64,000 bases of DNA from positions 79,486,001 to 79,550,000 of the forward strand of contig CM077597.1 of NCBI GenBank assembly GCA_039654915.1, given 5' to 3'. The notes below the pieces were generated by a model. That model saw only the letters and a list, made by a program, of their open reading frames with translations, did no database searches and was not told the DNA's origin. This DNA comes from Aquilaria yunnanensis. Its lineage: Eukaryota > Streptophyta > Magnoliopsida > Malvales > Thymelaeaceae. Shown here piece by piece: positions 1-64,000 of the stretch (the first letter of the stretch is position 1; each line of letters starts with the position of its first letter). The position numbers and the translations under genes were made by a program.

Positions 1-936
1 GAACGATTAACTTTACTTTATTTGGTGACGACGCTCATTTCACTTCCATATTTTATTCTTATTTTATTATTTCTATTACAACAAAAGCCAACACCCTTTA
101 TCATTATTTGGAATATATATTATTATTTCTTTAAATAACAAAATAATTAAACTTATCTTTTTAATTCATTTAAATAACAAAAATTTAATTTTTGTTTCTT
201 TTAAATAAAAATAAATAAAAAAAAAAATCAATCATAACCAAATGGTTTCACAAAAAAAAAATTATTTTTTCTAAAGTATTTGATTTAAATTTATAGATTT
301 AGATTATTCAATAAAATTTTTCAGAAAAAAGAATGAAAAAAAAAAATAAAATTTTAAAAACAAAACAAAATACAAAACAATAAAAAATAATAAAATTTCC
401 AAATTTCACAAAATTTATGACAAATCATGAATTAGGTTTTAGATTAAAATCCATGTCCGGGTGATCCAATAGGATTCATGGCTTGGAAAAATATACAAAC
501 TTTTAATTGAATAAAAATAAATACAAAGATAAAAATCCATATTTACAATATGGATTAAATTATTTAAAAGTTCACCAAATTCCGTGTCCAAATGACTCGG
601 CAGAGTCCATGGTTCGGAATCAAAATCTTCCGTGTCCAAATGACTCGGTAGAGTCCATGGTTCGGAAGTATAAAATTATATACAAATTAATTACCAAAAA
701 TCCACATCCGATTAATTCAGTTAAAAATTCTAGATTGAAAATTAACTGAAATTTTTCTAAAAGCAAAGCAAAACAAAATTAAAATCAACTAAGGTGCCAA
801 TTTTGGGCGCTATAACAAAATTGTTTTAGCGTAACCGTACTCCCGATCCCCTAACTCTCGCAGACCAATTTTAAGGTGACCAATCGACCTAGGTAAACGG
901 ATTGGTGGCGACTCCAGAAAACCCGACGTTGCCACA
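1..936 (+). repeat. 5' LTR (3' part only) of the Ogre-type element
   Basis: Matches the last 935 bases of the 3' LTR (14,153-15,087) with a few substitutions and small A-run length changes, and ends in CA at 936. It includes three copies of a dyad motif (CCATGTCC or CCGTGTCC, then about 15 bases, then CATGG) at about 452, 584 and 631. The upstream 2.85 kb of this LTR lie outside the window. Short open frames here are repeated in the other LTR and have no coding character. Confidence 0.9.
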
Positions 937-939
937 GCT

Positions 940-957
940 TGGCGACTCCGCTGGGGA
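940..957 (+). other. Primer-binding site (PBS)
   Basis: TGGCGACTCCGCTGGGGA starts three bases after the LTR end. It has the TGG start expected of a complement to a tRNA CCA tail. Ogre-type elements are known to use tRNA-Arg; the match to a specific tRNA is inferred, not checked. Confidence 0.75.
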
Positions 958-3400
958 ACTCCGGTTAGTGAGTCGAGCCTAAAACTTGATTTGTTTTGTT
1001 TTGCTTTGCTTCTTTTTATGTGGATTTATATATTATATTTACTTAAGTAATCATGCATAATGCATTCACAAAATGAAGCTCTATACCCGAGCTTCCTTAA
1101 ATCAAACACGATTCTTTCTAAGCGGAATTGGTGTTGCTGTCCTTGTGAGGCCACGGTCTCCAAGCCTTCACCGGTTTCAAAGTAGCAAAGTAGTGTATTG
1201 CCTTCTGAGACGGTTAGTCTCTGCATGGGCCCACGAAAAGCTACGACTCGAATTAATCCATTCCTTACATTAACCCTAGAGGGTAAGGAATCGGGCCGTC
1301 ACTATGATTTAGTGACGGGATTCGGGAACTATCCCTTGCCTTTTTGATAAACCACCTTATGCATATAGAACTCCCCACTTAACCATAGAACTGACCATAG
1401 AATTTCTACCATTTTACCAACGCCATAAGCATATCCTTGTTATGCTGTGTTGTTACTCTACACTTTTCTTCGTATGGTTTTAACTTGTTTATCCATAATA
1501 CTTCATGAGTTGTTAATTACTATTTAACTTGTTAATAACCTTATTTTTCTTTTGTTATACTTCCGTTCTGTGCAATTATTCTTCATGCATCAAAACCACG
1601 CATCAAATTATGCTAACTTTTTGGTCTTTATAATGACAACTAAAAGTTTTGAAGTTCCACGATAATGGATAAGCAAACTCATTCATCGCATGCATGCATT
1701 ACATTAATCACGTGCATATAAAGTCTGATAAAAACATAATCTCACTTTATATGGCATGCATCCATTGCATCAATCATATACATGTAAAATCTAGTAAAAT
1801 AAATCTTACTTTTAAGAAGGTAAAATTGGACCTCAACACCGATATTCAACTCGGCTCCAAACAAGATTAATGGCAGAACAAACCGAAGGACGTCTCATAG
1901 ATATAGAGTCCAAGATAGAAAATATGGCCGGAGCAGTTCCCTCCTCATTACACCAAAAAATGAAATTCATTTTTGAAGGAAAGTTAATCGCAGTCTTTGC
2001 TGAAGAAGGCATTCTGCTATCATCTATATCAATAGTAGCAAAGACCAAGTGACCTTCTCTTCCAAGTTGGTGTGACCCAAATCCCAAATGTAACTGAAAA
2101 TTCTGTCATATTGAAACTCAAGGTCCAACAGTTGGTCGAGTCCAAGTTGCTAGGCTCGATGTGATTGGTAATTGAAAGTGAAGATTTTGAGCTGGAATTA
2201 CATTGATTTTGGAAGGGCTCCAAGTCAGATCTGACCTAACAGTCCGCACACACTTTTGAATGACAGGGAATCCTTTGAATAAACTTGTATCTTTGAAAGC
2301 TTGCAAAAGTAATTTAATAGTAAAAATCTCCTAGATTTAGTCCAGAATCTAGGGTGTAGTCTTTGTTAAATGGACACCTGCTATTCTTTTTCTGGTACAA
2401 CAAAAAGATGTAATGTGTGCATTTTACTACTTTCCATTTTTACACTCTTTGCCATTATACTATCCATTATAGTCATCACACTTTACTTTTCGACAACCGG
2501 TAATTCTTTTTGTTCTCTAACAAAAAGATGTTGCGTGTGCATTCTACCACTTTTTAATCCCATTATTACTTCTACACATTCTACCAATTTTTACCAAAAA
2601 TTCAATTATTACACCTACACATTCTACCACTTCTTACCAAAATTCCGTTTTTATATCCATCTCTCACTCCTTTCCATTATACTATCCATTATTGCTATCA
2701 CACTTTACTTTGAAAACGATACTACTCGTGGGTGAAAATAAAAAGTTAAGGAAAATTTGATAGTAATGATCTTGAAAGTGCTGCCAAATCTAGTAAGAAA
2801 GATTTCATATGTTGCACCTCAACCCTCAAAAAGAATTCACAGTGGTTATCAACATCCTTGCAAGAAGTTTGGGGTTAGTTTCCAAACAAAGTAGCTCTCA
2901 TATTAAATGACTTCAGTGGCCTCCCAATTCTCATAAATGCTCAAAACAAAAAAAAAAAAAAAAAAAAAAAGGTTCTCAGTTTTCTGCAACACAAACTCCG
3001 AAAAGGAAAAAGTTCATCCCTTCCGTCAAAAAGCCAACAAGGGAAAATTCAAAACCAAAAAGAACTGAGAACAAACACGAGCAAGCAAGGCCACTTGAGT
3101 CATCTCACTTCAAGAGAGTTATCAAGTATGTCATCACCATAGCTCACAAAAAAAAAAAAAAGGGAAACAAAAGAAAAAAAAACAAAAAAAAAAAAAGGAA
3201 AAAGGGCTCAAACTAGAAAAAAAAAAGTGAGATATGGATTCTAGACTGAAAACCTGCAAAGGCGGTTTAGAACACAAAAGCAACCCTCAAACCAAGCATG
3301 CATAAAGATCACAATAGTTGGGGGGCAACAGATGAGGTCTAACTTTCTGGAAAGAGTGGCAAGTTGAGGTCATCACTATTGAGTTTTTCACCATAATCAA
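958..3400 (+). other. Long internal leader without a recognisable gene
   Basis: About 2.4 kb of low-coding sequence following the PBS. The only open frames are short: a 60-codon frame at 1,870-2,052 (a charged start, MAEQTEGRLIDIESK, possibly a scrap of a gag N-terminus) and a 121-codon frame at 2,370-2,735 made of internally repeated, hydrophobic, low-complexity sequence. Poly-A tracts lie at about 2,946-2,971 and 3,148-3,225. I see no RT, protease or integrase motif in any frame. Confidence 0.5.
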
Positions 3401-3407
3401 ATTCGCT

Positions 3408-3870
3408 CACGAGTAGTATTAAAAGACCCTTCTTCCACACCACTTAAATTTAACTTTTCTCAAACCGAACATCCTCATTCAGTTAAAAGACTATCATTGT
3501 GAATCATGTTTCTACCTTGTTTAATACTGCTCACGAGTAGTATTAAAAGACCATTCTTTCACACCACTTAAATTTAACTTTTCTCAAACCGAACATCCTC
3601 ATTCAGTTAAAAGACTATCATTGTGAATCATGTTTCTACCTTATTTAATACTGCTCACAAGTAATATTAAAATACCATTCTTTCACACCACTCAAACTTA
3701 ACTTTACTCAGACCTAATATTTACCTCTTAATATCATTCTCATTCAGCTAAAAGACTGCAACAAAAAAAAAACATTCAAACTTAATTTTCTTCACACCTA
3801 ACAGTTACCTTTCGATATCATCCTCATTCAGCTAAAAGGCTATCCTTGTGAATCATGTTTCTACCTTATT
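3408..3870 (+). repeat. Tandem repeat, about 124-bp period
   Basis: Near-identical units begin at about 3,408, 3,532 and 3,656 (each opening with cacgagtagtatt or a close variant), followed by a more degenerate fourth unit. Each unit contains the phrases tcctcattcagttaaaag and gaatcatgtttctacc. Confidence 0.8.
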
Positions 3871-4039
3871 GCCTTGCACAGTTTATGTCTTCGAGTTGGA
3901 AAGGGAAGAATGGCAGGATATTTTAATTGAAAACAAAGACCGTAAATTACTTTGTCAAGCTTTGCAAATTGATGAAAGTTTTTCTTTAAGGCCAAACCAT
4001 TATTCATTAATGTATGTAGACTTAAAAGTGAGGACATAG
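3848..4039 (+). CDS. Unrecognised short ORF, 63 codons
   Basis: An open frame starting at the edge of the tandem repeat. From about residue 12 the composition looks protein-like (VYVFELEREEW, then LLCQALQIDESF) rather than repeat-derived. I do not recognise it. It may be the end of a lost internal ORF of the element, and there is no evidence that it is expressed. 4,040-4,840 beyond it holds only purine-rich, low-coding sequence. Confidence 0.2.
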   Translation: MNHVSTLLPCTVYVFELEREEWQDILIENKDRKLLCQALQIDESFSLRPNHYSLMYVDLKVRT

Positions 4040-4839
4040 CTTGAGTCTTTCTTTAATAAGATGTGGTTCTTGTAAGAGAAATTTACGATCAAGTGCCATC
4101 ACAAAGGTCTAGAAATGCTCGACCTTCTATTAAATCAAAGGCGAGATGATATCTCTTTCCACATAAACACCATATTCAGGGGGGGCAAAGTAGTCTCTAC
4201 GAAGCGTAAGAGGAGTACTGCCAACAAAGAAGTTCAATAGACAAGGGGGCAAGTCTTATGGATCAAAACATGAGTTCAAGGAAGAGCAATCATTCAGATT
4301 ATAACATGGGAATAAGTAAGTGTCGGCACGGTCACAAGAAAAGGGGCAAAGCAGACATTGAAAGTAAAGCCTTTGATGGTATCAAATCCATGACAATGGA
4401 TGAGTACCCGAAAGAGATATAAATTATGAGGCGGGCCAACTTTAAAGAAATTGAGGCCAAAATTCAAAGAACAAGTCAAAGAAAGAAGATTTTTGAAAAG
4501 AGTTAGGCTTTTGAGACAATGGACAACAGCTGGAAAGCATAAAGAGATTCAATAATAGTCCGAGAAGGAAATCACAAAGAAGATCCAGTAAAGTAAAGCA
4601 AAGACATAAAGAGCTAGATTCAAAAAAAAAAAAAAAAAACATCAGTTACGCATGCTCTGCATTCATGCATTTCACATCATGCATGCATAGCTTTTACATG
4701 ACAGGGACCAAACAGGAATCACATTCACAGCACAGTTACAGCAGTATAAGCTGAGATCTCAATAACATCAGCTCTTACCAATCTATCACTGGATACACAG
4801 CTAATATGCGGGACCAACCCCCATCAGCAATTCAAGGAT

Positions 4840-5190
4840 AAGGTAGACAATATTGTCAAAAGCTTGGCTACCGATTCAATAATCGAGGCTACACCTGGAA
4901 GGATAGGATTGACGCCAGCTAGTAGTATCCAAGATAAGAGATAGCTATAGCCAAGGATAAGGCAGATATAAAAAAAAATATAAAATAGACAATATTGTCA
5001 AAAGCCTGGCAATTGATTCAATAATCGAGGCTACACCTGGAAGGACAGGATTGATGCCAGCTTAGCAGCATCCAAGATAAGAGATAGTCAAAGATAAGGC
5101 AGACATCAAGAAATATTGTCGTTGAAAATTTGTCAAAAGCGGACAATGGATTCAATAATCGAGGACTGGATCGACGTCAGCTCGATGGAA
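4840..5190 (+). repeat. Tandem repeat, about 138-bp period, upstream of the Cys-rich genes
   Basis: Three units share gattcaataatcgagg at about 4,873, 5,012 and 5,148 and acaatattgtcaaaagc at 4,848 and 4,988. The third unit runs directly into the presumed promoter of the first Cys-rich gene and contains an ACGT-core bZIP-like site (GACGTC at about 5,173). Confidence 0.75.
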
Positions 5191-5198
5191 TATAAAAA
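5191..5198 (+). promoter_or_regulatory. Possible TATA box of Cys-rich gene 1
   Basis: TATAAAAA about 150 bases before the first ATG. It lies downstream of a GACGTCA-type site. Weaker than the TATA regions of the following genes, with which it shares no extended sequence. Confidence 0.35.
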
Positions 5199-5342
5199 AT
5201 ATCTATCACATCAAAATGAAGTAGGATCCACTTTTCCGGTTAAACGGCGGATACGGTACTCCGTGACTCTCAAGTCGGTTCTCTCAGTTGCCCATAATAA
5301 CTGATTCTTTCACCCCTTCTTTCTTTTACTTCCTCCTAGAAA

Positions 5343-5891
5343 ATGGATCCTACTTTTTCCGCCTTGCGAAAGTATTTCCCTTCTCTCCCAATGAACATTC
5401 TCAAAAAGATCTACCAAGTTCGCTGTGAACGATTAAGAGTTCTGATGCACAAAGGAATCCCTGAAGATGTGCGGTGGTTAATCGAAGCCACGGTTCGTCT
5501 GGCAGGTGAAATCCCAGAGGCATTTGTGTCTCACATGCCTGGTATAGGCAAAAGCTCTTATGCCAAAAAGCGAAGAGCGAAAAGGTTACAAGTCTGCCAT
5601 AAATGTGGACGGTGGACTTGTAATACTAAATGTCGTTCTTTAGGGATGATCTCTGATAATCGAGAAGATAAAATACGATTCATTAAGAATGGCCTGAGTA
5701 AGGACTCATTGGATGATATCCAATTGACTCTTGAGACGCATTCTTGTGGATCTGTGCAACGTGAAATTCTTGATTTATGGAGTATTTTTCATGAAGAACG
5801 AGACCGTTACAGTCCCGGGAATCTGACTTTAAACGACCCTGTTTGCCGGCTTGTAAGAAAGCTGGATGGGAAGAAGATCCTCGACTCATAG
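5343..5891 (+). CDS. Cys-rich protein 1, carlavirus-type nucleic-acid-binding protein-like
   Basis: An intact single-exon frame of 182 residues. In order: an N-terminal helical region (1-60), a GxGKS-like turn, a strongly basic stretch (SSYAKKRRAKR, about 71-81), a zinc-finger-like cluster CHKCGRWTCNTKC (Cys 85, 88, 93, 97), a segment with RFIKNGL (112-118), and a C-terminal 50-residue tail. The order G-K/R-S-x-Y-A, basic run, C-x2-C, then FIxNG resembles the cysteine-rich nucleic-acid-binding proteins of carlaviruses and relatives (Betaflexiviridae), which bind nucleic acid and act in silencing suppression or host gene activation. The cluster here is C-x2-C-x4-C-x3-C, shorter than I expect for carlaviruses, and the tail is extra. 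First of three tandem copies inside the LTR element. Assignment is by motif only; a plant family of unknown function is the alternative. Confidence 0.7.
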   Translation: MDPTFSALRKYFPSLPMNILKKIYQVRCERLRVLMHKGIPEDVRWLIEATVRLAGEIPEAFVSHMPGIGKSSYAKKRRAKRLQVCHKCGRWTCNTKCRSLGMISDNREDKIRFIKNGLSKDSLDDIQLTLETHSCGSVQREILDLWSIFHEERDRYSPGNLTLNDPVCRLVRKLDGKKILDS

Positions 5892-6034
5892 AAGCCGTTA
5901 ATGCCGTTACTGGACGTAAAACCAGTGGAAGATGTGAGCCACAGTCACAATTACTGTACATACAGTTTGTTATATTTGGAAAAATTTACATTTTCTTTTG
6001 ACAGATGTACATGCTCCCCTAAGTGTAATCGACA

Positions 6035-6060
6035 CGTTATCCCTTTTCATCACTATAAAT
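6035..6060 (+). promoter_or_regulatory. Shared TATA module of Cys-rich gene 2
   Basis: CATCACTATAAAT preceded by a TTATCCCTTTT block, with the TATA at 6,054. The same module recurs before gene 3 (6,863-6,888) and, slightly altered, before the LOG-like gene, which suggests one promoter type duplicated with the genes. Confidence 0.6.
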
Positions 6061-6180
6061 GCGTGTTCTTCCTTCTGATTAAGCAGCGGATAAGATACCC
6101 CGTGACTTCTAAATTCGGTTATTCCAGTCTCCTACAATAACTGATTCATTTCCCTCTTCTCTCAAATTCTTCTCTCATCA

Positions 6181-6729
6181 ATGGATTATACTCTTTCTGC
6201 ACTGCGAAAATACTTTCCTTCCATTCCAATAAAAGTCCTTAAAAAGATCTACCTTGCTAGATGTGAAAGAATCAGAGTTTTTACACGCAAAGGCATTCCC
6301 GATAATGTGCAGTGGATAATTGAAGCTAAGGTCCGTTTGGCGGGTGAAGTTCCAGATGCATTTATGCCTCGCATGCCCGGTTTAGGTAAAAGCCGTTATG
6401 CCAAAAGGCGAAGAGCAAAGAGATTAGGCGTGTGTTATAAATGTGGGCGATGGAATTGTAATACTAAATGTCGCTCTTTAGGATACATCTCCACAAATCG
6501 TGAAGATAAAAGAAAATTCATTAAGAATGGCCTGCGTAAGGAATCTCTGGAAGATATCCGAGAGACTCTTGAAACGCATTCTTGTGGAAAAGTGCAAGGT
6601 CAAATTGTCAAATTGTGGAGGACTTACCATAAAGAATGAGACCGTTACAGTCTTGGGAATGTGACTGTAAACGACCCTGTCTGCCAGCTTGTAAGAAAAC
6701 TGGATGGGAAGCAAGTCCTCGACTCATAG
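6181..6729 (+). pseudogene. Cys-rich protein 2, interrupted by one nonsense codon
   Basis: The second tandem copy, colinear with copies 1 and 3 over the same 549 bases without any indel. One TGA at 6,637-6,639 stands where copy 1 has CGA (Arg) and copy 3 has CAG, so a single C-to-T change cuts the product at 152 residues. The shortened product would still keep the basic run, the four-cysteine cluster (CYKCGRWNCNTKC) and the FIKNGL segment, losing only the 30-residue tail. It might therefore still work, or be a recent pseudogene. Downstream of the stop the frame stays open to the conserved TAG at 6,727. Its own TATA module lies 127 bases upstream of the ATG. Confidence 0.7.
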
Positions 6730-6862
6730 AATGCATTGAAGCCATTACTAGATATAAATCAGTGGAAGATGAGAGCCACAGTCATGATTGCTGTACATAT
6801 AAGCTGTCATTTGTCTTTTCTTTTGACAATAATGTACTTGCTTCTGTAAGTGTAAATTAACG

Positions 6863-6888
6863 CATTATCCCTTTCATCACTATAAATA
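6863..6888 (+). promoter_or_regulatory. Shared TATA module of Cys-rich gene 3
   Basis: CATCACTATAAATATG preceded by attatccctt. The TATA at 6,881 is 63 bases upstream of the ATG. Nearly the same sequence as the module at 6,035-6,060. Confidence 0.6.
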
Positions 6889-6943
6889 TGTGTTAGTTAT
6901 TTTCATTTCCTACAATCACTAATTTCTTTCTTTGCCTCCTTCA

Positions 6944-7492
6944 ATGGAGTATTCTCTTTCCGCCCTACGAAAGTATTTTCCTTCCTTCCCAATAAATGTT
7001 CTTAAAAAGATTTATCAAGCTAGATGTGAACGATTCAGAGTATTTATGCACAAAGGCATTCCTGATAATGTGCGGTGGCTAATTGAAGCTAAGGTTCGTT
7101 CAGCTGGTGAAGTTCCCGAAGCGTTCTTGCCCCGTATGCCCGGCTTTGGTAAAAGCGCTTATGCCAAAAAAAGAAGAGCAAAGAGGCTAGGCGTTTGTCA
7201 TAATTGTGGATGGTGGATTTGTGGCAATAAATGTCGTTCTCCAGGAGTGATTACCAGAAATCGTAATGATAGAATAAGATTCATCAAGAATGGCCTGCGT
7301 AAGGAATCTTTGGATGATATCCTATTAACTTTTGAAACACATTCTTGTGAAATAGTGCAATGGGAAATTATGGATTTATGGTGGACTTTCCGTAAAGAAC
7401 AGGATCGTTACAGTCTTGGAAATCTGACTTTTAATGACCCAGTTTGCCAGTTTGTGAGAAAACTGGATGGGATGCAAATCGCCAATTCATAG
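6944..7492 (+). CDS. Cys-rich protein 3, carlavirus-type nucleic-acid-binding protein-like
   Basis: An intact third copy of 182 residues. I take the ATG at 6,944 because it aligns with the starts of copies 1 and 2; an in-frame TTG lies 12 bases upstream. The basic run (AYAKKRRAKR) and all four cysteines (CHNCGWWICGNKC, positions 85, 88, 93, 97) are kept, as is RFIKNGL. By hand count it differs from copy 1 at about 50 residues, with no insertion or deletion. That pattern suggests long coexistence under constraint on the reading frame. Whether the copies have diverged in target cannot be told from the sequence. Confidence 0.7.
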   Translation: MEYSLSALRKYFPSFPINVLKKIYQARCERFRVFMHKGIPDNVRWLIEAKVRSAGEVPEAFLPRMPGFGKSAYAKKRRAKRLGVCHNCGWWICGNKCRSPGVITRNRNDRIRFIKNGLRKESLDDILLTFETHSCEIVQWEIMDLWWTFRKEQDRYSLGNLTFNDPVCQFVRKLDGMQIANS

Positions 7493-7589
7493 AAGGCATT
7501 GAAGCCGTTACTGGATGCAAAATCAGTGGAAGACATGAACCAAAGTCACGATTACTGTACATGCTAGCTGTCGCTTTTGAAATTATCCT

Positions 7590-7800
7590 CCCAATAATGT
7601 ACCCACTCCTGACATGAGATACAGTTATGACTACTATATATAGCAGCTACTTTTGAAATTTTCCTTCTCTTTCAACAATCACGTACCTACTCCTGACGTA
7701 AGCTACAGTAGTGACTACTGTGTATGCTAGTTGCTTTTGAAATTTTCCTCCTCTTTTAACGATAGTGTACCCATACCTGACCAGAGTCATACTTGTGACT
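7590..7800 (+). promoter_or_regulatory. Triplicated 85-95-bp upstream repeat with an as-1-like site
   Basis: Three imperfect units, each containing a ctga-c-a-ga/aag-tacag phrase and gtgactactgtg or a close variant, then a gcttttgaaattttcctc block. They lie between Cys-rich gene 3 and the LOG-like gene. The middle unit contains TGACGTAAG (7,694-7,702), the form of half-site bound by TGA-type bZIP factors in the 35S-type viral promoters. The arrangement looks like a multimerised upstream promoter element; function is inferred. Confidence 0.5.
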
Positions 7801-7849
7801 ACTGTGAATAGCTGGCAATAATATATCCATTCTTGAAAATAAAATTATT

Positions 7850-7875
7850 ACTTTATCTTTTCATCTCTATAAATA
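7850..7875 (+). promoter_or_regulatory. TATA module of the LOG-like gene
   Basis: ctttatcttttcatctctataaata, with the TATA at 7,868, 48 bases before the main ATG. It is a variant of the module in front of Cys-rich genes 2 and 3, linking the LOG-like gene to the same transcription design. Confidence 0.55.
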
Positions 7876-7899
7876 TATCCTCTTTTCTTCTTTTCTCAC

Positions 7900-7938
7900 A
7901 TGGGTAAGGATAGGAATGGAGAAAACCTCCACTCGTAA
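7900..7938 (+). CDS. Short upstream ORF overlapping the LOG-like start
   Basis: An ATG at 7,900 in another frame opens a 12-codon frame that reads across the LOG-like start codon and ends at TAA 7,936-7,938. If the transcript starts near the TATA at 7,868 this would be the first AUG, so main-frame translation would depend on leaky scanning or reinitiation. Seen in sequence; the effect is inferred. Confidence 0.4.
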   Translation: MGKDRNGENLHS

Positions 7939-8545
7939 ATCCCGAAGTATTTGTGTATTTTCTGGAGCTTTTCCTGGAGAAGATGAAGAGTACTTAAAGG
8001 CAGCCAACCATTTGGGTAGTGTATTAGCTGAGCAAAAAATACACTTAGTTTATGGAGGAGGTAATGTCGGATTAATGGGAGCTGTAGCATCAGCAGCATC
8101 TTTAGGAGGAAGCCAGGTTCTGGGTATTATCCCTGCATCTCTGAAATCGGTTTCTGGGGGCACAATTGGAGAAGAGCTAGTGGTTAAAAATCTGCAAGAG
8201 CGTTTGTTACAAATGCTTTTTAATGCTGATGCTTTTATCGCACTACCAGGTGGCTTTGGCACATTAGGAGAAGTCTTCCAAATCGCTTCCATGGCCCAAC
8301 TTAATTTGCATCAAAAACCCATTGGGCTGTTAAATGTTAACTATTTCTTCGCAGGTCTATTATCTTTTATGAATCGTGCTGTGAAGCAGAAGTTTATCCC
8401 TGAGGTGGCACGACGAATCATAATATCCGCAACAACTGCTGAAGAATTGCTAGATAAAATGGAAGCTTTTGTTCCTGAACCAGATCCAGCAATGATCCAA
8501 ATAGACTGGACACGACAGTCTTTCCCGACCAGTTCACTCCCATAA
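7916..8545 (+). CDS. LOG-like / lysine-decarboxylase-like protein (cytokinin-activating family)
   Basis: An intact intronless frame of 209 residues. It has the Rossmann-like fold signatures of the LOG family (PF03641): ICVFSGAFPG (12-21), VYGGGNVGLMG (45-55), ADAFIALPGGFGTLGEVFQ (104-122) and KPIGLLNVN. The PGGxGTxxE motif is complete, with Glu 119 and the upstream Arg 96 at the positions used by LOG enzymes to cleave cytokinin riboside 5'-monophosphate into free cytokinin. Departures from classical plant LOGs are FSG for FCG and RL for RK; together with AQLNxHQKPIGLLNVN and the DPAM ending these suggest a less-studied lysine-decarboxylase-like plant subgroup, so the activity is not certain. 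Host genes of this family usually have several introns; an uninterrupted copy inside an LTR element points to capture through RNA. It is the fourth cargo gene, in the same direction as the Cys-rich trio. Confidence 0.85.
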   Translation: MEKTSTRKSRSICVFSGAFPGEDEEYLKAANHLGSVLAEQKIHLVYGGGNVGLMGAVASAASLGGSQVLGIIPASLKSVSGGTIGEELVVKNLQERLLQMLFNADAFIALPGGFGTLGEVFQIASMAQLNLHQKPIGLLNVNYFFAGLLSFMNRAVKQKFIPEVARRIIISATTAEELLDKMEAFVPEPDPAMIQIDWTRQSFPTSSLP

Positions 8546-9057
8546 TTGTCCTTTACCCGGCCTGTTGAAGCATTGTGGAAGAAGAAGCGATCTGATCCGT
8601 TTTTCTTGTCCTTTCGTTTTAATTATCAGCATTTTCTTTCGTATTTCAGTTTTTCTTTTCAGGGAATTTCGTTATCTTATAATATAGTTTCGTCCATGCT
8701 GATATTAAAACCATGCGACAATGCCTTTAGGTTGGAATGGCTGAGTAAAAAGTAATTTTTATTACTCTTGAGACGCATCCTATTAGGTCTACTAGGCATA
8801 ACATTTTGGGGTAGTTAAGCTTTGACCTTATTTGGATAACATATCTCACAAGGGAATCTATATTTACTGAAGAAAATATTAGATGAACCTTGGATATTAA
8901 TTCCAAACATCCGTTCCCCTTACATAATTTGTCAGGGTTATTGTCATCATTAAGATTCACTCGTTTTATCGAAGCCTAATTCTTTGCGCTTGCCTATTAT
9001 GAAAATTCACACTTTCGAAGAAAATTATTCCAATTTCAATTGCTTTCATATAACTTT
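8546..9057 (+). other. Region after the LOG-like gene, nothing recognised
   Basis: About 500 bases of AT-rich sequence between the LOG-like stop and the tandem arrays. Presumably 3' untranslated sequence of the cargo transcript and element; no gene or repeat identified. Confidence 0.5.
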
Positions 9058-10620
9058 CGCTCGAGGTCCTAAGGAAAGCTCCCTAGCCTCAAAATCAATT
9101 TTCATCATCGGGGTTTTAAGGATGGAACCTTTGCCTCGAAAATAATCAATTTTCATCAATCCGAGGTTTTAAGGATGGAACCTTTGCCTCGAAAACAATC
9201 AATTTTCATCAATCCGAGGTTTTAAGGATGAAACCTTTGCCTCGAAAACAATCAATTTTCATCATCGGGGTTTTAAGGATGGAACCTTTGCCTCGAAAAT
9301 AATCAATTTTCATCATCGGGGTTTTAAGGATGGAACCTTTGCCTCGAAAACAATCAATTTTCATCATCGGGGTTTTAAGGATGGAACCTTTGCCTCGAAA
9401 ATAATCAATTTTCATTATCGGGGTTTTAAGGATGGAACCTTTGCCTCGAAAATAATCAATTTTCATCATCGGGGTTTTAAGGATGGAACCTTTGCCTCGA
9501 AAACAATCAATTTTCATCATCGGAGTTTTAAGGATGGAACCTTTGCCTCGAAAATAATCAATTTTCATCGTCGGAATTTTAAGGATGAAACCTTTTCCTC
9601 GAAATCAATCAATCAATCCGAGGTTTTAAGGATGGAACCTTTGCCTCGAGATCAATCAATCAATTCGAGGTTTTAAGGATGGAACCTTTACCTCGACATC
9701 AATCAATCAATCCGAGGTTTTAAGGATAGAACCTTTGCCTCGAAATCAATCAATCAATCTGAGGTTTTAAGGATGAAACCTTTGCCTTGAAATCAATTAA
9801 TCAATTTGAAGTTTTAAGGATGGAACCTTTGCCTCGAAATCAATCAATCAATTCGAGGTTTTAAGGATGGAACCTTTGCCTCGAAAACAATCAATTTTCA
9901 TCAATTCGGGGTTTTAAGGATGGAACCTTTGCCTCGAAAACAATCAATTTTCATCATCGGGGTTTTAAGGATGGAACCTTTGCCTCGAAAACAATCAATT
10001 TTCATAATCGGGGTTTTAAGGATGGAACCTTTGCCTCGAAAAGAATCAATTTTCATCATCGGGGTTTTAAGGATGGAACCTTTGCCTCGAAAACAATCAA
10101 TTTTCATCATCGGGGTTTTAAGGATGGAACCTTTGCCTCGAAAACAATCAATTTTCATCATCGGGGTTTTAAGGACCTCGAGATCAAACAATCAATTCGA
10201 GGTTATAAAGGATGGAACCTTTACCTCGACATCAATCAATCAATCCGAGGTTGTAAAGGATGGAACCTTTACCTCGAGATCAATCAATCAATCCGAGGTT
10301 TTAAGGATGGAACCTTTGCCTCGAGATCAATCAATCAATCCGAGGTTTTAAGGATGGAACCTTTACCTCGAGATCAATCAATCAATCCGAGGTTGTAAAG
10401 GATGGAACCTTTGCCTCGAGATCAAACAATCAATCCGAGGTTGTAAAGGATGGAACCTTTGCCTCGAGATCAATCAATCAATTCGAGGTTTTAAGGATGG
10501 AACCTTTGCCTCGAGATCAATCAATCAATCCGAGGTTTTAAGGATGGAACCTTTGCCTCGAGATCAATCAATCAATCCGAGGTTTTAAGGATGGAACCTT
10601 TGCCTCGAAATCAATTTTCA
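9058..10620 (+). repeat. Tandem array A: about 46-48-bp hairpin repeats, roughly 30 copies
   Basis: Units read gaggttttaaggatggaa, then cctttgcctcga, then a spacer of caatcaat repeats or aatcaattttcatcatc. Within each unit GAGG pairs with CCTC and AAGG with CCTT, so every copy can fold as a short hairpin. Two spacer types alternate in blocks. This is the 3' UTR position (between the last gene and the PPT), where Ogre/Tat elements are known to carry variable tandem repeats. The short open frames across it are repeat artefacts. Confidence 0.9.
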
Positions 10621-10624
10621 ATTA

Positions 10625-11190
10625 ACGATAGGACTGCTCTTATCGTCGAGGTTCAAGGAAAGTTCCTTAACCTCATTCAATCAATTCCAATTTCAACGAT
10701 AGGAAAGTTCCTATCGTCGAGGTTCAAGGAAAGTTCCTTAACCTCATTCAATTAATTTCAATTTCAACGATAGGAAAGTTCCTATCGTCAAGGTTCAAGG
10801 AAAGTTCCTTAACCTCATTCAATCAATTTTAATTTCAACGATAGGAAAGTTCCTATCATCGAGGTTTAAGGAGAGTTCCTTAACCTCATTCAATCAAATT
10901 TTCAACGATAGGAAAGTTCCTATCGTCGAGGTTCAAGGAGAGTTCCTTAACCTCAATCAATCAGTCCATCTTACAACGATAGAAGTTTTCCTATCGTTAG
11001 AAGTTCTAAGGACCTTTCCTTAAACCTCAAACAAACAATCAATCAATCAACTTTTCTTCAACGATAAGAGAGTTCTTATCGCAGAGGTTCTAAGGTAGGG
11101 CCCTTAGTCTCAATTTCAATCCATCAATTTTCCTTCAACGATAGGAGAGTTCCTATCGTCAAGATTCTAAAGAGAATTCTTTAAACCTTA
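10625..11190 (+). repeat. Tandem array B: about 75-bp double-hairpin repeats, roughly 7 copies
   Basis: Each unit contains two inverted repeats: ACGATAGGAA with TTCCTATCGT, and GAGGTTCAAGGAA with TTCCTTAACCTC, joined by a caatttcaatt-type spacer. A related array occurs in opposite orientation at 38,880-39,365 in a second Ogre-type copy, so the hairpin pair is a family trait. Confidence 0.9.
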
Positions 11191-11280
11191 CTGTTTGGGC
11201 GGCGAGAAAGTTCTCAATCCCTAGTTAAGGTCGAACGAAATTTGGTAACTACTTTGCATACATCATGTCCCATGAAGCAT

Positions 11281-11293
11281 GCAAAGGGGGGCA
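11281..11293 (+). other. Polypurine tract of the Ogre-type element
   Basis: gcaaaggggggca immediately upstream of the 3' LTR start at 11,296. This is the expected position for plus-strand priming. The same tract appears inverted at 38,770-38,784 in the second copy. Confidence 0.8.
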
Positions 11294-11992
11294 GCTGTTG
11301 ACACCCAATTTCGTCCGACCTTCATAAAAAAAAATTAATTAATTAAAAAATATTAATTAAATTAAAAATAATATTTTATATTTATTGATAACAATTAGTT
11401 TAGGATGGGGGCATTTTTATTTTATAAGTTTAAAAAAAAAAAAAATAAAATATAATAATATATCTGTTTGTGTGTGTTAAATTAAAAATTAAAAATTTAT
11501 TATTAGTTAAAATAATAATAAAAATAAAAAAATCTCATCTCCAGAGACTTCGAGGCCCTCTGGAGCCTTCTCCTTTCTTCTTCTCGTTTCTATTTAGCAG
11601 GGGGCCTTCTTAGCTCTCTCACTCAGGAAGCTCCCTAGCTGGAGCGGATCTCTCACCTGCTCCCTAAGCTCTCTCTCTCCCGAAGGCTCTCCCTCTCTCT
11701 CTCTCACAACAGCTTTTCACTCTCAATTTTCCTTCCTCCCTCGCAAACAACCATCTTCTCTGGCCACACAGAACTAATTTCCTTCTCTCGACTCTCTTCT
11801 CTCTCTCTCTCTCTCTCTCCAGGATGATCTCTCTCTCACCTTCTCCTACTTCAATTGTTTCCTCCTCCTCTCCCTCAGAAGTTCGCCGCGTACTCTTCCA
11901 AGCTCAAGGCCCACGCCCACGATTCATCTCTTTCGCTCGAAAGAACAAAATATTTCCTGCTGGGTGGTATATGATTGGCGACTGTGGCTGGG

Positions 11993-12000
11993 CTATAAAT
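11993..12000 (+). promoter_or_regulatory. Candidate LTR TATA box
   Basis: CTATAAAT inside the GC-rich block of the LTR. A comparable CTATAAATAG lies at 39,407 in the related LTR segment within the METTL25-like gene intron. Confidence 0.4.
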
Positions 12001-13084
12001 CCATCTCAGTTGCTGCTGCTGCTGCCTCCCTCGGCAGTTGGCAGACGCGGTGACGCTGACCGTAGCTCGCTCTCGCAATCCCTCATCTGCTCGCCGCCTC
12101 GCTCGCTCCGTCTTCATCGACCTCGTGAAGCCTGAAGGTAGCTACTCAGTGCGCCATCGTCCATCAGCCACAGCCACCGGCGGCGTCGAGATTCCCTGTC
12201 TGTCCTCGGTTCCGGAGATGGAACCGCCACTGAAGCTATTCCCTTGCTCCACCACGCCGCGCCCGTGCTTCATGCCGCGCTTAGACTTCCCCCTCGGTCG
12301 CCCTGCCGTCCCCTTTTGCTGCAGCGCCACCATCGTCCCGACGCCGGAAGAACAAAAGAAGAAGACGAAGACGCCAGACGCATCTTTTATTTTGACCAAG
12401 TCAAAGTTTTTTTTTTTTGGGTAAAACCCTTATTCAATCCTCCATCTTCTAATTTTATTTCATATGAGTCACTAACTTCATTTTATCTCGCAGATCAGTC
12501 ACTAACAGCAGGATTTTTATTGATTTCTCTTTTCTTTTGTTTTATTTATTTTGTCTGTTTGAGCTTTGCATTAATTTTAATTATTAAGTTTATACAAAAT
12601 ATGACTTATGTGTTTTACTTCATGTTGTCTCTTTTGTTTTGTTTTTTTTTTTTGTTTGTTTTCTTTTTATTTGTTCTCTTTATTTACTCATCGGTTGATT
12701 TATTTACTTACTTACTTGACTATCTATTTTTTTTTACTTATTTATTTATTTACTTACTTCTTTATTTATTTTACTTTCTTTGATTTCTCTCTTTGTTCTG
12801 TTTAATTTGTCATCTATCAAATTAAGTCATTAAATCTATATAGGCATATCATTTGGAATGTTTAATTCATTTTTATATTTTCTGGTTCTTATAATTGTAA
12901 TTTAGATCTCATAATGCATCTTGAAAATAAAAAATATTAATAGGATATAAGAATAATTAGTAAATTAATTGCTCATGTATGCTTACTTTTCTCATCATCT
13001 AGAAATTAGGAAGAGATTTAATAAGAGATCAATTTTATAACACATGGCAAATTTCAGAGATCCACCCGTAGTAATTAATAAAAT

Positions 13085-13490
13085 CCGAAATCAATCCTTC
13101 ATCCATGTCCAGATGATTCGGTTAGAATCCATGGCTTGGATATTAACTAAGATTATTAAAAATAAAATAAAATTAAATAACGAAATTTTAAGGACGTCTA
13201 TATCCATGTCCAAATGATTCGGTTAGAATCCATGGCTTGGATATTAGCTAAGATTATTAAAAATAAAATAAAATTAAATAACAAAATCCTAAGACGGATC
13301 ATATCCATGTCCAAATGATTCGGTTAGAATCCATGGCTTGGATATTAGCTAAAAATATTAATTATTAAAAATAAAATTAAATAACGAGATCCTAAAACGG
13401 ATCATATCCATGTCTAAATGATTCGGTTAGAATCCATGGCTTGGATATTAAATTCCATATCCGAATGATCCGGCAAGATCCACGGTTTGG
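13085..13490 (+). repeat. LTR dyad-motif repeat, about 100-115-bp period
   Basis: Four copies of CCATGTCC...aatgattcggtta...CCATGG at about 13,105, 13,203, 13,305 and 13,408, and a divergent fifth at 13,458, separated by AT-rich linkers. Related motifs recur near 14,602, 14,733 and 14,782 and in the 5' LTR. Each has inverted ends (CCATG/CATGG). Confidence 0.8.
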
Positions 13491-13921
13491 AAGAACAAAT
13501 TATATCCTAAACTTCTAATAAAAAATAATAATCGCCGCGACATTCAACAAAACCACCACCAGTCGTAAATAAATCGTTCGCCATCATTCGACATCAAATC
13601 AGGGGCAAAAATCCGTTCGCAAATCCTCAGCTCGATTAAGAGTCGATTCAAAATTCACGGTATAATTTCTCTTTAATCCTCCAGTTTTTTTTTATACAAG
13701 TCGTTAACCTTTTTATTATTTCTGAAGAACTAACAATAATCTTTATATGTTTATTATTATTATTATTGTTATCATTGTTATTATTATTCCATTCAAATCA
13801 TTAACCATTTAATTTTTGTTATATTAACAACTAACTTTACTAACTGCTAACTTTTATTATTATCGTTATCACTAACCATTTAATTTTTGTTATACTAACA
13901 ACTAATTTTACAAACAACTAA

Positions 13922-13927
13922 CTTTTA

Positions 13928-13972
<45 letters not shown>
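13922..13972 (+). repeat. (TTA)n microsatellite
   Basis: A run of TTA/TAT triplets inside the 3' LTR. Confidence 0.9.
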
Positions 13973-13976
<4 letters not shown>

Positions 13977-15087
13977 TGGAAGGTTATACCTCTTTTTATT
14001 TTTAAGTAGACGGCAAAAAGCCCCATTTTTCTTTTATTTATCTAATCTCCCGCAATTATTTACTTTATTGCACGTTTTATTTTCATGTCAATGGTTAAAT
14101 GCCCCCACTTTATTTATTTATTTATTTTCATGCAACTTTATTTTTCTTTATGTGAACGATTAACTTTACTTTATTTGGTGACGACGCTCATTTCACTTCC
14201 ATGTTTTATTCTTATTTTATTATTTCTATTACAACAAAAGCCAACACCCTTTATCATTATTTGGAATATATATTATTATTTCTTTAAATAACAAAATAAT
14301 TAAACTTATCTTTTTAATTCATTTAAATAACAAAAATTTAATTTTTGTTTCTTTTAAATAAAAATAAATAAAAAAAAAATCAATCATAACCAAATGGTTT
14401 CACAAAAAAAAAATTATTTTTTCTAAAGTATTTGATTTAAATTTATAGATTTAGATTATTCAATAAAATTTTTCAAAAAAAAGAATGAAAAATAAAATAA
14501 AATTTTAAAAACAAAACAAAATACAAAACAATAAAAAATAATAAAATTTCCAAATTTCACAAAATTTATGACAAATCATGAATTAGGTTTTAGATTAAAA
14601 TCCATGTCCGGGTGATCCAATAGGATTCATGGCTTGGAAAAATATACAAACTTTTAATTGAATAAAAATAAATACAAAGATAAAAATCCATATTTACAAT
14701 ATGGATTAAATTATTTAAAAGTTCACCAAATTCCGTGTCCAAATGACTCGGCAGAGTCCATGGTTCGGAATCAAAATCTTCCGTGTCCAAATGACTCGGT
14801 AGAGTCCATGGTTCGGAAGTATAAAATTATATACAAATTAATTACCAAAAATCCACATCCGATTAATTCAGTTAAAAATTCTAGATTGAAAATTAACTGA
14901 AATTTTTCTAAAAGCAAAGCAAAACAAAATTAAAATCAACTAAGGTGCCAATTTTGGGCGCTATAACAAAATTGTTTTAGCGTAACCGTACTCCCGATCC
15001 CCGAACTCTCGCAGACCAATTTTAAGGTGACCAATCGACCTAGGTAAACGGATTGGTGGCGACTCCAGAAAACCCGACGTTGCCACA

Positions 15088-15092
15088 CGGGG
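15088..15092 (+). other. Presumed target-site duplication of the Ogre-type element in the Copia LTR
   Basis: CGGGG directly after the LTR end aligns with CAGGG at 21,996-22,000 in the other Copia LTR. The rest of the Copia LTR follows without a gap, as expected if the Ogre-type element inserted here. The partner copy lies upstream of the window. Confidence 0.6.
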
Positions 15093-16437
15093 TAAACCGG
15101 GTGTTCGAAAATTTCATACCTAATTTTCGGTTGAGATCTCTCACTCAACTGTAGAGTCGAATCACAAAACCTGAACAGTTGACGTGTTCAGGCTCTCTAT
15201 GGTATCCACACGAGCCTCTCGGGATCACCACGCTTCCACCACGTCCCGGCAGATGCGTTTCTCTTGCGCTCGCAGTGCTAGCTTGCGTCCTCCAAGGAAT
15301 TGCAAGAGAAGAGTGTGGCTGTCCTTTTGGGAGGCTAGGGCAAGGAGACCTGCGAATTTCTCACTTAAAAGTTGTATTTATAGTGAGACTCAACTTCCAG
15401 GCCTAATGGGTTTCAAAGCCCTAATCCAATTAGGATTTAATTTCGGGCTTAATAATGGCTCAACTCCTTGGCCCATTATTAATACGAAATTAAAGTGAAA
15501 CCATAACCCAAATAATTAGCCCATGCACTCTAATGATCCAAATAGCTCTATGTGTGCGACCCAATAGGCTCTTGCCATGTTGGCAATGATCATAAATCAC
15601 ATTTATGATCATAAGCAATGAGCGGTGTCTAGCAACACATCATTGCTACCCAAGTGACAAGATTGTCGGTGAATCGACTAAACCTTTATGATCATCACCG
15701 ATATATGCCATTGTCCCTTTGTCCAAGATATCAAGACTAAGCACAAGACATGGAATATGTCACTCTCGTATAGCCCAATCTTCGGTTTCTTGATTACCGA
15801 GTAGACCAAATTAAACTGACGACATTGATATCATATATCAACTCATCAGAGCATGGCCATGCATTTTCTAAGTCTTACTCTATCAAGGGGCCCAAAGATA
15901 TCACTCCCGTTACATAGGAGGGACAAATCCCATCTTGATCATACAAATCCCTCCGCATGATATGTGACATACCCAATAACCTCCTTCAAGTTCACTCAGT
16001 TACGAGCAACAAAGGAAAGCATCAAAGTATGTGACTCACATGTAGGGAACCTTGATGATCTTAGGTCGAAGGACTACATATACCATGATCACTATGAGAA
16101 TCACTTATGACACTCATATAACGATCCATGAAGTGTTCTCATGGTGGGTCGGTCCAGTACACAAGTTCTCCAACTTGTACCCATATGTAGACTACATATC
16201 TCATATTAGTCTCCACATATGCTAGTCATTATGTATTATTGCAACCCGCTCCACAATAATACTAGACTAGGGACGTTTAAGAATATCATTATTCTAGGGT
16301 TACAATTATGTTTATTATGTTACGCAGAAACAAAACAACAAACAAAATTGCTGGATTAATGCCTCAATAAAATATCATGACTCAATGTGCAAAAATACAA
16401 TCATCTCATGATTGGCCTTTTGGGCACAATACTAACA
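15088..16437 (-). repeat. 3' LTR of the Copia element, truncated by insertion
   Basis: Aligns base for base with 21,996-23,345. The missing part, corresponding to 21,930-21,995, should lie beyond the 5' end of the Ogre-type element, outside the window. A 75-codon and a 104-codon frame here are repeated in the other LTR and are not genes. Confidence 0.9.
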
Positions 16438-19400
16438 ATCTCCCACTTGCACTAAAAGCCAATCATCCATGTATCTAATACCGATGGACCTAGAATGGCT
16501 ATCATGCTTCTGCTGCGTAAGGGGCTTTGTCAGTGGATCAGCAATGTTGCTGTCTGTCGAAGTCCTGCATATCCTTACATCACCCCTCTCAATGATCTCC
16601 CTGATGAGATGATAGCGTCGAAGTATGTGTTTAGATCGTTGGTGAGATCAAGGTTCCTTAGCCTGTGCGATTGCTCCATTGTTGTCACAATAGAGCTCTA
16701 TCGGGTCAACAATGCTTGGAACCACTCCAAGTTCAGTGATGAACTTCTTGATCCAAACTGCCTCCTTCGCAACATCAGAGGCGGCAATGTATTCAGATTC
16801 TGTTGTAGAGTCAGCTACTGTCTCTTGCTTTGAACTCTTCCAGCTCACAGCACCACCACCAATACAAAACACATAACCAGATTGCGATCTAAAATCATCC
16901 TTATTGGATTAGAAGCTTGCATCGGTGTAACCCCTTACAACGAGCTCATCTTTACCTCCAAAGACCAAGAATGCATCCTTAGTCCTTCGTAAGTACTTAA
17001 GGATGTTCTTAACAGCTGTCCAGTGACTTTCACCGGGGTTCGATTGGTACCTACTCGTCATGCTCAAAGCATATGAGACATCGGGACGAGTACATATCAT
17101 GGCATACATGATAGATCCAATTGCTGAGGCATATGGAATCTTACTCATGCGCTCTCTCTCCTCGGTTGTACTCGGACACTGAGATCTAGAAAGAGTGATA
17201 CCATGTGACATGGGCAAGAATCCTTTCTTGGAATCTTGCATGCTAAACCTCTTTAGCACCTTGTCAATATATGTACTTTGACTTAGGCCAAGAAGCTTTC
17301 TAGATCTATCTCTATAGATCCTGATGCCTAACACATAGGCTGCTTCACCCAAGTCCTTCATAGAGAAACATTTCCTTAGCCAAGTCTTCATAGACTGTAG
17401 CTCAGGAATGTCATTCTCGATGAGTAGTATGTCATCTACATACAACACCAAGAAGACAATAGCGCTCCCACTAACCTTCTTGTAGACACAAGGTTCATCT
17501 TCATTTTTGATAAAACCAAACTCTTTGATTGCATCATCAAAACGAAGATTCCAACTTCGAGAAGCTTGCTTCAGTCCATAAATGGACCTTTGCAATTTGC
17601 ACACTTTATTGGCATTCCCAGGAGTGACAAAACCCTCAGGCTGTGTCATGTACACATCCTCAAGTAGCTTTCCATTTAGGAATGCAGTTTTGACATCCAT
17701 TTGCCATATCTCATAATCATAGTGTGCAGCAATAGCAAACAAAATTCGGATGGATTTAAGCATAGCAACTGGTGAAAAAGTTTCATCATAGTCAATACCA
17801 TGAATTTGCTTGAAACCTTTTGCAACCAATCTTCCCTTAAAGGTAATCACATTACCATCCATGTCAGTTTTCTTCTTGAAAACCCATTTGCACCCTATAG
17901 GTTTTACCCCTTCAGGTGGGTCAACCAAAGTCCATACTTGGTTTTCATACATGGATTCCATCTCGGATTTCATGGCCATTAGCCACTTCTCAGAGTCAGG
18001 CCCCGACATAGCTTGTTGGTAGGTTGTGGGCTCATCTTGATCCATGAGCATCACATCACCGATGTGAGTCACGAGAAATCCATATCTCTCGGGCTCACGC
18101 CGAATCCTACCAGTCCTACGTGGGCTTTGTGCTACAGGAACAAACTCTTGAACCACAACATCTTGTGGTGTCTGTTCAGGTTCCATTTCAGGTTCAATGT
18201 CTCCTTGTTGTTCTTGAATTTCTTCAAGTTCTACTTTCCTCCCACTAGTTCCTTTAGAGATAAACTCTTTCTCCAAAAAGACACCAGTTCGAGCAACAAA
18301 CACTTTTTACTCAGAAGGATTTTAGAAATAGTAACCCTTTGTTTCTTTGGGATACCCAACAAAAAGACATTTTTTAGATTTGGGCCCTAGTTTGTTAGAG
18401 GATTGACGTTTTACATAAGCGTCACAGCCCCAAATCTTCATAAAAGACAAATTGGGACGCCTCCCACTCCATATCTCATATGGTGTCTTTTGAACCGATT
18501 TAGATGGAACTCGGTTTAGTGTAAAAGCGGTTGTCTCTAGAGCATGTCCCCAAAAGGAGTTTGGAAGGTCAGCTTGACTCATCATGGAGCGAACCATGTC
18601 TAACAGAGTTCGATTTCTCCTTTCAGAAACACCATTCCATTGAGGTGTACCTGGTGGAGTGAGTTGTGATATTATACCACACTCCTTCAGATAGTCAAGG
18701 AATTCTCGATCCAAGTACTCTCCACCTCGATCTGATCGAAGCACTTTGATACTCTTCCCGAGTTGATTCTCTACTTCATTCTTGAATTCTTTGAACTTTT
18801 CAAAGGATTCTGACTTGTGTCTCATAAGATACACATAGCCATATCTGCTGAAGTCATCAGTGAAAGTAATGAAGTATTGGAAACCTCCTCTAGCTTGTGT
18901 AGACATAGGGCCACATACATCACTATGTATGAGTCCTAGTAAGTCATTAGCCCTTTCACTTTGCCCTGTGAATGGGGCTTTGGTCATCTTGCCCAACAAA
19001 CATGACTCACATGTCTCATATGATTCAAAATCAAATGAGTCCAAGAGTCCATCCTTATGGAGCTTGGATATGCGGGTCTCATTTATATGGCCCAAGCGAC
19101 AGTGCCAGAGATAGGTCGAGTTTGAATCATTTAATCTGACCTTCTTGGTATTCACATTATAGATTGGATCTTCAAGGTCTAGAACATACAACCCATTGCT
19201 AAGTTGAGCACTACCATAAAAGATTTCATTCAAATAAATAGAACAACATTTGTCCTTTATTATAAATGAAAAACCTTTCTTGTCCAAACAAGAAACAGAA
19301 ATCAAATTTCTACTAATAGTAGGCACAAAGTAGCAGTTGTCTAATTCTAAAACTAATCCACTAGGTAAAGTGAGAACATAAGTCCCTACGGCTAAGGCAG

Positions 19401-20403
19401 CAACCCTTGCTCCATTTCCAACACGTAGGTCCACTTCACCTCGGGCCAATCTTCTACTTCTACTTAGATCCTGCACATTTGCACAAATGTGAGATCCACA
19501 TCCAGTATCCAATACCCAAGATGAGGAAGTAGAAAAGTTAGCCTTTATAACAAAAATACCTGAAGTGGAAGTCTTACTTCCCTTTTCCTTAGCAAGTTCT
19601 TCAAGATAGAGCTTACAGTTGCGCTTCCAGTGTCCAGGTTGCTTACAATGGAAGCACTCCCCTTTCTTTGCCACACCACCCTTTGGTTTCAGTGCAGCTG
19701 AAGAAGAACTAGCATTGGACTTTCCATTAGCTTTATCCTCCTTCTTGTTGGCTTTTCCTTGTCCCTTGCCCTTTTGAACCATCAAAATGGGCTTAGCCTT
19801 CTTAAGGTTTTGCTCAGCAGTTCTCAACATGTTGAGCAATTCAGGAAGGGACTTGTCTAGGTCGTTCATGTTATAGTTCATGACGAACTGACTGTAGCTT
19901 TCAGGCAACGATTGCAAGACTACATCGATAGCCAACTCTTTCTGAAGAGCAATTCCCAAATTCTCAAGATTCTCAATGTACCCAATCATCTTGAGCACAT
20001 GAGGACCCACGGGACTTCCCTCAGACATCTTGCACTGAAACAATGCCTTAGAGGTCTCAAACCTCTCATGCCTAGCTTGCTCTTGGAAAAGCATTTTGAG
20101 ATGTTCGATCATATCGAACGCCCCCATGTTCTCATGTTGCTTCTGAAGCTCAGATTCCATGGTAATAAGCATGAGGCATGCAACATCCAAAGCATCATCA
20201 GAATGCCTCTTGTGAGCATCCCTTTCAGCTCTTGGAGCAGTGGCAGCAGGCTCATTCGGAATGGGCTGCTCTAGGACATATGCCTTTCTCTCTTGTTTGA
20301 GGACTATCCTCAAGTTTCGGTACCATTTGAGAAAGTTGGTCCCATTCAGTTTTTCCTTCTCAAGGATCGATCGCAACGAAAGTGTCGATGTGTTTTGTGC
20401 CAT
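16432..20403 (-). pseudogene. Copia gag-pol polyprotein with four in-frame stops
   Basis: A frame of 1,323 codons from ATG 20,403 to a TAG just inside the 3' LTR, with no frameshift. In order: gag (MAQNTSTLSLRSILEKEKL), zinc knuckle CFHCKQPGHWKRNC, protease LDTGCGSH, integrase with a His-Cys motif (HCRLGHI...CESCLLGK) and the DDE residues in IHSDVCGPM, TDDFSRYGY and NGVSERRNRT, then RT with LYVDDILL, and RNase H. Stops are at 18,324-18,322 (in place of Tyr), 18,309-18,307 and 16,911-16,909 (CAA to TAA), and 16,650-16,648 (CGA to TGA). Three of the four are C-to-T changes on the coding strand, as expected from deamination of methylated DNA. The element cannot make a full polyprotein. Confidence 0.92.
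16438..16450 (-). other. Copia polypurine tract
   Basis: On the minus strand aagtgggagat lies directly before the LTR start TGTTAGTATTG, at the usual PPT position. Confidence 0.65.
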
Positions 20404-21916
20404 GGTTATCTACAACAGTAAATATGCAGTGTAAGAGTCATGTATTTTAATTCATTTAATAAGGACTTTTATTAAACGATACTCCCACTATTTTCCTCAA
20501 AATAATAACCCTCGATATTATTTCGGAACACCTCGGCGCTAAGGTATTCTAGTGGGCCAAGATCCATATTTGACCACAACCTGAGTCAGCTTTGGCTTTT
20601 CTCTCAAGTTATAGCTATTTAGGTAGGCAACTCCTTGCCAATTGCATCTTATGCAACTCTTGGATAGTTGGGTGAACAACACTTGTCCAAGCTCATCTCA
20701 TGAACTTAAGCCCAACTCTATGCCTCTAAGTCCCTAATCCTATTAGGATGACTTAGTTAAGTCAAACCCAAAGTTAGCAGTTTGGATATCACTATTATCC
20801 CATCGCGCCTTACCAAGATGAACATAGGTACTTTGCTTTGGCAAACCCACCTAATGTTGATCAAAGTCTTGACGAGTGCCAACATTTGGAAGGCATCACA
20901 TTTAATGACTTAATATTTGTTTGAGGGATTTTATCTTTTGATCTCACCAATTTGTTATCTCTGGTTGTTTTATACATGCATCACATACAAATATAAAACA
21001 TGCATCTCATGCTTACAAGAAATAAACGTGACATGGTTATAGCCCAAACTATGCGATATTCTCAAGCCAATGAGAATATCATAAAAGCCTAAGAAAAGAA
21101 AAGAGTCTTCACAAGCTCCTTCTCTTCCTTTCTTGGCTGCCCTTTTGTTGTCACCTCCTTGGACATACCTCCTTGCATGAGCCCATAATGCACCATTACA
21201 TCAATAATAGAAACCTCGAGTTACATTCGAGGGGAGTAAGGTGAGAAGAGAATGTACAATGAGAGTGATAAGAAAAGGCACGACTCGCAGGCCGTATTTA
21301 CAAGTACAACCAATCAAGGGCTATAACCATGCACCATGCTTCAAACACTAATCAGCATATCATGTCAAATCTCATTCAACAAAGATGCATGCCAATTTTC
21401 ACGTGTTGATTAACCAGTTTTTATTTATGTGGCGCTTCGCATACGGCGGTCCCGCTGGCCGGTCAGCGGGCGGTGGTTCCGCTGACCGGTCAGCGGACGG
21501 GGTCAAGGGGAGCCGCCCTTGCGGGGGGCGTGGGGGGCAGCGCCCCCCGGCGCAAAAAATTGTCTTACAATTGCTTAGCCCGAAATCTTCTATTTCGAGA
21601 AAGTAGGCACCCGAAACTCCTCCAATCGAGCCACCAAAAATACCTCACATTCGGTGCCCGAACAGGCCGAATCCGAACAAACCTAGGGTTTTTGCAACTA
21701 TTGCAGGAATCCTAATCCATATAGGTATCTCATACCTATCAATTTCGGTTAATCTCATTAACCAATTTGTGTCGTTTCTTCATATATCTCATATGTTCAT
21801 TACGAATTCCGGTTTCATGCATCATGAATCAATCTAATTAATCATGGCCAAAAACCAATCGAAGACATAGCATCATGCGATTCAACACTCAATCCCGATT
21901 TAGGGTTTCACCAGTA
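20404..21916 (-). other. Copia 5' leader (1.5 kb)
   Basis: Sequence between the PBS and the gag start, with no gene. It is AT-rich except for a GC-rich island at 21,440-21,560 containing two large palindromes (separate entry). Confidence 0.8.
21451..21496 (-). promoter_or_regulatory. Paired GC palindromes in the Copia leader
   Basis: CCGCTGACCGGTCAGCGG (21,479-21,496) is a perfect 18-base palindrome. The near copy CCCGCTGGCCGGTCAGCGGG (21,451-21,470) has one mismatched pair. Their place between PBS and gag resembles the dimerisation-initiation palindromes of retroviral leaders. The role is inferred. Confidence 0.45.
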
Positions 21917-21928
21917 GCTCTGATACCA
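21917..21928 (-). other. Copia primer-binding site
   Basis: On the minus strand TGGTATCAGAGC, complementary to the 3' end of initiator tRNA-Met, one base after the 5' LTR end. Confidence 0.9.
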
Positions 21929-21929
21929 C

Positions 21930-23345
21930 TGTTGGGTTTCGGGAGCCAAACAGCGCAGCGGAATTTAACCGAAACCCTACAGGATCCAAGTGAAACAGGG
22001 TAAACCGGGTGTTCGAAAATTTCATACCTAATTTTCGGTTGAGATCTCTCACTCAACTGTAGAGTCGAATCACAAAACCTGAACAGTTGACGTGTTCAGG
22101 CTCTCTATGGTATCCACACGAGCCTCTCGGGATCACCACGCTTCCACCACGTCCCGGCAGATGCGTTTTTCTTGCGCTCGCAGTGCTAGCTTGCGTCCTC
22201 CAAGGAATTGCAAGAGAAGAGTGTGGCTGTCCTTTTGGGAGGCTAGGGCAAGGAGACCTGCGAATTTCTCACTTAAAAGTTGTATTTATAGTGTGACTCA
22301 ACTTCCAGGCCTAATGGGTTTCAAAGCCCTAATCCAATTAGGATTTAATTTCGGGCTTAATAATGGCTCAACTCCTTGGCCCATTATTAATACAAAATTA
22401 AAGTGAAACCATAACCCAAATAATTAGCCCATGCACTCTAATGATCCAAATAGCTCTATGTGTGCGACCCAATAGGCTCTTGCCATGTTGGCAATGATCA
22501 TAAATCACATTTATGATCATAAGCAATGAGCGGTGTCTAGCAACACATCATTGCTACCCAAGTGACAAGATTGTCGGTGAATCGACTAAACCTTTATGAT
22601 CATCACCGATATATGCCATTGTCCCTTTGTCCAAGATATCAAGACTAAGCACAAGACATGGAATGTGTCACTCTCGTATAGCCCAATCTTCGGTTTCTTG
22701 ATTACCGAGTAGACCAAATTAAACTGACGACATTGATATCATATATCAACTCATCGGAGCATGGCCATGCATTTTCTAAGTCTTACTCTATCAAGGGGCC
22801 CAAAGATATCACTCCCGTTACATAGGAGGGACAAATCCCATCTTGATCATACAAATCCCTCCGCATGATATGTGACATACCCAATGACCTCCTTCAAGTT
22901 CACTCAGTTACGAGCAACAAAGGAAAGTATCAAAGTATGTGACTCACATGTAGGGAACCTTGATGATCTTAGGTCGAAGGACTACATATACCATGATCAC
23001 TATGAGAATCACTTATGACACTCATATAACGATCCATGAAGTGTTCTCATGGTGGGTCGGTCCAGTACACAAGTTCTCCAACTTGTACCCATATGTAGAC
23101 TACATATCTCATATTAGTCTCCACATATGCTAGTCATTATGTATTATTGCAACCCGCTCCACAATAATACTAGACTAGGGACGTTTAAGAATATCATTAT
23201 TCTAGGGTTACAATTATGTTTATTATGTTACGCAGAAACAAAACAACAAACAAAATTGCTGGATTAATGCCTCAATAAAATATCATGACTCAATGTGCAA
23301 AAATACAATCATCTCATGATTGGCCTTTTGGGCACAATACTAACA
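21930..23345 (-). repeat. 5' LTR of the Copia element (1,416 bp, complete)
   Basis: On the plus strand it runs from TGTTGGGTTTC to CAATACTAACA, giving TG...CA ends in the element's own direction. ATGGT (23,346-23,350) is the presumed flank duplication; its partner would be upstream of the window. Confidence 0.92.
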
Positions 23346-23350
23346 ATGGT

Positions 23351-24120
23351 CCTCCGTTGATCGGAATCCTCTTCCAACTTGTCGATCGTTCATCTCATCG
23401 TACTACAGGGAATGTCGCCAAATTTGGGTTTGAGCTCAAATTTGAGTTTTAGATTTGGTTGTTTTGATTTCTTACATTTTGTTTTTTTGTTTATGAGTTT
23501 TGTTTTCCTTAAGTTTAGAGGTAAAGTTTTTGTAAATGAAGACTAAGTGGGTAAAATTAGGCATTTTTCCTTTTCTTTTCTAACGTCATATTACGGTGTC
23601 ACTTTTTTAAGGGATAAGTGTAGATATTTCAAAAATTGGGGATATAAGTGCAGGTTCGCCCAAACCTCTAGGGTCGTTTGGTAAGTTTCCATTTAAAAAA
23701 CTAAAATTATGAAAAGGAAAAAATAGGAAAAAAAAATGATAGCAAGCACTTAGGCTTCATATTAGGACAGTAAGATTAGTATTTGAAAAGAAAATCGGTG
23801 ATTTTTTCTGTACTTTCTATAAGTATTTTATTTAGGGAAAAAATTGAAAAATGCCACTAAATTTTAAACTCTGTAACAAACATGTATTTGATTTATATGA
23901 CTATTATACATGCCAAAAAAAATAAGATTTATCAATTATATACTTTTAAACTTGAAATATTTTTATTAGAATTTAAAAGTGCAACTTAATTAATATGCAT
24001 ATGTATCTATATTTATCTCTATATATAATAAAAAGTGCAAAGATATATGAAGTAACTAAATCTTAAATTATAATCTAAGAGATTCTCATATGATTTTGAT
24101 TTATTATGGGTCTATTCTTA
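23351..24120. other. Intergenic, AT-rich
   Basis: No gene seen. A segment at about 23,690-23,955 is a diverged direct repeat of 25,925-26,215 (shared phrases atgccactaaat and tttgatttatatgactatta), marking a local duplication. Confidence 0.6.
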
Positions 24121-24900
24121 TTTTCAGGGTTCAGGTTCAGCTAAAAACAAAAAAACTGATTCTGAAATTCACTATTCCTTTCCGGAAATGGCATTTTTAG
24201 ACCCCAGCTTTTTCTTTTCTTCTGACTTTTGAGTTCCCAACTCCATTACTAGTGATATTTAACAACCCAAGAACCTGCACCCGAGGCTTTTGCCTCAATG
24301 CTTTGGCCCATTCCTGTTTTTAAAGTCTTAATCCCTGACACGATTCCTGGCAGAAAGATCATGTAAGTTCAACTTCCATTCTCTTCAAAAACCTCTTTAA
24401 TATTATCATTTTGATATTGAACCTAGGACCACGGGCTCCATGTCTCTGCAACTTTGCCAACTAAGCTGGAGGTGCGGGACATTATTACTGCTTGTGAGGA
24501 CAATACATATGGACAGAAAGCCATTCGAGACAAGATATCATGCAATGTTCTGCAGGAAAATCAAGTTTTTGTTGCAGTTTTAAACTTGCAGAGTTGGAGG
24601 CATAATCCAAAACCTAAAGCCTATCTTCCCATCAAAACCATGACCATGATGCTTCCTTCGATCTTGCAATAAAAATATATCCTTCCTGTTGCTCCTGATG
24701 ACGCTCATGGTCGTTGCTGGCCAAGCTTGATCAATCAAATAAACAGCTGGCCTTGCTGGATCAGGGAAAGGTTTTAGCAGAAGATTTAAGTAGGTAATTC
24801 TTTCTTGGGCTTCGAGGAATTAACGTATATATCTTTGATACCAGATCACTTTGTTATTTGATTGTTGCTAGGAGAGCTATTCAGACGGAAAAATGTCAAC
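24121..24900 (-). pseudogene. F-box gene copy with an internal deletion of nearly the whole CDS
   Basis: This segment matches the F-box locus on both sides of its coding region: 24,121-24,670 matches the 3' flank and last codons (29,241-29,757), and 24,680-24,900 matches the start codon region and 5' flank (30,790-30,965). The roughly 1.03 kb between is absent. The duplicated flanks are about 80-85 percent alike by eye, so the duplication is old. What remains in frame is given separately. Confidence 0.8.
24580..24708 (-). CDS. 42-residue fusion ORF left by the F-box deletion
   Basis: From ATG 24,708 to TAA 24,580-24,582. The first residues (MSVIRSNRKD) match the F-box protein start (MSMMRSKKKE) and the rest (LQDRRKH...GFRFWIMPP) matches its extreme C-terminus, so the deletion joined both ends in frame. 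The F-box itself is lost. It could make a microprotein or be an inert relic; no evidence of expression. Confidence 0.4.
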   Translation of the reverse strand: MSVIRSNRKDIFLLQDRRKHHGHGFDGKIGFRFWIMPPTLQV

Positions 24901-25089
24901 ATATTCACAAACATTATTTTTTATCATTATTATTACTTTTCAATTTTTTAAAAATTCAAACATTGGTGCGCTAAATTTAGATAAAAAGGTCTTACTCAAT
25001 TACAAATATTTTTCAATCCTAACACTTCTATGTACATAGAAAAAAAATAAAAAAAATTCTTATTACATATATTAAGACACTATAATGCT

Positions 25090-25310
25090 TTTATTATGTC
25101 AAACTACTCATTTTCCTCCAATGAGAGTAAAGAATGAAGGTCTTACTTTGCATGCATGTTAATAATTTTATAGTTATAATTATTTTAACTGCTCATTTTT
25201 TTAATACTTTTATTGTGCCAAGTTAACTGCTCATTTTCCTCCAATGAGAGTAAAGAATTAAGGTCTTATTTTACATGCATGTTAATTGTTCTATAGTTAT
25301 AATTATTTTA
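25090..25310. repeat. Tandem duplication, about 120 bp
   Basis: The phrase tcctccaatgagagtaaaga followed by aggtcttactttgcatgcat occurs at about 25,114 and again, slightly changed, at about 25,235. Confidence 0.7.
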
Positions 25311-25323
25311 AATTTTATGATAA

Positions 25324-26230
25324 ATGTCATTCTTTCACACTTCAATTATTAGTATTAGAAAAAGTATGAAAGTAATAAAATGTCGATCAACTTTTATACC
25401 CTTAACTTATGATGTGTTTTGTTTGTTTAATGAGACCCAAATTTGGTATTGTATATTTATTAGGGCCATAATTAGTACTAGGACTCTAAAAGGGAAAGAG
25501 ACAAAAATGGAAGTCCCAAGTGTACTTTCTAAGAAACATAAAAGAGTAATCCACATGGCAATTCTATTTTTTAGCTTTAGTATATTTACTTTAATTTATG
25601 TATTAAGTATAACTTTTAATGGTGTAAAAATATTAAATTACCACAATAAGTTAAGCTTCTATAACAATTATGTCCTTAACTAATTTATATATTTTTTGGG
25701 ACATGTCCTTAAACAAAAAATTGAAAATTGTACTCTTAAACTTGAATGAAGTGTTTTAATTGAAACTTAAAAGCTTAAAAAACCTCACAATTATGTCTCT
25801 TGGAACCAATTATTTAGATATGGTAAAACTCATAAAAAGTACGGAAGTGCTTGGATGGCCTTCTTATCATTAAGTTATATTTTAATTCCTTCTTTTAGTG
25901 AAACTTAAATTTGTTATTCCCTATTTATTACATTTTAAAAAACTAAAATTATGAAAATGAAAAAAAAGAACAAAATGATATCAAGCTCTTTTTCTTTATA
26001 TTAGGAAAATAAGATTAGTGTTTGAAATGGAAAATAAAATAAAATAAAATTAGTGATTTTTTCTATGTTTTCTATAACCTTTTTATGGGAAAAAAACTGA
26101 AAAAAATGCCACTAAATTCAAAATTTTGTAACAAATATGTCTTTGATTTATATGACTATTAAACATGCCTAAAAAATAAGGTTTATCAATTTATTTACTT
26201 TTTACATTTGAAATATTTTTATCAAAACTT
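25324..26230. other. AT-rich intergenic sequence
   Basis: A 119-codon plus-strand frame (25,324-25,683) has no recognisable similarity and biased AT-rich codons; I do not consider it a gene. 25,925-26,215 is the partner of the direct repeat at 23,690. Confidence 0.5.
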
Positions 26231-27720
26231 AGAAACAGTTAGGTATGTGGTTAGGCTTGAGTTGGGAATGAGCCAATAACAGGAGAATTGGGTTACTTTG
26301 AGTTCATTCGGGTTTAACTCAAACCAGTCCGATTTTCACTTCTTTAGATCATGTCAGGTTTGGGTCAACTTAAATCTCACTTATTTCATTACCTAACTAT
26401 AGGGTCAAGTTTCAAGATAGGGTCAAATGTTTTCACCTCTATTTTTTACTCTCTACCTTGGGCCTCTTTCCCATACTCCTTTAGACCTCCCGGTTCCTCC
26501 TCTTTTCAGCCTCTAGTTTGATGTGTACAAGATAGTTCGGGAACAATTTAGTTGTTCCAAATTAGCAGTATATATATAATTGAGTGACTTGATTTTAGTA
26601 AAGTTTTGATGGTTTCCTCTTTCTGCATAAGGATGACAATTTGGTGGGTTGGGTTGGGTTTGGGTCAGGTCATTCAGGTTTAGGTTTAGTCAGGTTAGCA
26701 TCAATTCAGGTCTAGATCGGATTATTTGGGTTCAGATTTAGTAGATTTCGTGTTCGGGTTGGGTTCAGGTAGGTCTTATTCTAGTTCAAGTTTAATTCAA
26801 ATCAGGTCAATTTTAGTCTCAAGTAACTTCAGGTTTGGTTATTTGGGTTTCAGGTCAAATTTGAATTGATATTCATGTCTAATTGGATTATTTGTGCATA
26901 AGCTAAAATAATTGAATTAATTCAATTTTTAATTTAAATTTTGCTAAAATTTAAATTAAAGAATTTGATTTTTGATGTAAATATTTGAAAAGTTTAGAGA
27001 CCCATGTTGCAATTTTTATGAGTGACTAAAGTGAAATTTTCAAAATTTAGGTACCTTATAACTAAAAAATTACTAGGCATAAAAAAATCATTTAAAAAAT
27101 TTAATTTAACTAAATATAAATATATTAATATACAATTATTTTAATAAAATACCTAATTAAAAAATTTACAAATTTGATTCATTAACTATAAACTTTGTCA
27201 CTTTAGAACTCAAGAAGTTGATAGGATTAGATGCATTTATATTATAATTTTTTAGGAATTTATAATTAATATTTAGAGTTAAAATAGGAATTAATTTAGT
27301 TTAAGCACTATTTTAGAGCCCTAGAGGTCATTTGAGGTCAATGTAAGTGAAATGGAAGAATTTAGATGTGAATTTGAAGATTTTAGAAAGTTCTAGGCAA
27401 AATTGAGAATTGTAGCAATTATATGAGGCAAAATTTGATGACCTCATAAAGTCATTGGCTAATTCAATAAATCTTAGAAATTGGGTCTTGTCAAGTTTAG
27501 ACTTGGATCTTTTTTGGTTTGGGTCAGGTCAGCTTTGAATTTGGGTCATTTCTAGTTCAATTCAATTTGGGTTCAGGTATTTCGGGTTTTCGGTTTTTTT
27601 AATTTTATTTTATTCGGGTTCAGGTTTGGGTTATTAACTTTTTTGCCATGTCAGGTTTGGATTCGGGTGTATCGATCCAGATTTTCAGGTAGAGTCTAAT
27701 TTTGTCACCCCTATTTCTAT
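26231..27720. repeat. Low-complexity GGGTT/CAGGT-rich region
   Basis: Runs of gggttgggtt, ttcgggttcagg and caggtttgg occur at 26,640-26,880 and 27,480-27,700, separated by AT-rich sequence. Probably a decayed repeat; too irregular to be telomeric. Confidence 0.5.
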
Positions 27721-27828
27721 AGGCTAACTCAGGATACCATTAAAGCTAGTAAAAAAAACATTCTAATTTTAATTTTGCTTTGGATTTATGCATATTTTAA
27801 TAGTTAGTTACCATTATGATGATGATAT

Positions 27829-28545
27829 CATAGTTATTAAAAATGCCTTTTAAGTTGTAAAAACGTACGTTTTTATTACTCTAGAGATGAAAACCGTATT
27901 GAAATGCAGTAGAAATGGAAGATAGGTAAAAACATATAGAAACACGACTTTAGTCGTAGAAATGTAGAAACGTTAAGACTTTAAGACTCTACCTTATTGG
28001 GTTATTTAGGTTAAAAAATGAATGAAGCTAAAAATCTTCCACTTTTTTTGGGCCAATGTGGCTGGCCCAAGTTGCCAAACAAAACAAAACTAAAAAAAAA
28101 CTCTCAGTCTCTCAGCATATTAGCTTTCTCTCACGTACAGTGACCTATTTAGCTATTCTTTTTTATTTTTTTGGCCTGGTTCTTTATCTGTTGTAGCTAC
28201 TTTTTATGTTCTGTCTTTCATCTTTCAAATCTCTTCTCAATCTCACAACACCAAGTAGTGGCAGTGCATGAATGTCTAATTGTAAAACTTGATTTCCTTA
28301 TTTGTATGTTTATTCATTAATAAAAATATGACTCTTTATTTATGATATTATTGAAGTTATAATAAGTGATAATATTTTGAAATATGAATTTTTTAAGATA
28401 TTTAAATGATTATATTTTTTTTATAATTTTTCTTCAAGTTTTTTTGTCTTTTTTATAGAATCTTACAACTTTACGATTTTTTATGACTCTACAATTCTAC
28501 AAATCCAAAACGATTCTCAGTAGAAATCCGATTTTAATAACCTTG
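27829..28545. mobile_element. hAT-type non-autonomous element (MITE), 717 bp
   Basis: Ends are inverted copies: catagttattaaaa on the left and, reversed, caaggttattaaaa on the right. Flanking 8-mers GATGATAT (27,821-27,828) and GATAATAT (28,546-28,553) differ at one base, consistent with the 8-bp duplication of hAT elements. No transposase. It resembles the ends of the element at 55,105. Confidence 0.65.
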
Positions 28546-28553
28546 GATAATAT

Positions 28554-29240
28554 AACGGATGAGAAAGGCACGTATGGCCTTATGCATATTTCTATTGCGG
28601 CGGTAAATATACTTTATTTCTGTTGCAGACAATTTTTAGATAACTGACGGGTTGAACTCTTTAGCTTGCTTGCCCCATTCTTCTTCCTTCAATGACTAAA
28701 ATCCCAATTGCTTCCCTATACCAAAATACTATCTTGACTTAAGGAGACAATAAAATTGTTGAATTTCGCCTAAGCATTCGTGAAACCAGACGTTTTAGAT
28801 AGATTTTGCAGCTTTTGGAGATGTTGATGAACAATATTGGAAAAAATTTGCAGCAACAGGTTATTGATACACGGCTGCTCCCTATTCTTGTGAAGATAGT
28901 AATGAAAAAGGTATAAATTTGTTGACTATTTTCTGTTACAAGACACTTCATATAGGTGTTGCCAGAACTCGCTTATCTCTACTTTGCTAAAGTCTGATTT
29001 GCCCAGAATCAATCTGCCATATAAATGTTGGGGTAGAAACAGTTCTGTGTAATAACAAAGTTGGTTGTGTTTATTTTTATAAGATTTCTACTACTGTTTA
29101 ACATGACCATTCTCGAAGGTTGTTTAGCCATTAAGCCTTCATTCTGCTATCTTGTAATAGACTTTCCATTTGTTTGTGTTAATAGAATTTCCATTGCATA
29201 AAAAATTCATTAGAGAAGTTGATATGAGAGTCCATTCTTG
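28554..29240. other. Intergenic, nothing recognised
   Basis: AT-rich sequence with only short random frames. From about 29,241 it becomes the 3' flank shared with the F-box pseudogene. Confidence 0.5.
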
Positions 29241-29669
29241 TTTTCAAGGTTCAGCTCCAGTTAAGAAAAGCTGCTTCTGAAGTTCACCATTCTTTCCTCA
29301 AAATCACATTTTTAGACCCCAACTTTCTTTTGTTTCGACTTCTGAGCACCCAACTTCATTACTAGTGATATTTAACAAACCAAGAACCTCCACCCGAGGC
29401 TTCTGCTTTTAAGAGTCAAGATTATACGTTTGAGTATATGTTCATAAGATGCTCAACCCTGACATGATTCTAGGCAGAAAGAACATGTAAGCTAAGCTTC
29501 CATTCTCTTCAAAAACCTCTTTATTATTATTATTATAATTATTAATATTATTGTTGCTGTTGCTTTTATTATTATTGGTGAGAATAATACATATGCGCAG
29601 AAAGCTCTTGGAAACAAAATATATATCAGTTCCATGTTCTGCAGGAAAATCAAAGTTTTTGCTGCAGTT

Positions 29670-30809
29670 TCAAACTTGCAGTGGAGGCATAATCCAAAAC
29701 CTAAAACCTAAATCCCCATCAAAATCAGGACCACGATGCAACCTTCCATCTTGCAATGAAAAATAGAACGGATATCTGGTAGCAAAATATATCCTATCCG
29801 CTAAACCTTCAAGCTCCCCAGCGGCAACAATGGCCGTGCCTCCCAGGGAAATGTCGAGACACAACAGCCTTCCGTCCAGACTCTTCATCTCCGTCCAACC
29901 CTTCTCCACACCCTCGTACTTCCACACGCCACAGTGATATTCAGCTGGCTCATGAGACGGTACATTGGTGTAGCACTGCAAGTTACTGTGACGCACCAAC
30001 AAGACATTCCCAACGGATTCAACCAACTGATATGCCGAATAAACATCAGATGGTATTGGTGGCTGCCCCAAAACTTGCCATGATTCACTGGCTACGTCGA
30101 ACGCAGCGAATGTTGCTGATCCGAAGAGGCAGTAGAATCTACCAGCATAAAACATCAGACCCCGTATGGGACCGTCCCAAAGGGTATCATGTTTTTTCCA
30201 GTTCTTGTCGCCATGGTGGCAGGTGTAAGCAGTAGCCCTATCCTTCTGGAAATTGTATGTGCAAATGAAGAAGACATAGTCTGAACAAGTTGGAGGATGC
30301 GACATAGCTAAGCCATCAACATCGACGTCAATCAAATCAGGAAGACGGATGAATTTTCTAGTGAAAGGGGAGTACAGCAGGAAGATACTCTGAGGCTTCG
30401 TGTTGTAAAATCTTGAGAGGAAAGCAATCCAACCAAATTGGACGCCCAACGGGAGAAGGGTGCAGGTCGGTATTGATGCATAAAAGGGTTCTTGCTCCAA
30501 ATCGCGCTTGAGTTCCGTGCAAGATTTATGGTGGCTTGCGGAACACGGTTCGACAAGAACGAGGGATCTGTTCTCCCTGTCGTAGTTGAGGAACCACGGG
30601 AGTTGATTTGCTTCTGATGCAAGAAAAGGGAGAAGCCTACGAAGCAGAAACTTCCAGGCCCTGCAAACGGCAGAGAATCGAAGCTTGGCCGAGGAATTGA
30701 GTCGCTCCAGAATGTTGATTACAATCTCGTCGGGAAGATCATGTAGCTGCAGAAAATCATACCCGATGCCTGGGAATTTCTCCTTCTTTTTGCTCCTCAT
30801 CATGCTCAT
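29670..30809 (-). CDS. F-box protein with DUF295-type C-terminus
   Basis: A single-exon frame of 379 residues. An F-box lies at about 20-55 (LHDLPDEIVINILERLNSSAKL, then VCRAWKF), the part that binds SKP1 in an SCF ubiquitin ligase. The rest is a kelch/propeller-like body with LLYSPFTRKFIRLPDL and a terminal segment (ADRIYFATRYPFYFSLQDGR) typical of the plant F-box/DUF295 family, which recruits unknown substrates. Length and intronless structure are usual for the family. A deleted copy (24,121-24,900) and a scrap (31,225-31,350) lie nearby, showing local duplication. No break seen. Confidence 0.85.
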   Translation of the reverse strand: MSMMRSKKKEKFPGIGYDFLQLHDLPDEIVINILERLNSSAKLRFSAVCRAWKFLLRRLLPFLASEANQLPWFLNYDRENRSLVLVEPCSASHHKSCTELKRDLEQEPFYASIPTCTLLPLGVQFGWIAFLSRFYNTKPQSIFLLYSPFTRKFIRLPDLIDVDVDGLAMSHPPTCSDYVFFICTYNFQKDRATAYTCHHGDKNWKKHDTLWDGPIRGLMFYAGRFYCLFGSATFAAFDVASESWQVLGQPPIPSDVYSAYQLVESVGNVLLVRHSNLQCYTNVPSHEPAEYHCGVWKYEGVEKGWTEMKSLDGRLLCLDISLGGTAIVAAGELEGLADRIYFATRYPFYFSLQDGRLHRGPDFDGDLGFRFWIMPPLQV

Positions 30810-31092
30810 GATTATTGCTGGCCAATTGATCAGTAAAATAAACAGCTGACGACCTCGCTGGATCGGGGAAACGTTTTATTGGCCCAAGGAATTAACTAAC
30901 ATATATCTTTGAAACCGGATCACTTTGTTATTTGATTGTTGGTAGGAGAGCTATTCAGACGGAAAAAATCCACATGTTATTCCTTTTTGGATTAGAAAAC
31001 GTACGTATCGTAGCTTTGTAGTGTTTGGTCGAGTCCAACCTTCATCATCTTCAAAAATCTTATCTTTATCATTATTATTACCCTCTACGTAC

Positions 31093-31110
31093 ACCCCCCC
31101 CCCCCCCCCC
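31093..31110. repeat. Poly-C run
   Basis: A homopolymer of about 18 C. Its length is likely to be uncertain in any assembly. Confidence 0.8.
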
Positions 31111-31224
31111 AAAATTATACAATTGATAATAATAAAATTACTTTTGAATATTTCTGAAAATTATGACATAATCGCACTAATTTTAGATGAAAAGTTCAAA
31201 ACTATGTGTTACAACATTCATGTT

Positions 31225-31350
31225 TTCTTCATTCCTTGTTGTAATGAAGGCAGGTGTAAGCATTATAGTACTTTCTCCATGCAATTGTATCCGAAGATGA
31301 CGAAGAAGATGCAATCTGAACAAGCTGGAGGATGGGGCATCACCAAGTCA
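31225..31350 (-). pseudogene. Fragment of a third F-box copy
   Basis: ggcaggtgtaagca, tctgaacaagctggaggatg and intervening bases match the F-box CDS at about 30,215-30,325 with small indels. Nothing else of the gene is visible around it. Confidence 0.6.
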
Positions 31351-31380
31351 ACAACTTTGAACAAGTTGAGCCGAGTTTGA

Positions 31381-32420
31381 TGGTACATTGATCATATTTA
31401 GCTTAAAATAGATATTGAGATTGATATTTTATTCATATTTCGACTGAAAACAATATAAATGAGCTATAGACAAGTTTTTAATGAATCGACTAACGGAGAA
31501 GATAAATGAAGAAAAAAATCCAGCGAGAGAGAAGAGAGAGGTGCAAAACTGCAGATGTGCAATAATTGGGAGGAAAAAGAAACGGTGGCAAACTTGTAAA
31601 TAAACCCAAACTACTTTTGATATAAAGCACGCATTTCCAATATTCTTTAGATATAAAGGATGTTCTAATCTCGTAATATGAAAGATGCTTTTGCTTTTAT
31701 AAAAAAAAAAAAAAAAAAGATATCCAACCTTATATCATAAGAGGATGTATTTTTTGTTTTTTTTTAGTACTTGGAATCAATTAATAGAAGTCTAGAGGGG
31801 TAAGACGAGGTATTTACATTATAGTAAGGGAAATGTGCACTTATTTAGACCCCCAAAGGCGACCAAATTAACACCAAATGATATTATTTGATATTGGAGA
31901 GGAAGAAGGGTTGAACCTGGACTCTGGGTTCATATACCATTTAGGCTGACAGTGCAGGACATAAGAGAATGTATTTGGTTCTACCACAAACCTAGATTAC
32001 ACATGAAAAATCCAAATTTGGCGGCTAATACACCATCTTATCTGAACTCCATTCCCTAATTGAAACTGCTCCACGGGCATAGAGGACCATACAAAATCAA
32101 ATTACTTCCATTGAATGCTCCCAATTGTGTGTGTATTTGTGCACGCATTGATGATAACACAATACAATAATCTGCAATTAGAAGCAGAACCTACCAAAGG
32201 CCAGTAAAGCCCAGAGTTAAAAAATTACAAAGCTCAGTGTCGCTGAACTATTTCCCTATTCAAGTCTACTTTGCATTCTCCTATAGAGTTTCTTTAACAA
32301 AATCCTCCAGACAAGCAGCAACCAATTCAAACACAAATGATCACCAACTTCAACATGAAGAGAACTTAATGTCATTTGCATCAAACGAAAGCTGCACCTA
32401 GAAACTCCATGTAAATATCT
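31381..32420. other. Intergenic and presumed 3' UTR of the fucosyltransferase-like gene
   Basis: No gene to 32,000. The last few hundred bases before 32,421 probably contain the 3' UTR of the minus-strand gene. Confidence 0.5.
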
Positions 32421-33746
32421 TCAACATGAGATGGCATTTGAACCATAGCTAATAGCTTTAAGACTAGAATCAAACATATTAGTCATCCATTTCTGGGGAC
32501 CATTTGATGCCCCTAATATATTGTAAGCATATGAAGGCCACCTCACATCGGCAAAACATGAACTTGCAACACCTGTTCTCAGATTTTTCTGTGTTCTCTC
32601 AAGGACAATAAGGCTTGAAAATGTGGAAAAGCTGTTTCCCACAAATATATCAGCCCTAGAGCACACTTCATAATCAATTGCTGACTGAATGAGATACGGG
32701 TGCCTCTTGTAAATCCCATCGACACCCAATTTCTTCTTCTCAAAAGGAATCAATCCTGGTTTCCAGTCACCCAAAATCGAAGAATCATTTAGAAGGCTAT
32801 CTGCAACAGCAAGATAAACAACAGCTGGCATTCTCAACCCTGGAATGTTCCCAACTCTCTCCACTATCTGTTGCTTGCTGCTACAAATCTCATGGATATT
32901 CAATCTTTGTTCCAGCTTCTTACAATGAATCATCCAATCTATCTCAATCCTCATATGAACGGCCACAAAAGGAATTGACCCCTCTGCATTAATCTTTTCT
33001 GCAGACTCATATTTTCCCCTAAGCTCTCTACCCACCTCCCTGATCCTGGTGACAACTTTATCTGCTTCCTTTGCTATATCCTCAACCAAAACTAAACACT
33101 CAAAGACCCTTGCATAGTCTTTCACAGGCCAGTGATCATGCCACAAGAATGGATTCTTCCCCACAATTCTAATTACTTCATAGTCATCAATTATACCCTT
33201 GCTCGACTGCCTTAGTTGCTCTAAGTCTCTTTCAACCGTCCACTTCCTCCCACTTCCCTTCAGGAGATCAAATGCAGCTGTTTGATTCTTAATATCTGCA
33301 TAACGACCCAATTGAACAAACCCACGACACAGTGAGTTAAACTTTTCAAATTGGTAAACTTTATCAAATGAAATAGGCTTCAATTTGTCAAGTTCCTTAT
33401 AAAACAAAGAAGCGCTCAAGCTGGGCATCAGAAGCGTCCTGTTCAGCAACCTAGCTGTCAGACAAGCTCTAGCAAAAGCTATCTTCTGGTTGTTCAGGCC
33501 CCAAACAATTTGAGGAATCTCCAAAAACTTATCTCCACGAACCCCATTAGAAGAAGCCAATGATGAGGAATGGATCCTAATCACTTCATCATTATCTGAT
33601 CCAAGAGCACCATATTCAAAGAATGGATGAAGCAGGGTCGATCCCAAATACAAAGCAATAACAATCAAAGCAAGACATTTGCATGTTATGGAACCAAACA
33701 GGCAACTGAGTGACCTAAAAATTTTATAAGTGGAGGAGAACTCCAT
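32421..33746 (-). CDS. O-fucosyltransferase family protein
   Basis: A frame of 441 residues in one coding exon. A short cytoplasmic start is followed by a membrane segment (about 23-39, CLALIVIALYLGSTLL), as in type II Golgi glycosyltransferases. Family motifs are WGLNNQK near 82-88 (nucleotide-sugar-side loop), the HMRIEID motif (264-270) with the conserved Arg that binds GDP-fucose in protein O-fucosyltransferases, and SRADIFVGNSFSTFSSLI (363-380). The plant family is large and acceptors are mostly unknown, so the substrate cannot be given. I chose ATG 33,746 because the frame is closed by TGA shortly upstream. A likely 5'-UTR intron and uORF are given separately. Confidence 0.85.
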   Translation of the reverse strand: MEFSSTYKIFRSLSCLFGSITCKCLALIVIALYLGSTLLHPFFEYGALGSDNDEVIRIHSSSLASSNGVRGDKFLEIPQIVWGLNNQKIAFARACLTARLLNRTLLMPSLSASLFYKELDKLKPISFDKVYQFEKFNSLCRGFVQLGRYADIKNQTAAFDLLKGSGRKWTVERDLEQLRQSSKGIIDDYEVIRIVGKNPFLWHDHWPVKDYARVFECLVLVEDIAKEADKVVTRIREVGRELRGKYESAEKINAEGSIPFVAVHMRIEIDWMIHCKKLEQRLNIHEICSSKQQIVERVGNIPGLRMPAVVYLAVADSLLNDSSILGDWKPGLIPFEKKKLGVDGIYKRHPYLIQSAIDYEVCSRADIFVGNSFSTFSSLIVLERTQKNLRTGVASSCFADVRWPSYAYNILGASNGPQKWMTNMFDSSLKAISYGSNAISC

Positions 33747-33791
33747 CCAGGCAACAATATTTAAGATGATCTTTTCTCATAAGTAGTACTG

Positions 33792-34730
33792 CTGAAGAAG
33801 AACAACTAGTATGAGGACAGAGATCAACTACAACTCCATCAGTGTCTGCATAGTTCAGAGAGTAGATTATCATCAGAATCCACTTGAGCTTAGTGATAAA
33901 ACAGAGTCATGTTCTCTAGACTCTAATGAAACAATAAGAGGTTTATTCAACAAAAACGCCAGAGAGCAAAACCCATATGCTAAATTTAAGCCAGAAGGCA
34001 TGTGTGTGAATTTGATACTGAGTTATATCAACTCCAAAGATTTATATACCAGTCAAACCGCTTGCATAAGTATCAAACAATTGTAAGAATTTTTACAAAT
34101 CATCTGAAACAAACATAAATTATGAAAGAAGCTTTAACTGTGAAGTGGAGGCAAGGTTATGAATCAGTATCATTCACACTTGGATGCAGGCCACAACTGC
34201 CACATAATATGTGTCTGTGTATCTACAAGCACGCTTGTGGGCAATGTTAAGGGGAAAAAAAAGACTAACGATATTGAAGATAACAACAAAGCAAACAAAT
34301 AAAATGAACAAAAGGAGAACATGATTTCTGGTATTGTCGAGCAGGTCACTGAATTTAATCCTAGGTTCTATCCAACATGAGCATTAGGAAATAATTTACC
34401 TTTAACATTTAACTATTCTCATTTCCAGCTCCAAATTTTCACTGACTTTTACCATCCAGAGGTGGCTGAAATCCGCAACAGATTAGGCGTCACTGCAGGT
34501 GGTAGTAAAACACATCAATTGACAAAATGGCGAATGAACAGAAATAGAAACATGAGAATCTGCAAACAATGTGGATAGAGGAAAGGGCAGAGAAACATCT
34601 ATTTATACGAGAACTCGGCGAAATTCCACCTCCTAACTTTTCTTGACGCTCGAGCTCATCTAGAGGACAAATCATTTCAATTTAGGAACGGGCAGAGCAG
34701 ATCTGAAAGGTCTAAGAGGTTCAGACTTAC
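33792..34730 (-). other. Predicted 5'-UTR intron of the fucosyltransferase-like gene
   Basis: On the minus strand a donor (AC|GTAAGTC) at 34,730 and an acceptor (TTCTTCTTCAG) ending at 33,792 frame a 939-base AT-rich stretch directly before the coding exon. The splice sites are good matches but there is no transcript evidence. Confidence 0.55.
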
Positions 34731-34945
34731 GTATTTTCTTGGTGGCTTTCCTTGTCGTTGTTAGGCTCTGGCCCTCCGGAAGATGTTGAAGGAAGGAGCG
34801 TAAAGTAGTCGTACAGTGATCTTTGGAGAAACTGGGCCAGTTGCAGCCAAGTACGCCGGTGACGCCGCCGGAAAGTGTTTCTGCGTACGAGAAGAGGAGA
34901 TAGAAGAGGCGAATAAATCAGTTTTTTTGCAGTTTGCGTTCTCAT
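34727..34945 (-). CDS. Upstream ORF in the presumed first exon of the fucosyltransferase-like gene
   Basis: A 72-codon frame (MRTQTAKKL...) that would run to the predicted donor. After splicing it would end at a TAA about 20-25 bases before the main ATG. If the first exon is right it would be a long translated leader; alternatively it is incidental. Confidence 0.3.
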   Translation of the reverse strand: MRTQTAKKLIYSPLLSPLLVRRNTFRRRHRRTWLQLAQFLQRSLYDYFTLLPSTSSGGPEPNNDKESHQENT

Positions 34946-35295
34946 TTTCGGCAGATAATAATGAATTTTTAGTCTTACCCCTCAACTATGAGATATCTTC
35001 CAATACAATCACAAACTTTGAAATCGATCAATACAACCACTGAGGTATCAGTTTTGACAGGTTTTTCGTTTATTGTGTCTACCATTCTCTATTGTTGCAG
35101 GTTTCGAGCTGGAATGGTACCATCAAATGAACCTTCATGTTCAGTTGCTACACAAAGATCAAAGCTAGGAATGCTACTGCTTGCGTAGGTTTGGACCACA
35201 AACTGTATTGCTTCAATGTTAATATGTGTGTGTGTGACATTTTAGATGTTGTGCATGCTATTCTATGTAGCTAAAACAGAGATTAAATCACTTGG

Positions 35296-35478
35296 CTACA
35301 GAGTTTTATTATAACCCATCAGCTTTCTGGCTACGATATATAAGGTGATCGCTTTTCCAGAAGAGGAATCGGTCTTGCTTTCAACCAATCGCCTTTCCAG
35401 CAAATCTGGACATTTCACCTGTTTTTGCTGCTCCTCCATCTTAAAAAGAGCAAACAGCATTTGTGATTGCAAGGACAT
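35296..35478 (-). CDS. Unrecognised short ORF downstream of the METTL25-like gene
   Basis: 60 codons ending 257 bases beyond the METTL25-like stop on the same strand. The composition (MEEQQKQ..., SGKAITLYIVARKL) looks coding, but I do not recognise it. It could be an alternative last exon, a separate small gene or a remnant. Confidence 0.25.
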   Translation of the reverse strand: MSLQSQMLFALFKMEEQQKQVKCPDLLERRLVESKTDSSSGKAITLYIVARKLMGYNKTL

Positions 35479-35734
35479 GGATCTATAACCTCAATGTCAG
35501 GGTACAACATCTCGAGTTCAAGGTGTCTCTTTTCAATGTTACATGCAAACTAGTTAGTACGCTTTATACAAATTAATCATGAACCAGTTCATCAGAAACG
35601 GCAATGTATTAACTGGAGTCTGCAATACAACTTCTCTTCCAGCCAAACATACATCTAAAACAGAGTTTCCGACTAGCATGTTAAGACTAAAAGAAAAGTG
35701 GCTTTTACAGAATCGCAAAAATTTCCTTGAACCC

Positions 35735-35929
35735 TCACACATTATTGTTGATCTTTCTGGCGATGATAGCTATGTTCCTGGGAGACAATGCAGGATCGAA
35801 AATGGGCAGCATAACTGCTTCCAATCCATCACCCTGCTCCTGGAGGAATAACAATCTGTCAAGTAGGATCAGGGTTTCCAGGACAGGGCCCATGGCAGCA
35901 CGAAGGGACCAGTAGGCTCCAACAAGCTC
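35735..35929 (-). CDS. METTL25-like exon 12 and stop
   Basis: GAACAG|GAG to TGA 35,735-35,737. Encodes [28 protein letters not shown] and [12 protein letters not shown]. An acceptor 15 bases upstream (CGTCAG) is also possible and would add five residues; I prefer the shorter form because FEPYA-ELVGAYW reads like the family. Confidence 0.8.
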   Translation of the reverse strand, partial: ELVGAYWSLRAAMGPVLETLILLDRLLFLQEQGDGLEAVMLPIFDPALSPRNIAIIARKINNNV

Positions 35930-36552
35930 CTGTTCACGGATGCACTGACGATTATTAGTTTCAGCACAACTTAATTCCTGAGGTAACAAATTAGAATAGG
36001 AATCTCAAGGAAGAGTTTTGAGTCACATACAGCATATGGTTCAAATTCTTCCCAAATCGCCTGGACATCAACATTATCTGAAGCAGTGAGCCCAAGACGG
36101 GATAAACCAGACTGACTAAATTTCTCAAATTGTAGAGACTTTTCAGTTGACACAGGCTTTTCAGATTTGGGTTCATGGTGTAAAGATGCTCCACTCAGTA
36201 AAATGTCCGTGGTTTGAGAATCATAACCTGCAACAGAAACGATGGTTCATGTGCTGCAGTCAATCTACCAAGATAACAAACATGCACATTCACATGATTA
36301 CCACCAATCAAACCTCATGTTGTACACACTAAACAGCATAAGACGACAGATTGAGCAGGTTTTGGTAAATCCACAATTCAGAGAGTAAGAATTGCATATA
36401 ATTTTTCAGGTGTTTATCAAATAAAAAACAATGGAGACTAGAAAACATACTACCATTTGCCTTTAATCTAACCCTGATGACATAAATGCAATGGGTGAGG
36501 AAGTGGATAGAAATTAAACACTAATATGATGATTGACACATCTCAATTTCTA

Positions 36553-36584
<32 letters not shown>

Positions 36585-39500
36585 AGATTTCACTTTACCT
36601 TTTTTGGGTACATCAACTGTCATTACTTTTGGGACATAAGTAGGAAACAGATTTAGGAAATTTAACAAGATGTGTATTTATAGAAAAAGGAAAGAATCTC
36701 GTACTATAGCATCACCAAAGTTTCAAGTTTTGGGATAGTGACACCGAGAACATGTTAGTGAAAGAGCTTTGTGCCATGTTCTTCCAATAATAGCCATGGC
36801 ATACCCATCGTACCCACACCAGAAATGAGGAATCATGCACTAAATTTGATGAGGTGGCAGAACATTCTTGAATTCTACAACTAAAGACAACTGTGATTCT
36901 TCTTGAGATAAGGGTACGGTTTTGGTTACAAACCAAAAAAAAAAAAAAACCATTAATTCATGCCTCAAACCTAATTTTCTACTATATAAGAAAGTGGAAT
37001 AAGAGAAATTGGGCATAGGACATCATATAACCTTTAAGATTGTGACCAAGAAGATACCTTGCCCAGAATCAACAGGCTGTCTGACCAGCTGACCTTCAAG
37101 ATTAGAATGCTGCTTAGGGAAAGATGGAAATATATCAACCCCCTGAAGCAATTGAGATCTAAGCATCCTTCTCTGTTGTTGGCGTCGCAAAGCCTTACCT
37201 TGACGTCCAATTGAAGGACTTCTTTCCATGACATCTGGAAAATATCTGCAGAGTACCTTCAAAAGACACCTTTACAATATATTATGATGAATAAAGGAAA
37301 AAATTGATCAGATGCAAAATGACAAACCAACTCATTAGCAGAGTGGCCACATGATTTCCAAGTGATGCAGCATAGTGATGTTAATAGAGATTTTAACACA
37401 AATGTTTCCCATGATCCGGGTGGCAGAAGACTCTTGAGCAGATCTGCATTGAAAGTATGATAAAGAAGTAGGAACCAGTGGGCTCTGACCAACATACAGA
37501 TGCTCTCTAAATCTAATTCATTATTATTATTATTATTTCCTGTAAACCATAATTGCAGTCTTCCCCAAACAACGTCTGAGGGGATATAAGAGAAGCATCG
37601 CTTCCTACTTTGGGTTCAAACTTTCTCATCAAAGGAACAACTCTGCTCGATCTAGAAGAATATGTATGTAAAGGAGGTTTATACTGTTGAAACCAAACAA
37701 AGTTTCCCAGGACAAGCATACATTACCTGTAGCTACTTTTTGTATACATGTTACAGGAATAATTTGAACATTAAAAGGAATTCCTTATAATGCAGGTGTT
37801 GACACCCAATTTCGTCCGGTTAGAATTAAAAAAAGTTTGTTAAAAAATTAAAATAAAAAATAATATTATTAATAATAACAATTAGTTTAGGGGGCATTTT
37901 ATTTTATAGGGTTAGTTAAAAATTATATATATATATATAATATAAAAAAAAGAAAATTTTAAAAAAATTTGGCAAAATAAGAAGTTTGGGGTAAATCTGA
38001 CAAAACTGAGAAGTTTGGGAAGAAGCTGACAAAATCTGGAAATTCCAGGGAAATTTGGTAATTATTCGCATGATTTTTGGGCCAAATAGACAATTTTGAG
38101 CCAAATTGACAGAACAGACAAATTTGGCCCAATCAGTAATTTCGTGAAAAATCTGGGACCAGAGCAGTAGTCAAAGAAAGTTGAAGGACTAAAACTGTCA
38201 TTTTGACCAAATTATGTTTTTAATCTGTTTTTAATTAAGGGCTAATTCGTTTCGTCTAAAGTCAATTAACTTTTTTTAACTTTTTCATCTTTTTTACGTG
38301 AAACCAATTTCATTTGAAAATCAATGTTATGTAGATGCAATAATCAATTTGAAAAGAAATTTTTAGGATGTTGTTAAATTTTTATGAATTTGGTCAAAAT
38401 GACAGTTTTAGTCCGTCAGCTTTCCTTGACTACTGGTCTGGTCCCAGATTTTTCACGAAATTACTGATTGGGCCAAATTTGTCTGTTCTGTCAATTTGGC
38501 CCAAAATTGTCTGTTTGGCCCAAAAATCATGCGAATAATTACCAAATTTTCCTGCAATTTCCAGATTTCGTCAGATTCTTCCCAAATTTATCAATTTTGT
38601 CAGATTTATGCCAAACTTCTTATTTTGTCAAATTTTTTTAAAATTTTCTTTTTTTTATTATTTTTAACTAACCCTATAAAACAAAATGCCCCCTAAACTA
38701 ATTGTTATTATTAATAATTTTTTAACAAAATTGTTTTTAATTCTAACCGGACAAAATTGGGTGTCAATAGCTACCCCCCTTTGCATGCCTCATGGGACAT
38801 GATGCATGCAAAACCGTTACCAAATTTCGTTCGACCTTAGCTAGGCATTAAGAACCTTCTCGCCGCCTAAACCCTGAGGAGAAAAACTTTTTTCTCCTTC
38901 TTTTTGAGATTAAGAAATTTTCCTTATTACCTCTACGACAGGAACTCTCCTATCGTCTAAGAAAAATTGATAGAGTTTGAGGTTAAGGAGCTTTCCTTAG
39001 TACCTCTACGACAGGAACTCTCCTATCGTCCAAGAAAAATTAATTGAGTTTGAGGTTAAGGAGCATTCCTTAATGCCTCTATAACAGGAACTCTCCTATC
39101 GTTGAAGAAAAATTGATTGAGTTTAACGTTAAGGAGATTTCCTTAGTACCTCTACGACAGGAACTCTCCTATCGTCTAAGAAAAATTGATTGAGTTTGAG
39201 GTTAAGGAACTTTCCTTAGTACCTCTACGATAGAAACTCTCCTATCGTCGAAGAAAAATTGATTGAGTTTGAGGTTAAGGAGCTTGCCTTAGTACCTCTA
39301 CGATAGGAACTCTCTTATCGTCTAAGAAAAATTAATTGAGTTTGAGATTAAGGAGCTTTATTAAATTTCAAATTTTTTTTAATTGAAGGAATCCAATGCT
39401 CCTCCCCTATAAATAGGGGTCCAAACCTGCAAAGAAAGACACGAAAAAATCAAGATTTCAGCTTCTAAATTAAAAAAATAGAAACTGTAGCTTTGGTCCT

Positions 39501-42500
39501 CTGGCTTTCCTCCCTTTTCCTAGAAATCCTAAACTTTTCCTTGTTGCTGCCCGACGCCATCATCTCTTCCGTTTACATCTAAACTTTGCCGTCACCTCTC
39601 CCACGCCGGCGTTTCTCCTTTCCGCCGTCGCCCTCGCCCTTCCCCGTCACCGTCCTCCGCCGTTCAGCCAAGCCGCCCCCCCCCCCTCTCGATCGCCGTC
39701 CTTTTATTTTTTTCTTTTTTTTTCCCGTCGTGATCCCCCCGTCACTGTCCTCTTCTCCTCCGTTGCGACCTCCCCTAGCCTACATCACTGCTCGCCGCAA
39801 CATCCCTCCAGCCACTCCCTCCTCGCCGTCGCCCTCTCTCTCTTCCCTTCTAGCCACCACGCCTTTCTCCTCACTCCCTCCTCTTTTCGCCCCACCGTCA
39901 CTTCTCTCCTCCTCCCTCTTCACCGCCAACACCCCAGCTGCTGGAACGTCGCCATAGCCGCCCCCCTTGTTACGCCACAGTCGCCAAAAAAAAAAGAAAG
40001 AAAACGTTTAAAAAAAAACCACCCTCCAAAATTGAATTTTTCCCCTTTAGGTATAATTCTCTTTTAACCTTTCATCTTCTCATATTCCTTATACAAGTCA
40101 CTAACTTTTTTTATTTTTGCAGAACAAACAATAAACTTTGGTTTTTATTTATTTGTTCTTTTTTTTTTCTTTTTTCGTCTTTCTTGTTATTTTTTTTATG
40201 GAAAGTTATACCTCCTACTTTTATCTAGATGGCCAAAAGCCCCACCTTATTTTTTTATTTATTTATTGTCATTTTATTTACATTTATTTACTTTATGCAC
40301 TTTTATTTTTTTATGTGAATGGCAAAAAACCCCACCTTATTTTTTATTATTTTATTTATTTCTTTTATTTATTTATTGTCATTTTATTTACATTTATTTA
40401 TTTTATGCACTTTTATTTTTTTACGTGGATAGCTAAACTGTAATGCCCAGACAATCCAAAGTGATTAGGTCCCGGGTCAACTGGATTTGGAGCATAAGAA
40501 TTTTTCCTTAATCGGAAATTTAGCTCAATTAAATTGAGGAGACAATATGACATGTGCATAATTGAGTGTTGAACATCTTAAAAATAAGCTTGGCTTAGGC
40601 CAAGAGAAATAGTAATGAAAATGATGGTTTTTAAAGATGAGGGACTCAATTGAACAAAGGGATTTTTAGTGGTTGGGCTCAATTGCCCAAAATTAGAAAG
40701 TTGGAGGACTAAAGAGGGAATTATGCCATTTTAATGGCCTAGGATGCCTTAGCCAGCCATGCCCCTCCAATTCCCAATATTTTATGTCACCTCCCTCCAA
40801 ATCCTATTATTTTAATCCACCTCCCACCCTTAATCATTACCTTGGATTCTTTCTTCACCTACTTTTAACTTTTTCTACCAAACTTACCCAAAAGTCTTCC
40901 AATTAGTCTTCATCTCTTTTAATCTTGTCTCCCACTCATTTCAAACACATTATTCATTCCCTATTATTTTAATCCACCTCCCACCCTTAATCATTACCTT
41001 GGATTCTTTCTTCACCTACTTTTGACTTTTTCTACCAAACTTACCCAAAAGTCTTCCAATTAGTCTTCATCTCTTTTAATCTTGTCTCCCACCTTCCAAG
41101 CACATTATACACTCATTTTCCTTCCCATATGGCTGACCATTACCTTCCCACACATTAAAACATAATCACTCCACTCATTCAAAGCCATTTGCTCTCAAAC
41201 TCTCTCATTCTCTCTCCATTTTCTTCCATACCAAGTCTCATCATTCCAAACACATTTCCAACTCTTTTCTCATCCAAATATTCGTCCATAGCTAGAAATA
41301 ATCATTCCTCAAATTAAAACCAAGTATTCTTGGTTGAATTCAAGCTCTAAGACCATAAAGAGCAAGAATCAGATGAAGAATTCAAAGAAAACCAAGGAGG
41401 AAAATTTGGCCATTTCCATTTCTTGGAGGTTTTAAGCTCTACTCAAGGAACTCTTTGTGTGATTGAGTTTCTAAGTTCATTAGAAGCAAGAAATCAAGAA
41501 GAAGCTTGAAGAACATCAAGCACAATAAATTGGCGTTACCTCTTCTGTGAGGTTCTGTAAGTGTACACCAAGTGTTCTTGGTATTTTGTGTTATTTGGGT
41601 TAATCACCAAGATTTCTTGGTATCTTATGGTTACTAATAAAATTCGGCCCATCTTGGTTCTTATGCTAGAAAACAATTTCTAGAGTCAACAAGCAAGGAA
41701 AACGAAGGAAAATAAGCTTATAAAGCTTTCGGTGTTGTGGGTAAGGATTCCTATACTCACTTTATTGCATGGTATAATTCCATGGCCTTTCTATGTGAGT
41801 ATTCGGGCCCCTAGGTGATGGTCAAAGAACCATGTGATCCTAGGAGTGCTAAGAGGGCTTAAGTTATGTTATTGCTTCGGCAATTCTGTTTTGCTCATGA
41901 GCTAAGTTAAGTAAGCAAGCATTATGGGCTAGGAGTTAAGGCGGCCACCTTAATTCCTATGCTAAGTGAGCTCTCCGAAAACATTAAGTATATGAAATTA
42001 ATGAATTAAAACTTGAGGGATGCTTGCTGCCCTTCTGTGAACAAAGTGTTAAGTGGCGTGTGTTTGTGTGCTTCTTTGATTTGTTGTGCATGCTAACCCC
42101 CGATTATGATATTATTGCTATATGCATGTATCTTTTTGTTTTCTTTGTCTTTATGTTTCCTTTGCAGGAATAAGGATTATTTTGCCATTACATTCTTGGC
42201 ATATGTTAGGCCTTGGAGGCCATAAGTTAGGCATTGGATGCCACGGAATCCTTATTGAGTTTTATAACTCACCCGCCCTACTCTACTTTTGTAGGTAAAG
42301 GTTTGCTTGAAAGATCAAGCTAAGAGTCTTGAGTACTCTTTCTGTATTCTAAGGTTGGATTTGTGTATGGTATTGCTCAAAATATTCTAAGTATTCTAAG
42401 TATATAAGTTGCTTGTAAACAAGCTAAAAAAAATGTGGACTTTCTGTGCAGGACTTGAAGTTTTAGAATTGTGGGAACAAGATCTATTAAGGTGGAAATT

Positions 42501-45500
42501 TGTGTTCCATGGCTTTGTGGATTTATGGCTTGCTTTTAAGCATGTTTTTGTTGGTCTAACATTAGTGACCAAATTATGGACTTAGCTAAAATTTGGCCAA
42601 ACTTGGCTTTGGGCTTGTATTATGGACTTGGACATTTTTTGGTATTTTTATTGCTTGGTGGACTTACCAAGGCCCATGCATGAATTTATGGGTTATGTTT
42701 TCATGAAACTTGAAGCATGTTGAAATTGGGCTTAAATGTACATTTTGGGCTTAAATAAGAACTCGGAAAATTTTTATTTTATTCTTGGTTAATTTGGGCC
42801 ATATGCATGTTAAGTACTAAAAGGCCATAAGCCCATGTCTATGTTGAAAGCATGCAATGTTTGGCTATGTATGCTCACTTAGTAAAGAACATGCAAGTAA
42901 ACTTAGAAAAAGCATGAAATTGGATGCTTGTGTAAAGTTTGGCTAATAAGAAATTTAAGTGCACGTATGTGAATTAATACATGCCTAAGCATTAGTTGCA
43001 TCTAAAGGCATTAAGTGATTATGTGCACTACTGAACACCAAAACACATAAGCATGCAAAGCATATGCATGAAAATAAGTTTTTAAACTTAAGTTGGTGTT
43101 TTGGTTGCCATGCATATTCTTGGCTAAGCTTGGTAAAGACCATGAAGATGAACACATGAAATCCACATAGGTGCTAGCTTGTTTCTGAGAGCACTTCAAC
43201 TTAACCTTAATTAAAGAACTTAACGAGCTAGTACCTATAAGTATCCTGGGGTTCGTGCCCATAAGTCTTAGTGAGTTTTAAAAGCCCCTTCTGTGTAATG
43301 AAAACTTCCGCTGCATGTTTGAAAAAAAAAAAAAATCAGGCCCAAATGGGCCAGGGGCAGTTTAGGGCACGACAGCTTGGTATCAGAGCACAGTTGCTCT
43401 TAAGGACCAAAGTTTTGGTCTATGATTCTTAGTATGGACTTGTTCCCACATAGGTTAAGTCCACTAATGAATATTTATGAATATTGAGCAATTGTGTGCC
43501 TTGCTTGTTGTTAATTCCAGGATGAGAACCAGAAATACGAACCGAGGCCGAAATGAAAATGAAACTTCCCATCAGGGGAATGAAAATGCTGGCTTTGTGC
43601 CAGAGGCCCAAGTCAGGCCTTCTGAGCTCATAAGGGCTAATGTTACTGAGCCTAACATTGATGCCCAAGAAAGAAGAGAGGCAAGAATGGAAGCAATGAT
43701 GGAAGCTATGCAGGCCAATATGGCCCAATTAGCAGCTAGCATGCAAATTCTGGCAAGGGGTCAAGCCCAAGTCCCAGAGCCTACTGGGCAACAAAGAGAG
43801 CCACCAATAAGAAGGAGGCCAGGAAAAGAACCTATACTCGATGATCAAGCCAGTGAAAATGGTGATGATGAGGATGAGGAAAGGAGAAACCCAAGAGCTA
43901 GAAGGATAAGATCTGAGATTAGACAAGAACTGAGGGAAGAAGAAGAAGAAAGTCCAGATGCAGAAGAGCTGGACATAGAAGATATTGATGGGCTTGCCCA
44001 ACTCACTGTCACCACTGGAACAGTAAGGGCCCAAAGAGGGAGGCCCAATATGGATAATAGTGGAGGCTTAAGAGAAGGCCAACTAGAAGGGTTCCTTGCC
44101 CTAAGACCACCAACATTTAAAGGAAGCTGTAACCCAGATGAAGCAGAATTCTGGTTAAACCAAATTGAAAAGATCTTTGAGAGAATGGAGGTTTCCTCTT
44201 CTCAGAAGGTCTTACTGGCAACATTCAGGCTAGAAGGAAATGCTGAATTGTGGTGGAGAGCAGCCCACCGGACTTATGCTAGTAAAAATACTAGGCAGCC
44301 CGCTCAAAGCAGAAGAGCAATGAGATGGGCCAAATTCAAACAAGTGTTTCGTCAGCAATACTTCAGTGAAGCACTAAAAGACCAGAAACAGGTTGAGTTT
44401 GACCTGCTTGAGCAGAAAGAGCTCTCCGTACTGGAATACGAACAGAGATTCAGTAACCTCATACGGTACGCACCACAGTACGATGATCGAGAGGACCTTA
44501 AGGCCAAGAGGTTCCTTCGGGGACTTAGGCCAGAGTTGAGGCAAATACTCAGAGCAATAGGAGCCCATAAATACTACGACATTGTACAGAGGGCTATGGC
44601 CCTAGAGCAAGAATTCAGGGAGCAAGCCATGAATGGCCCTGGAAGTACTAGTGGGATGCAGAAATTCTCTAAGAAGAGAGGCAGAGAAAGCTTGGCATAT
44701 GAGCCAAGAAAGGGTAACAAGAGAGAGAAGACTGCATTCCCCTATGGACCACAATGTGAGACATGTGGAAAATTCCATGGCCAGAAGCCATGTTACAGGC
44801 TCACTTCCGGATGCCTTAAGTGTGGTGCCCAGGATCACTGGGTAAAAGACTGTCCTGTCAAAGGAGAAGATCAGAGGACCCTAGGAGGGTTTAATAACAG
44901 ATGGGCACAGAGGCAATTGCCCATAAGGAGGCGCAATATACCTTCACCCCCACAAAGAAGGGACCAAGATAAGGCCAGGAAGGGACAACCTCAGGCTACT
45001 GGAAGAATATTCCAGATTGAGACAACGACGAAAGCACGAGAGGACCTAGAGGTCAACAGAGCTGAGGAGGATGAGGAAGAAATAGACCAGGCTAAGCTGG
45101 TCAGAAAGACTCTGAAAGGTACCATTTTCATAAATGGTTATGAAGTATCAGTTTTGTTCGATACTGGAGCATCTTTATCTATAGTATCCTCTAAGCTAGT
45201 CAAAGATATAAACCTAGAAGTATGCAATACAGATAAAATGTACCTGGTTAAAACTGCCGGGAATGAGGTTATGATAACATACCATATGGTAAAAGATTGC
45301 ATGCTTAAGCTAGGTGAACTGGAGCTTAGAGCCGACCTGATGGTCTTGGATACTAATGGATATGATATCATTCTAGGAATGAACTGGCTTAGTGCCAATC
45401 GGGTGGTTATAGACTGCCATGCCAGGCAACTTTATCTGCCTGGGCACAAACCTCAATCTTTGGAAAAATCTCCTGGGTTAGTCCCAGATTTTCAATTAAA

Positions 45501-48500
45501 GGTGGTGGAACACAAACCCTTATTAATAAAAGGTGAATACCTAGGGTTAAATGGAACAGAAGTAGAAATAGAGTTGGGTAAAATACCCATAGTAAGAGGA
45601 TTCCCTGAAGTGTTCCCCATTGATCTCCCAGGACTCCCTCCTGCAAGAGAGGTTGAGTTTGAGATCAAATTAGTGCCAGGAGCTGCACCAGCATCTATTG
45701 CTCCATACAGGATGGCTATTCCTGAAATGATGGAACTAAAGAAGCAACTGGATGAGTTGCTTGAGAAGGGTTTCATAAGGCCAAGTACATCTCCTTGGGG
45801 AGCACCTGTACTTTTTGTGAAGAAGAAAGATGGAACCCTTAGGTTGTGCATTGATTACAGGAAGCTCAATGCACTGACCATTAAGAATAAGTACCCCCTC
45901 CCAAGGATCGAGGATCTATTTGATCAGTTAAAGGGAGCTAAGGTCTTTTCCAAAATAGACCTCAGATCTGGATACTTCCAGCTGAAAGTCAGGGAAGAAG
46001 ATGTCCCAAAGACAGCTTTCAGGACCAGATATGGTCACTTTGAGTACACAGTGATGCCATTTGGGCTCACAAATGCACCAGCCTTTTTTATGGACCTCAT
46101 GCAAAGAGTGTTTAAAGCTCATTTAGACCACTTTGTTGTGGTATTTATTGATGACATATTGGTGTACTCAAAGGATGAAGAAGCCCATAAGGAGTACCTA
46201 AGAGTGGTGCTAAGCCTGTTAAAGGAACATGAATTATATGGCAAATTAAGTAAGTGCCAATTCTGGGCTAAAAAAATTGGATTTCTCGGACATGTAATCA
46301 ATGAGCATGGTTTAGCTGTTGATCCCGAGAAAATTAAAGCTGTCTTGGAATGGAAGCAACCTCAGACTGTGAGGGACATAAGAAGCTTCCTGGGACTTGC
46401 TGGCTACTACAGGAGATTTGTGCCCAAATTTTCTGTACTAGCAGCTCCGCTCACTCAATTGACAAGAAAGGACCAAAAGTTTGAGTGGAGTGAGCAATGC
46501 GAGGCTAGCTTCCGAGAACTTAAGGAAAGATTGACTACAGCCCCAATACTAGTTCTACCAGACCCTACTAAGGAGTATATAGTTTACACGGATGCTTCTC
46601 GAGTTGGGCTGGGCTGTGTCTTAATGCAAGGGAAGCAAGCAATAGCCTATGGATCAAGACAATTAAGGCCTCATGAAAAGAATTATCCAGTTCATGATCT
46701 GGAATTAGCGGCAGTGATCTTTGCTCTGAAGCAATGGAGGCACTACCTACTTGGAGGCAGATTCCAAGTCTTCACAGACCACAAGAGTCTAAGGTACCTG
46801 TTTACACAAAAGGACCTGAACATGAGGCAAAGAAGATGGCTTGAGTACCTGAAAGATTTTGAGTGCATCATCGAGTATACGGCCGGAAAAGCCAATGTGG
46901 TAGCTGATGCTCTCAGTAGGAAGTACACTGGAATACTCAAAGCCACTGGAGAGCCTATTGAGGCAGAGGTACTCAGTGTATCTGAGTTGGCCCAAGATTG
47001 GGATAAGTGGGAAATGGACCAAGTAAAGGTCCTAACTATTAGGCCTGAGTGGAAAGACCTAATTCAGGAAGCTCAGCTTCAAGATGAGGAGATTCTCAGG
47101 ATCTCTGGGAAGAAACAAGGAAAATTGTATCAAGGATTTTCCTTTAAGGCTGGAATATTATATTTCCAGGATAGGATTTATGTGACAAATAAGGATGGAA
47201 TCAGGCAACAAATCCTAGAAGAAGCCCACTCCAGTTTGATGAGTATGCATCCTGGAGCTCAGAAAATGTATAAGGATTTGAAATCCCATTTCTGGTGGCC
47301 ATATATGAAGCAAGAGATTGGTGCTTCTGTGGCTAAGTGTATGACTTGTCAACAAGTCAAAGTGGAGCACCAGAGACCTGGTGGAAAATTACAGAGCTTA
47401 CCTATACCAGAAAGAAAATGGGGATCCATATCCATGGACTTTGTAGTGGGTTTGCCATTGACCCGAATAAAGTGTAATACAATCTGGGTCATAGTGGATA
47501 GATTGACTAAGGCAACCCACTTCTTGCCCATAAACCTTACAGACTCCCTGGAGAAATTAGCCCAACTATACGTTAAGGAGATAGTAAGGCTACATGGTGT
47601 ACCGGACGATATTGTCTCGGATCGAGACCCAAGATTTGTTTCCAGATTCTGGAAGTCCTTACACCATGCCTTGGGCACTAAGTTAAAGTTTAGTTCTGCA
47701 TACCATCCTCAAACGGATGGACAGACTGAAAGAACCATTCAAACATTGGAAGATATGTTAAGGTGTTGTGTTATTGACTTCCAAGGAGAATGGGATAAAC
47801 ACTTGCCTTTAGTGGAGTTTTCATACAACAATAGTCATCACTCAGTGATTGGCATGGCACCTTATGAAGCACTCTATGGAAGAAGATGTATAACTCCACA
47901 CTGCTGGCATGAGCCAGGTGATAAGTTGGAAATTGGCCCAGAACTCATAAGAGAAACTACTGGGAAGATTAAGCAAATCCAAGAAAGGATTAAGACTGCC
48001 AACAATAGGCAAGAATCATATGCCAACCTCAAGAAAAGAAGAGACCTGGAGTTCCAGGTAGGAGACCAAGTATGGTTAAAAGTATCTCCTATGAAAGGAG
48101 TAATGAGGTTTGGAAAGCGGGGAAAATTAGCCCCGAGGTATGTAGGACCATACCTAATACTCGCAAGAGTAGGAAATGTAGCCTACAAGTTAGAGCTACC
48201 GCCTGAGCTGGGACATGTACATGACACATTTCATGTAAGCCTATTGAAGAAGTGTGTCTCTGATCCTAAACAATTGACACTAGGAAGCTCAGAAGTAAGT
48301 GGATATCGATGGTAAAAGTCCAATGGACTAACCATTCTGAGGAGGAGGCCACATGGGAGGTTGAAGTTGAAATGCTTAAGAATTATCCTGATACCTTCCC
48401 TAAACTTCTAGGAAATTTGGAGGACCAAATTTCTTAAGGAGGGGAGTGTTGTAATGCCCAGACAATCCAAAGTGATTAGGTCCCGGGTCAACTGGATTTG

Positions 48501-51500
48501 GAGCATAAGAATTTTTCCTTAATCAGAAATTTAGCTCAATTAAATTGAGGAGACAATATGACATGTGCATAATTGAGTGTTGAACATCTTAAAAATAAGC
48601 TTGGCTTAGGCCAAGAGAAATAGTAATGAAAATGATGATTTTTAAAGATGAGGGACTCAATTGAACAAAGGGATTTTTAGTGGTTGGGCTCAATTGCCCA
48701 AAATTAGAAAGTTGGAGGACTAAAGAGGGAATTATGCCATTTTAATGGCCTAGGATGCCTTAGCCAGCCATGCCCCTCCAATTCCCAATATTTTATGTCA
48801 CCTCCCTCCAAATCCTATTATTTTAATCCACCTCCCACCCTTAATCATTACCTTGGATTCTTTCTTCACCTACTTTTGACTTTTTCTACCAAACTTACCC
48901 AAAAGTCTTCCAATTAGTCTTCATCTCTTTTAATCTTGTCTCCCACTCATTTCAAACACATTATTCATTCCCTATTATTTTAATCCACCTCCCACCCTTA
49001 ATCATTACCTTGGATTCTTTCTTCACCTACTTTTGACTTTTTCTACCAAACTTACCCAAAAGTCTTCCAATTAGTCTTCATCTCTTTTAATCTTGTCTCC
49101 CACCTTCCAAGCACATTATACACTCATTTTCCTTCCCATATGGCTGGCCATTACCTTCCCACACATTAAAACATAATCACTCCACTCATTCAAAGTCATT
49201 TGCTCTCAAACTCTCTCATTCTCTCTCCATTTTCTTCCATACCAAGTCTCATCATTCCAAACACATTTCCAACTCTTTTCTCATCCAAATATTCGTCCAT
49301 AGCTAGAAATAATCATTCCTCAAATTAAAACCAAGTATTCTTGGTTGAATTCAAGCTCTAAGACCATAAAGAGCAAGAATCAGATGAAGAATTCAAAGAA
49401 AACCAAGGAGGAAAATTTGGCCATTTCCATTTCTTGGAGGTTTTAAGCTCTACTCAAGGAACTCTTTGTGTGATTGAGTTTCTAAGTTCATTAGAAGCAA
49501 GAAATCAAGAAGAAGCTTGAAGAACATCAAGCACAATAAATTGGCGTTACCTCTTCTGTGAGGTTCTGTAAGTGTACACCAAGTGTTCTTGGTATTTTGT
49601 GTTATTTGGGTTAATCACCAAGATTTCTTGGTATCTTATGGTTACTAATAAAATTCGGCCCATCTTGGTTCTTATGCTAGAAAACAATTTCTAGAGTCAA
49701 CAAGCAAGGAAAACGAAGGAAAATAAGCTTATAAAGCTTTCGGTGTTGTGGGTAAGGATTCCTATACTCACTTTATTGCATGGTATAATTCCATGGCCTT
49801 TCTATGTGAGTATTCGGGCCCTTAGGTGATGGTCAAAGAACCATGTGATCCTAGGAGTGCTAAGAGGGCTTAAGTTATGTTATTGCTTCGGCAATTCTGT
49901 TTTGCTCATGAGCTAAGTTAAGTAAGCAAGCATTATGGGCTAGGAGTTAAGGCGGCCACCTTAATTCCTATGCTAAGTGAGCTCTCCGAAAACATTAAGT
50001 ATATGAAATTAATGAATTAAAACTTGAGGGATGCTTGCTGCCCTTCTGTGAACAAAGTGTTAAGTGGCGTGTGTTTGTGTGCTTCTTTGATTTGTTGTGC
50101 ATGCTAACCCCCGATTATGATATTATTGCTATATGCATGTATCTTTTTGTTTTCTTTGTCTTTATGTTTCCTTTGCAGGAATAAGGATTATTTTGCCATT
50201 ACATTCTTGGCATATGTTAGGCCTTGGAGGCCATAAGTTAGGCATTGGATGCCACGGAATCCTTATTGAGTTTTATAACTCACCCGCCCTACTCTACTTT
50301 TGTAGGTAAAGGTTTGCTTGAAAGATCAAGCTAAGAGTCTTGAGTACTCTTTCTGTATTCTAAGGTTGGATTTGTGTATGGTATTGCTCAAAATATTCTA
50401 AGTATTCTAAGTATATAAGTTGCTTGTAAACAAGCTAAAAAAAATGTGGACTTTCTGTGCAGGACTTGAAGTTTTAGAATTGTGGGAACAAGATCTATTA
50501 AGGTGGAAATTTGTGTTCCATGGCTTTGTGGATTTATGGCTTGCTTTTAAGCATGTTTTTGTTGGTCTAACATTAGTGACCAAATTATGGACTTAGCTAA
50601 AATTTGGCCAAACTTGGCTTTGGGCTTGTATTATGGACTTGGACATTTTTTGGTATTTTTATTGCTTGGTGGACTTACCAAGGCCCATGCATGAATTTAT
50701 GGGTTATGTTTTCATGAAACTTGAAGCATGTTGAAATTGGGCTTAAATGTACATTTTGGGCTTAAATAAGAACTCGGAAAATTTTTATTTTATTCTTGGT
50801 TAAATTTGGGCCATATGCATGTTAAGTACTAAAAGGCCATAAGCCCATGTCTATGTTGAAAGCATGCAATGTTTGGCTATGTATGCTCACTTAGTAAAGA
50901 ACATGCAAGTAAACTTAGAAAAAGCATGAAATTGGATGCTTGTGTAAAGTTTGGCTAATAAGAAATTTAAGTGCACGTATGTGAATTAATACATGCCTAA
51001 GCATTAGTTGCATCTAAAGGCATTAAGTGATTATGTGCACTACTGAACACCAAAACACATAAGCATGCAAAGCATATGCATGAAAATAAGTTTTTAAACT
51101 TAAGTTGGTGTTTTGGTTGCCATGCATATTCTTGGCTAAGCTTGGTAAAGACCATGAAGATGAACACATGAAATCCACATAGGTGCTAGCTTGTTTCTGA
51201 GAGCACTTCAACTTAACCTTAATTAAAGAACTTAACGAGCTAGTACCTATAAGTATCCTGGGGTTCGTGCCCATAAGTCTTAGTGAGTTTTAAAAGCCCC
51301 TTCTGTGTAATGAAAACTTCCGCTGCATGTTTGAAAAAAAAAAAAAATCAGGCCCAAATGGGCCAGGGGCAGTTTAGGGCACGACATAAACGCCCCACTT
51401 TCTTTATTTAATTACTTTTCTGCATTTATTTACTTTATGCACTTTTATTTTTTTAAGTGGACGGCCAAACACCCTACTTTCTTTATTTATTTACTTTTCT

Positions 51501-54500
51501 GCAATTATTTACTTTATGTATTTTTATTTTTTATGTAAATGACTAAACGCCCCACTTTATTTATTTATTTACTTTTCTGCAATTATTTACTTGATGCACT
51601 TTATTTTTTTACGTGAATGGCTAAATGCCTCACTTTCTTTATTTATTTACTTTTCTGCAATTATTTACTTTATCCACTTTTATTTTTTACGTGGATGGTT
51701 AAAATCCCCACTTTATTTATTTATTTACTTTTCTACATTTATTTACTTTATGCACTTTATTTTTTTTAAGTGGATGGCTAAACGCCCCACTTTCTTTATT
51801 TATTTTTCTCCACTTGCTTACTTTATGTACTTTATTTTTTAAGTGGATGGCCAAACGTCCCATTTTCTTTATTTATTTTACTTTTCTTCATTTATTTACT
51901 TTATGCACTTTATTTTTTTTACGTGGATAACTAAACGCCCCACTTTCTTTATTTATTTATTTTTCTTCATTTATTTACCTCATGTATTTTATTTTTTTTA
52001 AGTGGACGGCCAAACACCTCACTTTCTCTATTTATTTATTTTTCTGTATTTTCTTTCTTTCTTTCTTTATTTTTCTGCACTTTATTTTTGCATGAACGAC
52101 CAAGCGCCCCACTTTATTTATTTATTTATTTTTCTACACTTTATTTATTTCTTTATTCGTTTACTTTCTGCACTTTATTTATTTCTTTATTTATTTTTCT
52201 GCACTTTATTTTTACATGGATGGTTAAGCGCCCCACTTTATTTATTTACCTTTTTTTTCTTATTTACTTTTCTGCAATTTATTTTTCTTTATGTGGATGA
52301 TTAACCTTATTTATTTTATTTATTTACCATTTTTTTTATGACTGGCCAAGAGCAAGTAAACGAAATTGTTCTTGGGGAGGGGGGGGGTTGTTTGTTTGGG
52401 TAAACAAGGCTTTTGGTTTCTTATTAATTAAGCGGTAAATCATGGAGCCCTAAAAAACCCAGTAGTAATCCCACTTAATTTCTACAGCTGCTTCATAAAT
52501 TACTGAAGACAAATAAAACAAGCCTTACATGGTCTAAACTTGAAGAATTGCATACCATTTGAAATGCAGCACGAAAAGCATGAAGCTCAAAATTCTGGAC
52601 ACCTGCATCTTTCCCCAGACTACTCCACCTTTCAGCACTCTGAGGAAAAGAAAAGCGTTAATACTTAGAAGCTAAAATTACAAGCACATGTATAAGATTG
52701 TTCAAGTACAGTAAATGTCTCACCTGCATACTTGCAGAACAGCTTCTTAATGAGGATCAGAGGCAGAAAAAATTCTCATTCTTTTGCAGTTTAATCTCAA
52801 CACAAAATTTGGATGTTTCCCATTTTTTCCATTTTAGGTAATAAATAGTGTTTTTAGAGAAACTAAAAGAGTACATGAGGACGAACAACCTACAAAATTA
52901 CAATGAATCTCAAGACCCCAGAAATGACAACAAAAACAATAGTAAAAACAACTAATGCGCAAAAAGGTGAACAATGAACGCATGGTTGACCACAAAGCAT
53001 TCATTTTTTTCTAGGACCAAAAAAAGACATTTCTCATGCACTTGTATTTGGTTCTTGGACAAGAATTGTATAAGCTATCTGATTAGTTTTACAATGTTCT
53101 GCAGCATGTTACAAAGCTGATTTCACACTATCAACTTAGGCGATGATCAAGACCACTGTAATTAACCAATGTCTCATAAAACTTTTACATATATATGATG
53201 ATAGTGATGGAATTGATTAGGTTAAATTGCAAGATCTGCCTTTAAACTATATCCCATGTTTCATTTTTACCCCTGAATTATCAAACGTTGCAAACGTAGG
53301 ATTAAGTTAACATTATGTTACAAAAATGCCCCTCCTTTCATTATCTCTGTTAGTGTTAACAGAAATTTGATGCAAAATTCTAAAATTAGCCCCTGAACTC
53401 ATGCAAAATGAATGCACGACCCCTAGACTTAAATGGGACAATTTTGGCATCATCTAATACTAAAATAAATGGAAAAATGGCACCTTTAGTCCTCTGTCTA
53501 GCCACCCTCAACCCCAGAAACCACAAGCTTCCCTCGAGCCACTGCCACCCCTCGACGTTTTGATTCCCCTGTCTGACGCCACTCCAGCCTCCACCGACGG
53601 TAGTGGTCAGCAGCCCCCGCCGCACCCCATGCCTGCCACCATCCCCAAGGGTTCCCCACCGTTGTTCGTGCCAATCGAAGAGAAAAGGTGCCGCAACTCG
53701 TCCTCCCTCCACCGTCGTCTCCGACGCCGCCAGCCATCCCTGCTCACTGACACCGCACCGCTCACCCCGCGCTGTCGCTTCCAAGCGTCGCCCACACCCG
53801 CCGCTCCAAGCCATCGAGCCGCCGCCATAGACGCTACAGGCCGCCTTCCTCCTACCCCCATGGTATCGTTCTCTCCCTCCTCTCCATTCGACCGATCGGC
53901 ATGAACGGACGCGAATCGGCATGAACGGATGCGATGGTGAGCGGACTCGATGGTAGACGGAGGATATTTCGCCATGAACGACCCAGCCTGATTTCGCCCG
54001 ACATTTTAGATGAATAGTGCCTGATTTCGTCCGGATTTAGATGAATCAGACCTGGGAATCACCGGATTCAGATGAATCCGCACCTAGGAAACACAAACAA
54101 GGAGAGTGTGGGTTGGCTGTGAGTGTGGGTTGGTAGTGATTTCGTCTGATTTCATGAACAGCCACGAATCTGGATTGAATCTGAGATATGGAATCGTGAA
54201 CATAAACGAACGCGATCGCTGACAGTGAGCGATCAGACGAGCATTGGGTCGGCAAAAGTCCGATTGTGCATGGGAAGTCCAATTTGCGTCATCGCTGTGT
54301 TTGGTTTAAGTTGTGGGGAGACCGTTTCAGCCAATGCGGGATTTGACAAGAAATCGAAGGGCAAGCAACTACTAGTGCAGGTGATTCCGACAAGAAGCAA
54401 CCGCCTAAGAAGCCCGTTTCTAAGTTTTGGTAATTTTCCCTTTATTTTAGCATTAAATGATGTCAAATTTGTCCCAAATTTAAGTCTAGGGGTCTTATAA

Positions 54501-57500
54501 TCGTTTTGCATGAGTTCAGGGGCTAATTTTAAACATTGATGGAGATAATAGAATGAGGAGCATGCTTGCAACAAAACATTAATTTAATCCTACATTCGAC
54601 AATTTAGGGTCAATAGGGTATATTTTAAGGACATATCGTGCAATTTAGCCGAGATCTTATCTCCTTTTTCCCACAAGAAGCATCTAAACTTTTCTTTCTT
54701 TCTTTCTTTCTTTTATGTTTAACATACAATGTGAATTAGGCTCTTAGAAGGTAAATGAAATGATGAAGTTTGTGTCTATTGACCTTGGTTGGGATTTTAA
54801 TATGTACTGTGAAGGTGATGTATGTAGTAGTGCAGCACATTATTTTTTTCAACACTAACCTATAAGTTGTATGATATAAGTTGGATTACACCAATTCAGC
54901 AGCAGTAGATCAGAACCACCACTACTAATGCCATCCTTCTTTATGGATACCGGACTCTCCTTTCTGCAGCATCGACGCCATTCTCAAAATGAATGGGGGG
55001 AGGGGGAGTTTTGGGGCCTAATATCACCGACTTAATCACCTATTCTCTTGCACATATCATGCTTGTTACCAACACCTAAGAAGTTCATTACGGTCAGTCA
55101 AACACAAGGTTTTGAAAAGCGAAAAGCGCACTATAGCGATAAGGGTTCCAAAGCGCAAAGCAAAAGCGAGGGCTTTAATGAAGTAAGGCGCTCCTTTAGA
55201 GATAAATTCTAGGATATGTAACTAGCTAATTAGATACATAAAAATACCAAAATAAACTACTAAATATGTTTAATATCTATAAAAAGACACAAACACATCC
55301 ACATAATGTACCAAAGTAGTAATAACAATTTATAGAAAAATAGTAAAACCAAATACTCTAAATCCCAAGTCTCAGAATACTCAAAGATCAATTGTCATCA
55401 TCCTGAAAACTAGCAAAGCCATCAAAATCATAATCAGTTTTTTATTCCTACTCTTTGTTTCATCTCTTTTTTATTTCTCTCTCCCCCTCTTTAATTCTTT
55501 CAACTCAAGTATGTTTCAATTCAACCCTAATTTTTTATTTTTTCAACCTACCGCCGCTTTCTTTAAGTGTAAGTTTAGATAAAATTATTTTATCTTTTTA
55601 AAAAAAAAAAAATTTAAACTTAACTAAAGCGACGCTTTGCGCATGGACAAAGCGCGCGCTTCGGGCGCTTAAAGCGCGCTTTTTAAAAGACGCGTTGCTT
55701 TCATCGCAAAAAGCATCAGAGTCATAACGCTATGCGCCTCGCGCTTTTAATAACCTTGGTCAAACAGGTATGATAAAGGATATGCAGGCAAGGAGCCACA
55801 TACCTGACAAGCAAGATCACGAGCACTCTTTCCAAGAGACAGGTCCAGAGATTTAACACCACCGCTTAAAGGATAACCATAGAAGGCACTGATTTTCTCA
55901 GAACCTTCTTCGGATAACAAGTTGTAACAGCAGCCTATGCTAATAACTGCTTTAACTTCTTCACAGTCTACCAAGGATCTGATAAAATTCAGATAAGAGG
56001 CATGAAACAAAAAAATACCAATACACACACACACACACACACAGAACAAAAGTCGATTCTTCTCATTTTATCCTTACGTACCAGGAAAGTCAATATATTT
56101 CAACCAACATTGAGTTTGAAAGAAACAAGTCCAAGCAGTAACAAATTGTTAAGTAGTGGCGTACCGGCATCATTTGGATATTGGGTGAGTGGTCAATTCG
56201 ATTTTAAGTTAGATGCTTTGGTATGATATCCAAGCTCATACCAAGCTCACGTTCTCATCATCTTGTTCTTTTATCACTAGCGAATTTATATAATGCAAAT
56301 AACACATTTGTTCTTCATTGTTTGTTGGATTTGCATGTTCAACAGCCTGTTAATTTCTGAAATCCCACTTTGGTTAAGTGGGATCCTGTTCCCTCATGTA
56401 ATCTATCTCCTGAAATGTGTAGTTCTCCCATCATGTTCTAATGCACTACATAGGGATAGGGTGGATGAATCTCAGACTCTTCGAAACATAAAGAACAATG
56501 AAAATGTATTTGATCTGATGATACCAGAAATTTTAGTTATGCTGGGTTTCAAGTGTAATTTATATTGAATTTTAAGAAACCTATTGTACTATTTCAAGGA
56601 GGGCTCTCAGTTATTAAATTTCAGCATCAGATATTTTTTAAAGTTTGGTATCAGATACTTTTTTTAAGTTTGCATTAATTTTTCTACTTTGTCACCTTTT
56701 GCTTTTTTCTTTGCCCTTGTCTTTAAATTTGCTCCTCTACCTAGAATAAAGATACAAACTTAAGCTATATAAAAGAATACTGAAATTAAAAATACACAGC
56801 TTTCGAAGCATCCTAAAGGCACTACAGAAATCAAATACAGGATAAAAGCATTCAGATCTTCAAATCCACATGCTTTACCCCAATTTGCTTTGACTTGATA
56901 TTCACTTATTCCTCATCAAAAAATTCTTTTTAATATTCAGAGTCCTTAAGAAAATGATGCTCCCATGAATTTGTACCAAAAACAGATATTAATTCAAGCA
57001 CTAAAACAAAATTAGCGAACAGTTTACGGAACTCACTTCAGCATAGTTACAGAAAGATCTCCACAAGCATGAAGTCCAGCAAGAACATATGAAACCTCAG
57101 AGCCAGAATTCACTCTTCCAGATGTGTCAGTTTCAGAGTCATTCCCAATCACTTGTGGTCGTTCGTCCTCTTTCTCAGGCAACAATGAGGCGGTCAAGGA
57201 TTTCATCATGCCCACAGACATTAGGTGACATGTGACTGTCTTTGGAACAATTGGATTCTTGGCTCCTAATCTGACACAACCAAATAAATGACATACTATT
57301 AGTGAGTACAAAACTCATATTTCAGTTGTACACCATGGTCTCAACTTCTGGTGGTATGAATGTTTCCCACAGCCTTTGGTCCTTGCCTCAAGCATGCATA
57401 ACGCCCACTTTCATTCAAATTAACAATTCCATTACAAATCATGAAAAGTAAAAAGCAGCAAACCAGATTTCACTTCACATGAGGAACATCTAACAATAAA

Positions 57501-60500
57501 ATGCAGAAATGCAAAAGTTATCAATGTGTAAGGGAGAAAATTAATCTTCAATTAAACTTTAATCCCAGCTAGTTGGGGCTGGCTGAATCAATCTTGTGTC
57601 TCCACCAAGGTATTCAAAGGTGAAAGGTGCATCTCAGGCACTTGTATTGCTTGAGGTGCAAGGGCTAGAAAGAGATCACTTGAGAGAAGTGAGGTGCTTC
57701 TTTTTGCCAAATTATAGGACAACGAAAAATAGATCCATGAGTACCTACCCAAGTTTGCGCATTTGAGCACTGTAATGCTTCTTAATACGTTCAGCACGTG
57801 CATCTGTAATCTTTCCATGGCGAGAGCAAGCATCCATGGCAACTACAGAATGCATGCAGTGGAAGGAAAGGACTTGAGCAAGATAACCCTATCAATAAAA
57901 ATTAGTCCAAGATTACAGGGAATTCTGATTGAATATAATTGTTAGCATAAACATACACAGGATTGAAAATCAAGGCCCCAGTACATTCCACCAGAAAAAC
58001 CAAGCACTAATTCTACACTTGGATGGTGGAGGCAATTATAGTAGCTAGAATTTGCAGGTTGAGGGTCAATCATTGCTGTAGATATTGATTCAGAGTCCAT
58101 AACCATTAGCAAAAAGTTGTACTTCCTAAAACAAGAAAAAATAAAACCTGCAACCCCATACCCATGGTCAACAGTGCTTCACATTCCATCACATAGACAT
58201 GGAAAAGCAAAAACCTCTAATATTCTGTGAATAAAACTCAAGTTAATTATTTTTGATGAACTGGAACTAGAAACTGGATTTCATTAGGGGAAAACCATTC
58301 TGAAAACGTTTGAACCTTAACTAGAATCCCAAAAACACATTTGAATTACCAAATATAACTTTTGTTCTTATCCAGTGGCCATGTTCCATGTAGTAAATGC
58401 TGATTTCACAATATCAATCTTGTGATGGAACATGACTACAGCAAGTGTATCATTCTCATGATACCTTTCCATACAAGGCTCTCCTATTTCTTTGCCTTCA
58501 AAACAATAGCAAAGGTGACCATGGAAGCACCACTGTCCAGTAACAAGTGAACTATTAAAGAGCACCAGGGCCATGCAAAGCCATGTACCCAGAGGAAAAA
58601 ATAAATACAAAAAGAAAAGAAAAAAAAAAAACAAAAACCAAAAAAACCTACATGAAGTCTTTTACCAATGTCCTTGTAACGGAGTCTTCCAGCCACCCAA
58701 AATCCAGGGGCTTTCATGATCCACAACTGTGACTCAATAACCAGCCCCGAAAACAGTTCACTTATCCCGTAGATCACCATAACGTTTTCCCATGAGACAC
58801 TTGTTATATTTTGTATCATATCTGACCTACCTTTCCTGATAGGGGCTCCCAATTAAGAAAGTGATAGGCAACTATATGCTGATGTATTAAGCAAGGTCGG
58901 CAAACTATGAATGTGAGATTTAGTGATGAAAGAAAACTAGCTTTCTTTACCATAACTTGCCGCCTTTCTCAAGTAAATCCCATCAAAAGTAATGTATGAA
59001 GTCAAAGGGCTTTCACTTGGTTTTCATTTACAACAATCTACAAGTGACATGTGAAGCATCAAGAAGAAGAAGCAGAATACAGGGAAAAAGCCATACATAA
59101 TGTCTAAATTCACGAAGCTATCACTTGGTTTTCATTTACAACAAGCAACACGTGAAATGTGAAACATCAACAAGAAGAATAAGAAGAAGAGGCATACCTG
59201 ACCAGCACCAACATCGATAATAGTGTGAGGCCCCACCCTATTTGCAACTGAGCTGACAACAGCAGAAAGAATTTCTATCTGTTTATAATAACAATCACTG
59301 GATAAGAGAAGAGGAGCAGAAGGATACTCGGTGGTATGAACAGCTCAAAGAATCATGTGATCTCATACACTTTCATTTTGTTGACGACGACAGAATAAAC
59401 TCTGTTCAGGAACAGTAAAAGACTACTTGCCAATTCATACAACCATGGAGAAATAAGGAATATGAGGGGTTTTTTTTTTTTGTTGAGGGGGTGTTTGTTG
59501 CTACTTAGTAGTTTTTTTTATCAGGGGGAAATACAGATCCAAAATTAAACATAACTCAATGATAATAGTTAGCTCATGAAAAGGCTGGCTTATGAGCTGT
59601 AGGTACAAGAAAAGTAGAAAAGACTGATTTACCATTATTCACATCTTTTCTGGGGCTCTCTAGGATGATGATGTCAAAGACAAAGCATGAAAAATCTCCC
59701 CCAATCTTAGGATGTTTTAAGGCGATGATTTACATATTAGGCCACTCATGTATTCTTTGAACTCTTCACTAATAGTTTGTACAGTAGTCATTTTTATGTG
59801 TCTGAGAAGCCTAGTACTAGGTGTTTTTCTAAGGGGCTTGCTCTAGGCCTACTATTGAACCTCCAAAACTTCTGTTGTTGGGAATACATTGGCAGTATTT
59901 CTGCCAACTTCATCTAGCTCCTTTTGAACTAAGGCTTCAAAGCTAGTATAAAAACTCTAAAATGCAATTGAGTCACAAGTACATGACTGCAACTACTATT
60001 TGCAACAACCATATAACAACTCCACAACTTGTTGCCAACCACAACTGGCTCACTCTAGGAGCCCATATAAAGGACAATAATGCTCGGGTATTCAGTAAAA
60101 GGTTACTGGCTTCCAAAGAACAGAGCGTCACTACTGCAGTGCCTAGAAACTCATATGTAAACTCCTTTACCAAGGAGCATTTTCAATCGGTTATCTTACT
60201 AATTTTAACTCTTAGCTCATCAAAGCTCCAAGCAAAGTTTATATTCCCTCCTATTTGTTTAACTTGACCCTTAGTTCAAAACTCACCACATATAGCTAGA
60301 CCTTGCATCAATATCAATTAATCAGCTGAATTCTTTTTGTTTATACTCCCTCTTATTGGTTTAACTTGACCCTTAAGTTCTCAATTGCAATTTACCATTA
60401 ATGTGTGTCCACTCATTCAAGGCAGCATTATCAATCTCCCCTACATTCATTTTGTTGTGAAATACCAAACTGTGTTTGATGTTCTAAGACCTTTGTGTAC

Positions 60501-61614
60501 GAAGACCATGTTCTCTTTCCAACTTCTTAAAAGCTCAAAAATCTAACTTCCCCTTTGCTTAAAATGGAAATTGATTAAAAAAATACCAAAAATGGAGATT
60601 CTAGGGGAGTTATTTTAACAGAATATAAATTCTCAAATTGAATCAAATGAAGCATTTTGTACAAGCTAGAATGCCTGAAACATAATGCAATCGTGGTGCA
60701 ACATATAATTCAAGAAATGAGTTAAAAACCACCTCATGCTTTTTCTTTGAATTCATGCCTTGGGAAAGGACACTACTGAGCGTAATCCGGTTAGAGTCCC
60801 CAAGCACCTGAAAATCAGAATGATTAGAAATTTCAATATTTTCATAACATTACTCCCAGACCAAAAATGAAAATAAAGAAAAAATCAATACTAATAATAA
60901 CAGCTGTCTGTGTGCTTCATTCAAGAGGTAGAGTTCTGGTAATAAAAAGTTACCACCACTTTTCTGTTAAGGACTTAATCCCAGAAAAATGTGAAATACG
61001 AATAAGAAGACCATTTCTGAATGCCTACAGAATACTCCACTCTAAGAGAGAAGGAGAGACATTACTGCAAGGCTTGAAGAATAGAACGAGATTAGAGCAA
61101 AGTAAGTACTAGTTTCAAGTCCACCTGCTCTCGAAGAAATGCAAGAGACCTCAAGGCGATGACAAATTCTTTCAACGAAGTAGGCCAATGCTCCTAGGTA
61201 ACAAGTTAAGCAGCCCCCACTAAGTTCAAAAACCAGAATCATAGAATCCCAAAAGCAGATAAATCCCGGAACAAAATTACTTGGACCACTGCAGAAGGAA
61301 TTAACAGAAGATTTTCCACCGGTTCCTTGCGCAAGCATTCGATCCACTCCTTATCAAGACCCTCCCAAAGCCGATCCTGAAAATTCCATTCCAACTCAAA
61401 AGTTCAGTAAGAATAAGGACAATACTGAAACAACAGCCCAAGAAACTAGTACAGTGACCTTGAAGAAATTGACGACATGAGCGTTGATGAGGAAAAAGTA
61501 AGGTCTTATGAAATCGGCTATCGCTTTAATCCAATCCAGCGTTTGCGCCGCCGAATCGCATGAATACTTGCACGCCTGGGCCATGTGTCGATAAGAATAC
61601 GAACATAGCGCCAA
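35735..61614 (-). CDS. METTL25/RRNAD1-like methyltransferase-fold gene, 12 exons
   Basis: Coding exons in order: 61,614-61,459; 61,376-61,281; 61,193-61,125; 60,807-60,733; 59,278-59,198; 57,888-57,749; 57,270-57,037; 55,978-55,804; 52,639-52,556; 37,256-37,058; 36,227-36,031; 35,929-35,735. All introns have GT-AG ends by my reading, and the exons total 1,701 bases, an open frame of 566 codons plus stop. Family signatures: [24 protein letters not shown] and [12 protein letters not shown] at the start; a Rossmann motif [48 protein letters not shown]; and [16 protein letters not shown] near the end. These define the METTL25/RRNAD1 family of predicted SAM-dependent methyltransferases, whose plant substrates are not established. 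The exon structure is a manual prediction. Confidence 0.85.
36031..36227 (-). CDS. METTL25-like exon 11
   Basis: TTGCAG|GTT ... GCT|GTATGT, 197 bases; includes [12 protein letters not shown] and IWEEFEPYA. Confidence 0.8.
37058..37256 (-). CDS. METTL25-like exon 10, first exon after the TE-filled intron
   Basis: TTTGAAG|GTA ... CAAG|GTATCT, 199 bases, starting VLCRYFPDV and including [16 protein letters not shown]. It continues the frame of exon 9 exactly, which shows the two belong to one gene despite 15.3 kb between them. Confidence 0.85.
37799..38769. repeat. Long inverted repeat (arms 415 and 383 bp, spacer 173 bp)
   Basis: Arm 1 is 37,799-38,213 and arm 2 is 38,387-38,769, reverse complements with only scattered mismatches and small indels. 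Each arm starts at its outer end with the LTR terminus (tgttgacaccc; on the right, inverted, tattgacaccc). Both arms encode the same short frame ([18 protein letters not shown]) in opposite directions, which confirms the symmetry. A transcript through it would fold into a long hairpin. Confidence 0.9.
38770..38785 (-). other. Inverted Ogre-type polypurine tract
   Basis: gctacccccctttgc is the reverse complement of the PPT at 11,281. The bases beyond (catgcctcatgggacatgat and ggcattaagaaccttctcgccgcc-like sequence) continue the match to 11,195-11,280. Confidence 0.75.
38880..39365 (-). repeat. Inverted copy of the 3'-UTR hairpin array, about 70-bp period, 6-7 copies
   Basis: Units contain tacctctacgacaggaac, then tctcctatcgtc, and ttgaggttaaggag followed by ctttcctta. 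These are the same two hairpin elements as array B (10,625-11,190) but diverged and in opposite orientation. Confidence 0.85.
39366..40433 (+). repeat. Ogre-type LTR body (left part)
   Basis: CTATAAATAG at 39,407-39,416 is a candidate LTR TATA. A CT/GC-rich block (39,480-39,960) is followed by the splice-like tataattctcttttaa and tcactaac phrases and the T-rich blocks that match the LTR at 12,400-14,100. A 123-codon Pro/Ser-rich frame at 39,586-39,957 is compositional and I do not call it a gene. Confidence 0.7.
40434..40438 (+). other. Left target-site duplication of the Gypsy element
   Basis: TAAAC, repeated exactly at 51,387-51,391. Confidence 0.9.
40439..43374 (+). repeat. Gypsy 5' LTR (2,936 bp)
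   Basis: TGTAATGCCC ... GGGCACGACA. It contains an internal tandem duplication of about 158 bp (around 40,810-40,967 and 40,968-41,125), present in both LTRs. A minus-strand 83-codon frame at 43,011-43,262 is repeated in the 3' LTR and is not a gene. Confidence 0.95.
43378..43389 (+). other. Gypsy primer-binding site
   Basis: TGGTATCAGAGC, complementary to initiator tRNA-Met, three bases after the LTR end. Confidence 0.92.
43477..48315 (+). CDS. Gypsy gag-pol polyprotein
   Basis: An uninterrupted frame of 1,612 residues; the natural start is probably ATG 43,522 (MRTRNTNRG), 15 codons in. In order: a coiled-coil-like gag start; retrotransposon gag ([20 protein letters not shown]); zinc knuckle [14 protein letters not shown] (about 446); protease LFDTGAS (about 561); RT with [12 protein letters not shown] (about 888); RNase [15 protein letters not shown] (about 1,037); integrase with a His-Cys zinc motif ([11 protein letters not shown]...CMTCQQVK) and catalytic residues in [17 protein letters not shown] and DGQTERTIQ. 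All catalytic residues I can check are present. The frame ends early by a shift, leaving the chromodomain-like tail out of frame. Confidence 0.95.
48270..48437 (+). pseudogene. Out-of-frame chromodomain-like tail of the Gypsy polyprotein
   Basis: In another frame this stretch reads [20 protein letters not shown], then [12 protein letters not shown] and NYPDTFP, the usual end of chromovirus integrases. The main frame stops at 48,313-48,315, so a small indel near 48,265-48,280 separates the two. Either one copy is damaged or expression needs frameshifting; the rest of the element being intact makes a family-wide trait possible. Confidence 0.75.
48434..48447 (+). other. Gypsy polypurine tract
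   Basis: aaggaggggag just before the 3' LTR start at 48,450. Confidence 0.85.
48450..51386 (+). repeat. Gypsy 3' LTR (2,937 bp)
   Basis: Almost identical to the 5' LTR. Differences I noted include cttaatcaga for cttaatcgga, ggcccttagg for ggcccctagg, and one extra A in ggttaaatttg. Confidence 0.95.
51387..51391 (+). other. Right target-site duplication of the Gypsy element
   Basis: TAAAC, matching 40,434-40,438. Confidence 0.9.
51392..52370 (+). repeat. Ogre-type LTR body (right part), 75-100-bp tandem repeats, about 10 copies
   Basis: Repeated gtggatggctaaacgcccca, then ctttctttatttatttactt and tctgcatttatttactttat. The other Ogre-type LTR has only one or two such units (about 14,030-14,150), so the array expanded here. 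Hydrophobic Phe/Leu/Tyr-rich frames across it are artefacts. The homology stops near 52,330; the true edge is unclear. Confidence 0.75.
52556..52639 (-). CDS. METTL25-like exon 9, last exon before the 15.3-kb TE-filled intron
   Basis: CCTCAG|AGT ... ATG|GTATGC, 28 codons: [20 protein letters not shown], then AFRAAFQM. Its upstream intron holds a MULE-like element and a hAT MITE. Confidence 0.85.
53220..54650. mobile_element. MULE-like element with long inverted termini and GC-rich cargo
   Basis: ggttaaattgcaagat on the left and, inverted, ggctaaattgcacgat on the right begin inverted termini of about 220-270 bp (53,220-53,485 and 54,425-54,650) sharing phrases such as ttagcccctgaactcatgca. 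Between them is GC-rich sequence (53,500-53,990) unlike the surroundings, plus another open stretch (54,225-54,500). Long TIRs with gene-like cargo are typical of Pack-MULEs. I see no transposase and no clear 9-bp TSD. The 178- and 122-codon frames in the cargo have no recognisable family. It lies in intron 8 of the METTL25-like gene. Confidence 0.6.
55105..55758. mobile_element. hAT-type MITE, 654 bp
   Basis: Flanked by an exact 8-bp duplication GTCAAACA (55,097-55,104 and 55,759-55,766), the hallmark of hAT insertion. Ends are inverted: caaggttttgaaaagcg and, reversed, caaggttattaaaagcg. The inner termini are rich in aaagcgc. No transposase. It lies in intron 8 of the METTL25-like gene. Confidence 0.85.
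55804..55978 (-). CDS. METTL25-like exon 8
   Basis: TTATCAG|ATCC ... TGTCAG|GTATGT, 175 bases, including [17 protein letters not shown]. Confidence 0.85.
56022..56041. repeat. (CA)n microsatellite
   Basis: A CA dinucleotide run in intron 7 of the METTL25-like gene. Confidence 0.8.
57037..57270 (-). CDS. METTL25-like exon 7
   Basis: TGTCAG|ATTAGG ... CTGAA|GTGAGT, 234 bases, including [14 protein letters not shown]. Confidence 0.85.
57600..57715. repeat. Possible decayed MITE end
   Basis: ccaaggtattcaaaggtg followed by aggtgcatctcaggcac resembles the ends of the two hAT MITEs in this window. I find no matching second end. It lies in intron 6 of the METTL25-like gene. Confidence 0.3.
57749..57888 (-). 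CDS. METTL25-like exon 6
   Basis: TTGATAG|GGT ... CTTGG|GTAGGT, 140 bases ([11 protein letters not shown]...[11 protein letters not shown]). It ends in phase 2 and joins LG to the next exon. Confidence 0.8.
57889..59197 (-). other. METTL25-like intron 5
   Basis: AT-rich intron. It contains a 122-codon minus-strand frame (58,484-58,852) without recognisable similarity. Confidence 0.7.
59198..59278 (-). CDS. METTL25-like exon 5 (SAM motif I)
   Basis: AACAG|ATA ... CAG|GTATGCC, 27 codons ending IIDVGAGQ, the first half of the SAM-binding glycine loop. Confidence 0.85.
59279..60732 (-). other. METTL25-like intron 4
   Basis: A 1.45-kb AT-rich intron with no recognised gene or element. A plus-strand 101-codon frame (59,962-60,267) looks random. 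Confidence 0.7.
60733..60807 (-). CDS. METTL25-like exon 4
   Basis: TTTTCAG|GTG ... GAG|GTGGTT, 25 codons ending in GMNSKKKHE, the basic block before the SAM-binding region. Confidence 0.8.
61125..61193 (-). CDS. METTL25-like exon 3
   Basis: CTAG|GAG ... CAG|GTGGAC, 23 codons ([10 protein letters not shown]...LAFLREQ). Phase 0. Confidence 0.8.
61281..61376 (-). CDS. METTL25-like exon 2
   Basis: TTTTCAG|GAT ... CAA|GTAATT, 32 codons: [19 protein letters not shown] followed by [11 protein letters not shown]. Phase 0 at both ends. Confidence 0.85.
61459..61614 (-). CDS. METTL25-like exon 1
   Basis: Starts at ATG 61,614 (another in-frame ATG lies 10 codons on) and ends AAG|GTCACT, phase 0. Encodes the conserved DWIKAIADF and [10 protein letters not shown] block. 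Confidence 0.75.
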
Positions 61615-61714
61615 TCGGGTTTAGGGTTCCGACCAAAGCAGCTCTCCTGTAACAGGCTACATTTGGAAGGATCAGTGTAGCAGCAGACAACTGTCTTTAT
61701 CAACCCGCTCTTGC

Positions 61715-63180
61715 GAGTGGACTAAACATCGGAAATCACTCGACCGACGGACGGAGGAGAATTTTTGTTGGATAAAATGGACCATCAGTCCCAATATTTT
61801 ATTTATATTTCAAGTTGGTCCTCAGCCTCCATTATATGTCATATTGGTCCCCAATCTGACGAACTCAAACTCGATAATACGTTGCACTTGGTCCTTAACC
61901 CTTTATGACGCTAAGTTGACACAAAAATCTAATACCTCTGTTCCATGTTCTTTACACCATTTAACTTTTTCACATTGTTTGACTTAAATTTATTCATATT
62001 AGTATTTATTAGAAAAAAATTAAAAATATATATATTTAGAAGCTATGTGTCTTAATTTATCATTCTTATATAAAAGTTCTTTATTTATATACTAAAATAT
62101 TAAAAATAAAAAATCAAGATTAATTGCTGAAAAGTGAATGATGCAAAGAATATGGAAAGGGGGGAGTAATTTATAAAAAAAATAATAGTTTAAATAGTCT
62201 ATTCACAATAAAAAATTTATAATGTTGTTTGAAATTGTTGGAAGACAATAACCAAATAATTTGAATTCATTAACTCTCACATAACTATGTGAAAATCAAC
62301 TTCTTAATTTTAATTTAAACGGCTTGTTTAATGTCATTTCATAAATTCCATTTGTTGTAGTATAATTTTTTCAAAGTTAGTAAATCATCTAACTTTTAAC
62401 TTTTTCTCTCTGTAAATTATATCTTTTTGTCAACTCAGTTTACATAAATCTTCTTACACATCTCTTTATCAAAACCATGTAACAAGGTAATTAATGTGTA
62501 AAACTAAATGTTACCCCCAACGTGAGTATAGGTTTTTTTTTTTGTACTCAAAAGTAAATATAGAGAAAATAGAGAATAGAAAAAATAAGGTAAAAGTGAG
62601 GATGTCCAAGTCATGAGCTTGAGAAACACATTCTCAAGGAGCAATGACAATCAAACAACAAGTAAATTTCTCCACTATAGTTGAGATTTGATGATGCAAA
62701 CTTACCAACATCTTCTTGATAGTAATTAGGCTACAAAGAGTCGCAGTGGACTAGGAGTGATCTGATAAAATAACAATTACCTATAGATTTAACCAAAGAG
62801 CTAGATTAACTGTACCAATGATTGAGGTAAGTTCAAATTCAATAGTTGAATAACACTGATTAATTAGTTGTCCTCTTATTGAAAGGGTGTGTCACAAGTA
62901 TCCATCCAGCACTATGCCATTTGCACCAAGGTGAGAAAACGTATGCCAAACACAATAAGTTATAATTATAGTAGTATGTTGATTAATATTGGTTCCTAAG
63001 CAATTACCCCAAAAATGGCATAGAGGGTTTGGTGGATTATAAGGAAAATTGGAGTCAATACCTTGCCATAACTAATTGTTGAAGCAAAGCATCCCTTATG
63101 GCAATAATGGAGGAATAGTAAAAAGAAACATTGCAGATGACACATTCACTTTATCATAACAAAATAGACAGAGGTTAAAG
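61715..63180. other. Upstream region of the METTL25-like gene and intergenic DNA
   Basis: No gene seen. 61,760-61,900 contains phrases such as agttggtcctcagcctcc and cttggtccttaaccc that are common in decayed MULE termini, but no paired end was found. Confidence 0.5.
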
Positions 63181-63181
63181 A

Positions 63182-63493
63182 CTAAGAAAGCAACCCAATT
63201 AAACTGTTATATCGTGAACTAGCTAGGATGGAGATCAGCCAAGATCCAAATGAGAAATGTTCAGTAAATTGTAGTTTGTTGCAAAATTTGTCCCAAACAT
63301 CGCTAGAGCCTAAACTTTCCCAAAAGAGATGGTGTAAAGTTTTTGGTTCAGAATGAGAACGTAAACGCAACGGAATATAAATGTCATAACTTTTAGCTAA
63401 ATTATCAACTGTGGGAATGACATCAACTAAATATTTCCAAATAAACACTTTAAATTTATGGATAACATTATAGGTCCATAATTTTTTTACCAC
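63182..63493 (-). pseudogene. LINE-type reverse transcriptase remnant (zf-RVT region)
   Basis: A 103-codon frame with VIHKFKVFIWKYLVDVIPTV, then DNLAKS, and TLHHLFWESLGSSDVW. This matches the pattern of the zinc-binding region after the RT domain of plant LINEs (K-FxWK---D-IPT-DNL, then HLFWxC...VW). The usual Cys in HLFWEC is Ser-Leu here and other cysteines are missing. The frame is closed upstream, so this is a decayed fragment. Confidence 0.6.
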
Positions 63494-64000
63494 TAAAGTA
63501 GAGTCTGGGTTCTAAGAAAAAATAAAGAGCCCCACTTTGTGGTCCATGAGGGAGCACATATTTGTAGAATTTCCTATGAGTAGCCAAACTTGGCAATGAA
63601 AAGACCCTTTTTGTGTAATGTAATGTATTTTACATTTTGGTTCTAGTTTTTTTGAAAAAAATTAAGTGTGGTACTGCCATGCTTATAAATATTTGTTAAA
63701 GTTTAAAATGGAACCGAAGTGACTCAAGCGTAATACATTTGCTAGCAGTAGGCTAGACAACTAGGCATATGCATGCAACATGGTTTATTGCACTACAACC
63801 AACCTTATGGAATAAGAACAAGTCTCATAGAATAGGAAAAGTATAAGGATTAAATTCTTGCTAAAAAAAGCCATAGATCCTTGGGACTTACCCCAAATTA
63901 GGGTAAGATAGGCCCCAGGGGCAAATGTTCCCACACTTTTGATTCTATAATAACTATTGCAGGAATCAAACAAATCTGGAGTTTGCTATGAGGTAAATGA
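63494..64000. other. Intergenic, nothing recognised
   Basis: AT-rich sequence; may continue the decayed LINE but no motif is clear. Confidence 0.4.

Follow-up and report, generated by a model that had tools for sequence, protein, structure and literature searches.

Here, we found that a copy of an LTR retrotransposon in the genome of Aquilaria yunnanensis lacks a gag-pol frame and carries three Cys-rich genes of viral type along with one that is LOG-like, an arrangement already proposed in a preliminary description of this DNA and borne out by the LTRs, the target duplication, the open reading frames and the Pfam matches. Judging from the sequences, we predict with middling confidence that this cassette benefits the element: it would blunt RNA silencing by the host and, likely, raise active cytokinin in the cells that express it. 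The window analysed is a stretch of 64,000 nucleotides (GCA_039654915.1, contig CM077597.1, positions 79,486,001 to 79,550,000 of the forward strand), in which the features are numbered from the first letter.

A recently inserted element without a gag-pol frame

The element starts at contig position 79483143, which lies 2,858 bp outside the window, and ends at position 15087 of the window. Its two LTRs of 3,792 bp each are 99.58% identical (12 mismatches and 4 gap openings in the LTR-LTR comparison), and a 5-bp target duplication, CGGGG, is present on the outer flanks of both. Upstream of the insertion, 72 bp match positions 21929-22000 at 98.6%; these positions belong to the undisturbed second LTR of the target element, and this intact stretch is thus the empty site. 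The element is inserted into the LTR of another element, and the insertion is recent, as seen from the near-identical LTRs, the target duplication and the empty site. The following features were located:

1..936, plus strand: 5' LTR, its 3' portion (LTR of about 3,792 bp in all, beginning 2,858 bp before the window)
940..957, plus strand: PBS-like TGGCGACTCCGCTGGGGA, 3 nt past the 5' LTR
5343..5891, plus strand: Cys-rich copy 1, 182 aa (PF05515 1.1e-7, PF01623 3.3e-6)
6053..6060, plus strand: TATA box CTATAAAT, TATAAA 127 bp upstream of copy 2; in 16/16 elements with copy 2
6181..6639, plus strand: Cys-rich copy 2, stop at 152 aa here (PF05515 2.4e-8)
6880..6889, plus strand: TATA box CTATAAATAT, TATAAA 63 bp upstream of copy 3; in 20/20 elements
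6944..7492, plus strand: Cys-rich copy 3, 182 aa from ATG (PF05515 3.3e-6)
7867..7877, plus strand: TATA box CTATAAATATA, TATAAA 48 bp upstream of the LOG-like gene; in 20/20 elements
7916..8545, plus strand: LOG-like gene, intronless, 209 aa (PF03641 5e-33, TIGR00730)
9093..11029, plus strand: tandem arrays, 51 bp x 31 followed by 71 bp x 5-6, which separate the LOG-like gene from the 3' LTR
11281..11295, plus strand: purine-rich tract immediately 5' of the 3' LTR
11296..15087, plus strand: 3' LTR, followed by CGGGG at 15088-15092

The 5' LTR begins outside the window, which corrects the preliminary description. TGGCGACTCCGCTGGGGA at 940-957 may be a tRNA-Arg-type PBS as in Tat/Ogre elements, and the genes do lie between it and the purine-rich tract at 11281-11295, as first described. 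Neither Rfam nor tRNA scanning of the window gave a match. Besides the four genes, the longest open stretch on the plus strand between the LTRs comprises only 177 codons and lies within the tandem repeats; the element is thus without a gag-pol frame, as had been claimed, and with its near-identical LTRs and target duplication it is probably a copy of a non-autonomous LTR retrotransposon.

The Cys-rich and LOG-like genes and their relatives

The intact frames reported for copies 1 and 3 and the LOG-like gene were recovered on reading the ORFs, all on the plus strand. The claim of three Cys-rich genes of 182 residues holds for copies 1 and 3 but not for copy 2, which is shortened to 152 aa in the window; of 16 elements read, 13 contain a 182-aa copy 2 frame. 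The C-x2-C-x4-C-x3-C cluster noticed earlier is indeed present in all three copies, as well as in 54 of 56 Cys-rich copies from 20 elements, and a basic stretch lies directly on its N-terminal side.

All three Cys-rich ORFs exceed the Pfam cut-offs of the viral families, with 27.7-34.7 bits against 23 for PF05515 (Viral_NABP) and 21.5-27.4 bits against 20.9 for PF01623 (Carla_C4), so that a profile match to the viral Cys-rich family is now established. Given E-values of 2e-8 to 3e-6 for PF05515, and of 5e-33 for PF03641 in the LOG-like ORF, these matches are not due to chance. The likeness to the flexivirus Cys-rich proteins of carla-, allexi- and mandariviruses consists of this profile match, which covers about 85-105 residues and leaves the C-terminal 60 or so outside, and of the basic stretch before the Cys cluster. 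In contrast to the flexivirus proteins, those described here are 182 aa long, occur in several copies in a nuclear LTR element, have a C-x2-C-x4-C-x3-C cluster and are of predicted function. In carlaviruses the Cys spacing is C-x2-C-x12-C-x4-C, and the spacing found here would differ from it. Since the genes reside in a nuclear LTR element and not in an RNA virus, they are homologues of viral proteins rather than viral proteins themselves.

An AlphaFold model of copy 3, calculated from 37 aligned sequences, reached a pLDDT of 52, which is too poor for comparison and thus provides no structural support for the viral match; a PDB search up to an E-value of 1 brought up no relatives of the Cys-rich proteins. 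A scan of IMG/VR for viral relatives gave 57 pattern matches, none of which was confirmed. A search with a 67-residue profile for viral proteins of about 100 aa gave 559 matches; among the 120 listed, four bore an informative name or organism (two in Parasponia, one in Striga and an automatic 'ribosomal protein L37E'), and none of these four was viral.

The LOG-like ORF scores 114.6 bits against the Lysine_decarbox cut-off of 27, 152 bits against the TIGR00730 cut-off of 96.35 and 177 bits across 197 residues against Arabidopsis At2g37210. Together with the fold family and the PGGxGTxxE motif, the At2g37210 match makes up its likeness to the plant LONELY GUY (LOG) cytokinin riboside 5'-monophosphate phosphoribohydrolases; the motif is present in the window's gene, in 19 of 20 copies of its own family and in 109 of 120 listed relatives. 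Unlike plant LOG genes, this one consists of a single exon within a mobile element and occupies at least 150 genomic places. With the NCBI cytokinin-LOG equivalog, a bacterial/archaeal model, it scores 102.7 bits, under the cut-off of 300. When a quick tree was rooted on two Arabidopsis LOGs, it fell among other plant relatives on a long branch.

Is the pairing of a Cys-rich gene with a LOG-like gene confined to this genome? Relatives are found in both rosids and asterids. A PF01623 match was precomputed for all 120 listed of the 150 copy 3 homologues found, and of 120 relatives listed for the Cys-rich proteins, 113 have a basic stretch and 103 the CX2CX4CX3C pattern. In the Citrus gene model P0102, a stretch that covers 94% of copy 3 at 53% identity continues into a LOG part; both halves scored under the Pfam cut-offs in our scan. 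Comparing the 22 and 20 longer contigs of the copy 3 and LOG homologue lists, we found two contigs above 4 kb that agree in size and source. As judged from this gene model and these contigs, the Cys-rich and LOG pair recurs.

Promoters, copy number and selection

While the TATA boxes of copies 2 and 3 and of the LOG-like gene recur in every element examined that has the respective gene, a TATAAA upstream of copy 1 was found in only 6 of 20 elements. We considered whether the LOG promoter is a duplicate of the promoter of the Cys-rich genes; what similarity could be detected came mostly from the 3' portion of the gene upstream, and a promoter duplication is therefore not claimed.

For each of copy 3 and the LOG-like gene, at least 150 genomic places were found at 88-100% identity, those of the LOG-like gene at 96-100%, and the family is a high-copy LTR retrotransposon. 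Among the 150 best genomic matches of each gene, stops occur in 17 for copy 3 and in 15 for LOG, and the LOG frame is cut short in 5 of 20 fetched elements. The cassette is present in 19/19 genomic copies picked by copy 3, some of its genes being partial; as these copies were taken from the top and bottom of 150 scored copy 3 matches, an intact copy 3 among them is partly a selection effect. A second sample was chosen by LTR and not by gene (10 of 40 listed LTR matches). In its 3-kb slices, read for open frames only, the Cys-rich genes are present in 10/10 and LOG in 7/10 copies, and no open frame exceeds 241 aa. Hence the same gene order does exist in other genomic copies, as the preliminary description had required in case of a real cassette. 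The profile matches and the gene order in many copies thus answer its test (no viral match, or a gene order unique to one untranscribed copy), apart from transcription and the structural match.

All four genes have dN/dS values well below 1. In the gene-picked sample, the pooled values were 0.17 for copy 1, 0.40 for copy 2, 0.31 for copy 3 and 0.27 for LOG, based on 169/171, 115/120, 145/190 and 164/171 pairs, respectively. Pairs with a dS of 0, an identity <75% or a calculation failure were dropped, partial matches (L028 for the copy 1 gene, L023 for LOG) were left out, and stop codons were skipped singly, by codon. In the LTR-picked sample plus the window, which covers copies 1 and 3 at loci whose slice contains the complete gene, the pooled values were 0.31 for copy 3 (8/10 loci) and 0.27 for copy 1 (4/10 loci).

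A putative anti-silencing cassette

How could such a cassette serve the element? The TATA boxes would drive separate messages, beyond what the LTR promoter alone gives. The Cys-rich proteins would reach the nucleus via the basic stretch beside the zinc-finger-like cluster. There they would bind RNA or DNA, as has been described for their viral relatives, by which silencing of the element's transcripts would be lowered. The LOG-like protein would convert cytokinin ribotides to active cytokinin, favouring dividing cells, in which new insertions become heritable, while gag and pol may be supplied in trans by a related Ty3/gypsy element. The anti-silencing step is drawn by analogy from viral proteins: in PMC12172455, the CRP of CYVCV is a silencing suppressor, and the CRPs of SPCFV, PVM, CVB and CWMV are cited for silencing suppression. 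Cytokinin release is suggested by the homology of the LOG-like protein. The counter-silencing and cell-division role raised in the preliminary description is one that we also infer. Speaking against this reading are the Cys spacing, the poor model of copy 3, the TATAAA ahead of copy 1 in only 6 of 20 elements, the low equivalog score of the LOG-like protein, the sub-threshold Pfam scores of both halves of P0102 and the lack of a confirmed relative in IMG/VR.

Alternatively, the Cys-rich proteins could be replication proteins, i.e. nucleocapsid-like RNA chaperones or packaging factors that replace or aid gag, rather than suppressors, with a metabolic and unrelated role for LOG. The proteins are basic and zinc-finger-like, are present in several copies per element and have a dN/dS well below 1, and the element is without gag, all of which would fit. 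In addition, the Orobanche P0104 and Rhamnella P0077 models join the Cys-rich gene to what look like parts of a gypsy protease and integrase C-terminus, although a Pfam scan detected neither part. Such fusions suggest that the Cys-rich gene may also travel with gag-pol, but elements with pol presumably have gag too. Moreover, the viral relatives are accessory proteins (PMC12172455) and the genes' own TATA boxes suggest accessory expression, so that we regard a replication function as unlikely.

A further alternative is that the cassette mainly drives proliferation, with LOG raising cytokinin and the Cys-rich protein regulating transcription in the manner of CVB p12; indeed, CVB p12 is cited in PMC12172455 as a transcription factor inducing hyperplasia. 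An EAR-like LxLxL tail, found in 96 of 108 LOG relatives of 205-222 aa among 120 listed, would also be in line with this. Such tails mark nuclear repressors, but the tail is absent from the LOG of the window and from 14/14 sampled own copies with an intact 209-aa frame. As so many growth-promoting copies should, by inference, harm the host unless silenced, we consider this reading distinctly improbable. Plant LTR elements capture host genes, and stops in part of the copies and the 5/20 shortened LOG frames would agree with captured sequences that are amplified along with the element and useless to it, but this predicts a dN/dS of about 1 between subfamilies and random gene loss among LTR-picked copies and is already disfavoured to the point of being very improbable by a dN/dS clearly below 1 in all four genes (copies 1 and 3 also in the LTR-picked sample), by Cys-rich genes kept in 10/10 LTR-picked copies and by relatives in many plants.

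The preliminary description knew of no plant LTR element with such cargo. This does not hold for LOG, since PMC9289625, citing Steinbauerova 2011, already reports a LOG-type (YgdH) domain in Citrus and Populus elements of the Ty3/gypsy group. These elements share the LOG-type domain on a plant gypsy element with ours; they are consensus sequences built around reverse transcriptase, with the viral-type gene unmentioned in the section of that source consulted, whereas the present element has no gag-pol frame. AlkB domains are also known from flexiviruses. Among plant elements, those of the gypsy type in Phalaenopsis carry, according to PMC9289625, an AlkB-type m6A demethylase and resemble ours as giant elements with a gene proposed to counter host surveillance; their gene is a different one, and the activity shown in vitro belongs to Phalaenopsis. 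For a viral-type Cys-rich gene in a retrotransposon, we found no report in the one open-access library searched, including passages of PMC3136472 and PMC2714080.

Returning to the anti-silencing reading, we tentatively suggest that flexiviruses draw on the same pool of Cys-rich anti-silencing genes as plant LTR retrotransposons, with one retroelement lineage in rosids and asterids that has the viral-type gene and LOG in tandem under their own promoters and uses them in the way of viral accessory genes; it may even be that the genes of the viruses arose from those of the element. The family described here bears on the question whether plant retrotransposons, like viruses, counter RNA silencing actively by means of accessory proteins, since its conserved accessory genes are homologues of a viral family in which silencing suppressors are known. 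It also bears on the origin of the flexivirus Cys-rich proteins, and plant gene models annotated as 'viral nucleic acid binding' or as 'LOG' could belong to transposons.

The cassette and the element that carries it

ORF reading placed four genes on one strand of a long LTR element, in the order copy 1, copy 2, copy 3 and LOG-like gene; the start of the 5' LTR was taken from the genome sequence.

Features of the element (window positions)
starts 2,858 bp upstream of the window, + strand, 5' LTR
5343-5891, + strand, Cys-rich ORF, copy 1
6181-6639, + strand, Cys-rich ORF, copy 2, shortened
6944-7492, + strand, Cys-rich ORF, copy 3
7916-8545, + strand, LOG-like gene
11296-15087, + strand, 3' LTR (3,792 bp)

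The preliminary description took the Cys-rich proteins to be virus-like and proposed a profile check against PF01623. Indeed, all three exceeded the Pfam cut-offs both for PF01623 (Carla_C4) and for PF05515 (Viral_NABP), which bears this reading out. The LOG-like protein exceeded the cut-offs of PF03641 and TIGR00730 and matched Arabidopsis At2g37210 at 3e-51.

No gag-pol frame was found between the LTRs, the longest + strand open stretch beside the four genes being 177 codons and falling within tandem repeats. Tandem arrays at 9093-11029, between the LOG-like gene and the 3' LTR, consist of 31 copies of a 51-bp unit and 5-6 copies of a 71-bp unit. A short frame at 1816-2052, which we take to resemble the protease part of gypsy elements of the Tat/Ogre type, is a possible remnant of a lost gag-pol.

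The LTR pair is 99.58% identical (12 mismatches, 4 gap openings), with CGGGG at both outer ends. Plant LTRs accumulate 0.7-1.3 x 10^-8 substitutions per site each year, and the divergence at these rates corresponds to an insertion age of roughly 0.1-0.25 million years. Upstream, the 72 bp that adjoin the insertion match window 21929-22000 at 98.6%. That stretch belongs to the second LTR of a neighbouring element, which starts right after the insertion; the insertion site is thus the first LTR of this neighbour. The target element, whose LTR received the insertion, runs on the - strand from 15088 to at least 22908, with an LTR pair at 99.2% identity (914 bp compared) and gag-pol frames within 16909-20403 that by eye look copia-like. 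Another element, gypsy-type by eye, contributes a gag-pol ORF of 1,612 aa at 43477-48315.

The cassette across the host genome

Is the cassette peculiar to this one insertion? It belongs to a family. Within the 842 Mb searched, copy 3 recurs in at least 150 places at 88-100% identity (150 scored of 8,774 first-look candidates; a stop in 17) and the LOG-like gene in at least 150 places at 96-100% (150 scored of 3,663; a stop in 15). The search for further copies with the same gene order, proposed earlier, was successful: two or three Cys-rich genes followed by LOG were found in 19/19 copies picked by copy 3, with a few Cys-rich genes, and LOG in one copy, being partial. The bias of choosing copies by copy 3 is avoided by picking on the LTR/PBS stretch alone (10 of 40 listed places matched); all ten of these carried at least one Cys-rich gene, and LOG was visible in seven (3-kb slices). 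Across 20 elements, window included, the whole 182-aa frame was kept in 15/20 (copy 1), 13/16 (copy 2) and 20/20 (copy 3), and the whole 209-aa LOG frame in 15/20.

Three pairs of LTR/PBS matches lie on the same strand 13.6-14.9 kb apart (C6:46733761/46748697, C4:82400412/82415352 and C3:76884430/76898013, on three contigs of this genome). Since this spacing is close to the 14.15 kb of LTR plus interior in the window's element, the pairs are possibly tandem elements sharing an LTR.

TATAAA occurs 87-140 bp upstream of copy 2 (16/16 elements), 63-127 bp upstream of copy 3 (20/20) and 40-48 bp upstream of LOG (20/20), and upstream of copy 1 in only 6/20. From sequence, we predict that the cassette genes likely have their own promoters, and the placement of TATAAA would fit at least three of them being transcribed as separate units.

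Relatives in other plants and earlier reports

Precomputed PF01623 matches accompany all 120 listed copy 3 homologues (of 150 found), whose named hosts include Populus, Xanthoceras (a rosid), Acer, Citrus, Rhamnella and Orobanche (an asterid); a second search added Parasponia and Striga. In the Citrus gene model P0102, a Cys-rich stretch that shares 53% identity with copy 3 is followed by a LOG part, both under Pfam's cut-offs in our own scan. Two contigs of more than 4 kb, of equal length and common source in the Cys-rich and LOG homologue lists, suggest more linked pairs, short of proof. In P0104 (Orobanche minor) and P0077 (Rhamnella), the Cys-rich protein is fused to what we presume to be gypsy protease or integrase parts, Pfam detecting the Cys-rich part alone; from these models, the Cys-rich gene may also reside in elements with gag-pol.

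The listed LOG relatives include many Reevesia entries and a Populus 'LOGL10'. Among the 120 examined for their tails (P0121-P0240, of 7,872), 108 are 205-222 aa long, and 96 of these carry an EAR-like LxLxL tail at the C-terminus (KLDLTLRL, KLNLTLSL and similar), compared with 0.7% in shuffles. To our knowledge, ordinary plant LOGs do not have it. The LOG of the window's family ends in SFPTSSLP, without LxLxL, and in a quick tree it groups with rows that bear the tail (support 84), which makes loss of the tail probable.

The preliminary description knew of no plant LTR element with such cargo. For the LOG-type domain this does not stand: PMC9289625, citing Steinbauerova 2011, reports that gypsy elements of two Citrus species, and under a looser filter also of Populus, contain a YgdH/LOG domain; it further describes gypsy elements of orchids that encode an AlkB-type demethylase. 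For the flexivirus-type Cys-rich gene, the literature matches listed, covering few subscription journals, contained no report of one in retrotransposons or plant genomes. PMC7264820, a review of extra ORFs carried by plant LTR elements, showed no such gene under the terms searched.

Selection and a proposed role

Pooled Nei-Gojobori dN/dS, over the pairs retained, was 0.17, 0.40, 0.31 and 0.27 for copies 1, 2, 3 and LOG, respectively. The LTR-picked sample gave 0.31 for copy 3 (36/36 pairs; 8 loci plus the window) and 0.27 for copy 1 (10/10 pairs; 4 loci plus the window), and copies 1, 2 and 3 compared within the element gave 0.20-0.30. These values would fit proteins important to the lineages that spread.

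Silencing suppression is described for viral relatives of the Cys-rich proteins (PMC12172455), and LOG enzymes produce active cytokinin (see also PMC9289625). We therefore propose an accessory cassette that would lower silencing and would favour dividing cells. The predicted lowering of silencing is the better supported of the two; the predicted favouring of dividing cells is less so.
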